64,000 nt of DNA from Peptoniphilus vaginalis (GTDB lineage: Bacteria > Bacillota > Clostridia > Tissierellales > Peptoniphilaceae), in contig NZ_FXLP01000004.1 in NCBI RefSeq assembly GCF_900176605.1, forward strand, positions 372,001 through 436,000, given 5' to 3'. This document shows positions 1-64,000 of this stretch, piece by piece. Every line of letters begins with the position of its first letter. Position 1 is the stretch's first letter. The position numbers were made by a program, and so were the translations under genes. Under the pieces are notes generated by a model. It was not told the origin of the DNA and did not search any database. It saw nothing but the letters and a program-made list of their open reading frames with translations.

Positions 1-419
1 TTTGCTCCAAAATATAGGAGACAAGTAATTTATGGAAGATTAAAACAAGATATAGGAAAATATTAAGAGATTTATGTGATAGAAAAGGAATAAATATAAT
101 AGAAGCGGAATGCTGCCCAGACCACATTCATATTTTGTTGGAAATCCCACCAAAATATAGCATATCTCAAACAATAGGATATTTAAAAGGTAAAAGTAGT
201 CTAATAATATTTGATAGGCATGCGAATTTAAAATATAAATAGGGGAATAGACACTTTTGGTGTAGAGGATATTATGTAGACACAGCAGGAAAGAATGCGA
301 AAAAGATACAAGAATATATAAGAAATCAATTAAAAGAAGATTACATGGCAGATCAAATAAGTATAAAAGAATTTATAGACCCATTTACGGGTGAGCAAGT
401 GAACAAAAGCAAAAAATAA
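1..419 (+). pseudogene. tnpA: Broken IS200/IS605-type TnpA transposase, 5' end outside window
   Basis: The reading frame encodes a Y1-type (HUH) transposase of the IS200/IS605 family, which cuts and rejoins single-stranded DNA. The PDHIHILLEIPPKYS stretch contains the HUH-type histidine pair, and the later GNRHFWCRGYYVD block is typical of the family. The gene is dead: the frame changes near position 60-66 (frame 1 stops at TAA 64-66, and homology resumes in frame 3), and an in-frame TAG at 240-242 sits where the family has an aromatic residue before GNRHFW. The 5' part lies outside the window. The palindromic element end follows at 514-536. Family assignment is confident; whether the copy can be mobilised in trans is unknown. 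Confidence 0.85.
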
Positions 420-513
420 GGTGCTTTAGCACCAGCTGTGAAAAATGGTGCACGAGATAGAAAGTTCAAAGCATGGAATGCTGCCGGTAACAGCCCCTTA
501 TAGGGGCAAAACA

Positions 514-536
514 AACCACCGGCTTAGCCGGTGGTT
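514..536. repeat. IS200/IS605 right-end hairpin
   Basis: A perfect 10-bp palindrome (AACCACCGGC / GCCGGTGGTT, loop TTA) lies about 95 bp after the broken tnpA. Subterminal imperfect palindromes recognised by TnpA are the normal ends of IS200/IS605 elements. A smaller hairpin (GCCCCT/AGGGGC) precedes it at 493-507. Between here and 671 I see no gene; there is only a weak TAGGAG/CTCCTA inverted repeat near 640-655. Confidence 0.7.
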
Positions 537-671
537 ATGATTCTGTTAGTAAATGTGTATAACAGAGCTGCTATATATCTTTTTTATTTACATATTGTTT
601 GTAGTTTAAATTTGCCTTTAATTAGTGTGTTTCTATTAGGAGAAAATCTATCTCCTACACAGCTTTATTAA

Positions 672-2054
672 TTATGAAAAAATTTCTAATTCAAAATTAT
701 CTAAAGCCTCTTGTCTGCATTGTTTTGCTTTTTTGTAGTAAATATTCGCTCCATCCCTTGCATCAAAGAACTTTTTTATTATTTGTTCTTGAATAGGTAT
801 TGAAGGAATTGGAATTCGGATAGCTCCAATTTCATCACTATTTAAATTATATTGACCGCCGCCTTGCCTGCGCATAACTGCAATTTGTTCTCTAACCAAA
901 GGTGTCATAAATAATATATTTACAAATTCAGGTAATACTAAATTTGTATCAAAACGATATCTTATAAGGTATGATGCATATGTGTATGTTTCATCACTAT
1001 TAAATATTGCGGATTTCCCTACCAGATCCTTACTACCATTTGTCCTTGTTATTAGAAAATCACCTTTGCGTAAAATCCATTTATTAGGTTCTTTTGTATT
1101 TGTTGCACAATCTGCAGGCAAATATTTTAACTCTGAAAAGTCAATTTCCCCTTTAACTACATTTGATATCCTCAGCACCGGAATCATTCCCTTTTTTTTA
1201 TCCAAAGATGCCTTCACAGAAAGACCAAAAAGTGATTCTTTTTTCAAATCGTTAATTTTATATTCTGGATATTTGAAACTGTTATATATAGTTCCTAATC
1301 TACCTTCTTTTTGAATATATCCAACTTCCCATCTTCTAGTAGATGAAAAAGGTATTATTTGTAAAATTGATGAGTAAGGTTTTTCATTTTTTATTTCATT
1401 CTTCAAGCTTGATACATCCGACTGTACACTTAGTAATATGCCATTACTATAATTATCACCCTTATTAATATTTTCTTCTGCCTCATAAAGTTTTGAATGA
1501 TACGAATCAAGAATTTTCTGCTGTTCAGTTACAGAAGGTATAGGGGCTTTAATAGATGCGAATTTGTCAAAGTGCAAAGTTTGTCTGACAGAACCAGTTG
1601 TTGAATCTTTGATAAGCTTATTAAAAAAATTACACTTCATCATTAACCAAAGAAATTCTGGTAGAATTGTATCTTTACAACTAAAAACAACATATGCTGG
1701 ACTAATGTACCCACCTTTTAATTCCTGTGTTTTTATACCAATCGAACCAACATTAATTCGATACGGATTATATGCTAACCAGTTATCTTCAACTTTATGA
1801 TATTTTTGTTTTATCTTATGTCCTTTTTCAACTGAAGCATCAAACATACCTATTTTGTTTGAAACACCAAGTATGGTAAATTCTTTATCAGGTTCATCAG
1901 ACAACTGAACCTTTTTAGTTTGATGAACTAAGTGTTTTCCTAACTCTTCTACAGGATATTTCGAAAGAATCTTTTCAAAAAAGAATTGCTTTACATCCCA
2001 TTGGGTAAACGATGAGAACAATACGGTAGAAAGTAGTGCCGACTTATTGCTCAT
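672..2054 (-). CDS. hsdS: Restriction-modification specificity subunit (HsdS-like)
   Basis: This 460-residue protein is the DNA-recognition subunit of a type I-like restriction-modification system. It has two target-recognition halves, roughly residues 30-195 and 235-455, each ending in the conserved helix region (PIPSVTEQQKILDSY and PIPSIPIQEQIIKKF). Each half is expected to read one half of a bipartite target. The start ATG overlaps the end of the upstream methyltransferase-nuclease gene by 11 bp and has an AGGAGGTGG ribosome-binding site, so the two are translationally coupled. No second hsdS fragment or invertase is adjacent, so shuffling of recognition domains is not suggested. Confidence in the role is high; the recognition sequence cannot be read from the DNA. 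Confidence 0.9.
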   Translation of the reverse strand: MSNKSALLSTVLFSSFTQWDVKQFFFEKILSKYPVEELGKHLVHQTKKVQLSDEPDKEFTILGVSNKIGMFDASVEKGHKIKQKYHKVEDNWLAYNPYRINVGSIGIKTQELKGGYISPAYVVFSCKDTILPEFLWLMMKCNFFNKLIKDSTTGSVRQTLHFDKFASIKAPIPSVTEQQKILDSYHSKLYEAEENINKGDNYSNGILLSVQSDVSSLKNEIKNEKPYSSILQIIPFSSTRRWEVGYIQKEGRLGTIYNSFKYPEYKINDLKKESLFGLSVKASLDKKKGMIPVLRISNVVKGEIDFSELKYLPADCATNTKEPNKWILRKGDFLITRTNGSKDLVGKSAIFNSDETYTYASYLIRYRFDTNLVLPEFVNILFMTPLVREQIAVMRRQGGGQYNLNSDEIGAIRIPIPSIPIQEQIIKKFFDARDGANIYYKKAKQCRQEALDNFELEIFS

Positions 2055-4440
2055 TCAACACCACCTCCTGACCAAGAATACTTCTACAGTACAAATTATT
2101 ACTATTTAGAACATAAGAAATGTTGTTGTTTACAAGCGCCCATAAATCGTTCTGCATTCTATAGGTAAAATATTCACTTACTAACTGTGGTAGCTGGTTC
2201 CCTTCAGATGCAGTACCGGTTGTTGTAATACCTGCATCATCAATCTTAGCAATTGGAATCTCGTAATCAAATTTCTTCTTTACCAAGGGTTTAGTTTCTT
2301 CTTCGATTAACTTATAGAGGCCTTTTAATTCTTTTTCATTAGTTTTCTTATTCAGCCTATTTTCAATTTGTTCTTTTTTAATAGCTGCTATTTCTGTATC
2401 AATCAAATGTGTATTTTTATTATTTTTTTTAGTTTGTCTAAGTCTTGCCTGTGATTTCTTTAAGTCAGCCTTTAGAGATTCTGTAAGGCTAATTGTGTTA
2501 TCGATAGCATCTTTTATTGCATCAATCTCAGCTTGGTGTATAGAAGTAATCTCCGCTAAGGCATCAACTTTACACTTATTGTATTCCAATTCTTCATCAG
2601 ATGTAAATCTACGCATAAAAACCAAGCTTGGTTTTACTGTTGCGCCTGCTGCGATAAATACATCCTGTGGAATTGAGCAAATAAGAATAATTTTAGCTTT
2701 TCCCTCAAAATATTCTCTGACAGCCTGCAGATTTTTATTATTAAGCACGCCTTCTGGAAGTACCATTCCCATACGTCCGCCTTTTTTTAGAAGGCGTAGG
2801 CATCTTTCCATAAAAAGTACTTCTGTCAGGGTAGATGTGCTACCAAGGTCATAAAGAGACAATAGGGTTTTTCCAATATTGTTATCTACTTGCTTTAAAG
2901 CCTCATCATATGCCACACCATACTTCTTTTTATACTTTTTCTTAATTTCTTCATCGGTAAACTTGTCTGCGTCAGAAATTAGCTGGTTTTTATCAACATT
3001 TTGACCAAATGGAGGATTAGTCAAGATCACATCAAATCTCTCTTCAAAAATACCATTAACATTAAGTAAACCATCATGATGATGAACACCACCATGACCA
3101 TCACCATGCATAATCATATTCATTTTAGAAGTTCTTGCCATTCTAGGATTTGCATCTGTACCGTAGATACAATTGCGTGAAAGATTATACATACGACTGT
3201 TTTCAACACTTGTGTCAAGTTCGGTATTTAATGCAGCCTGCATAACATCAATTTTCTCACTAATTTCAGCCTGTTCCTGCTCAGATTTAGTATCAAAATT
3301 ATCACCTTCTAAAGATTTACGAAGTACATCTTTCTTTTCTTTAATATCATGTTCTATTTTTTCACGAACATATTCAAAGGCTTTAATAAGAAATCCTCCT
3401 GACCCACAAGTTGGGTCACATATAATTTCACCTTCTTGTGGATCAAGAATTTCTGTCATAAAATCAACAATGGTACGAGGTGTAAAAAATTGACCTAATT
3501 CGCCTCTGAAAGTTGTGCCAAGGAAATGTTCAAAAGCTATGCCTTTAACATCATCTTGTGTATCAGAAAGATTAAAATTCTGTAGTTTTTCTAAAATCTG
3601 AACAAAACTATTTTCCCTAATTTTTATCTCATCACTTTCCTCGAAAAGGTGATCGTCCTTAAACTCTATTTTTGTTGTATTAAATAGATTCTGCATATAG
3701 GGCAAGTCTATACCTGCAGCTTTCAATCCCGGTCGTACATTCTTTTCATAATTGTCTGCCTGTGCAATATATTCTTCTCTAGTAAATACCTTTGTTCCTT
3801 TTTGCTGACGTTCATATCTAATCTTCATAAATAAAAGTTTACTTATTTCATCAAATGCAGCTTCAGGAGAAAGTTTATCATTATTTCTAATTATGTTATG
3901 GCAAGCCTGAAGTATTTTGGTAAATTCATCACGAGTAAAGGTTTTAGTCTGATTTTTTATTTGTTCAATCTTTTTTGCATTGTCAACATCTTTTGCGGTA
4001 GGAATAGCAACTACTTCTTCAAGCTTTTGTGGAAGATATGCAGGATCAACATTGAAGTATTTGGTTTCTTTTTCATTCGTAGTAACAAAAAATTCGGCAT
4101 GAGCCCATGCAGCATAGTTAAACCCTTGATAGTAATCTTCAACATGAATTTTCACATTTTCTGCTTTGCATTCTATCACGATAAATGCAGATTTTTTTGC
4201 ATCTTTATCTGCTTTGTTTTTCCAAATTACAATGTCTGCACGAGCCTTACCTTGACCACGATGCGAATTGCTAACTTTCAATTCTTGTGCCATCTGTTCT
4301 AATGAATAACCATAATCATTTATAAGTGATGCTATATAGTTTTGTCTTACTCTCTCTTCGGGTTTTGTAATTAACCATTTATCTATTAATGGGCAATAAA
4401 TTTTACCTTCCTTTTCTTCGACTTGATATTTATTAGCCAT
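2044..4440 (-). CDS. Fused restriction nuclease / N6-adenine DNA methyltransferase
   Basis: This 798-residue protein combines cleavage and modification in one chain. Residues about 30-150 form a PD-(D/E)XK nuclease domain of the type I R-subunit N-terminal kind (RADIVIW, then FIVIECKAE; likely catalytic D69, E90, K92). The HsdM-type methyltransferase follows, with the SAM-binding motif DPTCGSGGFL near residue 342 and the catalytic NPPF near 473. A lysine-rich coiled segment follows around 640-710. I place the start at the ATG at 4438-4440 rather than the longer frame, because GGAGGAGG lies just upstream. It overlaps the Xre gene upstream and hsdS downstream. No HsdR translocase gene is nearby, so this is closer to a BcgI-like type IIB/IIG layout than to classical type I. 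That classification is inference. Confidence 0.88.
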   Translation of the reverse strand: MANKYQVEEKEGKIYCPLIDKWLITKPEERVRQNYIASLINDYGYSLEQMAQELKVSNSHRGQGKARADIVIWKNKADKDAKKSAFIVIECKAENVKIHVEDYYQGFNYAAWAHAEFFVTTNEKETKYFNVDPAYLPQKLEEVVAIPTAKDVDNAKKIEQIKNQTKTFTRDEFTKILQACHNIIRNNDKLSPEAAFDEISKLLFMKIRYERQQKGTKVFTREEYIAQADNYEKNVRPGLKAAGIDLPYMQNLFNTTKIEFKDDHLFEESDEIKIRENSFVQILEKLQNFNLSDTQDDVKGIAFEHFLGTTFRGELGQFFTPRTIVDFMTEILDPQEGEIICDPTCGSGGFLIKAFEYVREKIEHDIKEKKDVLRKSLEGDNFDTKSEQEQAEISEKIDVMQAALNTELDTSVENSRMYNLSRNCIYGTDANPRMARTSKMNMIMHGDGHGGVHHHDGLLNVNGIFEERFDVILTNPPFGQNVDKNQLISDADKFTDEEIKKKYKKKYGVAYDEALKQVDNNIGKTLLSLYDLGSTSTLTEVLFMERCLRLLKKGGRMGMVLPEGVLNNKNLQAVREYFEGKAKIILICSIPQDVFIAAGATVKPSLVFMRRFTSDEELEYNKCKVDALAEITSIHQAEIDAIKDAIDNTISLTESLKADLKKSQARLRQTKKNNKNTHLIDTEIAAIKKEQIENRLNKKTNEKELKGLYKLIEEETKPLVKKKFDYEIPIAKIDDAGITTTGTASEGNQLPQLVSEYFTYRMQNDLWALVNNNISYVLNSNNLYCRSILGQEVVLNEQ

Positions 4441-4654
4441 TATTCTTATCCTCCTCCGGTATAAATTCCAATATATCATTAGGTGTACAGTCTAAAGCCA
4501 AACAGATACTTTCTACTTTATCCAAAGCCATATACTGTCCATTTCGTATTTTTGTAATTATATTTGCAGAAATCTTGGCGTCTCTTATTAAGTCCTGATT
4601 TGAAATATCTTTTTCAATCATCATATGTAGTAATCTTTTGTAACTTACAGCCAT
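4433..4654 (-). CDS. Xre-family HTH regulator of the restriction locus
   Basis: A 73-residue protein that is almost entirely a Cro/CI-type helix-turn-helix domain (NQDLIRDAKISANIITKIRNGQYMALDKVESICLAL). It is the first gene of the restriction-modification operon, with GGAGG before its ATG, and its stop codon lies inside the start of the nuclease-methyltransferase gene. Its position and size resemble controller proteins that time expression of restriction genes relative to methylation, but many small Xre proteins look alike, so that role is inferred. A plausible minus-strand -10 box (TATAAT) lies at 4682-4687. Confidence 0.8.
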   Translation of the reverse strand: MAVSYKRLLHMMIEKDISNQDLIRDAKISANIITKIRNGQYMALDKVESICLALDCTPNDILEFIPEEDKNNG

Positions 4655-4835
4655 AATTTTCCTCCATCAATATTTTTATCTATTATATCACATTTCTATG
4701 ATTATCTTCATACTATCATTTTATGGGTTGTTCCTAAAACATAAGCATCAAATATTTACATCTCCAAAAACTCACTTACAGAATTGTTGGAGATTTTTTA
4801 TTTTAGGGGTTCGATTATGCTCCTTTCTAAATCTA

Positions 4836-4994
4836 GTAAAGAAATACACGGATATTAAAGAACTTGATCAAGAAATAATTAGAACTTTTGTAGATAAGAT
4901 TTATGTAGAACAATCAGAAAAAGTTCCAGGTACAAATTTAAAGAAACAGACCATTTGGATTTATTGGAATTTTATTGGGAAAATTGACATTTAA
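4836..4994 (+). pseudogene. C-terminal remnant of a large serine recombinase (DUF4368 tail)
   Basis: The last 52 residues of an open frame (VKKYTDIKELDQEIIRTF through the C-terminus) match the DUF4368 tail found at the end of large serine recombinases of Tn4451/Tn1549-type integrative elements. The frame upstream (from 4698) does not look like recombinase, and no resolvase catalytic domain is present, so only the stub survives. A long hairpin (4996-5029) and a terminator follow immediately, as expected for the true 3' end of a gene. This is a scar of a lost mobile element next to the restriction locus. Confidence 0.7.
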
Positions 4995-4995
4995 A

Positions 4996-5029
4996 AATCG
5001 GCACAAAGGTTAATACCTTCATGCCGATT
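4996..5029. repeat. Stem-loop after the recombinase remnant
   Basis: An 8-bp inverted repeat (AATCGGCA / TGCCGATT) encloses an inner stem (AAGGT / ACCTT, loop TAAT). It starts just after the recombinase stop codon. It may be an element-end structure or mRNA 3' hairpin; it is not followed by a T-run of its own. Confidence 0.55.
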
Positions 5030-5057
5030 AAATTTTAAGGAAATAATCCCTAATTAA

Positions 5058-5080
5058 GAGCCCCTAAGGGGGCTTTTTTC
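5058..5080 (+). terminator. Intrinsic terminator
   Basis: A 6-bp G/C stem AGCCCC / GGGGCT with a 4-base loop is followed by TTTTT on the plus strand. It would end transcripts running through the recombinase remnant, and its stem may also act on the minus-strand DUF438 gene. Confidence 0.7.
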
Positions 5081-5086
5081 ATATCA

Positions 5087-6445
5087 TCAATATTGGCTTA
5101 TGTCCTCCACTGTTTCCAAGGTGCCCATATAAGTGCCAGCTTCATCATAAACTGCAAGGTACTTAACTAGGATCTTCTTTCCCTTAATATCTCTACACAC
5201 AACTAGACGATCCCTCTTTTTGTTTTTGAAATCATCAAGCAAGGACTTTACCATTGGGACAACTTTTGGAGGATGACAAGAAGCTACGTCTCTATTTAAA
5301 CAGGACTTAGGTCTAGGAAAAATTTTGTCCTTACCCTCAGAATAATATCTAACAAAGTCATCCTTATCTATAAAGGTTAGCTCGGCATCAAGGGTCCTAA
5401 AAATTTGAAGGGCTTCCTTTATCTTTAAGCTTCCAGTTTCGAATTCAAGACTTCCACAAGAAACTTCTTCTTCTTCTTCTTCAGGTAGGATTTCTTTAGG
5501 TCTATAGTCCTTCCAAAGTGGGACATCATCAACTAAGTCTAGTCCATATTCTTCAAGGTCGCCATAAATTTTATTCCACTCTTCCTCTGTGAAGTTTTCT
5601 TTTAAAAGGGGGAAGAGGATATTTTCTTCTTTATATATCATTTCATAGACCCTATCTAAAATTTTATTTAAGCTTTCCTCATCATAAGAATTTGTCTTTA
5701 CAATGTTAGATAGGTCACTTCTTATTTCATCATCAACAGCCCACATAACATCGCTAGGACCACTGATATTGTATTTAGTTTTCAAGAGGGGATAAATAAG
5801 TCCAGCCTTTTTCCCATAGTGCGAATTTATTTTTAAAAGCTCTATTATCTTAGCTAACTTGTCCTTACTATTTTTAACTTCGTCAGCCAAAAATTTAATT
5901 TTTTTATTTTCTGCACTCAAAATATTTAGGGGATGACCTGGGATTTTTTCCAAATCCTTTTGACTCTCATCTACAATATTACTTTCGTGGAAAAGTGCAG
6001 AGTGGATGTCGCATAGTTTTTGGACTTTTTCTAGGGGAAGGCCACTCATAATTAGTTCTTGTTCAGCATCGACAATTTCCTTTGAAGATACATCCTTGAA
6101 ATTTTTTACAAAATCACTTCTAACAGCTTCCAAGTCTTCGCCCTCGGAAAGTCTTTCGATATAGGATTTTAATAGCTTAAGTCTTTCATTATCTTCCCTG
6201 GCATCATCATTAACAATTTCTTCATCAACTAGATTGAAGCCTTCTTCTTTTAACTTCTCCTTGATTAAATCCAAGTCTATATTTTTTATCTTGGCTCCTT
6301 TTTTTATCGAAACCATTTTTCCCACAGTAGAAAGGGCTAGGGGATTTGTAATTTCAGTAAAACCCAAATCCTTTAAGATATATTTTAAATTTGGAAATTT
6401 TTCAATGAGACTTGCTACGGGTTCGTCTAAGTTTATATTCTTCAT
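5087..6445 (-). CDS. DUF438 protein: DUF1858 - DUF438 - hemerythrin - PAS
   Basis: A 452-residue soluble multidomain protein. Residues about 1-70 are DUF1858 (LIEKFPNLKYILKDLGF), about 85-150 DUF438, about 165-310 an HHE hemerythrin-like di-iron domain (NSHYGKKAGLIYPLLK, KEENILFPLLKENFTEEEW), and about 335-450 a PAS-type sensor domain (CLNRDVASCHPPK, TLETVEDISQY). Hemerythrin domains bind oxygen or nitric oxide, and family members are thought to act in redox or gas sensing in anaerobes; the exact signal here is unknown. The gene stands alone, with the plus-strand terminator at its 3' side. The ATG is preceded by AGGAGG. Confidence 0.85.
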   Translation of the reverse strand: MKNINLDEPVASLIEKFPNLKYILKDLGFTEITNPLALSTVGKMVSIKKGAKIKNIDLDLIKEKLKEEGFNLVDEEIVNDDAREDNERLKLLKSYIERLSEGEDLEAVRSDFVKNFKDVSSKEIVDAEQELIMSGLPLEKVQKLCDIHSALFHESNIVDESQKDLEKIPGHPLNILSAENKKIKFLADEVKNSKDKLAKIIELLKINSHYGKKAGLIYPLLKTKYNISGPSDVMWAVDDEIRSDLSNIVKTNSYDEESLNKILDRVYEMIYKEENILFPLLKENFTEEEWNKIYGDLEEYGLDLVDDVPLWKDYRPKEILPEEEEEEVSCGSLEFETGSLKIKEALQIFRTLDAELTFIDKDDFVRYYSEGKDKIFPRPKSCLNRDVASCHPPKVVPMVKSLLDDFKNKKRDRLVVCRDIKGKKILVKYLAVYDEAGTYMGTLETVEDISQY

Positions 6446-6515
6446 ACTTCCTCCTAAAATTTTATTAAGGATATTATATTCCTTATTAGTAAAGATTTGT
6501 TAAATTTAATCAAAT

Positions 6516-6541
6516 AAAAAGAGACTCTGTCGAGCCTCTAG
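6516..6541 (-). terminator. Intrinsic terminator after the small membrane protein
   Basis: On the minus strand an 8-bp stem AGAGGCTC / GAGTCTCT with loop GACA is followed by TTTTT. It ends the transcript of the 51-residue gene at 6545-6700 and separates it from the DUF438 gene. Confidence 0.7.
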
Positions 6542-6544
6542 ACT

Positions 6545-6700
6545 TTATTTAGTTTCTAAAACCAAAGCTCCTATTAACTTGTAGACAGCTAAGAGGCAGA
6601 TTAGGATAAAGATGCTTAAGAAGGGATCCTTAGTGTAAGTAACAAGTACAATGCCAAGAAGTATGCTAACTAAACTTTCCAAAAATTTTTTGTTTTTCAT
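6545..6700 (-). CDS. Small membrane protein, 51 residues, unknown function
   Basis: I do not recognise this protein. It begins MKNKKFLESLVSILLG and is mostly hydrophobic, with two likely short membrane segments (about residues 9-20 and 27-46). An AAGGAGG ribosome-binding site lies 7 bp before the ATG and a terminator follows the stop codon, so it looks like a real single-gene transcript. The left end of the IS30-type element lies about 50 bp upstream of its start, so the insertion may have changed its promoter. Confidence 0.6.
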   Translation of the reverse strand: MKNKKFLESLVSILLGIVLVTYTKDPFLSIFILICLLAVYKLIGALVLETK

Positions 6701-6748
6701 GTTTATCCTCCTTATAAAGTTTTTATGTGATGAATTGCAAATAATATT

Positions 6749-7768
6749 GCGACACCTAAATTAAACTAAGTTCATGTAAAAATAATTCAAATGGAGTTTG
6801 ATAATTTAGACATTTCCTAGGTCTGCTGTTAAGCTCCATTAAATTTTTAATAAGATCTTCTTCAGATATCTCTGCTAAATCTGTCTTTTTAGGATAATAT
6901 TCTCTCAATAGACCATTTGAATTTTCATTACTTCCTCTTTGCCATGCTGAATATGGGTCAGCAAAGTAAAAGTCTATCCCAAGCTTTTCAACTTCATCAT
7001 AGCAAGCAAATTCTTTTCCTCTATCTGATGTAAAACTTTTTAAGGCTTCTTTTGGAAGTGATTTAACAAGTTTATTGATTGCTTCAAACATTGAATCTTT
7101 GCTTCTATCTTTCATTGGTAATGCTATATAAAACCTTGTTTTTCTTTCAACAAATGTTGCTAAACACCCCTTGCTTTTTCCTCTAGAAGACACAACTGTA
7201 TCAAGTTCCCAGTGTCCGAAGGAAACCCTATACTTTATGTTTTTTGGTCTTTTTCTTATAGATGTACCTATGTTAAATTTTCCTCTTGTTTCTTTGCTTT
7301 TTCTAGACTTACCTTTTCTTCTTAATCTTGAAATATCAAAATCTATTACTCCAGAATAAATCCAGTTATATATTGTTTTAAAGCTTAATATTCCTTTATA
7401 AAGGCAACCTACAATTTGCTCAGGTGACCATTTAGAATTAAGCTTTTCTTTGATATTTTCTAATATTTCATAAGTTACTTTAGTTTTTCTTCCTTTTAAT
7501 GATGATTTAGATTCTTTATCTCTTTCTGCTAGGCCAGCTTCGTATTCAGTATCACATCTTTTAAGCTCTCTAGCTATTGTGGAATGATGACATCCTAAAA
7601 TTTTCGCTATTCTTCTAGAAGAATAGCCCTCTTTGTTTAATACCTCTATCTTATTTCTTTCGTTTAGTGTAAGATGTTTATAGCTCATATTAACCTCCGT
7701 GTGTGTTTTTGTCGTTATTAACATTTTACACGAAGTTAGTATGAGTTTTTATTTTTTATTTGTGTCGC
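6749..7768. mobile_element. IS30-family insertion sequence
   Basis: The element is bounded by inverted GCGACAC / GTGTCGC at 6749-6755 and 7762-7768, and the similarity extends weakly inward. It contains a single intact transposase gene whose stop abuts the left repeat. ATT flanks both outer ends (6746-6748 and 7769-7771), which fits the 2-3 bp target duplications of IS30 elements, though a match this short could be chance. The copy appears intact and potentially active. Confidence 0.75.
6756..7688 (-). CDS. IS30-family transposase
   Basis: A 310-residue DDE transposase. The N-terminus has a helix-turn-helix (LTLNERNKIEVLNKEGYS...ARELKR). The catalytic core shows the three acidic residues in ELDTVV, TSDRGKEF and NENSNGLLREYYPKK, the last being the IS30 signature around the catalytic glutamate. 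The start is set at the ATG 7686-7688 (MSYKHLT), which has GGAGG 7 bp upstream; the frame is open 12 codons further but without a ribosome-binding site. No stops or frameshifts are present. Confidence 0.92.
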   Translation of the reverse strand: MSYKHLTLNERNKIEVLNKEGYSSRRIAKILGCHHSTIARELKRCDTEYEAGLAERDKESKSSLKGRKTKVTYEILENIKEKLNSKWSPEQIVGCLYKGILSFKTIYNWIYSGVIDFDISRLRRKGKSRKSKETRGKFNIGTSIRKRPKNIKYRVSFGHWELDTVVSSRGKSKGCLATFVERKTRFYIALPMKDRSKDSMFEAINKLVKSLPKEALKSFTSDRGKEFACYDEVEKLGIDFYFADPYSAWQRGSNENSNGLLREYYPKKTDLAEISEEDLIKNLMELNSRPRKCLNYQTPFELFLHELSLI

Positions 7769-7950
7769 ATTTAATTTTACAACTTATTATGTACTTAATA
7801 AAATATTTCTTATCAATTATTATATACCACAAAAAAAGGGTTTTAAAGGATAAACCTTTAATTAGATAAAGAATATTAAAAATTTGTAAAATTTCCTACT
7901 TTAAAAATAATTTTTACAATTAAATGTTATCATAGGAAAATGGAGGATTT

Positions 7951-8178
7951 ATGTTAATTAATTTTTTTCACGGGATGGTCATGGCAATAGCAGACTCTGT
8001 GTCAGGAGTAAGTGGGGGAACTCTTGCCTTCATATTAGGGTTTTATGATAAATTTATAGACAGCTTGCATGAATTTTTTGGGAGCCAAGGAGAAAAGAGG
8101 AAAGAAGCCTTTAAGTATCTCTTTAAGCTTGGACTAGGTTGGCTCTTTCGGTTTTATAGTAAGCTCAGGAAAATATGA
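7951..8178 (+). pseudogene. Truncated DUF368 (undecaprenyl-phosphate translocase family) gene
   Basis: The first ~60 residues (MLINFFHGMVMAIADSVSG, VSGGTLAFILGFYDKFID) match the N-terminus of DUF368 membrane proteins, whose members include the PopT-type flippases that recycle the C55-P carrier. Full-length proteins have roughly 270 or more residues and many membrane segments; this one diverges after KLGLGWLF and stops at 75. The start is well formed (GGAGG before ATG), so the promoter end is intact and the loss is a 3' deletion. An intact uppP at 15306-16181 covers the preceding carrier-recycling step. Confidence 0.8.
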
Positions 8179-8256
8179 GTTAATAGAAATTTTTAAGCAG
8201 GAGGAGGGAAAGTTTTAGGTAAAACTTCTTTAGAGGATATGAAAAAACTTCTTTAA
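8141..8256 (+). pseudogene. Out-of-frame 3' gene debris after DUF368
   Basis: In the frame offset from DUF368, residues read GSFGFIVSSGKYELIEIFKQ; after one more frameshift near 8210 they continue VLGKTSLEDMKKLL and stop at 8254-8256. It reads like the C-terminus of an unrelated protein that I cannot name. The junction with DUF368 near 8141 marks the likely deletion endpoint. Confidence 0.35.
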
Positions 8257-8324
8257 GACACCTCGAATTAAGATTCTTGGAAAAGCAATTAAGATTTACT
8301 ATAATAAAATACAAGTGGTGAATT

Positions 8325-9197
8325 ATGAAGAAATTATTTATTATAAGTTCCAAGTCAGGCAGGGGTCGTGACAAAAATTTTGAGAGGGAACTTTTAAAAT
8401 ATTTTAAAGAAGATGAAATAAAAATTACAGAGAAGGCAGGGGACACAATTCTCTTTGCAGAGGACTTCAGGGACCAGGCTGGCGACATCCTCTTTATAAA
8501 AGGCGGAGATGGTGCCCTATCAGAAGTTGCCAACGTCCTAAGAGGAAGCAACACAGCCTTAGGACTTGTGCCAGGAGGAACGGGCAACGACTTTTCCAAA
8601 AACTTTAGACCCTTCGACCTTTCAAAAATTTTTAATTATGAAATTTCTCCCATTGACTTAGTGGAAGTAAATGGAAAAACTTGCATAAATGTAACGAGCC
8701 TTGGCTTCGACACCAATGTTCTGAAGTACGCCTATGACATCATGGATAGGAAGAAGCTTTCAGGCAAGCTTGCCTACCTCTACGGGGTTGTAAAAAGTGT
8801 GGCGAATTTAGAAAATGTAAATTTAAAAATTTCTTATTACGACGAAGAAGATAATGAAAGAGAAATCAATGGGAGATTTTTGGTATCTGCCCTTTGCAAC
8901 GGATCCTATTATGGCAATGGATTTAATCCATCACCAAGGGGAAGGCTTGACGATGGACTCTTGAATTTAATCCTGGCAGATGAGATGGGACCTCTTGGAA
9001 TTATAAAATTATTTTCTTCCTATCGCAAAGGCACCCACCTAGGCAAGCCTGGAGTGAGAGAAATTATAACAAGGTCTGGGGTGATTTCATCAGACCAAGA
9101 ATTTTTATACAACATTGACGGAGAAATTTATAGGGCAAGGGACATAAGCTACAAGGTCTTGCCCCAAGCATTAAAGTGGATTTATTTTAAGGAGTGA
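8325..9197 (+). CDS. Diacylglycerol kinase-family lipid kinase (YegS/DgkB-like)
   Basis: A 290-residue cytosolic kinase that would phosphorylate diacylglycerol or a related lipid. It has an N-terminal phosphate/nucleotide loop (ISSKSGRGRDKNFE), the catalytic GGDGALSEVAN near residue 65, and PGGTGNDFSKNF near 86. The family usually has GGDGT, so the alanine is a small deviation, but the catalytic aspartate is kept. Length is normal. It is followed after 4 bp by a racemase-like gene with its own ribosome-binding site, and the two likely form an operon. The exact lipid substrate cannot be read from the sequence. Confidence 0.85.
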   Translation: MKKLFIISSKSGRGRDKNFERELLKYFKEDEIKITEKAGDTILFAEDFRDQAGDILFIKGGDGALSEVANVLRGSNTALGLVPGGTGNDFSKNFRPFDLSKIFNYEISPIDLVEVNGKTCINVTSLGFDTNVLKYAYDIMDRKKLSGKLAYLYGVVKSVANLENVNLKISYYDEEDNEREINGRFLVSALCNGSYYGNGFNPSPRGRLDDGLLNLILADEMGPLGIIKLFSSYRKGTHLGKPGVREIITRSGVISSDQEFLYNIDGEIYRARDISYKVLPQALKWIYFKE

Positions 9198-9201
9198 GAA
9201 G

Positions 9202-9840
9202 ATGAAAGTTGGAGTATTCGCAGGGACTCATGAAGACACAAGGATGGGAGTAGACCTCTTGGAGGGAAGAGGTTTTGAAACTTTGTCCTATCCCATTTCC
9301 AAGAACCCCAAGGACCAATCCCTTCTTCAATATTATTCAAGAGAAGAGTTGACAAGGCTCGTTGAAGAAAAAATTGTAGATGCAAAGGCTAAGGGGGCAG
9401 AGAAAATTTTTATCTACTGCAATTCACTTTCAGCTTCCATTGACATCGACGACCTATCACGTCGCCAGGAAATACAAATTATCACTCCCTTGGACTTTTA
9501 TAAGGAACTTGACTCATCATATAAGAAGTTAATCATCCTGGCAGCAAACTCAAAATCAGCCTATGGTGTTGATGCCCTTGTCTGTGCAAAAAACTTTAGG
9601 GACACAATTTCTCTTGGCATCCTAAGTCTTGTGGAAGAAATTGAAAAGAAGACACCGCCAGAAGAAATCGTAAAGAAGCTGGGACTGAGAGACCTCTTTA
9701 ACTTTTTTAACAAGATGGAAGATGGGCAAGATGGAATCATCCTCGCCTGTACCCACTTCCCCTACATGAAAGAGGAATTTAAAAAATTAACAGACATAGA
9801 GATCCTAGACCCAGCAGAGGACATGATAGATAGACTGTAA
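9202..9840 (+). CDS. Aspartate/glutamate racemase-superfamily protein
   Basis: This 212-residue protein has the two-cysteine layout of cofactor-independent Asp/Glu racemases: YCNSLS near residue 73 (family ACNTAS) and ACTHFPYM near 183 (family GCTHFPL). It is shorter than MurI (about 260 residues) and lacks the usual DSG motif at the N-terminus, which here reads VFAGTHEDTRMG. It is therefore a diverged superfamily member rather than a clear MurI. It is coupled to the lipid kinase upstream and ends at a strong terminator. Confidence 0.7.
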   Translation: MKVGVFAGTHEDTRMGVDLLEGRGFETLSYPISKNPKDQSLLQYYSREELTRLVEEKIVDAKAKGAEKIFIYCNSLSASIDIDDLSRRQEIQIITPLDFYKELDSSYKKLIILAANSKSAYGVDALVCAKNFRDTISLGILSLVEEIEKKTPPEEIVKKLGLRDLFNFFNKMEDGQDGIILACTHFPYMKEEFKKLTDIEILDPAEDMIDRL

Positions 9841-9876
9841 AGTTAAGTGATCCACATAACTAAAAATTGCACGAAA

Positions 9877-9908
9877 AAAAGAGCTTTTTCTTAGCTCTTT
9901 TATTTTTT
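9877..9908 (+). terminator. Intrinsic terminator
   Basis: The stem AAAGAGCT / AGCTCTTT is followed by an interrupted T-run (TATTTTTTT). It closes the lipid kinase-racemase operon. Confidence 0.75.
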
Positions 9909-9918
9909 TACCCACAAA

Positions 9919-10135
9919 AGTGGATAAATTTTATGAAATTGTGGATAAGATTGTATAAATCTTATAAAGTTTCCTTAAATTTCTTGTAAAATTACAAACT
10001 TTTCTTGTTTTATGATAAGATTTTCAAAATGTGCATGAATTGTGCAGAACTTTTCAAGACAAATGTTTAAATTCTTGTGGATAATGTGGATAAATCTGGG
10101 GATAAAGTCTTTATCACAAGTAGGCTTGTGGAGAA
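9919..10135. promoter_or_regulatory. DnaA-box cluster in a convergent intergenic region
   Basis: Three exact copies of TGTGGATAA (complement of the DnaA box TTATCCACA) lie at 9940-9948, 10076-10084 and 10085-10093. Three further sites differ at one base: 9919-9927, 10097-10105 and 10127-10135. All face the same way, and the DNA between them is AT-rich. The flanking genes converge on this spot, unlike a typical bacterial origin, where they diverge. It may be a DnaA-titrating or modulating cluster of the kind known outside oriC in Bacillus, or a displaced origin; dnaB and rplI lie 6-8 kb away. Confidence 0.7.
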
Positions 10136-10154
10136 AAATTTTATTAATTTTTTA

Positions 10155-12041
10155 TCAATCCTCAAGTTCCATCCATTTTTCATAGAGGTCTTCTAAAGTA
10201 TTTGCAAGGCTTTCACGCTCTATTGATAAATCGCTTGCTAGTTGATAATCGCTGTAAGTGTTAGAGTCTGCAAGTTTAGAGTCGATTGTGGATAACTTTT
10301 CTTCGATTGTTGAAATCTCTTTTTCAACTTTTTCTTTTTCCTTGCGAAGGACCTTATTTTTTTTGCGTTCTTCTCTCTCTTCACGCTTTTCCTTTTCAAT
10401 TTCTGTTCTTGACTTGTAGTCATGGTCAAGACCTTCAACCTCTGTGGTCTTTTCAAGATAGTAATCGTAGTTGCCAAGGAAGCTGTTGATGCCCGACTTT
10501 GTCATTTCAAAAATTTTATCAACAGTCTTATTTAAAAAGTACCTGTCGTGGGATATGGATAGGACTGTTCCATCGTACTTTAAGAGGGCATCTTCAAGGA
10601 TTTCCTTTGAGTCGATATCCAAGTGATTGGTAGGCTCGTCAAGGACAAGAAAGTTTGCCCCCTTTAGCATAATTTTTAAAAGTGAAAGTCTTCCACGTTC
10701 TCCACCAGATAGTTCGTCAACGGTCTTAAAGATGTCGTCGCCCACAAAGAGAAACTCTGCTAAGTATTTTCGAATTTGGAAGTGTTCAAGCTTTGGAAAC
10801 TCGTCCCAAATTTCATCCATGACAGTCTTGTCTAAGTTTAAGTTGTCCAGCTCTTGGTAGAAAAATGCAACCTCAACATTAGACCCAAGTTTAACTTCTC
10901 CAGAGCTTGGAGAAAGTTCTCCAGCAATTATCTTAAAGAGGGTGGACTTGCCCACACCGTTGGGACCAATGAGGCCAATCTTGTCGTTTTTGTAAACAAA
11001 GGCACTTAAGTCATGAAAGACTTGGTGGTCGCCAAAGGACTTTGAAAGGTCCTTGATTTCCAAGACATCCTTGCCTGAAGTTTTATTTGGCGTGAAGTGG
11101 AGATTGGTCTTCTTATTTGATGCCGGCATCTCAATCCTCTGCATCTTATCAAGCATCTTCTTACGGCTCTTGCCCTGCTTGATGAACCTGTCACGGCCAA
11201 GATTCATATACCTCTTTATGATCTCTTCCTGCCTCTTGATTTCCTTTTGTTGGTCCTCATACTGTCTCTTTAAGACTTCAAAATCCTTCTTCCTCTGCCT
11301 CATGTAGGTGTCGTAGTTGCCCTTGTAGGATTTGGTTTCTCCATTTTCCAAGAGGACGATCTTGGAGACAATGTTGTTTAAGAAGTACCTATCGTGACTG
11401 ATTATGATAACAGCCTTGTCAATGTCCTTTAGATATTTTTCAAGCCAAGAGATTGCTCCAATGTCCAAGTGGTTGGTAGGCTCGTCAAGTAAGAGCAGGT
11501 CTGCCTCTTCAAGGAGGAGCATGGCTAGTGCCACACGAGACTTTTGCCCGCCAGATAGGGTGGAGATGTCCTTGTCAAAGTCCTCTTCTGTGAAGCCAAG
11601 ACCAATTAGGGTTCCCCTTATCTTTGAATTATAAGAATAGCCATCCCTCTTGTGGAACTCGTCTTGGAGCCTTTGGTACTTCATGAGTTCTTCGTCGAGA
11701 TTGTCGGGGTTAGCGGCAATTATGTGTTCTTGATTTCTCAAGTTTTTTTCAAGTTCTATTAGGTCAGCAAAGATTGAAAGGCAGTTGTCGTAAATAGACC
11801 CCTCAGTGTGAAGGCTAAGTTGTTGCTCTAGGTAACCAACCTTTAAATCCTTCTTCCTAAAAATTTCCCCATCATCATAGGAAAGATTTTCTGTAATTAT
11901 ATTAAAAAGAGTGGACTTGCCACTTCCGTTGATTCCAATGAGGCCAATTTTATCCTTGTCCTCAACTATTAGGTTTCCAGCCCTAATAGTTTCTTCATCA
12001 ATATAGGATTTTTTTATATTCGTTAAACTAAGTATTGGCAT
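10155..12041 (-). CDS. ABC-F family ATPase
   Basis: A 628-residue soluble protein with two ABC ATPase domains and no membrane segments, as in ABC-F translation factors that act at the ribosomal E-site. Domain 1 has GINGSGKST, LSGGQKSRVAL and LLLLDEPTNHLD; domain 2 has GPNGVGKST, LSGGERGRLSL and FLVLDEPTNHLD. A charged linker of about 80 residues joins them, and a C-terminal coiled coil (residues about 530-628) resembles the Uup/YdiF subgroup. The ATG at 12039-12041 was chosen because GGGAGGT precedes it. Housekeeping or antibiotic-protection roles cannot be separated from sequence. Confidence 0.88.
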   Translation of the reverse strand: MPILSLTNIKKSYIDEETIRAGNLIVEDKDKIGLIGINGSGKSTLFNIITENLSYDDGEIFRKKDLKVGYLEQQLSLHTEGSIYDNCLSIFADLIELEKNLRNQEHIIAANPDNLDEELMKYQRLQDEFHKRDGYSYNSKIRGTLIGLGFTEEDFDKDISTLSGGQKSRVALAMLLLEEADLLLLDEPTNHLDIGAISWLEKYLKDIDKAVIIISHDRYFLNNIVSKIVLLENGETKSYKGNYDTYMRQRKKDFEVLKRQYEDQQKEIKRQEEIIKRYMNLGRDRFIKQGKSRKKMLDKMQRIEMPASNKKTNLHFTPNKTSGKDVLEIKDLSKSFGDHQVFHDLSAFVYKNDKIGLIGPNGVGKSTLFKIIAGELSPSSGEVKLGSNVEVAFFYQELDNLNLDKTVMDEIWDEFPKLEHFQIRKYLAEFLFVGDDIFKTVDELSGGERGRLSLLKIMLKGANFLVLDEPTNHLDIDSKEILEDALLKYDGTVLSISHDRYFLNKTVDKIFEMTKSGINSFLGNYDYYLEKTTEVEGLDHDYKSRTEIEKEKREEREERKKNKVLRKEKEKVEKEISTIEEKLSTIDSKLADSNTYSDYQLASDLSIERESLANTLEDLYEKWMELED

Positions 12042-12149
12042 AATGACCTCCCAGATACATTTTAACAAATTAGGAGGACCTTTAAAAGAAGCTAGGCTTG
12101 TGAAGTAGCTTGGAAAGCATTGAATAATAAAATAGGGTAAGCCTATAGG

Positions 12150-12240
12150 ATCTTGTGACTTAATAAGAATTTATGACTTTATATAAGTTTATGACTTTAT
12201 AAATTTTTGTGACTTAGTAAGAATTTGTAAGTTAAGTTAA
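12150..12240. repeat. Degenerate AT-rich direct repeats
   Basis: The gap contains several imperfect copies of a 16-19 bp unit with a TATGACTT or TGTGACTT core. The same style of repeat recurs at 33360-33520 and 63183-63236. No gene is visible between 12042 and 12272. Confidence 0.5.
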
Positions 12241-12272
12241 ATTAAATCTATAAAAATTATAAAAAAAGTCAA

Positions 12273-12303
12273 TAAAAAAACTCTACCTTTAAAAGTAGAG
12301 TTG
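12273..12303 (-). terminator. Intrinsic terminator of the IclR gene
   Basis: On the minus strand ACTCTACTTTTAAAGGTAGAGT forms a 9-bp stem, followed directly by TTTTTTT. It lies just after the IclR-family stop codon. Confidence 0.8.
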
Positions 12304-12307
12304 ATAA

Positions 12308-13054
12308 TTAATCTGAGTATCCTAAATTCTTTGAAAATTCAATTCCAGCATTTTTCACTGCTTCAATGTATTCTTTTTTAGAAGCCTCGTTGATCCTTTC
12401 CTTTGGTATGACAACGCCAATAGCTCCCACAAGTTGGTCCTTGTAGTTAAAGACTGGGGCGCCAATCCCAATAACTGAATCAATGTATTCTGAATCGGAA
12501 ACAGAAAATTTGTTGTTCCTTATTTGCATTAAATCATGCCTCAGCGCTTCCTTGTCAACAGGTACATCAAGGTATTCGGAAAGGTCCTTCTTTAAGTAGT
12601 AGTTTATATAGTCATCAGATTGAAAGGCCAAGATAGTCTTTCTTATTGCTCCCTTGTGGAGGTCAATTTCTATGCCAAAATTTTCCACAATCTTTAGGGA
12701 GTGTTTGCCTTCAGCCTTGGAAAGCATAAGACCCTTGTCGCCAGACTTTATGACAAAATAAGAGTCCTCATTGGTCATATCAGACAAATTTTCAAGGACT
12801 GCCTTGCCAACAGCTTGTGGATCAAGCTTTGAGGATGCCTTAATGCCAAGGGGAATTAGGGCAGGTCCCAGACCATAGAGGTGGGTCCTTTCGTCCTTTG
12901 ATACAAATCCAACCCCTATTAGGGTGGAGAGAATCCTGTGGGCTGTGCTTGGGGGTATATTTAAAAATTCAGAAATTTCTGCAATTGTAAGCTCTCTATT
13001 TTCACTCTTTAAGATGTCTAAAACATTAGCTGCCTTGACTAAACTTTGAATCAT
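12308..13054 (-). CDS. IclR-family transcriptional regulator
   Basis: A 248-residue regulator with an N-terminal winged helix (residues about 1-65; TIAEISEFLNIPPSTAHRIL is the recognition region) and a C-terminal GAF-like effector domain (about 75-245; SVIGIGAPVFNYKDQLVGAI). The ATG at 13052-13054 (MIQSLVKAANV) has AAGGTG 7 bp upstream and matches the usual family start. It is monocistronic and ends at a terminator. An IclR-type palindrome overlaps its promoter, which suggests autorepression. No metabolic target gene is adjacent, so the effector is unknown. Confidence 0.88.
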   Translation of the reverse strand: MIQSLVKAANVLDILKSENRELTIAEISEFLNIPPSTAHRILSTLIGVGFVSKDERTHLYGLGPALIPLGIKASSKLDPQAVGKAVLENLSDMTNEDSYFVIKSGDKGLMLSKAEGKHSLKIVENFGIEIDLHKGAIRKTILAFQSDDYINYYLKKDLSEYLDVPVDKEALRHDLMQIRNNKFSVSDSEYIDSVIGIGAPVFNYKDQLVGAIGVVIPKERINEASKKEYIEAVKNAGIEFSKNLGYSD

Positions 13055-13074
13055 AATTTCACCTTCCAACTTTA

Positions 13075-13103
13075 ATTATACCACATACTGGAAACTATTT
13101 CAT
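13075..13103 (-). promoter_or_regulatory. IclR-gene promoter with embedded IclR-type operator
   Basis: The minus strand has -10 TATAAT (13075-13080) and a -35-like ATGAAA (13098-13103) with a 17-bp spacer. The plus-strand sequence TGGAAACTATTTCAT at 13089-13103 is close to the IclR-family palindrome TGGAAA-N3-TTTCCA and overlaps the -35 and spacer, so bound regulator would block the promoter. Confidence 0.6.
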
Positions 13104-13392
13104 TCTTAGAAATTAATACGCCATAAGTTAATCTAATCGTAAGGAAAGAAAAGAGTCTTTTTATTATTTTAAGTTAAATTTTTATTTTTTGATGAAAAAG
13201 TTAATTAAAGTTAATATTTTGATTTTTTTATTTTTTTTGTGGGAGAGAATATTTTTTATTATGCAAGAAGATATTTTTGATTTATAAATTCTAAAATTTT
13301 AGAAGTTAGTAAGTTTTAAAAATTGAAAGTAAGTAATTCAAAAAAAATTAAATTCTCAGAAAAGAGAAAGATGCGAAAAACAAAAATAAAAA
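13104..13392. other. AT-rich intergenic stretch, no gene seen
   Basis: This stretch between the IclR promoter and the SdpR operators is very AT-rich with long A and T runs. I see no open frame with a ribosome-binding site, no clear RNA structure and no repeat array. Confidence 0.5.
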
Positions 13393-13476
13393 CTATTTAG
13401 ATAAATTTCAAAATAGTCTTGACAGAGAGAAAAAATTTTATATAATTAAATTAACCATTTAGATAATTATCGAAAT
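13393..13476 (+). promoter_or_regulatory. sdpRI promoter flanked by two ArsR/SdpR-type operators
   Basis: The promoter has -35 TTGACA (13419-13424) and -10 TATAAT (13441-13446), spacer 16 bp. Site 1 (13393-13416) is a 24-bp imperfect palindrome with perfect CTATTT / AAATAG arms, just upstream of -35. Site 2 (13457-13476) is ATTTAGATAATTATCGAAAT, palindromic except for one pair, just downstream of -10. The shared TTTAGATAA half suggests the same protein binds both, most simply the ArsR-family repressor encoded next. Confidence 0.75.
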
Positions 13477-13502
13477 AGAATTAAAGGAAGGGAAGTGATC
13501 CA

Positions 13503-13775
13503 GTGTTTTCTGATACCTTTAAGGCCTTGTCAGACCCCGTTAGGCTAGAGATTTTAAACATGCTTAGGTCGGGCAGGATGAACGCAGGAGAAATTGCTGA
13601 CAAGTTCGACCTCTCCAAGGCGACAATCTCCCACCACCTAAAAATTTTAAAAGACCAAGACCTAATTTACGAAGAAAAGGAAAAGAATTTTATTTACTAC
13701 GAACTCAACACTTCAGTTTTCGAAGAAATACTTACATGGATTGTGAAATTCAAAGGAGGTCCAGATGAAAAATAA
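13503..13775 (+). CDS. sdpR: SdpR-like ArsR-family autorepressor
   Basis: A 90-residue winged-helix ArsR/SmtB-family regulator (FKALSDPVRLEILNMLRSGR, then the recognition helix LSKATISHHLKILKDQDLI). It lacks the metal-binding cysteines of ArsR sensors and ends in the SdpR-like FEEILTWIVKFKGG. The start is GTG with an upstream AAGGAAGGGAAG. It overlaps the next gene, an SdpI homolog, by 11 bp. In Bacillus, SdpR represses sdpRI and is sequestered at the membrane when SdpI senses SDP toxin; a similar circuit is inferred here. Confidence 0.82.
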   Translation: MFSDTFKALSDPVRLEILNMLRSGRMNAGEIADKFDLSKATISHHLKILKDQDLIYEEKEKNFIYYELNTSVFEEILTWIVKFKGGPDEK

Positions 13776-14406
13776 ATTTAAACTAAGGAAAGATTCAATA
13801 ATTTCCATAATCGCATCAATTTTACTTGTAGTAATTTTTAATATCTTATTTTATGACAAGATGCCTGCAGAACTTCCAACTCATTGGAACTTCCAAGGGC
13901 AAGCCGATGACTATAGTTCAAAGTTTCATGCTATGGTAGTAATTCAAGGCTTTCTTGTACTTATGAATGCCTTCCTCTGCTTTATGCTAGACAGTGACCC
14001 AAAAAATAAGCAACAATTTAACCTTGTAATGACTATAAGCAAGCTTTCCATGCCCGCAATAATGCTTTTGATTTATATAATAACAGTTATGGCAGGATTT
14101 GGAAGAGAGGTAAAGGTGTCAACGATACTTCCAATTTTCATTGGTCTTTTATTTATCGCCATTGGAAACTACTTTCCAAAGATAAAGAGGAACTACACTA
14201 TGGGGATAAAGCTACCATGGACTCTTAACAGCGACGAGAACTGGAGAAGGACTCACAGGCTTGGCGGAATTTGCTTTATAATAATTGGACTTTCCCTAAT
14301 CCTTTCAGTATTTTTAAAAAGTGAAATTGTATTTTTAGTTCCACTTATACTTGGTGGAATAATTCCAGCAATTTACTCTTACTATCTTTACACTAAGGGA
14401 ATTTAA
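13765..14406 (+). CDS. sdpI: SdpI-family membrane protein
   Basis: A 213-residue integral membrane protein with about six hydrophobic segments. The N-terminal DUF1648-type region (DKMPAELPTHWNFQGQADDYSSK) and the later GIKLPWTLNSDENWRRTHRLGG block are hallmarks of SdpI/YhfL proteins. SdpI gives immunity to the SDP killing peptide and transduces its presence to SdpR. No SdpABC toxin-production genes are in the window, so the pair may defend against peptides from neighbours or serve as a general envelope sensor. The GGAGG before its ATG lies inside the sdpR frame. Confidence 0.82.
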   Translation: MKNKFKLRKDSIISIIASILLVVIFNILFYDKMPAELPTHWNFQGQADDYSSKFHAMVVIQGFLVLMNAFLCFMLDSDPKNKQQFNLVMTISKLSMPAIMLLIYIITVMAGFGREVKVSTILPIFIGLLFIAIGNYFPKIKRNYTMGIKLPWTLNSDENWRRTHRLGGICFIIIGLSLILSVFLKSEIVFLVPLILGGIIPAIYSYYLYTKGI

Positions 14407-14448
14407 AAAAATAAAAAAAGTCTTGGTTGACTTCCAAGGCATAAAAAA

Positions 14449-14483
14449 GCTCTTGCAGATATTTTTGCAAGAGTTTATTTTTT
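14449..14483. terminator. Bidirectional intrinsic terminator
   Basis: The 8-bp stem CTCTTGCA / TGCAAGAG has T-rich tails on both strands (TTTATTTTTT on plus, CTTTTTTAT on minus). It lies between the convergent sdpI and nitrilase genes and can serve both. Confidence 0.8.
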
Positions 14484-14503
14484 GTAAATTATTATTTGCC
14501 AAC

Positions 14504-15298
14504 TTATAATTTTCTATTTCTTCTTGATACTTCAAGGGGAAGTTTTTCTCTTTCCCTCTTCACCTTATGATTTTCTAATTTTAAGACTGCGTAATTTTTG
14601 TCTTCGCCAAGGTCCACTTCTATCTTGCCACTCGGGTCAACTATAAGTGAGTGGGCGTAGGCATTCTTTGACAAGTCATCATCTCTTGCTATGGCAGGTG
14701 AGACCAAATAACATTGGGTGTCAACTGCACGAGCCCTGTTGAGAAGGTGGAAGTGAACTTCGCCAGTCTTCTTCATAAAGGTTGATGGGACAAAGATGAC
14801 TTCTGCTCCATAGTCCCTAAAAGTTTGGAAGAGTTCTGGAAATCTCAAGTCAAAACAAATTGCAAGGCCAAAGGTTCCGTATTCTGTTTCAAAAACTCCA
14901 AGGGACTTGCCACCAGAGATTGTAGCTGACTCCTTATAGCCTTCGATGTCGAAGAGGTTGATCTTGGAGTATCTGTATATTTCTTTTCCAGACTTGTCAA
15001 AGACATAAGACCTGTTGTAGATCTTGTCGCCTGACTTAATTGGAATAGACCCACCAATTAGGTAGACCTCATTATCTTTTGCCACCTGGCTCATCTTCTC
15101 ATAAGTTTCGCCAAAGTCCTCTTCAGCAAATTTTGTGAAGTAGGCGTTTTGGTAGGGGCAGTTCCACATCTCAGGTAGACAAACTACATCTGCTCCTTCT
15201 TTCTTAACAAGGGCTATAGATTCTTCCATTGTCTTTAAGTTTTCTTCCTTGTCGCCCTTAGCAGGCAGCTGAATTATTCCAACCTTAAAATCTTTCAT
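14504..15298 (-). CDS. Carbon-nitrogen hydrolase (nitrilase superfamily, omega-amidase-like)
   Basis: A 264-residue cytosolic amidohydrolase. The Glu-Lys-Cys triad is visible as E in VCLPEMWNCPY (near residue 44), K in RYSKINLFDIEG (near 110) and C in LAICFDLRFPELF (near 147). The DLRFPELF pattern fits the NIT2/omega-amidase and deaminated-glutathione amidase branches, but the substrate is not certain. The ATG at 15296-15298 has GAGGTG upstream; a GTG two codons earlier is less likely. It follows uppP at close spacing and probably shares its transcript. Confidence 0.85.
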   Translation of the reverse strand: MKDFKVGIIQLPAKGDKEENLKTMEESIALVKKEGADVVCLPEMWNCPYQNAYFTKFAEEDFGETYEKMSQVAKDNEVYLIGGSIPIKSGDKIYNRSYVFDKSGKEIYRYSKINLFDIEGYKESATISGGKSLGVFETEYGTFGLAICFDLRFPELFQTFRDYGAEVIFVPSTFMKKTGEVHFHLLNRARAVDTQCYLVSPAIARDDDLSKNAYAHSLIVDPSGKIEVDLGEDKNYAVLKLENHKVKREREKLPLEVSRRNRKL

Positions 15299-15305
15299 AG
15301 ACACC

Positions 15306-16181
15306 TCATATTAAATTTAAAAAGCCAAGGCATAGGACCACTAAGCCGAGGGCAATCCTGTAGTATCCAAAGGGAATGAAGTCGTGTTCACGAACGTAGC
15401 CCAAGAATTTTTTGATAACAACAAGGGCAACGATGTAGGAGATTATACCTCCAAGAAGGATCAAGAACCATTGCCATAGGCTGAAGGAGAAACCAATTTT
15501 TAAAATCTTTAGGGCAGTTGCACCAAGCATGGTTGGGACTGCAAGATAAAAGGAAAACTTGGCAGCACTTGTTCTTGAACAACCAAGTAGCATGGCTCCA
15601 ATAATTGTCGCTGCTGAACGAGATGTGCCTGGCACCATGGCAAGGCATTGGAAGAAACCAATGAAGAGGGCAGTCTTTAGTCCAATGTCATTTAGGCTTT
15701 CGTACTTAAAGCCCTTGTTCTTATTATTTTTTTCCATAAAAATAATTACTATCCCGTAAAAGATAAGTGCTATAGCAACTGTAATGGGATTAAAAAGATG
15801 AGCATCGATGAAGTCATCTAAGAGGAAGCCAAAGAAAGCTGCTGGCAAGAAGCCAACAATGATCTTTGCAATTAGTCTCATTGTCTCAAGGTCCCTGTAC
15901 TTGAATTTTTCTTTTAAGCTTAGGCCATTGTATTTTTCTTCTCCAAGAAGAGGAAGTAATTTTCCCTTGGCAATGGGGTTGATGTCATAGAAGTAGAGAT
16001 AAACTACTGCTAAGATAGCACCAAGTTGGATGATTACACTAAAGGCATTGGAAAAGGACTTGGGTTCAAGTTTTATAAAGCTGTCAGCTATTATAAGGTG
16101 GCCTGTTGATGACACAGGCAAAAACTCTGTAAGTCCCTCGATGATACCGAGGAAGATTACTTTTATTAAATCTAAAATCAT
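15306..16181 (-). CDS. uppP: Undecaprenyl-diphosphatase UppP (BacA)
   Basis: A 291-residue polytopic membrane phosphatase that converts undecaprenyl diphosphate to the monophosphate for cell-wall synthesis, which also gives bacitracin tolerance. The catalytic signatures are EGLTEFLPVSSTGHLII near residue 16 and PGTSRSAATIIGAMLLG near 190. About eight membrane segments are present and length is normal. The ATG at 16179-16181 is preceded by GGAGG at good spacing. The nitrilase gene lies immediately downstream. Confidence 0.95.
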   Translation of the reverse strand: MILDLIKVIFLGIIEGLTEFLPVSSTGHLIIADSFIKLEPKSFSNAFSVIIQLGAILAVVYLYFYDINPIAKGKLLPLLGEEKYNGLSLKEKFKYRDLETMRLIAKIIVGFLPAAFFGFLLDDFIDAHLFNPITVAIALIFYGIVIIFMEKNNKNKGFKYESLNDIGLKTALFIGFFQCLAMVPGTSRSAATIIGAMLLGCSRTSAAKFSFYLAVPTMLGATALKILKIGFSFSLWQWFLILLGGIISYIVALVVIKKFLGYVREHDFIPFGYYRIALGLVVLCLGFLNLI

Positions 16182-16231
16182 ATTAACCTCCAATATTTTT
16201 TCAAAGCTTATTATAACATTTGTCGCAAAAA

Positions 16232-16262
16232 AAATAAAAGACTCTGGCTTTCACAAGAGTCT
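16232..16262 (-). terminator. Intrinsic terminator of the yybS-gdpP-rplI-dnaB operon
   Basis: On the minus strand AGACTCT / AGAGTCT forms a 7-bp stem, followed by TTTATTTTTTTT. It lies between the dnaB stop and the uppP start. Confidence 0.75.
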
Positions 16263-16294
16263 CTAAAAATTTTATTTATTTATCAATCGTTTCT

Positions 16295-17662
16295 CTAATC
16301 GTTTCTCTGCAAGTTCAAGAATTTTGTAAATTCCTTCTTGAACATCAACTCAACAGTTCCCGTTGGACCATTCCTGTGCTTGGCGATAATAACTTCACCA
16401 ACATTTGGTTTTTCTGATTCTTCCTTAGTGTAATACTCGTCTCTGTAGAGGAACATTACAATGTCGGCGTCTTGCTCTATGGCACCTGACTCACGAAGGT
16501 CAGATAGGATTGGTCTGTGATCAGTCCTAAGTTCTGGAGCACGAGAAAGTTGTGAAAGGGCGATGACAGGGACTTCTAATTCCTTGGCAATAGCCTTGAG
16601 GTTTCTCGATATTGCAGAAATTTCTTGTTGCCTTGACTCAGATCTTGATGACATCTGCATAAGTTGTAGGTAGTCAATTACAATTAGGTCAAGTCCCTTT
16701 TCAACCTTCATCCTTCGGCACTTGGCTTTGAGCTCTAGTGGAGAGATACCAGCTGTGTCATCAATTTCCATTTTTAAGTTAGACACAATGGGCATGGTGT
16801 TAATTATTTTTGTCCACTCCTCTTCATTTAAGTTTCCACTAATGACCTTTTGGAGGTCAACGTGGGAAGTGGATGAGATAATTCTTTGGAAGAGTTGGTT
16901 CTTACTCATTTCAAGAGAAAAGACTGCAACTGATGCACTACCTCTTAGGGCAGCGTTAGTTGCAATATTTACCATGAGGGCAGTCTTACCCATAGAAGGT
17001 CTTGCTGCCAACAAAATCAAATCAGACTTTTGAAGTCCAGAAATTTTTCTATCTAGGTCCACAAAACCAGTTGTAAGTCCCGTAAGGGCATTGGGGTTTT
17101 GTGCCTTTTTTTCCATTTCAGCGAAGGAGTCCAGAGCAATGTTTTTTATATTTACAAGGCCATTCTTTGTGGAGTCTTGAGTTATGTCAAAGACAGATTT
17201 TTCTGCAAGCTCAATGATGAGGTCTGCCTGGGCATCAGGAGAATAGGCAGCAGAAATTACCTTGTCTGATGAACCAATTAGCTCTCTTAAGATTCCCTTC
17301 TCCTTGATGATCTTGCAGTAGTATTTGATATTTGAAACTGCAGTTACATTAGACGAAAGATCTGCAAGGTAGGGGATGCCGCCAACCACTTCAAGGTCGT
17401 CAGTCTTTTTAAGTTCCTCTGCAATTGTAATTACATCGGCGGCTTCATTCCTGTTGTAAATATTTAAGATGGCACTGTAAATTTTTCTGTGGGCTTCTTG
17501 GTAGAAGTCCTTGATATTTAATAACTCAATGGATGTAGTGATGGCTTCCTTGGAAAGCATCATAGATCCAAGGGCTGACTCCTCTGCCTCCAAATTGTGG
17601 GGAGGCATCTTTAAATTTGAAACAGAATTAAAATTTAATTCTCCCTTTGCATCCATATCCAT
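16295..17662 (-). CDS. dnaB: Replicative DNA helicase DnaB
   Basis: The hexameric 5'-3' helicase of the replication fork, 455 residues. The N-terminal primase-interacting domain starts at PPHNLEAEESALGSMML and covers about residues 19-120. The RecA-like core follows, with Walker A ARPSMGKTAL near 220, Walker B LIVIDYLQLM near 326 and SQLSRAPE near 370. The ATG overlaps the rplI stop region; a TTG one codon earlier is an alternative. There is no strong ribosome-binding site, which fits translational coupling to rplI. The gdpP-rplI-dnaB order is conserved in Firmicutes, often near the origin. Confidence 0.96.
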   Translation of the reverse strand: MDMDAKGELNFNSVSNLKMPPHNLEAEESALGSMMLSKEAITTSIELLNIKDFYQEAHRKIYSAILNIYNRNEAADVITIAEELKKTDDLEVVGGIPYLADLSSNVTAVSNIKYYCKIIKEKGILRELIGSSDKVISAAYSPDAQADLIIELAEKSVFDITQDSTKNGLVNIKNIALDSFAEMEKKAQNPNALTGLTTGFVDLDRKISGLQKSDLILLAARPSMGKTALMVNIATNAALRGSASVAVFSLEMSKNQLFQRIISSTSHVDLQKVISGNLNEEEWTKIINTMPIVSNLKMEIDDTAGISPLELKAKCRRMKVEKGLDLIVIDYLQLMQMSSRSESRQQEISAISRNLKAIAKELEVPVIALSQLSRAPELRTDHRPILSDLRESGAIEQDADIVMFLYRDEYYTKEESEKPNVGEVIIAKHRNGPTGTVELMFKKEFTKFLNLQRND

Positions 17663-18111
17663 CAAGATTCCGGTCTAACATTTACTTTTAGTGTAGCAAC
17701 AACGTCTGGGTAAAGCTTGATGTCAATGTTTTTCATGCCAGCTTCCTTGATGTTTTCGCCAAGTTCGATTTTTTTCTTATCAACATCAATCTTGTGGTCT
17801 TGTTTTAATTTTTTTGCAATATCAGCAGAAGTGATAGCACCAAAAAGTCTTCCACCTTCTCCAGCCTTAGCCTTAATAGTTAAAGTGATTTCGCTAATTT
17901 TTTTCTTAATTTCATTAGCTTTAGCGCGATTTTCTTTTTCTAATTTTTCTTCTTCAAGCTTGTTCTTCTTCCATGTTTCCATATTTTCTGGAGTAGCTTC
18001 AACGGCAATACCCCTTGGTAACAAGAAGTTTCTAGCATAGCCAGTCTTTGCGTTAACAATTTCGCCTTTTTTGCCTAGAGTTTTGTCGTCCTTAATTAAA
18101 ATTACTTTCAT
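17662..18111 (-). CDS. rplI: Ribosomal protein L9
   Basis: A 149-residue large-subunit protein. The N-terminal domain begins [19 protein letters not shown] and contains the conserved [17 protein letters not shown]; a long connecting helix (about residues 45-75) leads to the C-terminal domain ([16 protein letters not shown]). The ATG at 18109-18111 has GAGG at good spacing and gives the normal L9 length; the longer frame upstream has no support. It begins 1 bp after the gdpP stop. Confidence 0.97.
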
Positions 18112-18112
18112 G

Positions 18113-20110
18113 TTATTCCTCGCTTTTATTTTCAATTAAATATTCGTCAATTGCATTTATTAAAATCTTTTCTGCTTCATCTAAGTCAGTTGTGTCAAGT
18201 TGGGCACCAGCCATATTCAAGTGGCCGCCTCCGCCAATTTTTTCCAATATAAGTTGGACTGATACAACTTCTCCACGAGATCTGCCTGATATGTGGACCT
18301 TGCCATCATTTATTGTTAAGACAAAGGATGCATCTATTCCGTTGATATCAAGTAGGGCATCGGCAGCTTGGGCTGCAACAAGTACAGAGTTGTTGGCTTC
18401 CTTGTCGAATCTTGAAACAGCAATATTGTCGTGGATTATCTTAGTGTTGTGAATTACTTCTGCCCTATAAACCATAGTATCTAAATCGTCTTGGAAGAGG
18501 GCCTTTACCTTTAGCATATTTGCCCCAGCTCTCTTTAAGATGGAAGCGGCTTCAAAGGTCCTTACACCAGTTTGGAAGGAGAAGTTCTTAGTGTCAACCA
18601 CTATACCACTCATTATGGCATCAGCCTCAAAGTGAGTTAGGTTTAAGTCGTTAGACATATAAGTTAGCATCTCAGTTATAAGCTCACAAGTCGAAGATGC
18701 ATAGGGTTCCACGTATTGGAGAACAGGATTGTCAACAAATTCCTTGCCTCTCCTGTGGTGGTCTATAACCACAATTTGATTAGTCCTATCCAAGAGTTCT
18801 GGGCACTCTGTAAAGGATGGCTTGTGGTTGTCCACTATAACTAAAAGGGAAGAGTGCTTAATATTATTTAGTGCAGTTTCCCTAGAAATAAGTTTTTCAT
18901 AAGTTTCTGTCTCTTCTTCCTTCATCCTATCAATTAAATTGTCAATTGATGGGTTGGATTTTTCAAGGACAATAAAGCCTTCCTTGTTTCGATTTAAGGT
19001 TGCACGAAGACAACCAATAGCTGCACCAATGGCATCCATGTCAGGGTTTTTGTGACCCATGATGTAGACATTTTCAGACCTATCGATCAATTGCTTTAGG
19101 GCTTCACCAATTACCCTTGCCTTAACCTTATTTCTCTTTTCCATGGCCTTGGATTTTCCACCAAAGAACTCGTAGTTGTCATCAACTTTTACAACAGCTT
19201 GGTCGCCACCACGACCTAGTGCCAAGTCAAGAGAAGAGTCAGACTCAACATAGGCATCCTTGAAGTTAAGTCCAAAGGAAGAAACTCCAATGGAAAGTGT
19301 AATTGGGATTGAATTCCCCTTATTGAGGTCTCTTAGGTCATCTAGGATGTCAAATCTCTTTTCCTTAATTGCCTTTAGGGACTTAAAGTTCATAACCACA
19401 AGATATAGGTCCTCGTCAGATTTTTTTACAAGGGCATCGTACTCTTCAAAGTATTGAGAAATTGTTGAGTCAATTTCTGCAATTAGAAGGGGCCTGATTT
19501 CTGATGGGGCAGAAGATATAGCCTCATCAAAGTTATCCACTTCAACCTTTGCCACGATGGCAAATTCATCCGTGTACTTGTTTTTTAAATTTTGATAGGC
19601 AGTGTTGTCCACTAGATAAAATAGGGCAGACTTGCCTTCTCCCTTTTCAGACTTGCTTTCCACAATGTTGGTATAGATGTTAAAAAATCTTTTATTTACT
19701 TCAACAGGTATAGTCCTTTGACCCTCAGAGTTTAAGATATTTGCTATATCAATATCTCCAATTAGGTTTTCAAGATCACCCTCCAAGACGCTATTTTCAT
19801 TAAAGAGATTGATGAAGGGAGTATTGTACCAAAGGATTTTTGCCTTTTCATCTGTAACAACAAGGGGAAAGGGCATGTCGAAGATTGCCTGCTTAGTCAG
19901 GGAATCAAATCTTTCATTTAAGCTTTCAAGGTTTTTTAAATTTTCTTCATTTTTAATATTTATTTTGTTATAGGCCAAGAAGGCTACATAGGCAAGTGCC
20001 AAAATTCCCAAAATACCAAGTAGGGGTCTTGTGAAAATTAATGCCACAACAAGGGCTATTCCAAAAATAAAAAAGGGAAGAAAATCTTTAAATTTATATT
20101 CGTTTTTCAT
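18113..20110 (-). CDS. gdpP: Cyclic-di-AMP phosphodiesterase GdpP
   Basis: A 665-residue membrane-bound enzyme that hydrolyses c-di-AMP and so affects osmolyte balance and cell-wall stress. It has two N-terminal membrane segments (residues about 13-50), a PAS-like region (about 75-160), a degenerate GGDEF domain (about 165-300) and the DHH/DHHA1 catalytic part, with [13 protein letters not shown] near 355, [14 protein letters not shown] near 455 and [12 protein letters not shown] near 625. All expected metal-binding motifs are present. It lies between yybS and rplI in one operon, 11 bp after the yybS stop. Confidence 0.95.
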
Positions 20111-20121
20111 AGCATTCTCAC

Positions 20122-21039
20122 TTATTTAATTTTTCTAAAGTTAACAATTTGATCAAGTCCACCAAGGATTATTAAAAAAATCTGTAGGCTTGATATAGTA
20201 AAGCTTAGACCTATTAAGAGAAATTGTAAAAATCTCTTAACTCCAAATCTCGTCATATAAAATTTGGTAAGGGCAAGGCCAGAAGCATAGAGCATAAAGA
20301 AGACTAAGTTCATTAGGTTGATCGTAAAGACTTGACCTGTGGGTCCAAAGTAGTCGCCAGTAAGTGAAAAGAGGGCGAGACTCACAAGTGACAAGGCTAT
20401 GATTTCCCTTGGGAACTTCAAGAATTCAAGAGAGGATGGTTGAATAATAAAAATCCCCCTCGTAAGAAGACTTCTTCCAGCCCATGTATAAGTAACATAG
20501 GAAGTCACAATAGATGTGATAATTAGGACAGATGGAAGAATTTGTAAAAATTTCTTGTAGTAGAGCTCTACATTTTCTGTGAAAATCGCCATAGTCCCTG
20601 AAGACAAAATATCTTCGCCTGCTAGGTTTTTGTAAAATTCTGTAATGGCATTTATAGTTTCCCTTGAATTTAGGACTTGGCTATTGATCCCAAAGGCAAA
20701 GAATAAAACCATTATTGATGTAAAAAATATTAAAGATGTCGCCAAGATAGTCATGGAGACAGACCTTTTTGTTGTAATCATGTAGTGAAAAATTAAGATG
20801 AAGGGACCAAAGATTGTAAAGACAACTATGGCTTGGACTGGTCCCATGAAACCAGCAATTAAAAGTACAACGGCAAGAAGTGTCGCCATTACTTTTATAA
20901 TTCCCTCCTTCACAGATTCAGCTACATACATAGAAGGAAACAAAATATATAAAAAGGGAAAAATCATTCCAATCATGGAAATGAAAATAGACCTTGTGAA
21001 GAGTCTAATGAGTCCCTTATAGTCAGTTTCTTTTTCCAA
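20122..21039 (-). CDS. yybS: YybS-like DUF2232 membrane protein
   Basis: A 305-residue integral membrane protein with about eight hydrophobic helices and no catalytic motif that I recognise. Its position as first gene before gdpP, rplI and dnaB matches yybS of Bacillus, and the overall pattern fits DUF2232. Function is unknown; conserved linkage to gdpP suggests an envelope or c-di-AMP-related role. The gene identification rests partly on gene order. Confidence 0.75.
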   Translation of the reverse strand: MEKETDYKGLIRLFTRSIFISMIGMIFPFLYILFPSMYVAESVKEGIIKVMATLLAVVLLIAGFMGPVQAIVVFTIFGPFILIFHYMITTKRSVSMTILATSLIFFTSIMVLFFAFGINSQVLNSRETINAITEFYKNLAGEDILSSGTMAIFTENVELYYKKFLQILPSVLIITSIVTSYVTYTWAGRSLLTRGIFIIQPSSLEFLKFPREIIALSLVSLALFSLTGDYFGPTGQVFTINLMNLVFFMLYASGLALTKFYMTRFGVKRFLQFLLIGLSFTISSLQIFLIILGGLDQIVNFRKIK

Positions 21040-21124
21040 TAAATCAACTCCTATCTCCCCTATTTTACCATAGAATTATAATTAGATAAAGAATTCTAAC
21101 TTTCACGAATCTATTGATGACAAA

Positions 21125-21152
21125 TAAAAAAGTCCCTAAAGATTAGGAACTT
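21125..21152 (-). terminator. Intrinsic terminator of the MalY-like gene
   Basis: On the minus strand AAGTTCCTAA / TTAGGGACTT forms a stem with one G-T wobble region, followed by TTTT. An almost identical terminator ends the degV gene at 23339-23368. Confidence 0.7.
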
Positions 21153-21206
21153 AATTTTAAAAATTAATAATTTGTTTGTAGCAAATCAAAAAAGAAATTT
21201 AATTTA

Positions 21207-22394
21207 TTATTGTCCTTGCAATTCATTTATAGCTTGAACAATTTTATTTAAACCTTCTTCTAGGATGTCCCTTTGACAGGCAATGCTAATTCTAAAGTAA
21301 CCATCTCCTGGCTCACCAAAGACAATTCCATCTTCAATTAATAAGTCGTACTTTGTAATTAAGATGTCCATTAGGTCTTTGTGATTTACATAAGCGCCAA
21401 AGTTGATCCAGGCTAAGAAAGTTCCTTCAGGTTTTTTGTATTTTGTTTGTGGAAGTTTTTCTCCTAAGAACTTGACAATAAAATCAAAATTGTCTTCCAC
21501 ATAATCCATTACTTGATCAACCCAATAGGTGCAGTGAGAGTAAGCTGTCTCGCATAAAATCATATCAAGTGGTGGTGCAAACCTAATGAAGTGTCTTCCA
21601 TAAGTTTCTTTGTTCCACTTGTCTTTTAAGTCATGGTCATCAATTATAATTTGAGCGATAGGAAGTCCACCAACATTAAAAGTTTTACTTGGAGCAACTG
21701 CAGCAGCAATTTTATTATAAGCACCGAGACTCATAAGAGGATAGTGTCTTACATTTTTTCTGGTTAAGTCACAATGGATTTCATCGGAGAAAATAGTTAA
21801 GTCATATTTTTTGCAAATCTCAATAATTTTTAAAAGCTCTTCTTTTTTCCAAACACGACCGACAGGATTGTGAGGAGAGCAGAGAAGGAGCATTGTGTTA
21901 TTTGGGTCTTTAGCCTTATCTTCAAGATCATTGAAGTCAATATAGTAGTAACCATCATCATTGATTAAATTATTATTGACAACTTTTCTTCCGTTTTCTG
22001 CTATTAATTGTGCAAAGGGATAGAAAACTGGTGGTTGAATAATTATTCCATCGCCTTCTTTTGTAAAAGAATTTATGGCAAAGCCAATAGCTGGCAAGAC
22101 ACCAGGGGAATAGAATATTGAATCCCTTTCTATTTTCCAAGAAAACTTATCATAATACCAACTTTGAATAGATGAAAAATATTTTTCACCAGGCATTGAC
22201 TGACCAAAGAAACCATGGTCTACTCTCTTGGAAAGAGCATCTATAACTTCATCTGCTACCCTAAACTCCATATCAGATAACCAAAGGGGAAGAGCCTTAT
22301 CACTTGCCCTTGAATCGATAAAATCCTTGTGATCCCATTTTACGCTATTACTTCCACGTCTATCATATTTAATTTCTAAATTTAACTTTTTCAT
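21207..22394 (-). CDS. MalY/PatB-type PLP aminotransferase (C-S lyase)
   Basis: A 395-residue fold-type I PLP enzyme of the MalY/PatB branch, whose members cleave cystathionine or cysteine conjugates. Diagnostic blocks are LPLWLSDMEFRVADEV near residue 38, LLLCSPHNPVGRVWKKEEL near 165, FSDEIHCDLT near 200 and the PLP lysine in APSKTFNVGGL near 233. It is divergent from an Xre regulator gene 197 bp away. MalY-type lyases in oral and skin anaerobes often release sulfide from cysteine, but the substrate here is inferred. Confidence 0.87.
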   Translation of the reverse strand: MKKLNLEIKYDRRGSNSVKWDHKDFIDSRASDKALPLWLSDMEFRVADEVIDALSKRVDHGFFGQSMPGEKYFSSIQSWYYDKFSWKIERDSIFYSPGVLPAIGFAINSFTKEGDGIIIQPPVFYPFAQLIAENGRKVVNNNLINDDGYYYIDFNDLEDKAKDPNNTMLLLCSPHNPVGRVWKKEELLKIIEICKKYDLTIFSDEIHCDLTRKNVRHYPLMSLGAYNKIAAAVAPSKTFNVGGLPIAQIIIDDHDLKDKWNKETYGRHFIRFAPPLDMILCETAYSHCTYWVDQVMDYVEDNFDFIVKFLGEKLPQTKYKKPEGTFLAWINFGAYVNHKDLMDILITKYDLLIEDGIVFGEPGDGYFRISIACQRDILEEGLNKIVQAINELQGQ

Positions 22395-22591
22395 TTTTCA
22401 CCTCGCAAGACAAGTATAGCAAGTAGAAAAAAATTTTTTATTGAGTTGAATTTTATCCTAAAGAAACTTTTTTACTATAAGTTTCTCCAAAGTGGAAAAG
22501 ACCAAGGCATTATGATAAAATTCTAAACAAATAAATTATTTACAAAAAATAAGCAGCAAAAGAATATTTATAGGAAATTTGGTGAGTAAAA

Positions 22592-23302
22592 GTGGATGAA
22601 TATTTAAAAGAAGTTGGCAAAAAAATAAAGAAAATAAGAAAGTTAAAAAATATGACCTTAGATGACTTGGCAAAAAAGATTAATAAGAGTAAGTCAGCAG
22701 TGTCAAAATATGAAAATGGAGAAATTAATATTGATCTAGTCACCTTAAAGGAGATTAGTGATGTCTTTGAAATAGAAACAGCTAGGCTCATACCTCAAAA
22801 TATATTGAAGCCCAAGAAAAAGTCCATAGACTTAGACAAAGTCCCTAGGTTCTTTAAAGAGGATTCAAAAATATATTCCTACTATTATGATGGGAGAAAT
22901 TCAAAAATTCTTAAGTCACTTATTGAGATAAGTGGAGGAGAGGATAAGGACCACAGGGTCTCTATGTATATGAATATTTCAGATTACGACTTTCCTTATA
23001 TTTGCGAGAACACCTATTATGGAAACATTGAGCATTTTGACAGTATAACTAGAATAAACTTGTACAACAAGTACACAGATCTTGAAAAACCAAACATATC
23101 TATCTTGTCGCCCTTTGTTGATTCTGAAATAAGATGGGGACTTTGGAGTGGCATTTCAATTAGGCCTATAATGCCAGCTGCCATAAAGATGCTTTTTTCA
23201 ACAAGGATTTTAGATGAAGATAAAGAGCTGCAGAAGAAACTTATTTTAAATCGTGAAGATATGGCATACATAAAGAAGTTTAATATGTTTTCAGTTTTTT
23301 AA
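22592..23302 (+). CDS. Xre-family regulator with long C-terminal domain
   Basis: A 236-residue protein with an N-terminal Cro/CI helix-turn-helix (MTLDDLAKKINKSKSAVSKYENGEIN, residues about 20-60) and a 160-residue C-terminal domain that I do not recognise, rich in tyrosine and isoleucine. The start is GTG. It is transcribed away from the MalY-type gene, so it may regulate that gene. No cofactor-binding motif is evident in the C-terminal part. Confidence 0.75.
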   Translation: MDEYLKEVGKKIKKIRKLKNMTLDDLAKKINKSKSAVSKYENGEINIDLVTLKEISDVFEIETARLIPQNILKPKKKSIDLDKVPRFFKEDSKIYSYYYDGRNSKILKSLIEISGGEDKDHRVSMYMNISDYDFPYICENTYYGNIEHFDSITRINLYNKYTDLEKPNISILSPFVDSEIRWGLWSGISIRPIMPAAIKMLFSTRILDEDKELQKKLILNREDMAYIKKFNMFSVF

Positions 23303-23338
23303 TTTGAAGTTAAATTTGATTAAAAAAATTTAGGACAA

Positions 23339-23368
23339 ATAAAAAAGTCCCTAAAGACTAGGAACCTT
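23339..23368 (-). terminator. Intrinsic terminator of degV
   Basis: On the minus strand a GTTCCTA / TAGGGAC stem with loop GTCTT is followed by TTTTTT. It resembles the terminator at 21125-21152. Confidence 0.7.
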
Positions 23369-23379
23369 ATAAGTTAAAA

Positions 23380-24222
23380 TTATTTGCTAAAGTAGGACAA
23401 GAAGAGGGCGCCAGGACCTGTGTGTGTCCCAACAACACTTCCAATTTGGATGAACTCTGGTGAAGAAATCTTATCTTCCCAAAGGCTCTTTGTCTCTCTT
23501 AGGTATTTTTCGATTTTGCTGCCGTCACGACCTGTGTAGCCAAGTTTAATTGGCATATCAAAGTCAATGGATCCAGTCTTTTCTATTTCACTAATGAAAA
23601 GATTGTTGGCATTTTTTATTCCCTTGGCCTTACCCACAGATGCAATTGCTCCATCCTTCATAGATAGGAGGACCTTAACAGAGAAGAGGTTGCCGAGAAG
23701 AGCTGAAGTCTTTGAAATTCTTCCGCCTCTTTCAAGGTATTCTAGGGTGTCGACTAAGACCACTAATCTTAACTTCTTCTTAGCCTCATCAAGGATTTCC
23801 TTTATTTCTCTTGCAGACTTACCTTCTTTTACAAGTCTTGTGGCATATTCCACAAGAGCACCTTCTGCGTTAGAAACATTTAAACTGTCTACTATGAATA
23901 TTTTATCTTCAAGACCTTCGCTGGCAAGCTTGGCACTTTGGTAAGTTCCCGATAACTTTGAAGATAGGACAATAACAACTGCCTCGTCTCCCTTATCTAT
24001 TACTTCCTTGTATACATCCATAAAGGCCACAGGAGTTGGTTGACTTGTCATAGGAAACTCTTCCTTTTTTTCAAGTCTTTCATAAAATTCGTCCTTAGTA
24101 ATATCAACTGAATCTAGGAAGTCTTCATCTCCAAAGGTAACGTGGAGGGGAACTACGATTAATTCCTTTTTAATATTTTCTTCCACATCACAAGTTGATC
24201 CCACAATTATTTTTACTGCCAT
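23380..24222 (-). CDS. DegV-family fatty-acid-binding protein
   Basis: A 280-residue two-domain protein. DegV/FakB proteins bind a fatty acid and present it to the kinase FakA. The N-terminal domain has IIVGSTCDVEE and the fatty-acid pocket region PMTSQPTP near residue 60; VDTLEYLERGGRIS near 155 and a C-terminal GTHTGPGALFLSY are both typical. The ATG at 24220-24222 has GAGG upstream. No fakA is present in the window. The gene is monocistronic. Confidence 0.9.
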   Translation of the reverse strand: MAVKIIVGSTCDVEENIKKELIVVPLHVTFGDEDFLDSVDITKDEFYERLEKKEEFPMTSQPTPVAFMDVYKEVIDKGDEAVVIVLSSKLSGTYQSAKLASEGLEDKIFIVDSLNVSNAEGALVEYATRLVKEGKSAREIKEILDEAKKKLRLVVLVDTLEYLERGGRISKTSALLGNLFSVKVLLSMKDGAIASVGKAKGIKNANNLFISEIEKTGSIDFDMPIKLGYTGRDGSKIEKYLRETKSLWEDKISSPEFIQIGSVVGTHTGPGALFLSYFSK

Positions 24223-24388
24223 ATATTTCCTCACATTTATTATTAAGAATTTATTTATTTTTGCTATCTTATGTAAACCTTAGTATAAATAAAAGAAAGT
24301 AAGGTGTCAATATAGACCAAAGGACATCAATAAAGTTTTTGTGGTAAAATATTTAAGAAAGCTATATTAATTTTAAGGAGATGATTTT

Positions 24389-25072
24389 ATCAATAGGTAT
24401 TCAAAAATTACTAACAAGACAAAAAGAGAAATTGTCCTCTTAAAGGCAAGACCTTGTAAGTGGGGCAGGTGTACTTTTTGTGATTATATAGATGACAATG
24501 AAATAGATAAGAAGAAGATAGACGAGATAAATCTTGAAGTTTTAAAAAATGTCACAGGAGAGTTTGGAGTCCTAGAAGTCATTGACTCTGCATCAGTTTT
24601 TGATTTGACAGACAAAACTCTTGAGGCAATAAAAAAAGTTGTTGAAGAAAAAAATATTAAGAGATTATTTTTTGAAGCTCATTGGATTTATAGAAATAGG
24701 CTTGACGAGATAAGAGACTTTTTTAAAGTCCCCATAACTTTTAAAACGGGTATAGAAAGCTTTGACAATGACTTTAGGGAAAGAGTTCTAAAAAAGGGTG
24801 CAGACTTTAAAGACTACAGAGAAGTGAAAAAATATTTTGACTCTCCCTGCGTCATGGTGGGCATAAAGGGTCAAACGAGAGAAATGATAGACCGTGACAT
24901 GGAAATTATAAGAAATTTTTCCCACGCAACAGTAAATATTTTTATGAACAACTCAACTGAGATAAAGAGAGACGAAGAACTCGTTAAGTGGTTCGTAGAA
25001 AAATATAGGTACCTTGAAGATGACCCACGAGTTGATATTTTATTCGAGATAACAGATTTTGGTGTGGGCTGA
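24389..25072 (+). CDS. Radical SAM protein with apparent ATC start codon
   Basis: The frame encodes about 227 residues beginning NRYSKITNKTKREIVLLKAR after the proposed start, followed by CKWGRCTFC, a CX5CX2C-type iron-sulfur cysteine cluster of a radical SAM enzyme. The rest (residues about 40-225) looks like a compact half-barrel with no frameshift. The frame opens after a TAA at 24374 and contains no ATG, GTG or TTG before the cysteine cluster. AAGGAG at 24375-24380 is correctly placed for ATC at 24389-24391, where the protein would be expected to begin. Either ATC is used as a rare start or the ATG has mutated. Substrate is unknown. The first TTG (24605) would delete the cluster, so it is not the start. 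Confidence 0.7.
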   Translation: MNRYSKITNKTKREIVLLKARPCKWGRCTFCDYIDDNEIDKKKIDEINLEVLKNVTGEFGVLEVIDSASVFDLTDKTLEAIKKVVEEKNIKRLFFEAHWIYRNRLDEIRDFFKVPITFKTGIESFDNDFRERVLKKGADFKDYREVKKYFDSPCVMVGIKGQTREMIDRDMEIIRNFSHATVNIFMNNSTEIKRDEELVKWFVEKYRYLEDDPRVDILFEITDFGVG

Positions 25073-25124
25073 TAGGATTAGAAAAGTTTTTTCTTTCTTA
25101 ATAACAAATTAAATGAATATAGAT

Positions 25125-25149
25125 GGACTCCCAGGAAGGAGTCTTTTTT
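25125..25149 (+). terminator. Intrinsic terminator of the radical SAM gene
   Basis: The stem GACTCC / GGAGTC with a short loop is followed by TTTTTT on the plus strand. Confidence 0.75.
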
Positions 25150-25191
25150 AGCTTTGCAGATAAAGAAATAAAAACATGTCAATAGAATGAA

Positions 25192-25222
25192 AACACCCGA
25201 TGGAAATTTCCACCGGGTTTAT
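25192..25222 (-). terminator. Intrinsic terminator of the AbgT-family gene
   Basis: On the minus strand a long stem built from ACCCGGTGGAAA and TTTCCATCGGGT is followed by GTTTT. It lies just after the transporter stop codon. Confidence 0.75.
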
Positions 25223-25241
25223 TATTTGAGAATATTTTATT

Positions 25242-26819
25242 TTAGATAAATAAGATTGAAATCATGTCTTGTACGCGAAGTGGTGCTTCAGGTCCAACAG
25301 GGATTCCAATTAGATACCAAACTATCATTAGGGCTGTCCATCCAACTAGGAAGAACATAGAGTATGGAAGCATCATTGAAGTAAGAGTTCCAAGCCCAGA
25401 TTCTTCGTCATACTTTTGCATGAATACAACGATTATTGCGAAGTAAGACATAAGTGGTGTGATGATGTTTGTTGAAGAGTCACCAATTCTATATGCAACT
25501 TGTGTAAGTGCAGGTGAAAGTCCAAGGTTGTACATCATTGGTACAAAGATTGGAGCCATAATTGCCCATTTTGCTGAAGCTGATCCCATAAATAGGTTAA
25601 GGAAGGCTGATAGCAAGATGAACATTATTAGAAGTGGCAGTCCCTTTAGTCCAATTGATTCTAAGAAGTCTGCTCCGTTTTTTGCAAGGATAAGACCAAG
25701 GTTTGTTTGGTTAAAATATTTTACAAATTGCGCTGCAAAGAATGCAAGAACAAGGTATCCGCCCATGCCCTTCATTGCCTTTGTCATTGCGTCAACAAGG
25801 TCGTGTGAATTTTTAATAGTTCCAACAGTTTTACCATAAGCAATACCAGGAATCATAAATAATAGTAGCATTGCAGGGATAAGTCCGTGACCTAAGAAAA
25901 ATTTAAGAGTCTTAATATCTTTTCCATCTTCTAGAGCTCTAAATGGAGCATTTGCTGGGAACATTAAGAATGCCATAACTACAACAAATATTATTACAGC
26001 TATAAGAGCATTTCTAAGACCCTTCTTTTCCACATCGGTTAGTGGACTTTCGTCAGCCTTATAAGATCCATGATATTCTCCTAAGTTTTTTTCAACTATT
26101 CTATTAGTTACAAGAGTACCAATTGTTGTGATTAAGAAAGTTGATACAAATAGGAAGTACCAGTTACAAGTAGCGGCAAGGGTCATATCAATACCACCAG
26201 CTTTTAATGCTTCGTTTGTGATATTTGTAAGTAGTGGGTCAGTTGTACCAAGTAGTAAGTTTGCAGAGAAACCACCACTAACTCCTGCAAAGGCAGCTGC
26301 TATACCAGCAAGTGGATGACGACCTGCGTTTGCGAAGATAAGTGCTCCTAGTGGAACTACAACTAGGTATCCTGCATCAGATGCAATATTTGACATTACA
26401 CCAGCGAAAACAACTGTAGCTGATAGAAGTGTAGGGTTTACATTAGATAGAAGTCTTTTTAAAGTTGCATTAAAAAGTCCACTGTTTTCAGCAACGCCAA
26501 CACCAAGCATAGCTACAAGTACTGTTCCTAAGGGAGCAAAACCTGTGAAGTTTTCTGTTGCAGAGTTAAAGATGTAAGCTAGGCCTTCCCAGTTAAGTAG
26601 AGAAACAGCTTCCTTAGTAACTTCTTCTCCAGCCTTGGCATCGAAGTATGTTACACTTAGTCCTGCTTTTGCAGCAAAGTAAGATACGATGATTACGATT
26701 GCACTAAGTATAGCAAAAATCATTGCAGGGTGTGGTAATCCATTACCAATTCTTTCTACGCCTTTCAGAAATCCGCCAACGTCATTCTGGTCTTTAAATT
26801 TTTTGTTTTGTTCTTTCAT
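25242..26819 (-). CDS. AbgT-family transporter
   Basis: A 525-residue membrane protein with about 12 helices. The block VFAGVMSNIASDAGYLVVVPLGA and the C-terminal region GSASAKWAIMAPIFVPMMYNLGLSP, GDSSTNIITPLMSYF are AbgT-family signatures (split for reading). AbgT of E. coli imports p-aminobenzoyl-glutamate, while other members export sulfonamides, so the substrate and direction are uncertain. The gene is monocistronic, has GGAGG before ATG, and is divergent from the serine operon. Confidence 0.88.
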   Translation of the reverse strand: MKEQNKKFKDQNDVGGFLKGVERIGNGLPHPAMIFAILSAIVIIVSYFAAKAGLSVTYFDAKAGEEVTKEAVSLLNWEGLAYIFNSATENFTGFAPLGTVLVAMLGVGVAENSGLFNATLKRLLSNVNPTLLSATVVFAGVMSNIASDAGYLVVVPLGALIFANAGRHPLAGIAAAFAGVSGGFSANLLLGTTDPLLTNITNEALKAGGIDMTLAATCNWYFLFVSTFLITTIGTLVTNRIVEKNLGEYHGSYKADESPLTDVEKKGLRNALIAVIIFVVVMAFLMFPANAPFRALEDGKDIKTLKFFLGHGLIPAMLLLFMIPGIAYGKTVGTIKNSHDLVDAMTKAMKGMGGYLVLAFFAAQFVKYFNQTNLGLILAKNGADFLESIGLKGLPLLIMFILLSAFLNLFMGSASAKWAIMAPIFVPMMYNLGLSPALTQVAYRIGDSSTNIITPLMSYFAIIVVFMQKYDEESGLGTLTSMMLPYSMFFLVGWTALMIVWYLIGIPVGPEAPLRVQDMISILFI

Positions 26820-27011
26820 AAATTCCTCCTCTGTAATGAAATAATATCCTCATAATTTAATACTATATTATCTATTATATACTTGCAAGCAATATTTGGC
26901 ATTATCGCAAAGTCTTATATTACGTTAATAGATTGAAGTAAATGTTTAATTTTGTTAAAGTATAAATAATGAGAAATTGGATAATTATCCTGTCTGCAAG
27001 TGTAATTTCAT

Positions 27012-27040
27012 TTCACAAATTCAATTTATTATGCTAAAAT
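27012..27040 (+). promoter_or_regulatory. Promoter of the serine operon
   Basis: The -35 TTCACA (27012-27017, 5 of 6) and the extended -10 TGCTAAAAT (hexamer 27035-27040) are separated by 17 bp. The ribosome-binding site GGAGGAG follows before the sdaAB ATG. Confidence 0.6.
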
Positions 27041-27067
27041 AAGGTCTAAGAAATAAGGAGGAGTCCA

Positions 27068-27736
27068 ATGAAAGAGTACAGTTCATTTGAAATTCTTGGA
27101 CCAATAATGGTTGGTCCATCATCATCACATACTGCAGGCGCTTGTAAAATCGCTGGATTGGCAGCCAAAATTTGCCCAGCTGATTACGAGAGCGTTGAGT
27201 TTTATCTTCATGGTTCCTTTGCTTTTACATATAAGGGTCACGGAACAGACAGGGCACTTCTAGGTGGCATAATGGGTTTTAAAACCTATGACAGTTCTAT
27301 AAGAGATGCTTATAAAATTGCAGATGAAAGGGGAATAAAGTATTCCTTCATACCAACTAATCTTGGTGAAAACTATCATCCAAACACAGTTAAGATTAAA
27401 TTTAATTATAAAGACAGAGACAGTGAATATGTAATTGGATCTTCAATTGGTGGGGGAAATATGAAAATTGTTGACATCAATGGAATCGAAGTTGATTATG
27501 ATGGCAAGTTCCCTACACTCTTATTCCAATATCCTGAACAAAAGGGAGTAATAGCAGATGTCTCGACTATACTTGCTGATGAGTCCTACAATATTGAATC
27601 TATAAATACAATTAAGGACGAGCTTACAAATATAGTAACTCTTACAATTGAACTTGATGAAGGTGCAAATAAGAGTCTACTAGATAAATTGTTAAATAAT
27701 TCCAGATATATTACATCTAAATATGTGGAGGTTTAA
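27068..27736 (+). CDS. sdaAB: L-serine dehydratase, iron-sulfur-dependent, beta subunit
   Basis: A 222-residue subunit that, with the next gene product, deaminates L-serine to pyruvate and ammonia. The start EILGPIMVGPSSSHTAGA is the conserved beta-subunit N-terminus, and HGTDRALLGGIMGF is present near residue 60. Residues about 145-220 form an ACT domain (GVIADVSTILADESYNIESI), the expected regulatory module. The stop codon abuts the alpha-subunit ATG directly. Confidence 0.95.
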   Translation: MKEYSSFEILGPIMVGPSSSHTAGACKIAGLAAKICPADYESVEFYLHGSFAFTYKGHGTDRALLGGIMGFKTYDSSIRDAYKIADERGIKYSFIPTNLGENYHPNTVKIKFNYKDRDSEYVIGSSIGGGNMKIVDINGIEVDYDGKFPTLLFQYPEQKGVIADVSTILADESYNIESINTIKDELTNIVTLTIELDEGANKSLLDKLLNNSRYITSKYVEV

Positions 27737-28618
27737 ATGTTAAATACAGCTAAAGAAGTTATTGAAGCATGTAAGAAGGATAATCTTCACATATATGATT
27801 TAGTTCTAAGTGGAGAAACTTCTGCTCTTAAAATGACTGAAAAAGAGATGAAGAATAAGATCAGGGAAATCTTGGAGGTTATGAAGAGATCTTCCCAAGA
27901 AACATTAGACAAATCCTATGAAACTGAATATAAAATGATAGACGGATTCGCAAAAAGAATGAATGACTATCAAAAAGAAAAAGACCCTTTAACTGGAAAG
28001 TTTCTAGTTAGGGCAATGGCTATGGCCTTTTCCACATCTGAGACCAATGCAAATATGGGAACTATAGCAGCAGCACCTACTGCTGGAAGTTCTGGTATTA
28101 TGCCAGCAGCCTTAATGGCAGCTAAGGAAAAATATAACTTGGATGATGAGGTTTTGATAAATGGACTATTGACATCAATAGGAATAGGGCAAATTATTGG
28201 TAAATATGCAACGTTCGCAGGTGCTGAAGGTGGATGTCAAGCAGAATGTGGATCTGCCAGTGCAATGGCAGCTGCTGCATTAGTTGAAATGCTTGGCGGA
28301 AGTCCAGAAGAAGCACTACACGCAGCCAGTATTACACTTATCAATGTAATGGGGCTAGCCTGTGACCCAATAGCAGGACTAGTAGAGTATCCATGTACCT
28401 TTAGGAACGCATCAGGAGTTATGAATTCTTTCATATCAGCTGATATGGCACTTGCAGGTATTAAATCAATTGTTCCCTTTGACGAAGTTTGTCAAGCAAT
28501 GGGAGAAGTTGGTCACTTGCTACATGAATCTATTAGGGAGACTGGTCTTGGAGGACTTGCAGGTACAAAAACTGGCCAAGAAATTAGGGCTAAGTTTTTA
28601 AAAATTAAGGAGGATTAA
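27737..28618 (+). CDS. sdaAA: L-serine dehydratase, iron-sulfur-dependent, alpha subunit
   Basis: The 293-residue catalytic subunit carries the [4Fe-4S] cluster. The candidate cluster cysteines are in GGCQAECGSASAMAAA near residue 160 and in GLACDPIAGLVEYPC near 205. The central APTAGSSGIMPAAL block is intact and length is normal. It lies between sdaAB and a symporter gene with almost no spacing. Together they allow serine to be imported and converted to pyruvate, a common amino-acid fermentation route in this group. Confidence 0.96.
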   Translation: MLNTAKEVIEACKKDNLHIYDLVLSGETSALKMTEKEMKNKIREILEVMKRSSQETLDKSYETEYKMIDGFAKRMNDYQKEKDPLTGKFLVRAMAMAFSTSETNANMGTIAAAPTAGSSGIMPAALMAAKEKYNLDDEVLINGLLTSIGIGQIIGKYATFAGAEGGCQAECGSASAMAAAALVEMLGGSPEEALHAASITLINVMGLACDPIAGLVEYPCTFRNASGVMNSFISADMALAGIKSIVPFDEVCQAMGEVGHLLHESIRETGLGGLAGTKTGQEIRAKFLKIKED

Positions 28619-28623
28619 AGAAA

Positions 28624-29859
28624 ATGAAGGAAAAGAAAAAAATAGGTCTAATTCCTAGACTTATTCTTGCAATTGCACTTGGTATTCTTGTTGGACAATT
28701 TTTACCAGAAGTAGTAACTCAAGTAGCAATTACAATATCAGGATTATTTGGTAAATTTTTGAACTTTATAATTCCACTAATGATTGTTGCCTTTGTATCT
28801 AAGGGTATTGCAGACTTGTCAGAAGGTGCTGGAAAACTTTTAGGAGCAACAGTTGCATTAGCTTATGGTTCTACACTAATTGCAGGATCATTATCTTATA
28901 CAATGGCAAGAAACATATTTCCAAGCTTTATTAAACCAGAGCTAGCAGAAGAAATTCAAAAAGCAACAGCACATGAAGTTGCACCATTATTTGAAATTCC
29001 ACTTGGACCTTTCATTGACGTAACAGCAGCGCTTGTTCTTGCATTTATGATTGGACTTACAGTTTCTGCTCTTAGAGCTAAAGGATCTGGAGAAGTATTT
29101 TACAAGGCTATTAACGAATTTAACGAAATCATAAATCTAGTTTTATCAAAATTTGTAATTCCACTACTTCCATTCTTTATCTTTGGTAACTTCTGTAACC
29201 TATCATATTCAGGTTCAGTATTTGCAATTCTTGGAATATTCTGGAAGATCTTCATCTGCATCATCGCACTACACATAATTTATATAGTAGTACAATTTTC
29301 AGTTGCAAGTGCATACACAGGAAGAAATCCTTTCAAATGTTTAAAGGATGCACTTCCAGCTTACCTAACAGCAGCAGGTACACAATCATCTGCAGCAACT
29401 ATTCCAGTTAACGTTGCTTGTAACAGAAAAATGGGTGTTACAGCTCAAATTAGAGAATTCTGTATCCCACTTTGTGCAACAGTTCACTTAGCAGGATCAA
29501 TGATCACTCTTACATCTTGCGTATTCACATTACTCACAATGTTTGATATGCCACACTCTTTCCCACTACTACTTAAGTTTATCGCAGTTCTTGGAGTTGC
29601 CATGGTTGCAGCACCAGGTGCGCCAGGTGGAGCAGTAATGAGTGCCCTTCCATTCTTACCAGTAGTAGGAATCGAATCATCAGGAACACTTGCTACGATT
29701 TTAATTTCACTTTACCTAACTCAAGACTCTTTTGGTACAGCTTGTAACGTAACAGGCGACAACGCTATTTCAATGGCAGTTGAAAAAATTTATTACAAAC
29801 ACATTGTAAAGAAACCTATCCCAGAAGAAGACTTCGAAGACGGTAGAATTAACCTATAA
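28624..29859 (+). CDS. Dicarboxylate/amino acid:cation symporter, probable serine importer
   Basis: A 411-residue membrane transporter of the DAACS family (SstT/GltP fold), with eight helices plus two re-entrant loops. AAGTQSSAATIPVNV near residue 255 is the serine-rich hairpin and QDSFGTACNVTGDNA near 375 the binding-site motif. It starts 5 bp after sdaAA, so co-expression with serine dehydratase makes serine (or threonine) the likely substrate. The terminator follows the stop codon. Sequence alone cannot exclude other small neutral or acidic amino acids. Confidence 0.88.
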   Translation: MKEKKKIGLIPRLILAIALGILVGQFLPEVVTQVAITISGLFGKFLNFIIPLMIVAFVSKGIADLSEGAGKLLGATVALAYGSTLIAGSLSYTMARNIFPSFIKPELAEEIQKATAHEVAPLFEIPLGPFIDVTAALVLAFMIGLTVSALRAKGSGEVFYKAINEFNEIINLVLSKFVIPLLPFFIFGNFCNLSYSGSVFAILGIFWKIFICIIALHIIYIVVQFSVASAYTGRNPFKCLKDALPAYLTAAGTQSSAATIPVNVACNRKMGVTAQIREFCIPLCATVHLAGSMITLTSCVFTLLTMFDMPHSFPLLLKFIAVLGVAMVAAPGAPGGAVMSALPFLPVVGIESSGTLATILISLYLTQDSFGTACNVTGDNAISMAVEKIYYKHIVKKPIPEEDFEDGRINL

Positions 29860-29884
29860 TTTAAAAGCATATTTACCGGAGAAT

Positions 29885-29913
29885 GCTATGTCATAGACAT
29901 AGCTTTTTCTTTT
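29885..29913 (+). terminator. Intrinsic terminator of the serine operon
   Basis: The 8-bp stem GCTATGTC / GACATAGC with loop ATA is followed by TTTTTCTTTT. Confidence 0.85.
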
Positions 29914-29970
29914 GCAAAATTCTTATTATAAATTTGGTATAATGAAGGAAAGGTTGGTGGAAGACACAAG

Positions 29971-30705
29971 ATGAAGACTGTACTTATAACTGGTGCCTCA
30001 CGAGGAATTGGAAGAGACATTGCAAGAAGACTTGCAAGAGAAGACTATAGAATAATTATTAACTACAACAAGTCAGAAAAAGAAGCTAAAGAATTGGAGA
30101 AAGAAATTAGAGACATGGGTAAAGATGCCCTTGCCTTAAGAGCTGATGTGAGAAAATTTTCTGAAGTTGAAGAAATGTTTAAGGAAGTTGAGAGAAGATT
30201 TAAGGGAGTTGACATCCTAATCAACAACGCAGGCATATCTTCCTACGCCCTCTTCCAAGATATTGACGAAGAAACTTGGGACGAGATTTTCGATGTCAAC
30301 GTCAAGGGAGTTTACAATGCAATTCACGCAGCCCTTCCTTACATGTTAAAGAAGCACTCAGGAAAAATTTTGAATATGACATCAATTTGGGGAATAGTTG
30401 GGGGGTCTATGGAGAGTCACTACTCAGCAAGCAAGGGAGCAATCAATGCACTTACAAAGGCCCTTGCTCAAGAACTTGGCTATTCGGGCATAACAGTTAA
30501 CGCAGTTGCCCCAGGTGCAGTTGACACACCAATGACAAGAGAGATAGGGACAGACAACCTCTGCATTTTGTCAGAGGATATACCCATGGGTCGACTTGCA
30601 ACTACAGAAGAGATAGCAGAACTCGTCGCCTTTATGGTTTCTGACAAGAATTCCTACATGACGGGACAAATAATTTCTCCCAATGGTGGCATGATTATCT
30701 ACTAA
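29971..30705 (+). CDS. Short-chain dehydrogenase/reductase (FabG-like)
   Basis: A 244-residue Rossmann-fold oxidoreductase. It has TGASRGIG near residue 7, NNAG near 86, a catalytic serine in MTSIWG near 136, Y-x-x-x-K in YSASKGAIN near 150 and the PGAVDTPMT segment near 185. It resembles 3-oxoacyl-ACP reductase, but no other fab genes are adjacent, so a separate ketone or aldehyde reductase is possible. It is probably a single-gene transcript with its own ribosome-binding site. Confidence 0.85.
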   Translation: MKTVLITGASRGIGRDIARRLAREDYRIIINYNKSEKEAKELEKEIRDMGKDALALRADVRKFSEVEEMFKEVERRFKGVDILINNAGISSYALFQDIDEETWDEIFDVNVKGVYNAIHAALPYMLKKHSGKILNMTSIWGIVGGSMESHYSASKGAINALTKALAQELGYSGITVNAVAPGAVDTPMTREIGTDNLCILSEDIPMGRLATTEEIAELVAFMVSDKNSYMTGQIISPNGGMIIY

Positions 30706-30793
30706 GTAAAAATTTTATGTGCAATAAATTTTGATAAATAAATTAAAAAAAGAAAGAAAATAAAAAATATAAGCTCGTACAAGAGGAGGTAAT

Positions 30794-31624
30794 ATGACAA
30801 AGATTTTATACGCCAAGGACTATGTTGAAAAGAAGACTAGGGACCTAGTTGAAAAAGTTGAAGGCTTAAAGGACAAGCCAATAATTTCTATTATTAGAGT
30901 GGGGGATGACTATGGTTCACTTGCCTACTTGAAGGGAATAAAAAAGTCTGCAGAAAATCTAGGAGTTAGTGTTGATGTTAATGAATTTAAAGAAGATGTA
31001 AGTCAGGAAGAAATTTTAGACTGCTTAAAGAACTTAAACCAAAACAAAAAGGTTGGGGGCATACTTGTCTTTAGACCTCTCCCAGAGTCCATTGATGAAG
31101 ACGCAATCTCACTTGCTATTGATCCAGAAAAAGACATCGACTGTATGAACCCCATTAACAGGGCCAAGGTTTATAGTGGCCACCTTGATGGATTCATCCC
31201 TCTTGCATCAAAGGCAGCTCATGAGCTCTTAGGATTTTATGGCTACGAACTAAAGGGCAAGGACGTGGTAGTTATTAACCACTCCAATGTTGTTGGCAAA
31301 CCCCTTGCTATGATTTTGTTAAGTGAACTCGCAACTGTAACAGTTTGTCACGTGGGCACTAAGGACCTCAGGAAGCACACTAAGTCTGCTGACATAATAT
31401 TCACTGCCATGGGAAGGGCAGAGACTCTTGATGAAACTTACTTCAAGGAAGACGCAGTTGTTATTGACATTGGGACTTCAAAGAACAAGGAAGGCAAGTA
31501 TCGTGGCGACCTTGATGAAGAAGCTGTCATAGGTAAGATTGGAGCCTTCTCCCCAGTGCCTGGTGGAATAGGAAATATTACAAACCTCCTTCTTCTTGAG
31601 AACGTAATAAACTATTACTTGTGA
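30794..31624 (+). CDS. folD: Bifunctional methylenetetrahydrofolate dehydrogenase/cyclohydrolase FolD
   Basis: A 276-residue folate enzyme that interconverts methylene-, methenyl- and formyl-THF. The Y-x-x-x-K catalytic pair is in LAYLKGIKKSAENLG near residue 46, the substrate loop is DIDCMNPINRAKVY near 115, and NHSNVVGKPLAMILL near 160 is the conserved NAD(P)-binding block. The usual PGGVGPMT motif reads PGGIGNIT here, with asparagine in place of proline, a mild deviation. The gene is monocistronic with GAGGAGG before ATG. Confidence 0.95.
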   Translation: MTKILYAKDYVEKKTRDLVEKVEGLKDKPIISIIRVGDDYGSLAYLKGIKKSAENLGVSVDVNEFKEDVSQEEILDCLKNLNQNKKVGGILVFRPLPESIDEDAISLAIDPEKDIDCMNPINRAKVYSGHLDGFIPLASKAAHELLGFYGYELKGKDVVVINHSNVVGKPLAMILLSELATVTVCHVGTKDLRKHTKSADIIFTAMGRAETLDETYFKEDAVVIDIGTSKNKEGKYRGDLDEEAVIGKIGAFSPVPGGIGNITNLLLLENVINYYL

Positions 31625-31651
31625 GAAAAAGTTCATAAATGAAAAATTTAT

Positions 31652-31675
31652 CCCTCCTTGCTGGAGGGTTTTTTA
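31652..31675 (+). terminator. Intrinsic terminator of folD
   Basis: The stem CCCTCC / GGAGGG with loop TTGCT is followed by TTTTTT. Confidence 0.88.
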
Positions 31676-31721
31676 TTGGAAATTTGTTATAATTGACTTA
31701 GTTGATGTAAAGGAGAGAGTT

Positions 31722-32624
31722 ATGATAACAAGTAAAGTGATTTTAGTTAGACCTTATGCCTTTAATTTTAATACAGAGACAGCAGTGGATAATGTCTACC
31801 AAGTTAACCCAGAGAAAACTTCTAAAGAAGAAATTCAAGAGAGGGCTTTAAAAGAATTTGATAGAGCTGTGGAAGCTTTGCGAGAAAAAAATATTCACGT
31901 TGATGTCATCGAAGACTTTGATGAGAGGACACCAGATTCAATTTTTCCCAACAATGTCTTTGTGACCTTTCCTGGCAAAATTTTCATTTGTGAAATGTAC
32001 ACAGACAATAGGAATGAAGAGTATGACAAAATCCTTCCACAACTTAAGAAGATTCTCGACTACGACAAGGCAGAGATTGTAGACTTCAGGAATAATGAAG
32101 GTAGAGTCCTTGAAGGCACTGGCGCTGTAGTAATAGACAGGTGGAATAATATTTGCTACGGAAGTCTTTCAAAGCGTTGTGACAAGGGCGAGTTTTTAAA
32201 ATTCTGCAAGGTCTTTGACTTAAAACCTGTCTACTTCAAGTCCAAGGACAGGGAAACTTACATCTACCACACTAACGTCTTGATGATGGTGGGAGAAAAG
32301 TTTGCAATGATTGCAGATGAGTTAATCGTAGAAAATAAAGAGGAAGTTCTGAAGTCCTTAAGAGAGTCAGGCAAGGAAATAATTTCTCTCAGCCAAGAAG
32401 AGTTTGATAACTTTGCAGGTAACTCTATTGAACTTAAGGGCCATGACAAAAACATTCTTCTTATAGCTCAGTCAGCCTATGACCACCTTAGGAAAGAAAA
32501 TATAGAAAAAATTGAAAAATACGATGAGATCCTTCCAATTGATGTTGAGACAATTTCAAAATATGGTGGCGGATCAATTAGGTGCATGATAGCAGAAAAT
32601 TTTTTTGACATAAAGGAGCTTTGA
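31722..32624 (+). CDS. ctlX: CtlX-like arginine deiminase-fold hydrolase
   Basis: A 300-residue guanidino-group-modifying enzyme of the amidinotransferase/deiminase superfamily, resembling CtlX (citrulline utilisation hydrolase). The conserved elements are the N-terminal VRPYAFNFN, PDSIFPNN near residue 70, EGTGAVVIDR near 130, catalytic His in YIYHTNVLMM near 182 and nucleophile Cys in GGSIRCMIAENFF near 288. Substrate (citrulline, arginine derivative) is inferred from family only. A small membrane-protein gene follows one base after its stop codon. Confidence 0.85.
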   Translation: MITSKVILVRPYAFNFNTETAVDNVYQVNPEKTSKEEIQERALKEFDRAVEALREKNIHVDVIEDFDERTPDSIFPNNVFVTFPGKIFICEMYTDNRNEEYDKILPQLKKILDYDKAEIVDFRNNEGRVLEGTGAVVIDRWNNICYGSLSKRCDKGEFLKFCKVFDLKPVYFKSKDRETYIYHTNVLMMVGEKFAMIADELIVENKEEVLKSLRESGKEIISLSQEEFDNFAGNSIELKGHDKNILLIAQSAYDHLRKENIEKIEKYDEILPIDVETISKYGGGSIRCMIAENFFDIKEL

Positions 32625-32625
32625 T

Positions 32626-32802
32626 ATGAAACTATTAAAGTTCTTGCTCTTTGTATATTTTGCAATCTTTTGGGCAAAAGAAATCCCAGAAATTTTTAGA
32701 AATTATAATGAAGACAAGTCTTCGAAAAATTTATTGCCACTCTTAGGAAGACTTATAATGGTAGTGGCTTCTATAATTTTGGCAGTAGGAGTTTATCTTT
32801 AA
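32626..32802 (+). CDS. Small membrane protein, 58 residues
   Basis: I do not recognise this protein. It begins MKLLKFLLFVYFAIFWAKEI and has two hydrophobic stretches (residues about 2-18 and 41-57) around a charged centre with NYNEDKSSKN. AAAGGAG lies inside the end of ctlX at good spacing, and the ATG follows the ctlX stop by one base, so it is co-transcribed. Its role is unknown. Confidence 0.65.
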   Translation: MKLLKFLLFVYFAIFWAKEIPEIFRNYNEDKSSKNLLPLLGRLIMVVASIILAVGVYL

Positions 32803-32827
32803 AATTTAAAAACCGAAAGGGAGATAA

Positions 32828-33247
32828 ATGAAGAAAAAAATAATAAGTATAATATAAATTCTTCTTGTGATGATCTTGCTCACAAGTCTTTACAGGATTT
32901 ACAACTACAACAAGGAGGACAAGGCCTTTAAGTCTGCCACAAGAGAAATTCAAGAAAAATTTGGAAAAGAAGAAGTAAAAGTAGCTCCTAACGAAGAAGT
33001 TAATACAGCTCCTAAAGAAGAGGTGAAAGCTAATCCAAAAGAAGAAATGAAAACTGCTCCAAAGGAAGAAGTTATAGCTAAGCCTAAAGAAGTAGCAAAA
33101 GTTTATTCAAAAATTTATGAGAAAGAAAAAATAGGTCAGGGATCCACAAAAAAACTTGAAGGGCAAAATCTCTTGGACTACATCAAGCAGAGAAATATTG
33201 TAAGTGGAGAGATGCCAGATAAGATAAATCATATTATAACTTTGTAA
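32828..33247 (+). pseudogene. Repeat-rich membrane-anchored protein broken by an in-frame stop
   Basis: A GGGAG ribosome-binding site precedes ATG 32828, which reads MKKKIISII and then TAA (32855-32857). The same frame continues as ILLVMILLTSLYRIYNYN, completing a membrane anchor, then about 125 residues with degenerate APKEEVKA/NPKEEMKT repeats and a lysine-rich tail. The stop therefore splits one hydrophobic signal-anchor. An ATG at 32867 could restart translation but has a poor anchor and no evident ribosome-binding site. A sequencing or strain-specific mutation is possible. Function unknown; the repeat pattern is like cell-wall-spanning stalks. Confidence 0.7.
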
Positions 33248-33306
33248 ACTTGTACGCCAGGAGATACAAGGCTTGTGGTTCAAGGAGTTTTAGTTGAAGA
33301 TTAAAA

Positions 33307-33328
33307 GTCGCCTCAGGGCGATTTTTTT
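33307..33328 (+). terminator. Intrinsic terminator
   Basis: The stem TCGCC / GGCGA is followed by TTTTTTT. Confidence 0.72.
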
Positions 33329-33359
33329 GTAGGAATTTTTATCAGTTAGTAATTAAATA

Positions 33360-33520
33360 GGAGTTAGTAACAAAATATGAGTTTATAGAAAGATAGGACT
33401 TAATAAAAAACTACAAGTTTACAAATAAGTACAAGCTCATAAAAAAAGTACAAGCTCATAAAAAAATACGAAGTCATAGTAAAATACAAAGGCATAGTAA
33501 AACACAAAACAAAATAAAAA
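33360..33520. repeat. Degenerate 18-19 bp tandem repeats
   Basis: Two adjacent copies of AAGTACAAGCTCATAAAAAA are followed by weaker copies containing GAAGTCATAGTAAAATACAA and similar, and preceded by others. The style matches repeats at 12150-12240 and 63183-63236. There is no gene between 33248 and 33588 apart from the terminator and the rex promoter. Confidence 0.6.
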
Positions 33521-33536
33521 TATGAGTTTCCTTTAA

Positions 33537-33573
33537 TTTACAAAACTTGTGAAGATTGTTATAATATAAACAA
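33537..33573 (+). promoter_or_regulatory. rex promoter with overlapping Rex operator
   Basis: The promoter is -35 TTTACA (33537-33542) and -10 TATAAT (33560-33565) with a 17-bp spacer. TTGTTATAATATAAACAA at 33556-33573 matches the Rex consensus TTGTTAA-N4-TTAACAA at 12 of 14 defined bases and covers the -10. Rex would thus repress its own gene when NADH is low. Confidence 0.7.
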
Positions 33574-33588
33574 TTAGGAGGTGTTAAT

Positions 33589-34218
33589 TTGCCGAAGAAT
33601 GCAAGGGCTATTTCCGAGACCGTAATAAGGAGAATGCCAGTTTATCATAGATACTTAAAAGAACTTATAGAAGATGGAGTTGAGAGAGTTTCTTCAAAGG
33701 AACTTAGTGGACTCACAGGTTTCTCAGCCTCGCAAATTAGACAGGACTTAAATAATTTTGGAGGCTTTGGTCAACAGGGTTATGGTTACAACACCAAGGA
33801 CCTTAAAGATCAAATTGATAAAATTCTTGGAATAGACAAGTCTTACAAGAGCATAGTTATTGGTGCTGGTAGACTAGGACAGGCCATTGCCAGATACAAT
33901 GGATTTAGAGATTCTGGTTTTAATGTGATTTCACTTTTTGACATCAAGGACAACATAGGTGACATAAGTGGGATTAAGGTTCGCGAGATGGAGGACTTGG
34001 AAAAATACATAAGAGATGAAGGAATAGATGTTGCAATCATCACTGTGCCTAGGGAAGTCTGCCAAGACGTGGCAAACAAAGTGATTGATGCAGGTGTAAG
34101 AGGAATTTGGAACTTCGCACCCTATGACTTAAAGGGACCTGAAGGCGTTGTAGTTGAAAACATAAGACTTAACGATTCGCTTCTAACCCTATCTTATTTT
34201 ATGAAAGAAATTATCTGA
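33589..34218 (+). CDS. rex: Redox-sensing transcriptional repressor Rex
   Basis: A 209-residue repressor that binds DNA when the NADH/NAD+ ratio is low and releases it when NADH rises. The N-terminal winged helix contains VSSKELSGLTGFSASQIRQDL (split: recognition helix SASQIRQDLNNFG); the Rossmann domain begins IVIGAGRLGQAIA near residue 90. The start is TTG with AGGAGG upstream at ideal spacing. An operator overlaps its promoter. It ends at a terminator and is followed by ogg. Confidence 0.95.
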   Translation: MPKNARAISETVIRRMPVYHRYLKELIEDGVERVSSKELSGLTGFSASQIRQDLNNFGGFGQQGYGYNTKDLKDQIDKILGIDKSYKSIVIGAGRLGQAIARYNGFRDSGFNVISLFDIKDNIGDISGIKVREMEDLEKYIRDEGIDVAIITVPREVCQDVANKVIDAGVRGIWNFAPYDLKGPEGVVVENIRLNDSLLTLSYFMKEII

Positions 34219-34245
34219 CCTATTATTTTATAATAGGTTTTTTAT
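34219..34245 (+). terminator. Intrinsic terminator of rex
   Basis: The stem CCTATTA / TAATAGG is followed by TTTTTTATTT; it begins right after the rex stop codon. Confidence 0.75.
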
Positions 34246-34265
34246 TTATAGGAGCTTTATTTTTA

Positions 34266-35141
34266 ATGAAGATAAATTTTGACGAAGGTCTTTGTAAGAT
34301 CACTGACCTAGAAGAGTTTGATCCCAAAGATATTTTCACTTGTGGTCAGGCCTTTAGGTGGTATGAAGAAGAGGACGGGTCCTTTACCTTTGTAACTCAT
34401 GGTATAGTTGCCAACGCAAAAAAAATTGGAGATGAAATAATTTTAAAGGGAGTAGATGAAAAGTCCTTTGAAGAAATTTTTTATGACTATTTTGACCTTT
34501 CTCGTGATTACAAACTTGTAATGGAAGAGCTTGCCCAAGACGAGGTCATGAAAGATGCCACAGATTATGGCAGAGGGATAAGGATCCTTAACCAAGACAA
34601 GTTTGAGACAATTATTTCCTTTATAATTTCTGCCAACAATCAAATACCTAGGATTCAAAAGGCAATTGAAAAAATTTCAGAGATGTATGGGGACTATCTT
34701 GGAGAAGATAAAAATAGAAAATACTATGCCTTCCCAAGTCCTGAGCAACTTTCTCTTGCCAAGCCAGAGGACCTTCGTGAGTTCGCAAGAGTTGGCTTTC
34801 GCGACAAGAGGATAGTTGAAGCCTCAAAGCTAATTGCATCAGGTCAAGTTGACATATCAAAAATTTCTGAAATGGACCTAGAAGATGCGAGAAAGGAACT
34901 TCAAAGCCTTCCAGGAGTGGGACCAAAGGTTGCCGACTGCATCCTCCTCTTTGCCTTTGACAGGAAGGAGTCCTTCCCAGTTGACGTTTGGATAAAGAGG
35001 GTTATGGAAGAATTATATTTAAAGGAAGTTACACCAAAGTCCAAGATAGCCACACGTGGCAGGGAGGTCTTTGGCAAGAATGCAGGCTTCGCCAACCAAT
35101 ACCTCTTTTATTATGGAAGAGAGAACAAGTTGGGCAAATAA
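34266..35141 (+). CDS. ogg: 8-oxoguanine DNA glycosylase (OGG1 family)
   Basis: A 291-residue base-excision repair enzyme. It has the N-terminal TCGQAFRWYEEEDG near residue 26, and the helix-hairpin-helix with catalytic lysine, LQSLPGVGPKVADC near 220, followed by the catalytic aspartate in FPVDVWIKRVM near 238. This lysine-aspartate pair identifies a bifunctional glycosylase/AP lyase. Length fits the bacterial OGG1 branch typical of Clostridia. An IS1182-type element begins about 20 bp after its stop. Confidence 0.9.
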   Translation: MKINFDEGLCKITDLEEFDPKDIFTCGQAFRWYEEEDGSFTFVTHGIVANAKKIGDEIILKGVDEKSFEEIFYDYFDLSRDYKLVMEELAQDEVMKDATDYGRGIRILNQDKFETIISFIISANNQIPRIQKAIEKISEMYGDYLGEDKNRKYYAFPSPEQLSLAKPEDLREFARVGFRDKRIVEASKLIASGQVDISKISEMDLEDARKELQSLPGVGPKVADCILLFAFDRKESFPVDVWIKRVMEELYLKEVTPKSKIATRGREVFGKNAGFANQYLFYYGRENKLGK

Positions 35142-35163
35142 TTTTATAAATTTATAAGAAATT

Positions 35164-36983
35164 AAGAAAGGTGATGTTGCAGAATAGATGATTCTACTCT
35201 GCGACATCATTTTTTTATCAAATATTTAAGTTTAGCCATTATGTTTTTTGCTTTTAAGTTATTTTCTGGATAGATTTATCTTGTTTCATATAAAAATGGG
35301 TGCACTTAATAAAGCTGGCTTTAATGAATATTTTTTTCTTAAGCAGCTTTGTATTTTATGATTTCTAGGTTATTATTTTCTATTTTTGATGTCAGTTTAT
35401 TTAAGTTTAGTGCTATTGATATGAGGCATATCTCACTTTTTATATTTTCTTTTCCTCTGTGGTGGAATCTGTTGTAGTTTAAGCCTGATTTTATTTTGGA
35501 GAATGCTCCTTCGGCTTGTATTGATCTATTTATTCTTTCTTCTATTCCTTGGTCGGATTTTATGTTTTTTAAGGATTCTTCTCTATATTTTTGAAATGTT
35601 TCTGATATGTAGATTCCTTTGGTTTTTTGTCCTTCTTTGTTCCAATCGAAGCATCTGTAGACTTTTGTTGTTGTTACGTATCCACTTTTTCTTTTTCTGT
35701 ATCTGTCACTGCATCTTATGAATTCTTTGCCTTCTTGTGATGTGTATTTGTCTTGTCTTTCATCGTATTTTAAGCTTTTCTTAAATTCTTGCTCTTTTTT
35801 ATATTTTCGTGTTTTTGACTTTTCATAGTTTGATGGTTTTATGTAGGATGTTAAATTATTTTCTGCTAGATATACATAGTTTTCTTCGCTTTCGTATCCT
35901 GCATCTGCTACTATCTTGTTTAGCTTGTTTGGATTTTTTTCTAGAAGGTCTTTTAAGAATGGTTTTAGGGTGTACATATCAGATGGATGGTGGGATATGT
36001 TTTCTCCTATGATGAAGCCTGATGCACTTGCTAATTGGATATTGTAGGCTGGTTTTAGTTGACCATTTTTCATGTGGTCTTCTTTCATTCTCATGAAGGT
36101 TGCATCATGGTCTGTTTTTGAGTAGGAGTTTCTGTTGTCTCCCATTATTTCTAGATGTTTCTTGTAGCTTTCTAGTTTTTCTTTCCATTCTTTTAAATGT
36201 TCATAGTCTCTTTGTTCTTTTGTTTTTCTTTTTCCTTTTCCATAAACGAATTTTATTTTTTTCTCTTTGCAGTATTTTCTCAATTGCTTAAAGATTGTTG
36301 TTACTGCTTGAAGTACTTGGCCTGGAATTAGACTTTTACTTAGTCCTAGTTCTTCTTTTATTTTTTCTATTAATTTTTCTTGCCATTTTTCTATACTTCC
36401 TCTCCATACAAAACTATATCTGTTGGCATAGGCTTCTATCTTTGTTCCATCTATATAGATGCTTGATAGGTCTATCTGTTTTTCTTCTATCAGTATTTGT
36501 ACCATTTGATTTAGTAGTTCTGGTGTTAGTTCTTGTATTTTCTGTCTAAATCTATTTATTGTGCTATGGTCTGGTGGTTGTTCTGTATCGAGTAGGTACT
36601 TAATTCTTAAATCATATTTGCATGATTTTTCTATTTCTCTTGATGAAAATATTCCTTCTGAATAGCAGAATATTATTATTTGAAGCATTGTTACTGGATT
36701 TACAGTAGGTTTTCTTCCAAGTGATGAGTAGACTTTTTTTAGTTCTGATAGATTCATCCTTTCAATTATATTTTTTACAAGCCTTAGTTTAACATCATCT
36801 TTTATATATATTTCTGTATTAAAGTTTAATCTTAGTTGAATTGTATCATTAACTAGTGTATAGTTAGTTAATGATGATGTATTTTTAGCGGTTTTCATAA
36901 ATACATTGTATCAAAAAAGACGAGGATTTTTATGTTTCCTCGTCTTTTTTCTATGATGGGACTTTTGCAACAGCCCCTTTCTT
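35164..36983. mobile_element. IS1182-family insertion sequence
   Basis: Imperfect 21-bp inverted repeats at 35164-35184 and 36963-36983 match at 18 positions and share AAGAAAGG and TGTTGCA cores. They enclose one intact transposase gene; total length 1,820 bp fits IS1182 elements. A strong hairpin near the left end (35172-35208, arms around GATGTTGCAGAATAGA) is followed by T7 and would block transcription from ogg into the element. I could not identify a clear target duplication. Confidence 0.75.
35339..36898 (-). CDS. IS1182-family transposase
   Basis: A 519-residue DDE transposase. The N-terminal DUF772 domain (residues about 60-140, PVTMLQIIIFCYSEGIFSSR) is followed by catalytic aspartates in YIDGTKIEAYANRYSFVW near 148 and KIVADAGYESEENY near 332, and a glutamate in QAEGAFSKIKSGLNYNRFHH near 470. 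The frame is intact. Base composition of the coding strand (very A-rich) differs little from neighbours. Confidence 0.9.
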   Translation of the reverse strand: MKTAKNTSSLTNYTLVNDTIQLRLNFNTEIYIKDDVKLRLVKNIIERMNLSELKKVYSSLGRKPTVNPVTMLQIIIFCYSEGIFSSREIEKSCKYDLRIKYLLDTEQPPDHSTINRFRQKIQELTPELLNQMVQILIEEKQIDLSSIYIDGTKIEAYANRYSFVWRGSIEKWQEKLIEKIKEELGLSKSLIPGQVLQAVTTIFKQLRKYCKEKKIKFVYGKGKRKTKEQRDYEHLKEWKEKLESYKKHLEIMGDNRNSYSKTDHDATFMRMKEDHMKNGQLKPAYNIQLASASGFIIGENISHHPSDMYTLKPFLKDLLEKNPNKLNKIVADAGYESEENYVYLAENNLTSYIKPSNYEKSKTRKYKKEQEFKKSLKYDERQDKYTSQEGKEFIRCSDRYRKRKSGYVTTTKVYRCFDWNKEGQKTKGIYISETFQKYREESLKNIKSDQGIEERINRSIQAEGAFSKIKSGLNYNRFHHRGKENIKSEICLISIALNLNKLTSKIENNNLEIIKYKAA

Positions 36984-37029
36984 TGCGTGAATACTAATTT
37001 ATGATTTTTAATTTGTTTTTGAAAGCAAA

Positions 37030-38184
37030 TTACTTTTGAAAAATTTCTAATTTTTCTATCCTATCAAAGGCTTCGTTAATCTTGTCCTTGTTAACTGTTA
37101 CGGCAATTCTTATGAAGCCGTCGCCAGCAGCACCAAAGGCCTTGCCATCAATTAGGTTTACGTGAGCCTTTTCCAAAATTTCTTTCACAACTTCATCAGT
37201 TGTCATGCCTGGGACAGAAATTTTTGGGAAGATGTAAAAAGTCCCCTTGGGTCTCATAACTTCTACGTGCTTTAATTTTTTTAGCCTGTCGTAGGCAAGG
37301 TACATCCTCTCCTTGTACTCTTCTGCAAGAGGTGGGCATATTCTCTTCCTTTGATTTATTCCAGCTACACCTGCGTACTGACAAAGTGTTGGCACTGAAT
37401 AAACTGTGTTTGAGTGAATTGATGTCATGGATTTGATAAGGTCCTTGTGGGCAACTATGGCGCCAAGTCTCCAACCAGTCATTACATAGTCCTTGGACAT
37501 AGAGGAGATGGAGATCACTCTCTCAAAGTTCTTGTCCCACTTGATCATTGGGGTGAAGTGAGACTCGTAGGAGTAAATTGTGTAGATGTCATCACAAATA
37601 ACTAAGATGTCGTGCTTAACTGCAAGGTCATAAATTGCCTTTAGGGTCTCGTCACTATAGACTGCTCCTGTTGGATTGTTGGGAGTGTTTATGATAATTG
37701 CCTTAGTTTTTTTATTTATTAACTTTTCAAGTTCTTCTGGAATTATGTCAAAATCATTTTCGAATTTTGTATCGTAGAAGACAGTCTTTCCTCCAGCCAT
37801 GTCGATTTGGTCTGGGTAGACGCTGAAGTAGGGTGAAGGAACTATTACTTCGTCGCCTTCTTCTAAGAGGGCTTGAAGGATTAAAAACATTCCTTCAGTC
37901 CCTGACATTGTAATCACAACTTCATCAGGGTCGCAAAAAACTCCAAAGTCTTCTTTATAAAAATTTGCTACAGCTTCTCTTAGACCGATGTAGCCTTGTG
38001 GATCTTCGTAGTGAGTGTGACCTGCAATTTGTGAATCGTAGGCTTCTTTTATTATTACCTCGTCAGTCATAAGGTCGGGGTCACCAACACCAAAGTTGAT
38101 AAAGTCTGGATAGATGCTTGAGTAGTCTACAGCATAAATAGATTCTTCTACATTTCTATATTTTTCACGGATGAATTTCTTCAT
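37030..38184 (-). CDS. Class I/II PLP aminotransferase
   Basis: A 384-residue fold-type I aminotransferase resembling aspartate or aromatic aminotransferases. INFGVGDPDL near residue 29, HYEDPQGYIGLREAV near 58, NTPNNPTGAVYSDE near 165, DDIYTIYSY near 200 and the PLP lysine in SISSMSKDYVMTGWRLGA near 233 are all present. Preferred amino donor is not clear. It is monocistronic and divergent from murA, with AGGAGG before ATG. Confidence 0.85.
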   Translation of the reverse strand: MKKFIREKYRNVEESIYAVDYSSIYPDFINFGVGDPDLMTDEVIIKEAYDSQIAGHTHYEDPQGYIGLREAVANFYKEDFGVFCDPDEVVITMSGTEGMFLILQALLEEGDEVIVPSPYFSVYPDQIDMAGGKTVFYDTKFENDFDIIPEELEKLINKKTKAIIINTPNNPTGAVYSDETLKAIYDLAVKHDILVICDDIYTIYSYESHFTPMIKWDKNFERVISISSMSKDYVMTGWRLGAIVAHKDLIKSMTSIHSNTVYSVPTLCQYAGVAGINQRKRICPPLAEEYKERMYLAYDRLKKLKHVEVMRPKGTFYIFPKISVPGMTTDEVVKEILEKAHVNLIDGKAFGAAGDGFIRIAVTVNKDKINEAFDRIEKLEIFQK

Positions 38185-38326
38185 GAGAACCTCCTTTTAA
38201 TTTCTAACAATTTATTCTAACACAAAGGGGTATTTTATTAATAGTATTCTTTTAATTCCTTAATTTAATAGAATCTCTATGATATAATTAACATAATATA
38301 AATAAAATTTTATAGGAGGAATCCTT

Positions 38327-39574
38327 TTGGATAAAATATTAGTAAAATCAAAGGGCCCACTAAAGGGTAATGTTAGAATTTCAGGTGCAAAAAACGCAGC
38401 TCTTCCAATTTTAGCTGCAACAATTCTTGGGACAGAAGAAATTGTTTTAGAGGACGTGCCTGAGCTAAAGGATGTTGAAATCATTACAGAAGTTCTTAGA
38501 GGGCTTGGACTTAAAATAGAAAAAGATGGCAACAAACTTGTAATTGATCCAAGTGGTCTTAACTCTTACGAAACTGACTACGAACTTATGAGCAAGATGA
38601 GAGCATCCTTCCTTGTTATGGGACCACTTCTTGCTAAGCTAAACAAGGCCTACAACTCCCTACCTGGTGGCTGCAACATTGGATCAAGACCAATTGACCT
38701 CCACCTAAAGGGTTTTAAGGCCTTAGGTGCAAAGATAGAAATGACTCACGGAGAAATTAAGGCTGAGTGTGACAAGCTCGTGGGCACAAGAATCTATCTT
38801 GACTTCCCATCAGTCGGGGCAACAGAAAATATTATGACAGCTGCAGTCCTTGCTGAAGGCGAAACTATTATGGAAAACTGTGCCATGGAACCAGAAATTG
38901 TTGACCTTGCAAACTTCCTTAACAAAATGGGTGCCAAGGTTATGGGCGCAGGAACTTCTACAATAAAAATCAAGGGCGTAGAAAAGCTAAGAGGATGTAG
39001 TCACCAAATTATACCAGACAGGATTGAAGCAGGAACCTTTATGGTGGCTGCAGCAATTACTGGTGGAGACATCACTATTGAAAATATAATAACATCTCAC
39101 CTAAAGCCAGTTATAGCAAAGTTAGAAGAAACTGGTGCCAAGGTAATAGAAAATGGAGACACTGTTAGGGTTGTTGGGACAGATGATATTAAACCAATCG
39201 AAATAAAAACTCTACCTCATCCAGGTTTCCCAACAGACTTGCAGGCACAATTTATGGCCCTTCTAACTCAAGCTGAAGGACAATCTTCCGTTATAGAAAC
39301 AGTTTTTGAAAATCGCTTCATGCACGCAGAAGAACTTAAGAAGATGGGTGCAAAAATCAAAGTAGTAGATAGAGAAGCTATACTATTGGGTAAGAACAAA
39401 CTATACGGATCCAAGGTTGCTGCAACAGACTTAAGAGCAGGAGCTGCCCTTATACTTGCAGGATTAGTTTCTGAAGGCGAAACTGAAATTTCTGAAATTC
39501 ACCACATAGACAGGGGTTATGAAAAAATCGAAGAAAAATTTAGAAATCTTGGAGCAGATATAAAAAGAGTCTAA
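38327..39574 (+). CDS. murA: UDP-N-acetylglucosamine 1-carboxyvinyltransferase MurA
   Basis: A 415-residue enzyme catalysing the first committed step of peptidoglycan synthesis and the target of fosfomycin. ISGAKNAALPILAATIL near residue 19, catalytic cysteine in LPGGCNIGSRPIDLHL near 112 (fosfomycin-sensitive form), and late DLRAGAALILAGL near 365 are conserved. The start is TTG with AGGAGG 7 bp upstream. It is followed 9 bp later by a peptide-binding lipoprotein gene, so some readthrough is likely. Confidence 0.96.
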   Translation: MDKILVKSKGPLKGNVRISGAKNAALPILAATILGTEEIVLEDVPELKDVEIITEVLRGLGLKIEKDGNKLVIDPSGLNSYETDYELMSKMRASFLVMGPLLAKLNKAYNSLPGGCNIGSRPIDLHLKGFKALGAKIEMTHGEIKAECDKLVGTRIYLDFPSVGATENIMTAAVLAEGETIMENCAMEPEIVDLANFLNKMGAKVMGAGTSTIKIKGVEKLRGCSHQIIPDRIEAGTFMVAAAITGGDITIENIITSHLKPVIAKLEETGAKVIENGDTVRVVGTDDIKPIEIKTLPHPGFPTDLQAQFMALLTQAEGQSSVIETVFENRFMHAEELKKMGAKIKVVDREAILLGKNKLYGSKVAATDLRAGAALILAGLVSEGETEISEIHHIDRGYEKIEEKFRNLGADIKRV

Positions 39575-39589
39575 GAAAGGAAGATGATA

Positions 39590-41116
39590 ATGAGGAAGAG
39601 AATAATTATTGGGATGCTTTTAGTGCTTTCACTATTTTTGACGGCTTGCTCCTCTAAGGACAAGAAGAAAGAAGAAGGAAAGATATTAAAAGTTGCAGTT
39701 TCTGAAGACACTACTACACTTGAACCTAATGCGTTAAACGATGACTACGCAGAAAATATTTTAATTCAAGTTTACGATACTTTGGTAAAGAGAAACGCTA
39801 AGGGTGAACTCGTTAACTCACTTGCAGAATCAATTGAAAACCCAGATCCACAAACTTTTAAGATTAAATTAAGAGATGGAGTTAAGTTTTCTGATGGAAG
39901 CCCACTTACTGCTGATGATGTAATTTTTACACTTCAAAGAGCAGCAGCAAGTGAAAAGTTCAAATCTTTTTATGGCAAGATAGATCCAAATTCCTACCAA
40001 AAGGAAGATGATTTAACCTTCTCCTTTAAGTTAAGTGAACCAGATGCTGCCTTTTTAAACTCACTTTCACACCCAGCTGTATCCATTGTGTCTAAGGCCT
40101 ATGTAGAAGGTGGAGCAGACCTTGCTACTGCACCAATGGGAACTGGACCTTTCGTATTAGACGAATGGGTTCAAAATGACCATGCGACTTTCTCAGTAAA
40201 TGAAAACTACTGGGGAGACAAGCCAAGCATTGCTGGAATCGAAATGAAGGTAATACCAGAAGCCTCACAAAGAATTATTGAACTTGAATCAGGTGGAGTT
40301 GACCTTGCATATAAAATCGACCCATCAGAAATTCCTAATATAGAAGAAAACAATGATTTAACTCTTTACAGAAAATTAGATAACTCAGTTCACTTCATTG
40401 GCTTTAACATGGCCAAGCCTCCTTTTGACAAGAAGGAAGCAAGAGAAGCTATGGTAAATGCCATTGATATGAATTCAATTTTTGAAACTGTTTATATGAA
40501 TAGTGGGAAGCTTGCAACAAGTCCAGTTAACCCTAACTTCAAATATTCTATAGCAGATTCTCTTGAAGCAAACAAGGTTAACAAGGAAAGGGCAAAGGAA
40601 CTTTTTGCCGCTGCCGGAGTAGGTGAAGGTACAAATATTTCCATCTACACATCTGACAACACTCAAAGAGTTAATGTTGCAACTATGATGCAAGCCCAAT
40701 TAAAGGAATATGGAATTGGTCTTAACATAGAAAGACTTGAGTGGGGAGCTTTTATGGATGCCCTAAAGAGAAAAGAACATAATATGTTTATCATGAGCTG
40801 GAACCCATCAATTGTGGATGCCCACTATGAACTTTTCCAACCCTTCCATTCATCAAACAAGGGTGAGGGACCAAACTTTATGTACTTTGGAAATGAAGAA
40901 CTTGATAATTTAATAAAAGAAGGTCTTTCAACAGTTGATGATGCAAAGAGAGCAGAAATATACAAGAAGGCTCAAGAGCTTATAAACCAAGAATATCCAT
41001 GGCTATACATTTGCTATGGCGAAACACTTGTGGCAGCTAACAGTAAAGTAGAAGGACTTGAACTACTTCCAAAATATCCACAAGAACTTAAAGATGTAAC
41101 TTTATTAGAAAAATAA
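39590..41116 (+). CDS. Peptide ABC transporter substrate-binding lipoprotein
   Basis: A 508-residue family 5 solute-binding protein. The N-terminus MRKRIIIGMLLVLSLFLTAC is a lipoprotein signal with the lipobox LTAC, so the mature protein is lipid-anchored outside the cell. Family signature KLRDGVKFSDGSPLTADDV near residue 90 and WELxx-type ligand-cleft residues follow. I prefer the ATG at 39590 because AAAGGAAG is correctly spaced; an ATG two codons earlier is possible. It heads a five-gene dipeptide/oligopeptide importer operon. Confidence 0.9.
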   Translation: MRKRIIIGMLLVLSLFLTACSSKDKKKEEGKILKVAVSEDTTTLEPNALNDDYAENILIQVYDTLVKRNAKGELVNSLAESIENPDPQTFKIKLRDGVKFSDGSPLTADDVIFTLQRAAASEKFKSFYGKIDPNSYQKEDDLTFSFKLSEPDAAFLNSLSHPAVSIVSKAYVEGGADLATAPMGTGPFVLDEWVQNDHATFSVNENYWGDKPSIAGIEMKVIPEASQRIIELESGGVDLAYKIDPSEIPNIEENNDLTLYRKLDNSVHFIGFNMAKPPFDKKEAREAMVNAIDMNSIFETVYMNSGKLATSPVNPNFKYSIADSLEANKVNKERAKELFAAAGVGEGTNISIYTSDNTQRVNVATMMQAQLKEYGIGLNIERLEWGAFMDALKRKEHNMFIMSWNPSIVDAHYELFQPFHSSNKGEGPNFMYFGNEELDNLIKEGLSTVDDAKRAEIYKKAQELINQEYPWLYICYGETLVAANSKVEGLELLPKYPQELKDVTLLEK

Positions 41117-41122
41117 TTTTTT

Positions 41123-41154
41123 GAAATTCACCAAGTTCTTATTTGGTGAATTTC
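41123..41154 (+). promoter_or_regulatory. Intra-operon hairpin after the binding-protein gene
   Basis: A perfect 12-bp stem GAAATTCACCAA / TTGGTGAATTTC with an 8-base loop is followed only by CGTCTTTTCT, a weak U-tract. Such a partial terminator or 3'-end stabiliser commonly keeps binding-protein mRNA in excess over permease mRNA. Confidence 0.6.
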
Positions 41155-41182
41155 GTCTTTTCTAGGAAAGAAAGGATTAGAT

Positions 41183-42112
41183 ATGACAAAATATATTTTA
41201 AAGAGACTCTTAATTTTAATACCTACTCTCTTGGGAGTAAGTTTTATTGTCTTCTTGCTTCTCTACCTTTCTCCAGGTGATGCTGCCCTTGCTGCAGCTG
41301 GACCCAATGCACCTAAGGAAACAGTAGAGGCAATAAGAGAGAGCCTGGGACTAAAGGAACCCTTCCTGGTTCAATATGGAAATTATTTAAAGGGCTTGGT
41401 CCTCCACTTTGACTTGGGAACAAGTTATCAATCGGGGAGGTCTGTCACAGAAGCTCTTTTAAGAGTCTTTCCAACAACAATTAAGCTTGCAGGTGGCGCC
41501 CTTATAATTGCAATTGTAATGGGGATATCCTTTGGGGTTCTTGCAGCCATAAAGAAAAACACCTTTATAGATTCTATAATCACAGCCTTTGGAATGGTGG
41601 GTCTTGCCATGCCAATCTTTTGGTCAGGTCTTCTACTTATAATAATTTTTTCTACTAAGTTAAAGATCTTGCCTGCTTCAGGATTTTCATCTATTAAGCA
41701 GATGATCCTTCCATGGTTTGCCCTGGGCTTCCAATCCTCTGCAGTTATTATGAGGATGACAAGGTCGGCAATGTTAGATGTCTTGGACAAGGACTACATT
41801 AGGACAGCTTATGCCAAGGGACTTTCAAAGTCCAAAATTATTTTTGTTCACGCCTTAAAGAATGCAATGATTCCAGTTATAACTACTATTGGACTCCAAG
41901 CTGGTGGACTTCTTGGTGGAAGTATTTTGACAGAGACAATTTTTTCTATTCCTGGCATTGGCAGACTAATGGTTGACTCCATAAAGACTCGTGACTACCC
42001 AATAATCCTCGGAGCTATTATGCTTATAGCCATAGTTTATTCAGTGATTTCCATTGTGGTTGACATCCTCTATGGATTTATAAATCCTAGAATTAAGTCA
42101 GAGTACAAGTAG
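41183..42112 (+). CDS. dppB: Peptide ABC transporter permease (DppB/OppB type)
   Basis: A 309-residue inner permease with six membrane segments. The N-terminus MTKYILKRLLILIPTLLGVS is typical, and the EAA-loop region is RTAYAKGLSKSKIIFVHALK near residue 212, which contacts the ATPases. LTETIFSIPGIGRLM follows. It starts after the attenuating hairpin and ends 7 bp before dppC. Confidence 0.92.
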   Translation: MTKYILKRLLILIPTLLGVSFIVFLLLYLSPGDAALAAAGPNAPKETVEAIRESLGLKEPFLVQYGNYLKGLVLHFDLGTSYQSGRSVTEALLRVFPTTIKLAGGALIIAIVMGISFGVLAAIKKNTFIDSIITAFGMVGLAMPIFWSGLLLIIIFSTKLKILPASGFSSIKQMILPWFALGFQSSAVIMRMTRSAMLDVLDKDYIRTAYAKGLSKSKIIFVHALKNAMIPVITTIGLQAGGLLGGSILTETIFSIPGIGRLMVDSIKTRDYPIILGAIMLIAIVYSVISIVVDILYGFINPRIKSEYK

Positions 42113-42119
42113 GTGGACT

Positions 42120-42962
42120 ATGTTAAAGAGATTTAAAACATTTTTTAAATATTATAGCAGGAACAAGCTTGCAGTCTTTGCCCTTGGAATTTTAATTTTA
42201 ATAATTCTTGCGGCAATTTTTGCTGACCTCATAGCGCCCTACGACTACACAGAGCAGTTTCCAAAAGATAACTTCTTGAGGCCAAGCTCAGACCACTTAA
42301 TGGGGACAGACAACTTTGGTCGTGATATATTTTCAAGAGTCCTAAAGGGAGGACAAATTTCTCTTAGGATTGGATTTTCTTCTGTAATTATATCTACCTT
42401 CATTGGAGTAATAATTGGTGCCTTCGCAGGTTATTATGAAGGCGTCTTTGATGCCATAATCATGAGGGTCATGGACACAATCTTATCCATCCCACAACTT
42501 GTTCTTGCAATTGCACTTGCAGCAGCTCTTGGTGGTGGAATGAAAAATTTAATTTTAGCAGTTTCCCTTTCATCAATACCATCTTATGCAAGGATTGTCA
42601 GGAGTCAGGTTATGGCTGTGAAGAACTTAGAATATATTGAATCAGCAAGACTTGCTGGAGTCAAAACCTTTAAACTAATTTTTGCAGAAATTCTACCAAA
42701 TTGTTTTGCGCCAATAATTGTTCAAGTAACAATTGGAGTGGGAACTGCAATCCTATCAGCAGCTTCACTTTCCTTTATTGGGATGGGAATTATGCCACCA
42801 GAAGCAGAGTGGGGTCAAATGCTTTCTGAGGGAAGGGCATATATAAGGAACTATCCTCACATCACTCTCTTCCCAGGACTTGCCATTGCCCTAACTATTT
42901 TAGTTTTAAATATTGTAGGCGATGCCCTAAGAGATGCCTTTGATCCAAAGTTCAGGAGGTAG
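42120..42962 (+). CDS. dppC: Peptide ABC transporter permease (DppC/OppC type)
   Basis: A 280-residue second permease with six membrane segments. HLMGTDNFGRDIFSRVLKGG near residue 60 and the EAA loop YIESARLAGVKTFKLIFAEI near 178 are diagnostic of the OppC/DppC subfamily. The ribosome-binding site lies in the dppB 3' end. Its stop overlaps the ribosome-binding site of dppD. Confidence 0.92.
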   Translation: MLKRFKTFFKYYSRNKLAVFALGILILIILAAIFADLIAPYDYTEQFPKDNFLRPSSDHLMGTDNFGRDIFSRVLKGGQISLRIGFSSVIISTFIGVIIGAFAGYYEGVFDAIIMRVMDTILSIPQLVLAIALAAALGGGMKNLILAVSLSSIPSYARIVRSQVMAVKNLEYIESARLAGVKTFKLIFAEILPNCFAPIIVQVTIGVGTAILSAASLSFIGMGIMPPEAEWGQMLSEGRAYIRNYPHITLFPGLAIALTILVLNIVGDALRDAFDPKFRR

Positions 42963-42963
42963 T

Positions 42964-43920
42964 ATGTTATTAGAAATAAAAGACCTTGAAGTTTTTTTCA
43001 AAAGCTCACAAGGTATTGTCAAAGCAGTAAACAAGGTCAATATAAATACTCGTGACGGCAAGACAACTGCCATAGTAGGAGAGAGTGGTTCAGGTAAGTC
43101 TGTAACTTCTCTTGCTATTATGGGTCTTCTTGACAAGTCATCTCTTGAAAAAATTTCTGGAGCAATAAATTTTGAAGGCAAGAACTTACTTAAGTCTTCT
43201 CCTGAAGAACTTAGACATATTAGGGGGAATGAAATTTCAATGATCTTTCAAGAGCCTATGACTTCACTTAACCCAGCATTAAAGGTTGGCTACCAAATGT
43301 CAGAAGTCTTTAGGACTCACTTTGATATGGATAAGAAGACTGCAAAAGAAAAATCCATAGAGATGATAAAAAAAGTTGAAATCCCAAGAGCAGAAGAAGT
43401 TTACAACTCATATCCCCACGAGCTTTCTGGTGGTATGAGGCAGAGGATTATGATTGCAATGGCATTGTCATCTTCTCCCAAACTCTTAATAGCTGACGAA
43501 CCAACAACGGCTCTTGACGTTACTATCCAAAAGGAAGTCCTAGAACTCATGAAGAAATTAAAGGAAGATATGAAGGCCTCCATTATTTTTATAAGTCACG
43601 ACTTGGGAGTTGTCTCTGATATCGCAGACTATGTCAACGTAATGTATGCAGGTAAGGTTGTGGAAAGGGCCAAGGCTGAAGATATTTTCAAAAGGCCTCT
43701 TCATCCCTACACAAGGGGACTTATTAAGGCCATACCAAGTGCCCACAAGAAGAGGAATGAGCTTTACACAATAAGGGGATCAGTTCCCAATCCAATAGGT
43801 CTTCCTGACTGCTGCAACTTTTGCGACAGGTGCGACGAGAAAATGAAAATTTGTGAAGAGAAGGCTCCTGAAGAAGTTGATGTTGATGGACAAAAGGTAA
43901 GCTGTTTCTTGTACAGGTGA
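42964..43920 (+). CDS. dppD: Peptide ABC transporter ATPase (DppD/OppD type)
   Basis: A 318-residue ATPase with Walker A GESGSGKS near residue 37, signature LSGGMRQR near 155 and Walker B LLIADEPTTALDVT near 175. The C-terminal cysteines (CCNFCDRCDEKMKICEE) form the oligopeptide-transporter iron-sulfur/zinc-type tail. The ATG at 42964 is preceded by AGGAGG; a longer frame has no support. Confidence 0.93.
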   Translation: MLLEIKDLEVFFKSSQGIVKAVNKVNINTRDGKTTAIVGESGSGKSVTSLAIMGLLDKSSLEKISGAINFEGKNLLKSSPEELRHIRGNEISMIFQEPMTSLNPALKVGYQMSEVFRTHFDMDKKTAKEKSIEMIKKVEIPRAEEVYNSYPHELSGGMRQRIMIAMALSSSPKLLIADEPTTALDVTIQKEVLELMKKLKEDMKASIIFISHDLGVVSDIADYVNVMYAGKVVERAKAEDIFKRPLHPYTRGLIKAIPSAHKKRNELYTIRGSVPNPIGLPDCCNFCDRCDEKMKICEEKAPEEVDVDGQKVSCFLYR

Positions 43921-43924
43921 TGCT

Positions 43925-44725
43925 ATGGAAGATAAAATAATTTTACAAGTTAAGAACTTAAACAAGGAATTCAATCTTGGCAAAAAAAATACTTTAAAGG
44001 CAGTTAAGGATATTTCCTTTAACCTTAGGACTTCACACACCCTTGGTGTAGTTGGAGAAAGTGGGTCTGGCAAGTCAACTCTTGCTAGGTGCATTATGGG
44101 ACTCTATCCAGATGCCACAGGTCAGATAATTTACAAGGGAAAAAATATTTTGGAAGAGAACCAAAGGGAGCTAAAAGAATATAGGAAAGACGTCCAAATG
44201 ATTTTTCAAGATCCCTACTCATCACTTAACCCTAGAAAAAAATGTAAGGACATAATTGCATCGGGCATAAAAAATCTTTTGGGAGAGAGGGACAAGGACA
44301 AGATCCACAAAAAGGTTTTAGAGACTATGGAGATATGTGGTCTTTCAGAATACCACATGGAGAGGTACCCTCACGAGTTCTCAGGAGGACAAAGGCAGAG
44401 AATTTCTATTGCGAGAGCCCTTGCTGTTGATCCAAAAATAATTATTGCCGACGAACCAACTTCAGCCCTTGACGTTTCCATTCAAGCACAAATAATTAAT
44501 TTGCTAGAGGACCTTCAAAGAGACCTAGGACTAAGTATGATTTTCATCTCCCACGACCTCTCAGTTGTTAGACACGTGGCAGAAGAAGTCCTCGTAATGT
44601 ATCATGGCGACTGCGTGGAATACGACGAGTCAGAAGAAATTTTTGAAAACCCAAAGATGGACTACACAAAAAAACTTTTGTCATCAGTGCCAGGCAAAAA
44701 ACTTGCCGCCCTTGATGAGATATAA
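43925..44725 (+). CDS. dppF: Peptide ABC transporter ATPase (DppF/OppF type)
   Basis: A 266-residue second ATPase. Walker A GESGSGKSTLARC, QMIFQDPYSSLNPR, signature FSGGQRQRISIARAL and Walker B IIADEPTSALDVSI are intact. It is about 50 residues shorter than typical DppF because the C-terminal cysteine-rich extension is missing, which is common among paired ATPases in Firmicutes. It ends the operon before a terminator. Confidence 0.92.
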   Translation: MEDKIILQVKNLNKEFNLGKKNTLKAVKDISFNLRTSHTLGVVGESGSGKSTLARCIMGLYPDATGQIIYKGKNILEENQRELKEYRKDVQMIFQDPYSSLNPRKKCKDIIASGIKNLLGERDKDKIHKKVLETMEICGLSEYHMERYPHEFSGGQRQRISIARALAVDPKIIIADEPTSALDVSIQAQIINLLEDLQRDLGLSMIFISHDLSVVRHVAEEVLVMYHGDCVEYDESEEIFENPKMDYTKKLLSSVPGKKLAALDEI

Positions 44726-44776
44726 GATGTGTGGAAAATTTTGAGTTGGGGTATTATAATTAAATAAATTAGATAA

Positions 44777-44803
44777 AACTGTAGACTTCTACAGTTTTTT
44801 ATT
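44777..44803 (+). terminator. Intrinsic terminator of the peptide transporter operon
   Basis: The stem AACTGTA / TACAGTT is followed by TTTTATTTT. Confidence 0.75.
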
Positions 44804-44817
44804 TTATAGGTGAAAAG

Positions 44818-45372
44818 ATGCAGGACTTTGATGAGAAAAAAATTTTTTATAGTGATGAAGATAACAATTTTGATCTTCCTCTTGATTTAATACAAGATAC
44901 TTATGATAAAAGAGAAGATGAAGATAAAGATGAAGACCAAGATGATCAAATAGAAGAAATAGATTTAGAAAATGAAGATGATGAGGACTCCTACTACCTT
45001 GAGAGGATTGATGAGGTCCAAGAAATCTTAGAAGAAATTTGCGAGTCCATACCAGCCTATGCCTTTGACCATTTAAATGGTGGCATAATCCTATCAGAGG
45101 ATAAGAAGTACCACGCTGAGTCCCGTGACGATGACTTAATAATAATGGGAGAGTATCAAAGGTCAATCCTTGGCAACATGATAACAATTTACTACGGGTC
45201 CTTTATGGATATGTACAGATTTTCATCGAGAGATAGACTTAAGGATAAGCTTGAAGAAGTTCTCCTTCACGAGTTCACCCATCACTTAGAATTTTTGGCA
45301 AATGAGTGGGGACTTGTTATTGAAGACGAAAAGTTTTTAGAAGAATATAGAAAAGAGAAAGATAATGAATAA
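44818..45372 (+). CDS. Zincin-like metallopeptidase-family protein
   Basis: A 184-residue protein. The first 65 residues are extremely acidic with many D/E. The rest resembles the zincin_1 (PF06262) family, with the HExxH zinc motif in [17 protein letters not shown] near residue 150. It overlaps the next gene, encoding a J-domain membrane protein, by 8 bp, so a joint role in protein quality control is possible. Substrates are unknown; the acidic N-terminus is unusual for the family. Confidence 0.7.
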
Positions 45373-46216
45373 AATTTTAGGATATTTTTATAAGGGCTTG
45401 GGGAAATTTTTAGACCTCCTCTTGACCTTCTTAATTGTAATAGTAAATATTGCTGTTGATCTCTTCTCGGCAGTGAGAAGATTTTTCTTGTACATAATTT
45501 CTATGGGAGGCTGCTTAATAATATTTTTGCTTTTAAATCCCCTTGCTTGGAGGGGCTTGGCGAGAAATGAGTGGCTCTCAACCCTAATAGTCTTGGCAAT
45601 ATTTGTGCCAATACTAGGGAACGTCTCAGAATCCTTCTTGAAGTACGCCCACTACGTTGTGACAGAATTTTTCTACGACAGGGCAGACCACTATCTCCTT
45701 GGCAAGGAAAATGAATTTGAAAATATTTCTGGCTACGGAAGAGCCTACTGGGAAAAGAAGGAAAGAGAGAGAATTAAAGAGGAAGAAGAGAGGAGAAGAC
45801 AGAGAGAAGAAGAGTATCGACAAAGCTTTAAGGACTTCGGTGGCTTCACTTGGACAACTTTTGATGACTTCTCACAATTTGAAGAATTCTTTAGACAAGC
45901 AGGCTATGGTGGCTTCTACGAAAATCAAGGTGGATCCTACGGCAACAATTACGGTGGGTCTTATAGTGGCTCTTCATCATCTGGAGGCTATGGCTTCAAG
46001 GACCAATATGAATCTGCCTGCGACACTCTTGGCGTAAACTACACAGCAGACAAGTATGAAATCAAACTTGCCTACAGGAAGATGGCAAAAAAATATCACC
46101 CTGACCTTAATAAGGAAGAGGGTGCGAAAGAAAAATTCCAAAAAATAAATGCAGCCTACGAATTTTTAAACGACACAAATGTGGAAATGTATAAGAAGAT
46201 GACTGGGGCAAATTAA
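45365..46216 (+). CDS. Membrane protein with C-terminal J domain
   Basis: A 283-residue protein. Two or three membrane helices occupy residues about 15-95; a charged E/R-rich coiled segment (about 125-155) and a Gly/Ser/Tyr-rich linker (about 185-215) follow. The C-terminal 65 residues are a DnaJ domain ([20 protein letters not shown], then KYHPDLNK with the essential HPD). J domains recruit and stimulate DnaK, so this protein likely brings DnaK to the membrane. It is translationally coupled to the metallopeptidase gene. Confidence 0.85.
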
Positions 46217-46228
46217 ATTTACAAAAAG

Positions 46229-46253
46229 AAAGGACCGCGAGGGTCCTTTTTTG
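46229..46253 (+). terminator. Intrinsic terminator
   Basis: The stem AGGACC / GGGTCCT with loop GCGA is followed by TTTTTT. Confidence 0.82.
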
Positions 46254-46321
46254 GTGCTTAGATTTTTAAATTTACAACTATTTAAAATATAAGAAAAATG
46301 TTTTAACTAACTTCGAAAAAA

Positions 46322-47083
46322 TTATTTTATAATTTCTTCTGCCATCTTATAAAATTCATTTACGTCCATATCATCTCCAGCCATTAATGCATATTGGACT
46401 CCCTTGTAGTCAAAGAGTAGGTGCTTTGAAGCATCTTTTTCTCTTTTATCTGAACCAATAGCTAGGTTAAAGAAAGGATCCTTCTTTGATCTTTCAAGTT
46501 CTTCTTTTGTTGCATCTTTTTCATCTGGTAAAAATACACTTTCTAATCTCCAATAATAAACTGGCACGCCCTTAATTTCTCTCATTTCTTGATAAGCTTG
46601 TTCGTCTATAGCTTTTGAACTTTCTGGATTCTTGTCAATTGAGAGCATTACTTTGTCGTCTGCATCGTTTTTGTAGTCAACATCAATTGCCTTCCTCTTA
46701 TTTAACTTTGCTCCAGTGTCATCAATATCTGCCATGTTGACCATTCTAATTCCATCAAACTTATAATCTCCTAAATTTTCTGGTGCATAGGCATCGAAAC
46801 CAGCCTTCTTTTCTGCCTTAGCCAAGTCAGTATATTTTGTGTAGTTATAAAATGATGTTGAAGATGCTAATGTTCCTGTAATTTTTCCTGCTGCAAAGAC
46901 ACCTACTGAAAGGACAAGGGCAGCAGCTGCTACTAATACAAATCTTTTTTTCATTTTAAATTCTCCTTTTTCTCCTTGTGAATTGATCTCTAAATCAATT
47001 TTATTTTTAAGATAATCAGAAGGAGAAGAATCTTCAACAGACTTATTGAGTTCATTTTTTATATACTTATCAAAATCTTTCAT
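46322..47083 (-). CDS. Membrane-anchored anti-sigma factor-like protein
   Basis: A 253-residue protein with a cytosolic N-terminus (about 1-44), one membrane helix (FVLVAAAALVLSVGVFAAG, about 48-66) and an extracytoplasmic domain of about 180 residues rich in K, D and Y. Its start overlaps the sigma-factor stop by 4 bp (ATGA), the classic sigma/anti-sigma arrangement. There is no zinc-binding H-x3-C-x2-C motif, so it is not a ZAS-type anti-sigma. The external domain would be the sensor, with the stimulus unknown. Confidence 0.72.
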   Translation of the reverse strand: MKDFDKYIKNELNKSVEDSSPSDYLKNKIDLEINSQGEKGEFKMKKRFVLVAAAALVLSVGVFAAGKITGTLASSTSFYNYTKYTDLAKAEKKAGFDAYAPENLGDYKFDGIRMVNMADIDDTGAKLNKRKAIDVDYKNDADDKVMLSIDKNPESSKAIDEQAYQEMREIKGVPVYYWRLESVFLPDEKDATKEELERSKKDPFFNLAIGSDKREKDASKHLLFDYKGVQYALMAGDDMDVNEFYKMAEEIIK

Positions 47084-47646
47084 AATAACTCTCCTTCATA
47101 TTCTTCTTGTGTTTTTAAAAGTTCTTTCTTCAAATTCTTGCGAGCCCTATGGAGTCTTGACTTCACTGTACCCTGGAAGGTCTTGCAGATGCTGGCGATT
47201 TCTTCTATGGTAAAGTCGTTGTAGTAATAGAGGACCAGGACTTCTCTTTCCTTTTCCTTTAAGTTCATGAGGGCATCTTGAATTTCTGATTTTTCTGCAA
47301 AGTCATCTTCTCCAAGATCGGTGGGACTTTCTTCAGCCTTATCAAGGATAAACTCATCTGGGAACTCTCTCTTCCTCTTCTTATATCGTGTGTAGGAAGT
47401 GTTCTTTAAGATTGAGAAAATCCAAGATTTTAATTTATCAAAATCAGAAAGAGATTTTACATTCTTGTAAATGGAAACGAAAGTGTCTTGGAGGACGTCT
47501 TCTGCATCTTCCTTATTGCCCAAGATTAAGAGGACAGTCCTAAATAAGACTAAGTAGTATTCCTGGTAAAGAAGGTTAAAGGAATCTCTGTCGCCAGCTT
47601 TTAATTTGTCAAAATCTTCTTCAGTAAATTTTCTTTCACGATTCAT
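47080..47646 (-). CDS. ECF-family RNA polymerase sigma factor
   Basis: A 188-residue sigma-70 family member with only regions 2 and 4. Region 2 includes ILGNKEDAEDVLQDTFVSIY near residue 45, and region 4 is LKEKEREVLVLYYYNDFTIE and the helix-turn-helix EIASICKTFQGTVKSRLHRA near 145-170. The ATG at 47644-47646 has GGAGG upstream. It is paired with the membrane protein encoded by the overlapping downstream gene. Target promoters cannot be assigned here. Confidence 0.9.
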   Translation of the reverse strand: MNRERKFTEEDFDKLKAGDRDSFNLLYQEYYLVLFRTVLLILGNKEDAEDVLQDTFVSIYKNVKSLSDFDKLKSWIFSILKNTSYTRYKKRKREFPDEFILDKAEESPTDLGEDDFAEKSEIQDALMNLKEKEREVLVLYYYNDFTIEEIASICKTFQGTVKSRLHRARKNLKKELLKTQEEYEGELL

Positions 47647-47726
47647 TTTATCCTCCTCTCTTAGATGCATCTACTTATAAGACTATTTAAGACATAAAAA
47701 GGTTCATTTATTTTAAAAGATTATAA

Positions 47727-47754
47727 AAAAATCTCCATGCCTAGGTGGAGATTA
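47727..47754 (-). terminator. Intrinsic terminator of the zinc-ribbon gene
   Basis: On the minus strand AATCTCCA / TGGAGATT forms an 8-bp stem followed by TTTTT, directly after the stop codon of the gene at 47755-49311. Confidence 0.82.
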
Positions 47755-49311
47755 TTAGTTTAAGGTTTTGTTTGAGACCCAACCCTTAATTGTGTCTTGT
47801 GAAATTGCATTTTTAACTTCAACATGGCACCAAATTCTTTGCCCTTGTTCGATTTTTGTATCAAGGATGTAGAGGTCGGTTCCCTTTTCGAGGATCCTCA
47901 CAATGGATGAGTCGACGCTTGGTTCGGCTCGCAGGTTGGCCTTTTCTGTTACAACGGTTTTGTAAGTGTGAAGGAGGTCAGAAGCTTTTTTAGCAGTTTC
48001 TGCTGCATCCTTATCGCTTTCTTCCTTTTCAAAGTTTTCTTTTTGGTTTCCGTCTTCTTGCAAGCTGTTTGCGCTTTCTATTTCCTTTTTTAACTTCGCT
48101 GCCTTAGCTGATTCAGGTACCACATTCAAGTAGGAATTCAAAAGTTGAAGTGCATCAGTCCTATTAGTTTTATAGGATGATTTAACTTCATTTAAGACTG
48201 TATCTTCTATGGATGTAAGCTTGTCTTGTGCAGACTTATAATTTTTCTCGTCCTCTTGGATTACCTTTTTGTAATTGTAGGCAGCGTCGATGTAGTCGCC
48301 ATCTTCTAAGTGGCTAGAAGCCCTTTGGAAAGATTCGTCTGATGCCACAAGCTTTTTAAGTTTTTCCATTTCGTTTAAGATTTCTGGGCTAGTTTTATCC
48401 TTTGTCGCAGAATTATACATTTCAAGAGCCTGGTGGTAGTTGCCACTTAGGGCAAGACTCCTTGCATCTTCAATCTTGCTCTCGTTTCTAAATTTTTTAA
48501 CTATGTTCAACGTAAAGATTGAAAGAATTGACAAGATGATTATGAAAGTAAGGGTAAAAAATATTTTCTTCCAAGGTATTGACCTTGGTTTTTTTGGAGC
48601 CTCTTCATTGGTCCTGTCGACTTTTAAACTTTCTGTTGAGGGAGCAATCTTGGAAAGATTGGTTTGAGTCAAGTGGGTTTCAAGAGTTTTTAAATTTATC
48701 CCATCAGTGGACCTGGTGTTTTCTATAACGTTTAAAATTTTAGAATTTATCAAGGCCTCTGTGAGGTTGTTTAAGACGAAGCTCTTGTTTCTACCACAAA
48801 ACTCACACTCGCTAGTCTCGTTTTCATTGATAAAGCCACAGGCACATCGCCAAAAATCCATTTGGTTTTCCCCGTAGGTCTTTATGCCATCACCAAGAGT
48901 CTCTTTTATTTGAGCCCTCTTCCTTTCAGGAATAACTGGGAGATTAATTTCAAATTCTTTGTCCCCACAAGTAATATTTTTTCCGTTAGTTGTGTATTTT
49001 GAAATGTAAATGTCAATGGCCCTTGCCTCGTGGAACCTCTCGTCCAAGATAAAGGGATCTAAGAAGTAACGAGTGAAGGGTGCAATATTAACAGCTTGTT
49101 GAAAATAAAATTCACGACCATTAAAGAGGTAGGACCTTTCAATGGACTTGAACTTAACAGCAAATTCAATATTAGTGATAAAAGAGTCTTGGGCATTTAA
49201 CACGTCAATTGCTAGGGCAAAGTCACCAGATGTGAGCTCTGCATTTGCTATTTGAATTTTTTCACTTATATTAAAGCTAAGCTTTGTGGGTAGGGTTCTA
49301 AAAAAACTCAT
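47755..49311 (-). CDS. Zinc-ribbon, membrane, TPR-like and SH3 multidomain protein
   Basis: A 518-residue protein of unknown function. Residues about 1-150 are a beta-rich N-terminal domain; residues near 157-180 contain a four-cysteine zinc ribbon (WRCACGFINENETSECEFCG). One membrane helix (IFFTLTFIIILSILSIFTLN) lies near 250, then helical TPR-like repeats (about 285-420) and a C-terminal bacterial SH3 domain (KANLRAEPSVDSSIVRILEK near 455) outside the cell. The zinc ribbon in the cytosol linked to external SH3 suggests an envelope sensor or scaffold. It is monocistronic next to the ECF sigma locus. Confidence 0.72.
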   Translation of the reverse strand: MSFFRTLPTKLSFNISEKIQIANAELTSGDFALAIDVLNAQDSFITNIEFAVKFKSIERSYLFNGREFYFQQAVNIAPFTRYFLDPFILDERFHEARAIDIYISKYTTNGKNITCGDKEFEINLPVIPERKRAQIKETLGDGIKTYGENQMDFWRCACGFINENETSECEFCGRNKSFVLNNLTEALINSKILNVIENTRSTDGINLKTLETHLTQTNLSKIAPSTESLKVDRTNEEAPKKPRSIPWKKIFFTLTFIIILSILSIFTLNIVKKFRNESKIEDARSLALSGNYHQALEMYNSATKDKTSPEILNEMEKLKKLVASDESFQRASSHLEDGDYIDAAYNYKKVIQEDEKNYKSAQDKLTSIEDTVLNEVKSSYKTNRTDALQLLNSYLNVVPESAKAAKLKKEIESANSLQEDGNQKENFEKEESDKDAAETAKKASDLLHTYKTVVTEKANLRAEPSVDSSIVRILEKGTDLYILDTKIEQGQRIWCHVEVKNAISQDTIKGWVSNKTLN

Positions 49312-49460
49312 AAAGACTCCTTTCAATTTTTCAAATAAATTATATTATATTTAAAAAACTTTTACAATAAGCCGGCTATTTACTAAAATTCTAGCTTGCC
49401 CTATAATTTATTTAGAATACGAATTAGCACAATAAAGAATTTTTATAAATGGAGGTAAAA

Positions 49461-49595
49461 ATGAAAGTTTTAATGGGTCATGGCTTGGCTAGAAAATACG
49501 GAGATAGAATAGAAAAACTAGGCTACCAAGTCATAAAAGCCTTGAAAAACGACGGCGACTTCAAAAACATAGTGGACTTCGACAAGGGTTATTAA
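49461..49595 (+). CDS. 44-residue protein upstream of cas3
   Basis: I do not recognise this protein. It begins MKVLMGHGLARKYGDRIEKL and ends VDFDKGY; it is hydrophilic with net positive charge. GGAGG at ideal spacing precedes the ATG, and cas3 starts 44 bp after its stop codon, so the two probably share a transcript. It may be a remnant of a larger gene. Upstream (49312-49460) there is a possible -10 TATAAT near 49402. Confidence 0.5.
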   Translation: MKVLMGHGLARKYGDRIEKLGYQVIKALKNDGDFKNIVDFDKGY

Positions 49596-49639
49596 AATTT
49601 AATTCATAATAAAGTTATAAAAATTTTTGAGGTGGTTTT

Positions 49640-52219
49640 ATGTTAGATAAATTGTACGCACACATTGATAGGGACAAGAGAGAAAAGAAGCAAACTCTTT
49701 ACACTCATCTTTTAAAAACTGGACTTGAAGCAAAGAAAATTGGCGAAAAAGTTGATGTTGGTAATATTAGCTTCTTAACAGGACTTCTCCACGATATAGG
49801 CAAGGCTAGCCTTGATTTCCAAGATAAAATCATAAAAAATTCAAACAAAAAAGTAGACCACTCAAGTCTTGGTGGTCTATTTGTTGTGAAAATTTACAAG
49901 TCAGTTTTTGATGAAATTTATGATAGCAAAGACCAATCTATTTTAGATTTGAGAAGTGTTTTGGAAAAAGATAGATTGACAATCTTAGACTTAAGCGACT
50001 ATATAAACATTTTGATTTACACAATTATGTCCCACCACGGTCAATACGATATGGTGAGGAAGAACGAAGAAATGACCTATGTTTTGACAAGTCTTGATAG
50101 ACTTAAAAAAATTGATAAGTCATCTTATAGGTTTGGCGAAACTTCAAAAGAAAGTCTTGATGTTGATGAATTTTTTGAAGAAGTAGATAAGTTTTTTAAA
50201 TCAAACGAAATTTATATAAAAGATTTATTTTGTCAGGGATTTTTAGAATATATAGAAATTTTAAAGAAATTAAAAAAATCTTCTAGAGAATACTCAGAGA
50301 ATAAAGAGTATGAAGCTCTGTGCTTTTACAAGTCTATGTTTATTAGGCTCTTGGTTTCTATTTTAAAATCTGCAGACATTAAGGACACAATAAATGCTTA
50401 TGAGGATATAATTGTTGACGAAAATCTAGAAAAATTAAGACAAGTAGAAAAAAGATTCGAAGAAAACATTAATAAGAAGTACGAATCTTTTGGAAAACCT
50501 GAAGGTAAGTTAAATATTTTGAGGAATGAAATTTCAGGGGACATTCTCAAGAGATCTAAGGAAGATGGGCTTGGAATTTATAAACTAGATCTGCCAACAG
50601 GTGCAGGCAAGACTCTTTTGTCCCTTCGCTATGGAATAAATCAAATGAACTATCAAGGTAAGGATAGGTTCTTTTACGTTACATCTTTTCTTTCAGTTCT
50701 TGAACAAAACGCATCTGAGATGAGGGGAATTTTAAATAATGATGACTTTGTCTTGGAACACCATTCCAACGTTGTTGACGATGAAGATGAAATTGAAAAT
50801 GATGATAGGGACGATGAACTAGATGTTGTAAATAAAAAATTTTTTCTTGATGATTGGACTTCGCCAGTAGTTTTGACAACTATGGTCCAATTTTACAATT
50901 CTTTATTCAAGGGGAAGTCAGCAAATCTGACAAGGTTTAAGTCTCTTATAAATTCTGTAATTATTTTGGATGAGTGGCAGTCAATACCAACAGAATTTTT
51001 ATATATGACTAACCTTGCCCTTAACTTTATGAAAATAGTAATGAAGACGAACATCCTTCTATCAACAGCAACTCAACCTACAAACGCATCAGTAGCTCTT
51101 GACCATAAACTATTTTATGGAGATTTAGATGGAGAAAATGAAGACATTATAGATAATAAAAATTATGACTTCTCAGCCTTTGAGAGGGTCAAGTTAAAAG
51201 TTTATGGTGACATAAATAAGATGTATGGGCTTGAAGACATAAGGAACCTAGTCTTGGAAAATTTGGATAAGTCTAATTTAATTATTTTAAACACAAAGAA
51301 AACTGTAAGAAAGTTATTTGACTTGCTTCAAAGTGATTATGAAGATAAGGATCTTTTTTATCTAACAACTAATTTGACAGCAAGCCATAGGTTAAAGAAG
51401 ATTGACGAAATAAAAAAGAGGTTACTAGAGGGAGATAAAATTTGTGTTGTCTCAACTCAACTTATTGAAGCAGGAGTGGATGTAGACTTTGACCTTGTCA
51501 TAAGGTCGCTCTCTGGTATGGACTCAGTGGTCCAAGCCATGGGTAGGTGCAATAGGGAAGGTCATCGTCAGTCTGCCTTCACTTACCTAATAAATTTAGA
51601 CAAAAATGAAGAAAAAACTTCTATGTTAAAGGGAGTTGATGAGAGAAAGGCTGCCTGCAAGGCTGCCCTCAATGCATCAACAGAAGACTTAGACATTAAG
51701 AAGTTAACGGAAGAATATTTTGAAAAGCTATATGCCAACTTAAAGGGAGACCAATACTCAGATGTATTAAAATTATTGGCTGAGAATAAAGAAGTTGCTG
51801 GTGATTTTCAAAAATTAAACAAGGTAAAGAAAGAACTAAAAGAAGTCGCTGGATATTTATATGATGAAAAGAGAAAAATCTACTTTGATTTATTTCAATC
51901 TTTTAAGGAAGCCTACAAAGAATTTGAATTGATTGAAGATAATAAGGGCACTGCAATTGTCGATTATGAAGAAACTAAAGAAGATTTAAATAAAGTGAGA
52001 GACCTTTCTTTAAAATTATATGGACCAGATTATCTAAATAATTTGAGAGAGTTAAAGAAAATAGTAAAGAAACTTTCAAGGCACACTGTAGCTATTAGTA
52101 AAAAAGATTTGAGTTCTTGCGACAATGTTCTAGATGGAAAAATTTATATCCTTCCAAATTCTTATTACAATGAAAAATTTGGTGTTAACTTTGAAGAACC
52201 GGATAGCTTTATATTATAA
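49640..52219 (+). CDS. cas3: Cas3 helicase-nuclease, type I-C
   Basis: The 859-residue effector nuclease recruited by Cascade to degrade target DNA. The N-terminal HD nuclease has GLLHDIGKASLDFQ near residue 48 with metal-binding H51 and D52. The superfamily 2 helicase follows with Walker A LPTGAGKTLLSLRYG near 315, DExx-type ILDEWQSIP near 440 (DEWQ), STATQP near 475 and QLIEAGVDVDFDLVIRS plus QAMGRCNREG near 610-640. All nuclease and helicase motifs are intact. It is separated from cas5c by a 210-bp gap with a minus-strand RNA gene and the cas promoter. Confidence 0.95.
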   Translation: MLDKLYAHIDRDKREKKQTLYTHLLKTGLEAKKIGEKVDVGNISFLTGLLHDIGKASLDFQDKIIKNSNKKVDHSSLGGLFVVKIYKSVFDEIYDSKDQSILDLRSVLEKDRLTILDLSDYINILIYTIMSHHGQYDMVRKNEEMTYVLTSLDRLKKIDKSSYRFGETSKESLDVDEFFEEVDKFFKSNEIYIKDLFCQGFLEYIEILKKLKKSSREYSENKEYEALCFYKSMFIRLLVSILKSADIKDTINAYEDIIVDENLEKLRQVEKRFEENINKKYESFGKPEGKLNILRNEISGDILKRSKEDGLGIYKLDLPTGAGKTLLSLRYGINQMNYQGKDRFFYVTSFLSVLEQNASEMRGILNNDDFVLEHHSNVVDDEDEIENDDRDDELDVVNKKFFLDDWTSPVVLTTMVQFYNSLFKGKSANLTRFKSLINSVIILDEWQSIPTEFLYMTNLALNFMKIVMKTNILLSTATQPTNASVALDHKLFYGDLDGENEDIIDNKNYDFSAFERVKLKVYGDINKMYGLEDIRNLVLENLDKSNLIILNTKKTVRKLFDLLQSDYEDKDLFYLTTNLTASHRLKKIDEIKKRLLEGDKICVVSTQLIEAGVDVDFDLVIRSLSGMDSVVQAMGRCNREGHRQSAFTYLINLDKNEEKTSMLKGVDERKAACKAALNASTEDLDIKKLTEEYFEKLYANLKGDQYSDVLKLLAENKEVAGDFQKLNKVKKELKEVAGYLYDEKRKIYFDLFQSFKEAYKEFELIEDNKGTAIVDYEETKEDLNKVRDLSLKLYGPDYLNNLRELKKIVKKLSRHTVAISKKDLSSCDNVLDGKIYILPNSYYNEKFGVNFEEPDSFIL

Positions 52220-52222
52220 AAG

Positions 52223-52298
52223 AAAAAAGACCCTTACTAATAATAGGGTCTATCTTCCGTATAAATATCTTTCAATCCACAGCTTTCGCTGATGAAAC
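52223..52298 (-). ncRNA. crRNA-like Cas-regulating RNA (CreR-like), candidate
   Basis: Read on the minus strand, this interval has the parts of a stand-alone guide RNA. A degenerate repeat (52269-52298) starts GTTTCAT, contains the hairpin CAGC-GAAA-GCTG (52280-52291) and ends with the 11-nt handle TGGATTGAAAG; the array repeat has the same handle except for its last base, also right after its stem. Next comes a 15-nt guide ATATTTATACGGAAG (52254-52268), then two bases, then a 7-bp terminator stem AGACCCT/AGGGTCT and T6. An extended -10 (TGATATAAT) predicts the 5' end near 52293, within the repeat. No protein gene on this strand explains the terminator. Cas5c could process and load the RNA. 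Existence of the transcript is inferred. Confidence 0.75.
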
Positions 52299-52299
52299 A

Positions 52300-52308
52300 A
52301 TTATATCA
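52300..52308 (-). promoter_or_regulatory. Extended -10 promoter for the crRNA-like RNA
   Basis: The minus strand reads TGATATAAT (hexamer at 52300-52305), an exact extended -10 motif with no clear -35. The predicted start site falls inside the degenerate repeat, so the RNA would begin with the repeat hairpin. Confidence 0.6.
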
Positions 52309-52340
52309 AAAAATTATAAAAAATAAAATCGAATAGATAC

Positions 52341-52370
52341 TTGACAAAGAGACTGCTTTCGTATTAATAT
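52341..52370 (+). promoter_or_regulatory. cas5c-cas2 operon promoter with guide-matching site
   Basis: The -35 is an exact TTGACA (52341-52346); the -10 is best read as TAATAT (52365-52370) at 18 bp or TTAATA at 17 bp. The plus-strand segment 52356-52370 is the complement of ATATTAATACGAAAG, which matches the guide of the crRNA-like RNA except at guide positions 6 and 12. The bases 5' of this protospacer on the minus strand are CTTT, giving TTT in the PAM position (type I-C prefers TTC). Binding there would cover the -10. Confidence 0.75.
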
Positions 52371-52429
52371 AAAGACAACGAAGATGATATCGTTTTCGCG
52401 AAATTAAAAATCAAAGGAGGTGTTTATTA

Positions 52430-53134
52430 ATGAATAAGTCAAAATACTTTTACGCAAAAGTATATGGTGACAGGGCACTGTTCACTTCACCAGAAAGTAA
52501 GTCAGGGGGAGAAAAGATCTCTTACAACGTCCCTACTAGAGAAAATTTGAAGGGAATAATCGACGCAAATTATTTTAAACCCACAATTACAAATGTGATT
52601 GATGAAGTTAGGATAATGAATAAAATCGAATCCTACACCCAAGGTATGAGACTTCTATTAAGAGACTATAGTGCTGATTTATCAGCATATACCTATTTAA
52701 GTGATCCTTGCTACTATGTAAAATTTCACTTTGAGTGGAATGAAGACAGAGAGGATTTAAAGAATGACAGAAACTTTTTGAAGCACGAAGCCATAACAGA
52801 AAGATCTCTTAAAAGAGGAGGAAGAAGACCAATCTTCTTAGGAGTTTCTGAGTGCCAAGGCTTCATCGAATGCTTGACAGAAGAAGAGTATGAAAATGAC
52901 GAGGGATATTACGATGATACTAATTTAGGTTTTGGACTTATGTTAGTTGGACTAATTTATCCAAAGAAGTATGGCGAGATGTTAAGGTCAGCCTATGGGC
53001 CAATAAATATGAAAAATGGAAGAATTACTTTTCCAAGGCCTGAAGACTGTACAATAATAAATGAAGTTTCAAATTATTCCTTTAAGGAGCCTGGCCTCAC
53101 AAGGACAGTAGACCAAGAATTAGAAGACTATTAA
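52430..53134 (+). CDS. cas5c: Cas5c, pre-crRNA-processing Cascade subunit
   Basis: A 234-residue protein. In type I-C systems, which lack Cas6, Cas5c cuts the repeat hairpin and stays bound to the 11-nt handle. The RAMP-like N-terminus is KYFYAKVYGDRALFTSPESK, SYNVPTREN lies near residue 32, and the catalytic Lys-His pair known from family members fits FLKHEAITERSLKRGGRR at K118/H119. The ribosome-binding site AAAGGAGG lies 8 bp before the ATG. It is the first gene of the operon that continues to cas2. Confidence 0.93.
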   Translation: MNKSKYFYAKVYGDRALFTSPESKSGGEKISYNVPTRENLKGIIDANYFKPTITNVIDEVRIMNKIESYTQGMRLLLRDYSADLSAYTYLSDPCYYVKFHFEWNEDREDLKNDRNFLKHEAITERSLKRGGRRPIFLGVSECQGFIECLTEEEYENDEGYYDDTNLGFGLMLVGLIYPKKYGEMLRSAYGPINMKNGRITFPRPEDCTIINEVSNYSFKEPGLTRTVDQELEDY

Positions 53135-53148
53135 TTGGAGGTGATACA

Positions 53149-55113
53149 TTGAGTTTTTTAACTGCCTTATACAATTCATATAACTTTGGACTCGAAAATA
53201 ATTTAATTGGAGATCTAAATGATAAGTCAAATTTAATACTACCAATTTATCACAACTCCATGAAGTCCAATGGCAAGAATATTGTAGAAATTTTAATAAA
53301 CAAGAGAAGTGAATTAGTTGATGCAAATTTTTTAGATGATGGCGACATTGTAATTTTTCCAGTAACAGAAGATTCTGTTGCAAGGTCTAGTGGCATTGCA
53401 CCTCATCCCCTCTTCGACAACTTTGATTATGTAATCCAGGACGATACAAAGAAGTCTCTCGCCTATATTAATCAACAGGAATCCTGGCTTAAGTCCGATA
53501 AAGATGACTTTGTAGAGATTGTTCACGACTATATAACAAAAGCAAAAGTTTTCGAAGATATACTTTCAAAACTTTATAAAGATTATAAAATTACAAAAGA
53601 TAAAGTTGTTGAATATGTAGATAATTCAGAAAAAAAACCAAAGACTGTGACTGCAGATTTTTCAAAAGTATTTTTAACTTTTGCAGTAGAAAATTATGAT
53701 GGCAAGAAAAACCTAAGCCTATCAGAAAATAAAAACTTGCAAGAAAAATTTATAAGATACACAGAAGAAAGTTTTGCAAGAGACAAGGACTCTGAAAAAA
53801 TAATTTGTAACATATCAGGGAAAGAAGACTTCTTGTGTCTAAAGCACAAACCTCTCATCGGTTCAGCAAGACTTATATCTCAAATAACTGCTAACAGTGA
53901 AAACTTCCTTGGCAGATTTGATAAGCCTGACGAAACTATAAAAATTGGAAAGGACTCAAGCCAAAAAATTATACAAATGGCAAAGGCCCTCTTAAGTGGT
54001 GAAAATACTTCCAGGTGGCTTGGAGAATTTACTTATGTTTTGAGCTGGTTCTCTGATGATATTCAAAATAAAACGGAGATGGATGTAACCAAGAAGCTAG
54101 AAAAAAGTATTGAAGAGCCAGATAAAGAAAGTTCCCAAAATTTTCAATTATTTATGCTTTCAGAAGATGATTTAAAAGGAATAAGTAAAGAAACTTCTAT
54201 GACTATAGCAGATAAAACATCTGAAGATATTGTTAGGTCCTTTACCAGTGGAAGGATAAGATTTAGCGAAGACTCTAAGTACTACATTGCAATAATTGAT
54301 AAAGTCAGCAATGGAAGGGTAGCCCTTAAATACTTTAAGGAAATGGATTCTTCAATACTCAAGGAGAACTTGGTTAAGTGGCAAGGTAAATACAATTGGC
54401 CTAGGTATACTAAGGAAATAGGAAGACACTTATACACTCCAAGTCCTTTTGCTCTAATCCAAACAGCCTATGGAGTTGAAAGAGATAAAGGCTTAGAAGT
54501 ATCAAAGAAGAGTTTCTCCACTGATCAATATAAGAATATCATTATGGCAATAGTTGAAGGCAGAGATATGCCTCAAAATATTATTAGAGCCTTGGAACTA
54601 AATATAAGAAATAGATTAAGTTACGATAAATCTTGGCAACAAGTTAAGTTGTGTGCCTTGGCAGTCCTAAAAGATAAGGAGGGAATTAAGAGCAATATGT
54701 TGGATAGAAAAGAAACTGATAGGTCCTACTTATTTGGTAGGTTATTGGCCCTTTACGAAAGATTAGAAAAGTTGACCTACGACATGGATACAGAAAGAGT
54801 TACGAATGCAGAAAAACTTTGGACTAGCTATGTAAATAAACCAGTCACTATGAACTTGAGACTTAGAAATTTAATTAGACCTTATGAAGATAAGCTACTT
54901 AATAATGAATCTAAGAGAGGAATATATTTCAAGATAAAAAGAGATATAAGAGAAGTTACTAATTCAATAAGTGAAAACTACGATTATAAATTAAAAGAAA
55001 CTAATAAACCTTTGGGGTCAGGTTTTATATTTGGCTATGAAGCACAAATGGCAGATTTATTTACTAAAAAAGAAGATAATGAAAATATAGAAAGTGAGGA
55101 AGAAAATGATTAA
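53149..55113 (+). CDS. cas8c: Cas8c large subunit of type I-C Cascade
   Basis: The 654-residue Csd1-family subunit that recognises the PAM and positions target DNA. FVEIVHDYITKAKVFEDI, DISGKEDFLCLKHKP-like NISGKEDFLCLKHKPLIGSA near residue 220 and ARWLGEFTYVLSW-like SRWLGEFTYVLSWFSDD near 285 are characteristic. The start is TTG with GGAGGTG upstream. Its stop overlaps the cas7 start by 8 bp. Confidence 0.92.
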   Translation: MSFLTALYNSYNFGLENNLIGDLNDKSNLILPIYHNSMKSNGKNIVEILINKRSELVDANFLDDGDIVIFPVTEDSVARSSGIAPHPLFDNFDYVIQDDTKKSLAYINQQESWLKSDKDDFVEIVHDYITKAKVFEDILSKLYKDYKITKDKVVEYVDNSEKKPKTVTADFSKVFLTFAVENYDGKKNLSLSENKNLQEKFIRYTEESFARDKDSEKIICNISGKEDFLCLKHKPLIGSARLISQITANSENFLGRFDKPDETIKIGKDSSQKIIQMAKALLSGENTSRWLGEFTYVLSWFSDDIQNKTEMDVTKKLEKSIEEPDKESSQNFQLFMLSEDDLKGISKETSMTIADKTSEDIVRSFTSGRIRFSEDSKYYIAIIDKVSNGRVALKYFKEMDSSILKENLVKWQGKYNWPRYTKEIGRHLYTPSPFALIQTAYGVERDKGLEVSKKSFSTDQYKNIIMAIVEGRDMPQNIIRALELNIRNRLSYDKSWQQVKLCALAVLKDKEGIKSNMLDRKETDRSYLFGRLLALYERLEKLTYDMDTERVTNAEKLWTSYVNKPVTMNLRLRNLIRPYEDKLLNNESKRGIYFKIKRDIREVTNSISENYDYKLKETNKPLGSGFIFGYEAQMADLFTKKEDNENIESEEEND

Positions 55114-55957
55114 CAATAAGGTAGATTTTATTTTTACAATTGAAGTTTCTGGAGCCAACCCAAACGGAGATCCTCTAACAGGTAATATGCCAAGAATTGA
55201 TAACAGAGGATTTGGAGAAATTTCAGATGTTTGCTTAAAGAGAAAAATAAGAAACAGGATGCAAGACATGGGTCATGACGTCTTTGTAAAATCACTTGAT
55301 AGGAGCGATGATGGTTTTAGGTCTCTTCAAAAGAGATTTGAAGATGTATTTAACAAAGAATCTGATGAAGAAGTTGAAAAGATAGCTAACGAAAAATGGA
55401 TTGACATTAGATCCTTTGGTCAAGTATTCACTTACCAAAAAAGAGCCTTAGGTATAAGAGGACCAGTTTCTATATCCATTGCAAAATCTATTGAGCCAAT
55501 AGAAATCACTACAATGCAAATAACTAAATCCATAAGTGGTATGGAACCGGCAGCTGGAAAAACTAGATCTGCAGATACAATGGGTACAAAACACTTTGTT
55601 GACCATGGTGTTTATGTAGTTAATGGAAGTATAAATTCCTACTTTGCAGAAAAAACTGGATTTGACCAAGAAGATGTTGAGACAGTAAAGGAATGTATAA
55701 AAACTTTATTCATAAACGATGTATCATCAGCAAGACCAGACGGATCCATGGAAGTTAAAGACATCTTTTGGTTTAACCACTCATCAAAGGTTGGAGATGT
55801 GTCAAGTGGAAAGATAAAGGACCTATTAGAATACGACCTACCTAACGCAGAGGACTTAAAAGTAAAATATGAAGACTACAATATTAGACTAGATCAAGAA
55901 AAATTAAAAGAATATGAAGAAAAGGGCTTGAGAGTAGAACACATTCAAGGAATTTAA
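55106..55957 (+). CDS. cas7c: Cas7c backbone subunit of type I-C Cascade
   Basis: A 283-residue RAMP protein (Csd2 family) that polymerises along the crRNA guide. The N-terminal block VDFIFTIEVSGANPNGDPLT and GVYVVNGSINSYFAEKTGFD near residue 172 are conserved. The thumb of each Cas7 subunit flips out one guide base in six, which matters for the promoter match described at 52356-52370. The ATG at 55106, rather than an upstream GTG, has GAGG at good spacing and gives the family start. Confidence 0.94.
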   Translation: MINNKVDFIFTIEVSGANPNGDPLTGNMPRIDNRGFGEISDVCLKRKIRNRMQDMGHDVFVKSLDRSDDGFRSLQKRFEDVFNKESDEEVEKIANEKWIDIRSFGQVFTYQKRALGIRGPVSISIAKSIEPIEITTMQITKSISGMEPAAGKTRSADTMGTKHFVDHGVYVVNGSINSYFAEKTGFDQEDVETVKECIKTLFINDVSSARPDGSMEVKDIFWFNHSSKVGDVSSGKIKDLLEYDLPNAEDLKVKYEDYNIRLDQEKLKEYEEKGLRVEHIQGI

Positions 55958-55958
55958 A

Positions 55959-56612
55959 ATGTATGCTGAAGATGACTATTTAATGTTAAATGGAATACAA
56001 CATTTTTTATTTTGCAAGAGGCAGTGGGCACTTATCCATGTTGAAAATATTTGGACAGAAAACTCCTTTACAGCAGAAGGTCAAGTCATCCATACAAAAG
56101 TAGATCAACCTTTCATAAAAGAAAAGAGAAAAGATCTAATAATATCAAGAGCCATGTCATTGAGTTCCAAATCTTTGGGACTCTCTGGCAGGCTAGATGT
56201 AATTGAATTTCACAAGTCAGATGAAGGAGTAGAATTAAAAAACAGGAAGGGAAAGTGGCTGCCAGTAATCGTAGAATATAAACGAGGTAAGAAGAAAAAG
56301 TACAACTACGACAATGCACAACTAATGGCACAGGCAATTTGTATAGAGGAAAACTTCAATATCAAATTAGACTATGGATATCTTTATTACAATGAAACAG
56401 ACACAAGAGATAAAGTTGACTTTACTGATGAGCTTAGAAATTTAACTATAAAAGCAGCCCAAGATATGCACTATTATTACAAGAATAAAATTATTCCTAA
56501 GGCAGAAAATTATAAAAATTGCAGGATGTGTTCCTTGTATGATGAGTGCAATCCAAGATTAACAAAAAAGATAAAAAATGTTGCTAACTATATCTATGGG
56601 GCAGAATTATGA
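55959..56612 (+). CDS. cas4: Cas4 nuclease
   Basis: A 217-residue RecB-like exonuclease with a four-cysteine iron-sulfur cluster that trims and orients prespacers by PAM. CKRQWALIHVENIW near residue 24 provides the first cysteine; nuclease motifs are GRLDVIEF near 78 and PVIVEYKRGKKKK near 105; the final cysteines are in CRMCSLYDECNPRL near 192. It overlaps cas1 by 4 bp. Confidence 0.93.
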   Translation: MYAEDDYLMLNGIQHFLFCKRQWALIHVENIWTENSFTAEGQVIHTKVDQPFIKEKRKDLIISRAMSLSSKSLGLSGRLDVIEFHKSDEGVELKNRKGKWLPVIVEYKRGKKKKYNYDNAQLMAQAICIEENFNIKLDYGYLYYNETDTRDKVDFTDELRNLTIKAAQDMHYYYKNKIIPKAENYKNCRMCSLYDECNPRLTKKIKNVANYIYGAEL

Positions 56613-57640
56613 AAAAATTACTGAACACCTTATATGTAATAAATCCTGATTATTATCTGAGAAAAGAAGGAAGAAATATTTCCATAACAGAGGATTCAAA
56701 TAGAATTGCAAGATACCCCATCCACATATTAAAGCAAATAGTTTGCTTCAACTACATGGGTGTCAGCCCAGACCTTATGAAGATGTGCATGGAAGAAAAT
56801 GTAGCGATAACATTCTTCACACCCTACGGAAAGTATTGTGGAAGAGTAATAGGAGCATCTTATGGAAATATTTATACGAGAAAGAAACAATACAAAATGC
56901 AAGAATCAGAGGAGTCATTAGATTTTGTAAAAAATATAATTTATGCTAAGGCCTACAACTCTAGGAAGGTTTTAATAAGAGGGAAGTTAGATAATAAAGA
57001 CAAGGTAGACGTCAAAAGGTTAGAAGAAGTAATAGAAGCAATAAAGCTACTTATGCTAGAAATAAAAAATTGTAAAAACAAAGATAGTGTAAGAGGCATT
57101 GAGGGAATAATTGCAAAAGGCTACTTCTCTGTCCTAGATGAATTAATAATTAAGCAAAGAGAAGACTTTTTCTTTATTGATAGGAGCAAGAGACCACCAA
57201 TGGACAGATTTAATGCCTTAATATCTTTTCTCTACTCCCTACTCACCAATAACATTGCCGCAGCTCTTGAAGGAGTGGGAATAGATTCTTATGCAGGATT
57301 CTTTCACACAGATAGACCAGGTAGAGTTAGTATGGCACTAGACATAATTGAGGAGATGCGAGCCTTTCTAGTTGATAAGTTCACACTATCAATGATAAAC
57401 TTAAATAGAATAAACAAGAACCATTTTGAAGTTAAAGAAAATGGAGCCACACTCCTAAACGAAAAGGGAAGACAGGTAGTTTTAGAAAACTGGAACAAGA
57501 GAGAACAAGAAGAAATCTACCATCCATTTTTTGAGGAAAACATAAAAATTGGACTGCTCCCTCACGCACAAGCCCTCTTATTAAATTCTTATCTTAGAGG
57601 AGACATAGAGGCCTATCCACCCTTTATGATAGGAGGCTAA
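56609..57640 (+). CDS. cas1: Cas1 integrase, type I-C
   Basis: The 343-residue metal-dependent integrase of the spacer-acquisition complex. Catalytic residues fit E in RGIEGIIAKGYFSVLDELI near 165, H in GFFHTDRPGRVSMALDIIEE near 232, and D in the same block near 245. Length is normal and no lesion is visible. It is coupled to cas4 upstream and cas2 downstream. Confidence 0.96.
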   Translation: MKKLLNTLYVINPDYYLRKEGRNISITEDSNRIARYPIHILKQIVCFNYMGVSPDLMKMCMEENVAITFFTPYGKYCGRVIGASYGNIYTRKKQYKMQESEESLDFVKNIIYAKAYNSRKVLIRGKLDNKDKVDVKRLEEVIEAIKLLMLEIKNCKNKDSVRGIEGIIAKGYFSVLDELIIKQREDFFFIDRSKRPPMDRFNALISFLYSLLTNNIAAALEGVGIDSYAGFFHTDRPGRVSMALDIIEEMRAFLVDKFTLSMINLNRINKNHFEVKENGATLLNEKGRQVVLENWNKREQEEIYHPFFEENIKIGLLPHAQALLLNSYLRGDIEAYPPFMIGG

Positions 57641-57641
57641 A

Positions 57642-57935
57642 ATGCAAGTATTAATTACTTACGATGTAGAAACAGTAACGCCAGCTGGCAAAAAAAGATT
57701 AAGACAGGTAGCAAAAGTCTGTCTTGATTATGGACAAAGAGTACAGAACTCAGTCTTTGAACTAAATATTTATCCAGCCGACTTGGTAGAAATAAAAAAC
57801 AAATTAGAAAAAATAATTGATTCCAAAAAAGATTCCATAAGAATTTATAATTTAGGGAAAAATTGGGAGAGAAGAGTTGAAAGCCTGGGAAGAGACGATA
57901 CTTATAACCCAGAAAAAGATTTATTGATCTTGTAG
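57642..57935 (+). CDS. cas2: Cas2
   Basis: The 97-residue dimeric partner of Cas1 in spacer integration. MQVLITYDVETVTPAGKKRL carries the conserved early aspartate (D8), followed by GQRVQNSVFELNI near residue 30. It starts one base after the cas1 stop. The CRISPR leader begins immediately downstream. Confidence 0.96.
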   Translation: MQVLITYDVETVTPAGKKRLRQVAKVCLDYGQRVQNSVFELNIYPADLVEIKNKLEKIIDSKKDSIRIYNLGKNWERRVESLGRDDTYNPEKDLLIL

Positions 57936-58066
57936 GACTTGTGAGATTTGGACCTGGACATAAAAAGCCTAGACCTAACTCATAAAAAACAAGGAAAAAA
58001 GAGACAAAACTCTTTAAAAAATGATTAGCTGTATTTTTTAGCAGGAGATAATGGCTAAAAAATACG
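57936..58066 (+). promoter_or_regulatory. CRISPR leader with terminal palindrome
   Basis: The 131-bp AT-rich leader separates cas2 from the first repeat. Its last 35 bp form a perfect 12-bp inverted repeat GTATTTTTTAGC (58031-58042) and GCTAAAAAATAC (58054-58065), loop AGGAGATAATG, ending one base before repeat 1. This may help Cas1-Cas2 recognise the leader-repeat junction, or be an mRNA hairpin that separates cas2 message from pre-crRNA. Confidence 0.75.
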
Positions 58067-61000
58067 GTCGCACCCCTCGCGGGTGCGTGGATTGAAATCT
58101 ATAATCACATTTCCAAAAATTACATCATTTAGAAGTCGCACCCCTCGCGGGTGCGTGGATTGAAATCCCCCGGTTGATAGGTTGACACTTTCGGCGGCTC
58201 CGTCGCACCCCTCGCGGGTGCGTGGATTGAAATAGCGATAGAAATGAAGCTAGAAATTATGGAAGAGAGTCGCACCCCTCGCGGGTGCGTGGATTGAAAT
58301 AATTCTATCTACATTACCACGAGCTATGCCTGCCAAGTCGCACCCCTCGCGGGTGCGTGGATTGAAATTTCTTGGACACTGTTTCGGACCGCAGATTGTC
58401 GGAGTCGCACCCCTCGCGGGTGCGTGGATTGAAATCTAAAAGTGCATGGTAAGGGGGCAAAAGAAAGAATTGTCGCACCCCTCGCGGGTGCGTGGATTGA
58501 AATTATTGTCCTCTGACTTGGCTCACTATATAGGCTTAGTCGCACCCCTCGCGGGTGCGTGGATTGAAATGTCTAAAAAATTTCTTTGTAAAAATTCTAG
58601 GTATGTCGCACCCCTCGCGGGTGCGTGGATTGAAATTTAAGAGAATCAACAATAGATAACGAAGAACAATCATAAAAGTCGCACCCCTCGCGGGTGCGTG
58701 GATTGAAATATTTATTTTGGTTATTCTGTTGTTTTAAGATGGGGTCGCACCCCTCGCGGGTGCGTGGATTGAAATGATTTTCTCAATCTTATATACATAT
58801 CCCTAGCACAAGTCGCACCCCTCGCGGGTGCGTGGATTGAAATCTTATAATAATCAACTACAATTTTAGGCAAAGTAGTCGCACCCCTCGCGGGTGCGTG
58901 GATTGAAATAATTAACCTACTCTAACAAGACCACCACCAAAATTGTCGCACCCCTCGCGGGTGCGTGGATTGAAATATTAAATAAAAAGAAACTCATTAC
59001 GTGGACTTCTGCGTCGCACCCCTCGCGGGTGCGTGGATTGAAATTATTTTTAAGTTATTTATTATTTACAAGAAAGAAAGTCGCACCCCTCGCGGGTGCG
59101 TGGATTGAAATAACCTTTGCAACTCCTGCAAAATCGCCATAGATTAGTCGCACCCCTCGCGGGTGCGTGGATTGAAATCTCAAATGACTTATCTTTACGC
59201 TCCATATAGTTATGTCGCACCCCTCGCGGGTGCGTGGATTGAAATATGATGCTCTTGATAATCTATTATTGACTGTTGATAGTCGCACCCCTCGCGGGTG
59301 CGTGGATTGAAATTCCATTTCTTAGTGCTGCGATTTGGTCTCTTGCCTGTCGCACCCCTCGCGGGTGCGTGGATTGAAATTACTCCTACCATTTCATACA
59401 CCTGTACCTGCTGCGTCGCACCCCTCGCGGGTGCGTGGATTGAAATCGTCGTCGATTGAAGTCACGTAGTCAAAATCTACAGGTCGCACCCCTCGCGGGT
59501 GCGTGGATTGAAATCCTGTGCAAAGTTAGGATCATCTTGCGTTAATATAAGTCGCACCCCTCGCGGGTGCGTGGATTGAAATATGGTCAAAGTGGGAAGT
59601 GCGACAAGTTATATATGTCGCACCCCTCGCGGGTGCGTGGATTGAAATAAGTAATGCCTTAAAAGTTCCAATCCTTAACTCGAGTCGCACCCCTCGCGGG
59701 TGCGTGGATTGAAATATTTCCTCTAGGTTGTACCTGTCCTTGTCGTCAGAAAGTCGCACCCCTCGCGGGTGCGTGGATTGAAATTAATTTAAAAGTATCT
59801 CAAAGGAAACGGAAAGGGGGTCGCACCCCTCGCGGGTGCGTGGATTGAAATAATTGCAGAATTAGACAAAAAATCATTTTTAGATGTCGCACCCCTCGCG
59901 GGTGCGTGGATTGAAATGTATTCTGGTACTCCTGGTAGTGGTAAATCCTTGCATGTCGCACCCCTCGCGGGTGCGTGGATTGAAATGCTATGTTGCTCAC
60001 GATATACTTACTTGTTAAGTTGTCGCACCCCTCGCGGGTGCGTGGATTGAAATATCAAATGGCGTGTATGGATCCATCAACCTCACACGTCGCACCCCTC
60101 GCGGGTGCGTGGATTGAAATTAATCAAATAAAATTTTAGTGAGGTTTTTATGTTAGTCGCACCCCTCGCGGGTGCGTGGATTGAAATTTAAAAGATAATG
60201 ATGTAGGTTTACTTTTATCAGGTCGCACCCCTCGCGGGTGCGTGGATTGAAATTTAAAAGATAATGATGTAGGTTTACTTTTATCAGGTCGCACCCCTCG
60301 CGGGTGCGTGGATTGAAATATGATTTGCCGCCTGAATTATATGCTTGATCCCCGTCGCACCCCTCGCGGGTGCGTGGATTGAAATAGAAAAATCAGGATT
60401 AGCAGGAAAATGGCTAAAAAGTCGCACCCCTCGCGGGTGCGTGGATTGAAATGTCATTATAACCAATCCAGGATATTACAAAATTATGTCGCACCCCTCG
60501 CGGGTGCGTGGATTGAAATAGCATTCTAGTGATAGCAGTAGCCGCAATGTATTTGTCGCACCCCTCGCGGGTGCGTGGATTGAAATACGGATTTATCGAT
60601 GGTATGGAATTTGAAATTACATGTCGCACCCCTCGCGGGTGCGTGGATTGAAATGTCAATCTTTTCGTTTTGTCCTTGTAGGGATAATTGTCGCACCCCT
60701 CGCGGGTGCGTGGATTGAAATAACATACATAGTGTCCGTGATAAAAAGTAACCTCTCATGTCGCACCCCTCGCGGGTGCGTGGATTGAAATCCAGATTTT
60801 AAACAAGTAAGGGAAATGGCAATTAAGTCGCACCCCTCGCGGGTGCGTGGATTGAAATGTGATTGATAATTGTACTTTCAATCAAATTTTCTTGTCGCAC
60901 CCCTCGCGGGTGCGTGGATTGAAATTATAAAAATGTTAAAAATAGAGAGACGGCAGCTGCAGGTCGCACCCCTCGCGGGTGCGTGGATTGAAATTATTGA

Positions 61001-62127
61001 TTTCGCACCCTGCTTCTGCTCCTGCTACCCGTCGCACCCCTCGCGGGTGCGTGGATTGAAATATCAAGGTTTTCTAGTGGGTTTGCTGTTGCTTCTGTCG
61101 CACCCCTCGCGGGTGCGTGGATTGAAATTCTTGAGAAGATAACTTTTCAAAATGACGACCTAGTCGCACCCCTCGCGGGTGCGTGGATTGAAATATTTAG
61201 AAAAATGAGAAGATTAAAAAATGGAATGGTCGCACCCCTCGCGGGTGCGTGGATTGAAATAACTCTTGCATCAGTTTATAGGTCAAATTTATTGTAGTCG
61301 CACCCCTCGCGGGTGCGTGGATTGAAATACCATCTACAGATGGTATTGAAAATGATATCAAGAGGTCGCACCCCTCGCGGGTGCGTGGATTGAAATATAA
61401 GAAGATACCAGATTTTTTGAATTAAAACTTCGTCGCACCCCTCGCGGGTGCGTGGATTGAAATAAGGCAATACCAGGACAATTTGGAACTGTCAAAACGT
61501 CGCACCCCTCGCGGGTGCGTGGATTGAAATGCTCTCCATACTGCACAACACTTACTGCTGCATTTGTCGCACCCCTCGCGGGTGCGTGGATTGAAATCTG
61601 TTCCTTCAGCGGCAAAAACAGAAGAGTTAAGGTCGCACCCCTCGCGGGTGCGTGGATTGAAATAAGTTGCTCCACATAGTTATATAGGTTTATGTAAGTC
61701 GCACCCCTCGCGGGTGCGTGGATTGAAATACATATTAGTTGCCCTTTTCTAACACTATCATCAGTCGCACCCCTCGCGGGTGCGTGGATTGAAATCTGTT
61801 CCTTCAGCGGCAAAAACAGAAGAGTTAAGGTCGCACCCCTCGCGGGTGCGTGGATTGAAATAAGTTGCTCCACATAGTTATATAGGTTTATGTAAGTCGC
61901 ACCCCTCGCGGGTGCGTGGATTGAAATACATATTAGTTGCCCTTTTCTAACACTATCATCAGTCGCACCCCTCGCGGGTGCGTGGATTGAAATGTCTAAT
62001 GTCTATGTTTAATATTAATTATTTATTTGTCGCACCCCTCGCGGGTGCGTGGATTGAAATGAGTACGCTAAAGGTGACACAGTAGAGCAATTAATGTCGC
62101 ACCCCTCGCGGGTGCGTGGATTGAAAT
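58067..62127 (+). CRISPR. Type I-C CRISPR array, 61 repeats and 60 spacers
   Basis: I count 61 copies of a 32-bp repeat, from 58067-58098 to 62096-62127, identical as far as I read them. The repeat begins GTCGCACC, forms a 7-bp stem CGCACCC/GGGTGCG with loop CTCGC, and ends with the 11-nt handle TGGATTGAAAT, the standard type I-C form. Spacers are about 33-37 bp. Spacers 32 and 33 (60188-60221 and 60254-60287) are identical. Spacers 53-55 repeat exactly as 56-58, a 198-bp duplication (61566-61763 and 61764-61961). Open frames across the array are repeat artefacts. The leader is at the left, so spacers at the left are newest. Confidence 0.98.
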
Positions 62128-62153
62128 TTTAATATAATAAGGTGATTTACTAT

Positions 62154-62321
62154 ATGAAAAATAATTTTTTAAATTTATTTACTTTAATAACTTATCTTAT
62201 AGGTTTTGTTTTAATTATATTGTCTAATATATATAAAAACATATATTTAGCGAAAGTAGCTATGGGGTTTTATGTTTTATTTGGTTTGATTTTAATTTTT
62301 GCCTTTTGGTTAAAAAAATAA
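62154..62321 (+). CDS. 55-residue membrane protein inside the array trailer
   Basis: I do not recognise this protein. It begins MKNNFLNLFTLITYLIGFVL and has two membrane helices (about residues 5-23 and 35-52) with a LysLys end. AAGGTGATT lies before the ATG. The gene sits between the last perfect repeat and a degenerate repeat at 62358-62389, an unusual place for a gene. A small hydrophobic protein there could be an insertion passenger or a toxin-like peptide, but nothing in the sequence decides. Confidence 0.55.
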   Translation: MKNNFLNLFTLITYLIGFVLIILSNIYKNIYLAKVAMGFYVLFGLILIFAFWLKK

Positions 62322-62357
62322 TATATTCTTCAAATGAATAAATATAAAAACGATTCA

Positions 62358-62389
62358 GTCGCACTCCTCGCTGGTGCGTGGATTGTAAT
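62358..62389 (+). CRISPR. Degenerate terminal repeat
   Basis: This 32-bp unit matches the array repeat at 29 positions (changes at repeat positions 8, 15 and 30), so the stem and handle are weakened. It lies 230 bp beyond the last perfect repeat and marks the older array end before DNA was inserted. Confidence 0.9.
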
Positions 62390-62416
62390 CATTAAGAAAG
62401 GTAAGGTTAGCAAAGG

Positions 62417-62689
62417 TTGGAAAAAAATTTAAAAGAAAAACTGTTATTTTTAAAAGAAAATTGTAACCCTTATGAAATCAATGAGTATTTTGCTTTCGAG
62501 TTTGCAGATGATTATGACGTATTTGCTCAAGATAAAAGCAACATTGAAGTTTTAGATTATCTCAATGATGAATTTATTGTCATCGATGTCGATTATAGTC
62601 ACACAGATGAATTTGATAGCAAGGTAAGAGGGACAATTGATGAAGCTATTAATATGTTAAGTTGTATGCCTTCCGAGTTGGTGGGTTGA
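62417..62689 (+). CDS. Acidic 90-residue protein in the CRISPR trailer
   Basis: I do not recognise this protein. It has a possible TTG start, with a weak ribosome-binding region, and begins MEKNLKEKLLFLKENCNPYE. It is acidic (YDVFAQDKSNIEVLDYLNDE) with no membrane segment. The frame is open without lesions. It starts 27 bp after the degenerate repeat and precedes another small gene and a second repeat remnant, so the group looks like an accessory insertion at the array end. Confidence 0.5.
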   Translation: MEKNLKEKLLFLKENCNPYEINEYFAFEFADDYDVFAQDKSNIEVLDYLNDEFIVIDVDYSHTDEFDSKVRGTIDEAINMLSCMPSELVG

Positions 62690-62738
62690 AAATTTTTACT
62701 CGCCCAGCGAGTGAAAAATTTAGTAGCAATATTCATAA

Positions 62739-62754
62739 GTGTGTGGATGGAAAT
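62739..62754 (+). CRISPR. Second repeat remnant (3' half)
   Basis: GTGTGTGGATGGAAAT matches the last 16 bases of the CRISPR repeat at 14 positions. Just upstream, ACTCGC and GCGAGT form a small palindrome (62698-62712) that may be a rearranged repeat stem. Confidence 0.45.
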
Positions 62755-62774
62755 TGAAGTATAAGGTTATTTTT

Positions 62775-62939
62775 ATGAAAGTAAAGTTTATTGGTGAGTC
62801 TGATCCTGTTTATATGATTAATGGAAAGGCCTATGATGTTATTAGCATTGAAAAGGGTTGGTACAGGATTGTTGATGAAGAGGGGGAGGATTATTTATAT
62901 CCGCCCGAGCTTTTTGAAGTTGTTGATGTGAAGGATTAA
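62775..62939 (+). CDS. 54-residue protein of unknown function
   Basis: It begins MKVKFIGESDPVYMINGKAY and reads as a compact beta-rich domain (DVISIEKGWYRIVDEEGEDY) like small SH3-fold proteins of phage and mobile elements. AAGGTT precedes the ATG at 62775; the longer frame from 62739 overlaps the repeat remnant and is less likely. It ends before a terminator. Confidence 0.6.
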   Translation: MKVKFIGESDPVYMINGKAYDVISIEKGWYRIVDEEGEDYLYPPELFEVVDVKD

Positions 62940-62981
62940 TTTAATAAGTTTTTATTTACGATTTTTTTATAGTGTAAATGG

Positions 62982-63029
62982 GATGCCTTGTTAAGGAAAT
63001 TAGTTTTCTTAGAGGGGCATCTTTTTTAT
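62982..63029 (+). terminator. Intrinsic terminator ending the trailer genes
   Basis: A two-step hairpin has outer stem GATGCC / GGCATC and inner stem AAGGAAA / TTTTCTT, followed by TTTTTT. Confidence 0.75.
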
Positions 63030-63182
63030 TTTTAAAGGGATTTATACGACTTGTAAAGTGATGCTAAAAATGAAATTTGAAATTTAAGAACTTATTAAAA
63101 GTTGTGAAGTAAAAAATTTTTACGAGCTTACTTGAAAATATAAAGCAATAGGATATTGTAAAGTTGTTAAAGCTTATGAAGT

Positions 63183-63236
63183 TATAAAATTTTATAAAGT
63201 TATAAATTTTTATAAAGTTATAAATTTTTATAAAGT
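63183..63236. repeat. Three tandem 18-bp repeats
   Basis: Three copies of TATAAATTTTTATAAAGT lie head to tail (the first has one difference). Weaker copies extend to about 63090-63182. Related degenerate repeats lie at 12150-12240 and 33360-33520. There is no gene between 62940 and 63431. Confidence 0.75.
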
Positions 63237-63431
63237 CGTTAAACAATACAAGGCAAAAATTATTTGTTTATTATATAGTAGAAAACTTGCAAAGTCTTCT
63301 AATTAAATCTAACAATTTTGTGAAGTATTGGGGTCTTTATAGTATAATAAAAATAGCGTGCTATGAGATTTTACCTAAAAACTTGTAGAATATTATTTTA
63401 TTTATTATAATACCATTATTATGGAGGTAAT

Positions 63432-64000
63432 ATGAGATTATCAAAACTGTATATGCCAACTCTTAGGGAGGATCCACAAGATGCTGAGATTGCATCTCAC
63501 AAGTTTCTTCTAAGGGCAGGTATGATTAGAAAATCTGCTAGTGGTGTCTATACATACTTGCCACTTGGCTATAGATCTATTAGAAAAATTGAAAATATTG
63601 TTCGTGATGAGATGGATAAGGCTGGTGCTATGGAGATTTTAATGTCTGCCATCCAACCTGCTGAAATCTGGAAAGAGTCTGGTAGATGGGAAAAGTTCGG
63701 TCCCGAAATGTTTAAGCTAAAAGACAGAAATGATAGGGAGTTCTGCCTTGGACCTACTGCTGAGGAATATTTCACTACTCTTGTTAGGGATGAGGTTAAG
63801 TCTTACAAGGACCTTCCTCTTAATCTTTACCAAATCCAAACTAAGTATAGAGACGAAAAGAGACCAAGGTTTGGTATTAATAGGGCGAGAGAATTCTCTA
63901 TGAAGGATGCTTACACTTTTGACACTTCACCTGAGACTCTTGATGTGGCTTACATGAATATGTACGATGCTTACGAAAAGATTTTTGACAGACTTGAACT
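63432..64000 (+). CDS. proS: Prolyl-tRNA synthetase, 3' end outside window
   Basis: The first 189 residues of class II ProRS, which charges tRNA-Pro. [39 protein letters not shown] near residue 32, motif 2 region [16 protein letters not shown] near 137 and [11 protein letters not shown] near 155 are conserved. GGAGGT precedes the ATG. I see no T-box in the 400 bp upstream; a possible -10 TATAAT lies at 63343-63348. The gene is cut by the window edge. Confidence 0.95.

Follow-up and report, generated by a model that had tools for sequence, protein, structure and literature searches.

What is a row of DnaA boxes doing between the converging 3' ends of two genes, well away from any obvious origin, in Peptoniphilus vaginalis, and how far does it persist among related bacteria? 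We examined these questions in a 64,000-nucleotide stretch of the chromosome (hereafter the window), in further genomes of the genus and in a family-level sample of the phylum.

A row of DnaA boxes between convergent genes

A box scan of the window recovered all six boxes that the first-pass annotation had claimed, namely three exact and three one-off DnaA boxes on the same strand within 217 bp (9919-10135). The exact box, TTATCCACA on the minus strand and hence TGTGGATAA on the plus strand, is found at 9940-9948, 10076-10084 and 10085-10093, while the boxes with one mismatch, also on the minus strand, are at 9919-9927 (AGTGGATAA when read on the plus strand), 10097-10105 (TGGGGATAA) and 10127-10135 (TGTGGAGAA). 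Those at 10076, 10085 and 10097 form a tandem triplet with starts at offsets 0, 9 and 21, and the last box begins at offset 51, giving a layout of 0/9/21/51. Three sites had escaped the annotation: a seventh, exact minus-strand box (10287-10295) inside the adjacent ABC-F gene, where it is in frame and encodes Leu-Ser-Thr (TTA TCC ACA), and two plus-strand sites with one mismatch each, at 9848 and at 9908-9916 (TTACCCACA), the latter inverted relative to the box at 9919. The grouping of DnaA boxes in the window is beyond chance: among 300 sequences of 64 kb simulated under a first-order Markov model, the richest 217-bp stretch held one same-strand box in 167 runs, two in 131 and three in 2, as against six in the window. 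The 1.877-Mb genome has 27 copies of the exact sequence TTATCCACA, four of them at the array.

The boxes lie between a racemase-like gene on the plus strand (9202-9840; its matches are below curated cut-offs) and an ABC-F ATPase gene on the minus strand (10155-12068), so the convergent setting had been described correctly. The gap between the two genes measures 314 bp, and a terminator-like hairpin on the plus strand (9877-9901) separates the racemase stop from the box group. The racemase-like gene is itself preceded by a lipid-kinase-like gene, and beyond the array, at 16-20 kb of the window, are dnaB, rplI and a gene that we presume to be gdpP-like, its match being below cut-off. Elsewhere in the window, positions 1-8000 carry genes that we take to be restriction-modification-like (672-4479) and transposase-like (6756-7724), and are perhaps an acquired island; GC skew at 1-7 kb is about -0.14, whereas the rest of this arm is mostly positive. 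At the other end, G+C climbs to about 0.47 at 57000-63000, for which an rRNA operon is the likely cause.

Position relative to the replication origin

The dnaA match (C2:271455-271952) and the array (C2:381919-382135) are on the same contig, with the array 110 kb to the right of dnaA. We sampled GC skew in 10-kb steps over 464 kb of this contig (707,770 bp), the window included, and found its minimum at the dnaA end. As far as 272 kb every step is negative save one that is close to zero; past this point most steps are positive, the exceptions being the step at 342 kb, the window's first two steps and the final two of the sample (616-636 kb). The dnaA region has boxes on both sides of the gene and a TACTACTATTACTAA tract (DnaA-trio) beside one of them; the neighbours of dnaA are, we assume, rpmH and dnaN. 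The first-pass annotation had proposed GC skew and the position of dnaA as a check, and both put the origin 110 kb from the array. Its argument that a convergent setting speaks against a simple origin agrees with dnaA, the GC skew and the DnaA-trio tract, all of which place the origin elsewhere. Less fortunate was the hint drawn from dnaB and rplI as origin-proximal genes, since at about 116-118 kb from dnaA they are no origin marker in this genome.

We therefore rejected the array as oriC or a second origin: dnaA and the skew switch in the sampled part of the contig are 110 kb off, and the array is without a DnaA-trio tract. A cryptic or former replication origin could explain why an intergenic stretch this AT-rich (26% GC) contains several boxes, but is the least probable of the explanations considered here and hardly credible, given a dnaA gene and skew minimum at about 272 kb of the contig and a longest TAN run of two in the array versus five between dnaA and dnaN.

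Across oriC from the array, and about 98 kb from oriC, there is a second group of four boxes on the opposite strand (C2:174159-174260; 2159-2260 of locus L012). Among the 13 other genus genomes, only G003 and G012 gave matches along most of this group; the remaining matches are shorter and weaker, and some of them fall on the window array itself. A mirror-image pair of clusters around oriC was thus rejected as a rule for the genus, the left group being clear in only two of the 13.

Conservation in the genus and recurrence after tsaD

The core pattern, searched with up to one mismatch tolerated, was found once per genome and free of mismatches in all 14 genus genomes (P. vaginalis included), and the control matched none. 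Of the two circumstances that the annotation had said would count against its reading, one thus holds, the distant origin (110 kb), and the other, relatives lacking the cluster, does not. The ABC-F gene is the array's conserved neighbour in the genus, with the array adjoining its 3' end in 13/13 other genomes. Individual boxes at 9940, 10076 and 10097 are invariant in 14/14 genomes; in the box at 10085 two positions vary among relatives (mean agreement 12.8/14), and the outer boxes at 9919 and 10127 have mean agreements of 12.4/14 and 12.0/14 genomes per column. Fully invariant nine-column segments of the 14-genome alignment (starts 9916-10146, plus ABC-F columns 10158-10870) begin at 9940, 10076-10079 and 10097-10100, each at a box start or at most 3 bp from one. 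The ABC-F part has a single fully invariant segment out of 705, and this starts at 10287, which is exactly the in-gene box; third codon positions of the gene agree on average in 9.8/14 genomes, and the three within the box agree in 14/14. The box sites are under selection. The triplet is 135-136 bp from the box at 9940 in 12/14 genomes; in the other two this distance is 124-125 bp, shorter by about one helical turn.

In a wider set of genomes, a search for the tandem box pair that tolerated up to two mismatches succeeded in 39 of the 41 genomes searched, our own included, and 20 of the loci (L032-L051) were inspected for neighbouring genes. ABC-F and TsaD genes converge on the pair in three of the 20: L035, from another family of the same order, and L041 and L044, from the same family as the window. 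At L047 TsaD is accompanied by no more than a weak ABC-F fragment some 1.3 kb off, L046 has TsaD only, L050 and L051 (the latter a congener) have ABC-F only, L045 adjoins dnaA, and 12 of the 20 are without any tested gene. Of a position between the 3' ends of ABC-F and tsaD, the window shows the ABC-F side, and the tsaD side is seen in relatives only. The tsaD gene of the window's genome is on another contig (C1), without a box group there, and we infer that the array stayed with ABC-F once tsaD became separated.

For a view across the phylum, TsaD was located in 149 genomes, and in one genome per family the sequence following tsaD was examined for up to 3 kb, which gave 58 loci. These represent families f1 and f18-f76, with the incomplete tsaD matches of G042 (f21) and G073 (f51) excluded and f77-f94 outside the sample; 3/58 stretches are shorter than 3 kb, ending with their contigs. 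The first 300 bp past the tsaD stop contain 167 boxes with at most one mismatch, 149 of them in the tsaD direction, as compared to 5.1 on average and never more than 12 in mononucleotide shuffles of the same 300 bp and to 6-17 boxes in each subsequent 300-bp bin. At least three boxes occur within these 300 bp in 32/58 families; the other 26 loci do not have three inside this distance. Start-to-start distances between boxes concentrate at 9 (29 pairs), 12 (19) and 21 (20); smaller peaks include 42-44, 51-54, 62-64 and 97. Within 500 bp of the tsaD stop, the pair 0/9 is present at 24/58 loci (none in reversed sequence), and a full triplet takes the form 0/9/21 at 9/58 and 0/12/21 at 6/58. Four or more of a composite six positions (0/9/21 and about 52/64/73) are occupied at 11/58 loci; the complete six-position layout was rejected, with all six at 0/58. 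An ABC-F gene was not detected in any of the 58 post-tsaD stretches of up to 3 kb, either by phmmer (E 1e-10) or by tblastn, and the same search method succeeds in 13/13 other genus genomes. ABC-F was accordingly discarded as a general neighbour across the phylum, and the three-part arrangement of ABC-F, boxes and tsaD is one seen in few relatives.

Searching the 149 genomes for the 0/9/21 triplet itself, with up to three mismatches, gave 119 matches in 78 genomes, none in the reversed control, and no triplet in the other 71. Forty-three matches are at most 600 bp 3' of tsaD (42 in the tsaD direction), six more are up to 6 kb downstream, and 70 are elsewhere. Of 20 of these 70 whose neighbours we examined, five adjoin a hibernation-factor gene and ten a ComF-like gene, 13 loci in all as some adjoin both; the recurrent loci are L253, L255-L257, L260-L262 and L265-L270. 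The ComF-like identity is our assumption, as Pfam gave only zinc-ribbon matches below cut-off. Two Paenibacillus genomes (L135, L168) share a site, distant from tsaD, at which both have the exact triplet next to a gene that we take to be methyltransferase-like.

A scan of named genomes for the exact triplet gave at least 119 loci. Among the 119 listed, TsaD is a neighbour in 28, always with the triplet on its 3' side and in the same orientation, and ABC-F in three, those of Peptoniphilus duerdenii, P. harei and P. genitalis. Other neighbours that repeat among the 119 listed are a Ribosomal_S30AE hibernation-factor gene (11), a TrmB-like gene (8; for example L156, L200 and L202) and HrcA (7; for example L164 and L223). 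In 86 of those listed, 14 of them near the end of a stretch, none of TsaD, ABC-F, dnaA and dnaN is present inside 1.2 kb. The triplet is not strictly off-origin, as dnaA or dnaN is the neighbour in 2 of the 119 listed. Distances to dnaA were taken in 17 near-complete genomes out of 31, these being triplet-bearing with dnaA on the same large contig (five of the lengths are rounded table values). None of their 23 triplets is near dnaA, the nearest being 131 kb away, and 18/23 are no more than a quarter of the genome away from it (binomial p 0.005); tsaD is likewise so placed in 11 of the 17 genomes.

Possible function of the array

In Bacillus subtilis we take gcp to be tsaD, and ydiF to be an ABC-F gene. 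DnaA of that species is reported to bind a region described as 'downstream of gcp; downstream of ydiF' at position 627955, with 10 sites (region 4 in Table 1 of PMC4447404). For this gcp-ydiF DNA the same source gives an apparent Kd of 0.15 uM for ATP-DnaA and 0.33 uM for ADP-DnaA, and a 16-fold higher recovery with ATP-DnaA at 55 nM; it also reports cooperative binding at almost all B. subtilis regions. Deletion of six off-origin clusters in B. subtilis reportedly leads to early initiation, which is partly relieved when one cluster is added back, and the review that describes this states that the effect is strong only when all six are removed and that no particular clusters have yet been singled out as having significant roles (PMC5295017).

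The window array resembles gcp-ydiF in being off-origin and intergenic, between convergent genes and with ABC-F, assigned here to family level, on one side. The two differ in that a racemase-like gene stands in the window where tsaD would be, in that our array is nearer oriC (110 kb of 1.877 Mb versus position 627955 of about 4.2 Mb), and in its having one box inside the ABC-F gene. Other B. subtilis regions, ywlC, ywcI-vpr, yydA, sda-yqeG and trmE-jag, likewise have groups of DnaA boxes and are reported to be tightly bound by DnaA (PMC4447404), but they are upstream of at least one gene, several of which DnaA is reported to regulate, whereas the window array is between convergent 3' ends. E. 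coli datA is off-origin, has five DnaA boxes and restrains initiation (PMC5295017, PMC4585315), yet it is reported to need an IHF site for ATP hydrolysis (PMC4585315) and has no positional link with the window. DARS1 and DARS2 are described as off-origin with a three-box core, but they reactivate ADP-DnaA (PMC4585315). By analogy of position, gcp-ydiF is a closer comparison than datA. The earlier suggestion of an off-origin cluster like those of Bacillus or like datA is supported by position and conservation, with a role argued by analogy; of the two, datA is the poorer comparison on account of its IHF requirement.

We consider it probable, at about 0.65, that the array is an off-origin DnaA-box cluster of the gcp-ydiF type that sequesters ATP-DnaA and restrains initiation. 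The seven boxes, three of them in 0/9/21-bp tandem, would load DnaA cooperatively and probably favour its ATP form. At about 110 kb from oriC the array would be duplicated early in every round, and the duplicated copies would draw free ATP-DnaA off oriC and so delay the next initiation. That this organism's DnaA binds the array, and with this effect, we infer from the B. subtilis clusters. The grouping beyond chance, an origin elsewhere, the core kept in 14/14 genomes, the match of invariant segments to boxes and the box excess after tsaD speak for this reading; the 26 tsaD loci with fewer than three boxes, the 71 genomes with no triplet, the two listed triplets at dnaA or dnaN, the origin-proximal tsaD of 11/17 genomes and the rarity of the three-part arrangement speak against it. 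YabA, in B. subtilis reportedly an inhibitor of DnaA cooperativity (PMC5295017), was not found in the window's genome by a search that recovers it in B. subtilis, and without it a larger share of the restraint may fall to such sites.

What speaks against simple titration is the small number of boxes, the weak effect of a single cluster and the report that about 10-fold overproduction of DnaA does not cause over-initiation in B. subtilis (PMC13220808). For these reasons we retain as a rival, though an unlikely one, a nucleotide-switching element at which assembled DnaA would either have its ATP hydrolysed, in the manner of datA, or exchange its ADP, in the manner of DARS, by a catalytic rather than stoichiometric action. 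Recurring spacing and few boxes suit a catalytic complex better than a sponge, the cores of DARS1 and DARS2 are reported to have three boxes (PMC4585315), and the absence of all 23 triplets from the vicinity of dnaA in the 17 near-complete genomes points the same way, as opposed to the dnaA site found in 2 of the 119 exact triplets listed. The known elements depend on IHF (datA) or on IHF and Fis (DARS2) according to PMC4585315, however, while B. subtilis is reported to be without IHF and Hda (PMC13220808), and the B. subtilis literature examined makes no mention of such an activity.

More doubtful still is a chromosome-organising site, at which array-bound DnaA would bridge to oriC or other clusters and shape the origin region, with titration secondary. 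Distances of 21, 52 and 73 bp correspond to 2.0, 4.95 and 6.95 turns at 10.5 bp per turn, the two spacings between the 9940 box and the triplet are about one turn apart, and a four-box group is present across oriC; such phasing is, however, equally expected of a DnaA oligomer, and that group is clear in only two of 13 other genomes. We think it very improbable that the boxes serve the ABC-F transcript as a transcription or RNA element of its 3' untranslated region, whether as roadblock, as terminator or as structured RNA. Seen from ABC-F, the hairpin at 9877-9901 is beyond the boxes, which would be transcribed if it also stops the ABC-F transcript; the invariant segments, however, coincide with boxes, and the box groups after tsaD in other lineages are without ABC-F in the stretch read. 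A structured RNA was rejected, Rfam giving three matches, all at chance level (E 0.66-0.98).

A bolder and quite tentative reading is that the phased tandem array (0/9/21, about 52/64/73) beside tsaD or ABC-F represents a single ancestral device of the Firmicutes dedicated to assembling ATP-DnaA, an IHF-free and position-conserved counterpart of datA. It would set the initiation interval jointly with a second recurrent copy, such as one beside hibernation-factor and ComF-like genes, and would stay with either neighbour when gene order breaks. Our estimate for this is held low because no single locus of the 58 has all six positions.

We found no literature report of Firmicutes-wide conservation of the array or of the 0/9/21 layout, nor any literature on DnaA boxes together with tsaD, although primary B. 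subtilis studies may discuss conservation. The wide conservation may be new, and the persistence across the phylum with recurring spacing seems to be the new part. By place and spacing, the array can be followed from single invariant boxes in one genus to many families of the phylum. The B. subtilis regions are, as PMC4447404 puts it, too few to define what makes a site ATP-DnaA-preferring, and the recurring spacings provide many natural variants for testing this preference. For the organism itself, a row of boxes that its relatives have kept in the same place probably helps to avoid premature copying of the chromosome.
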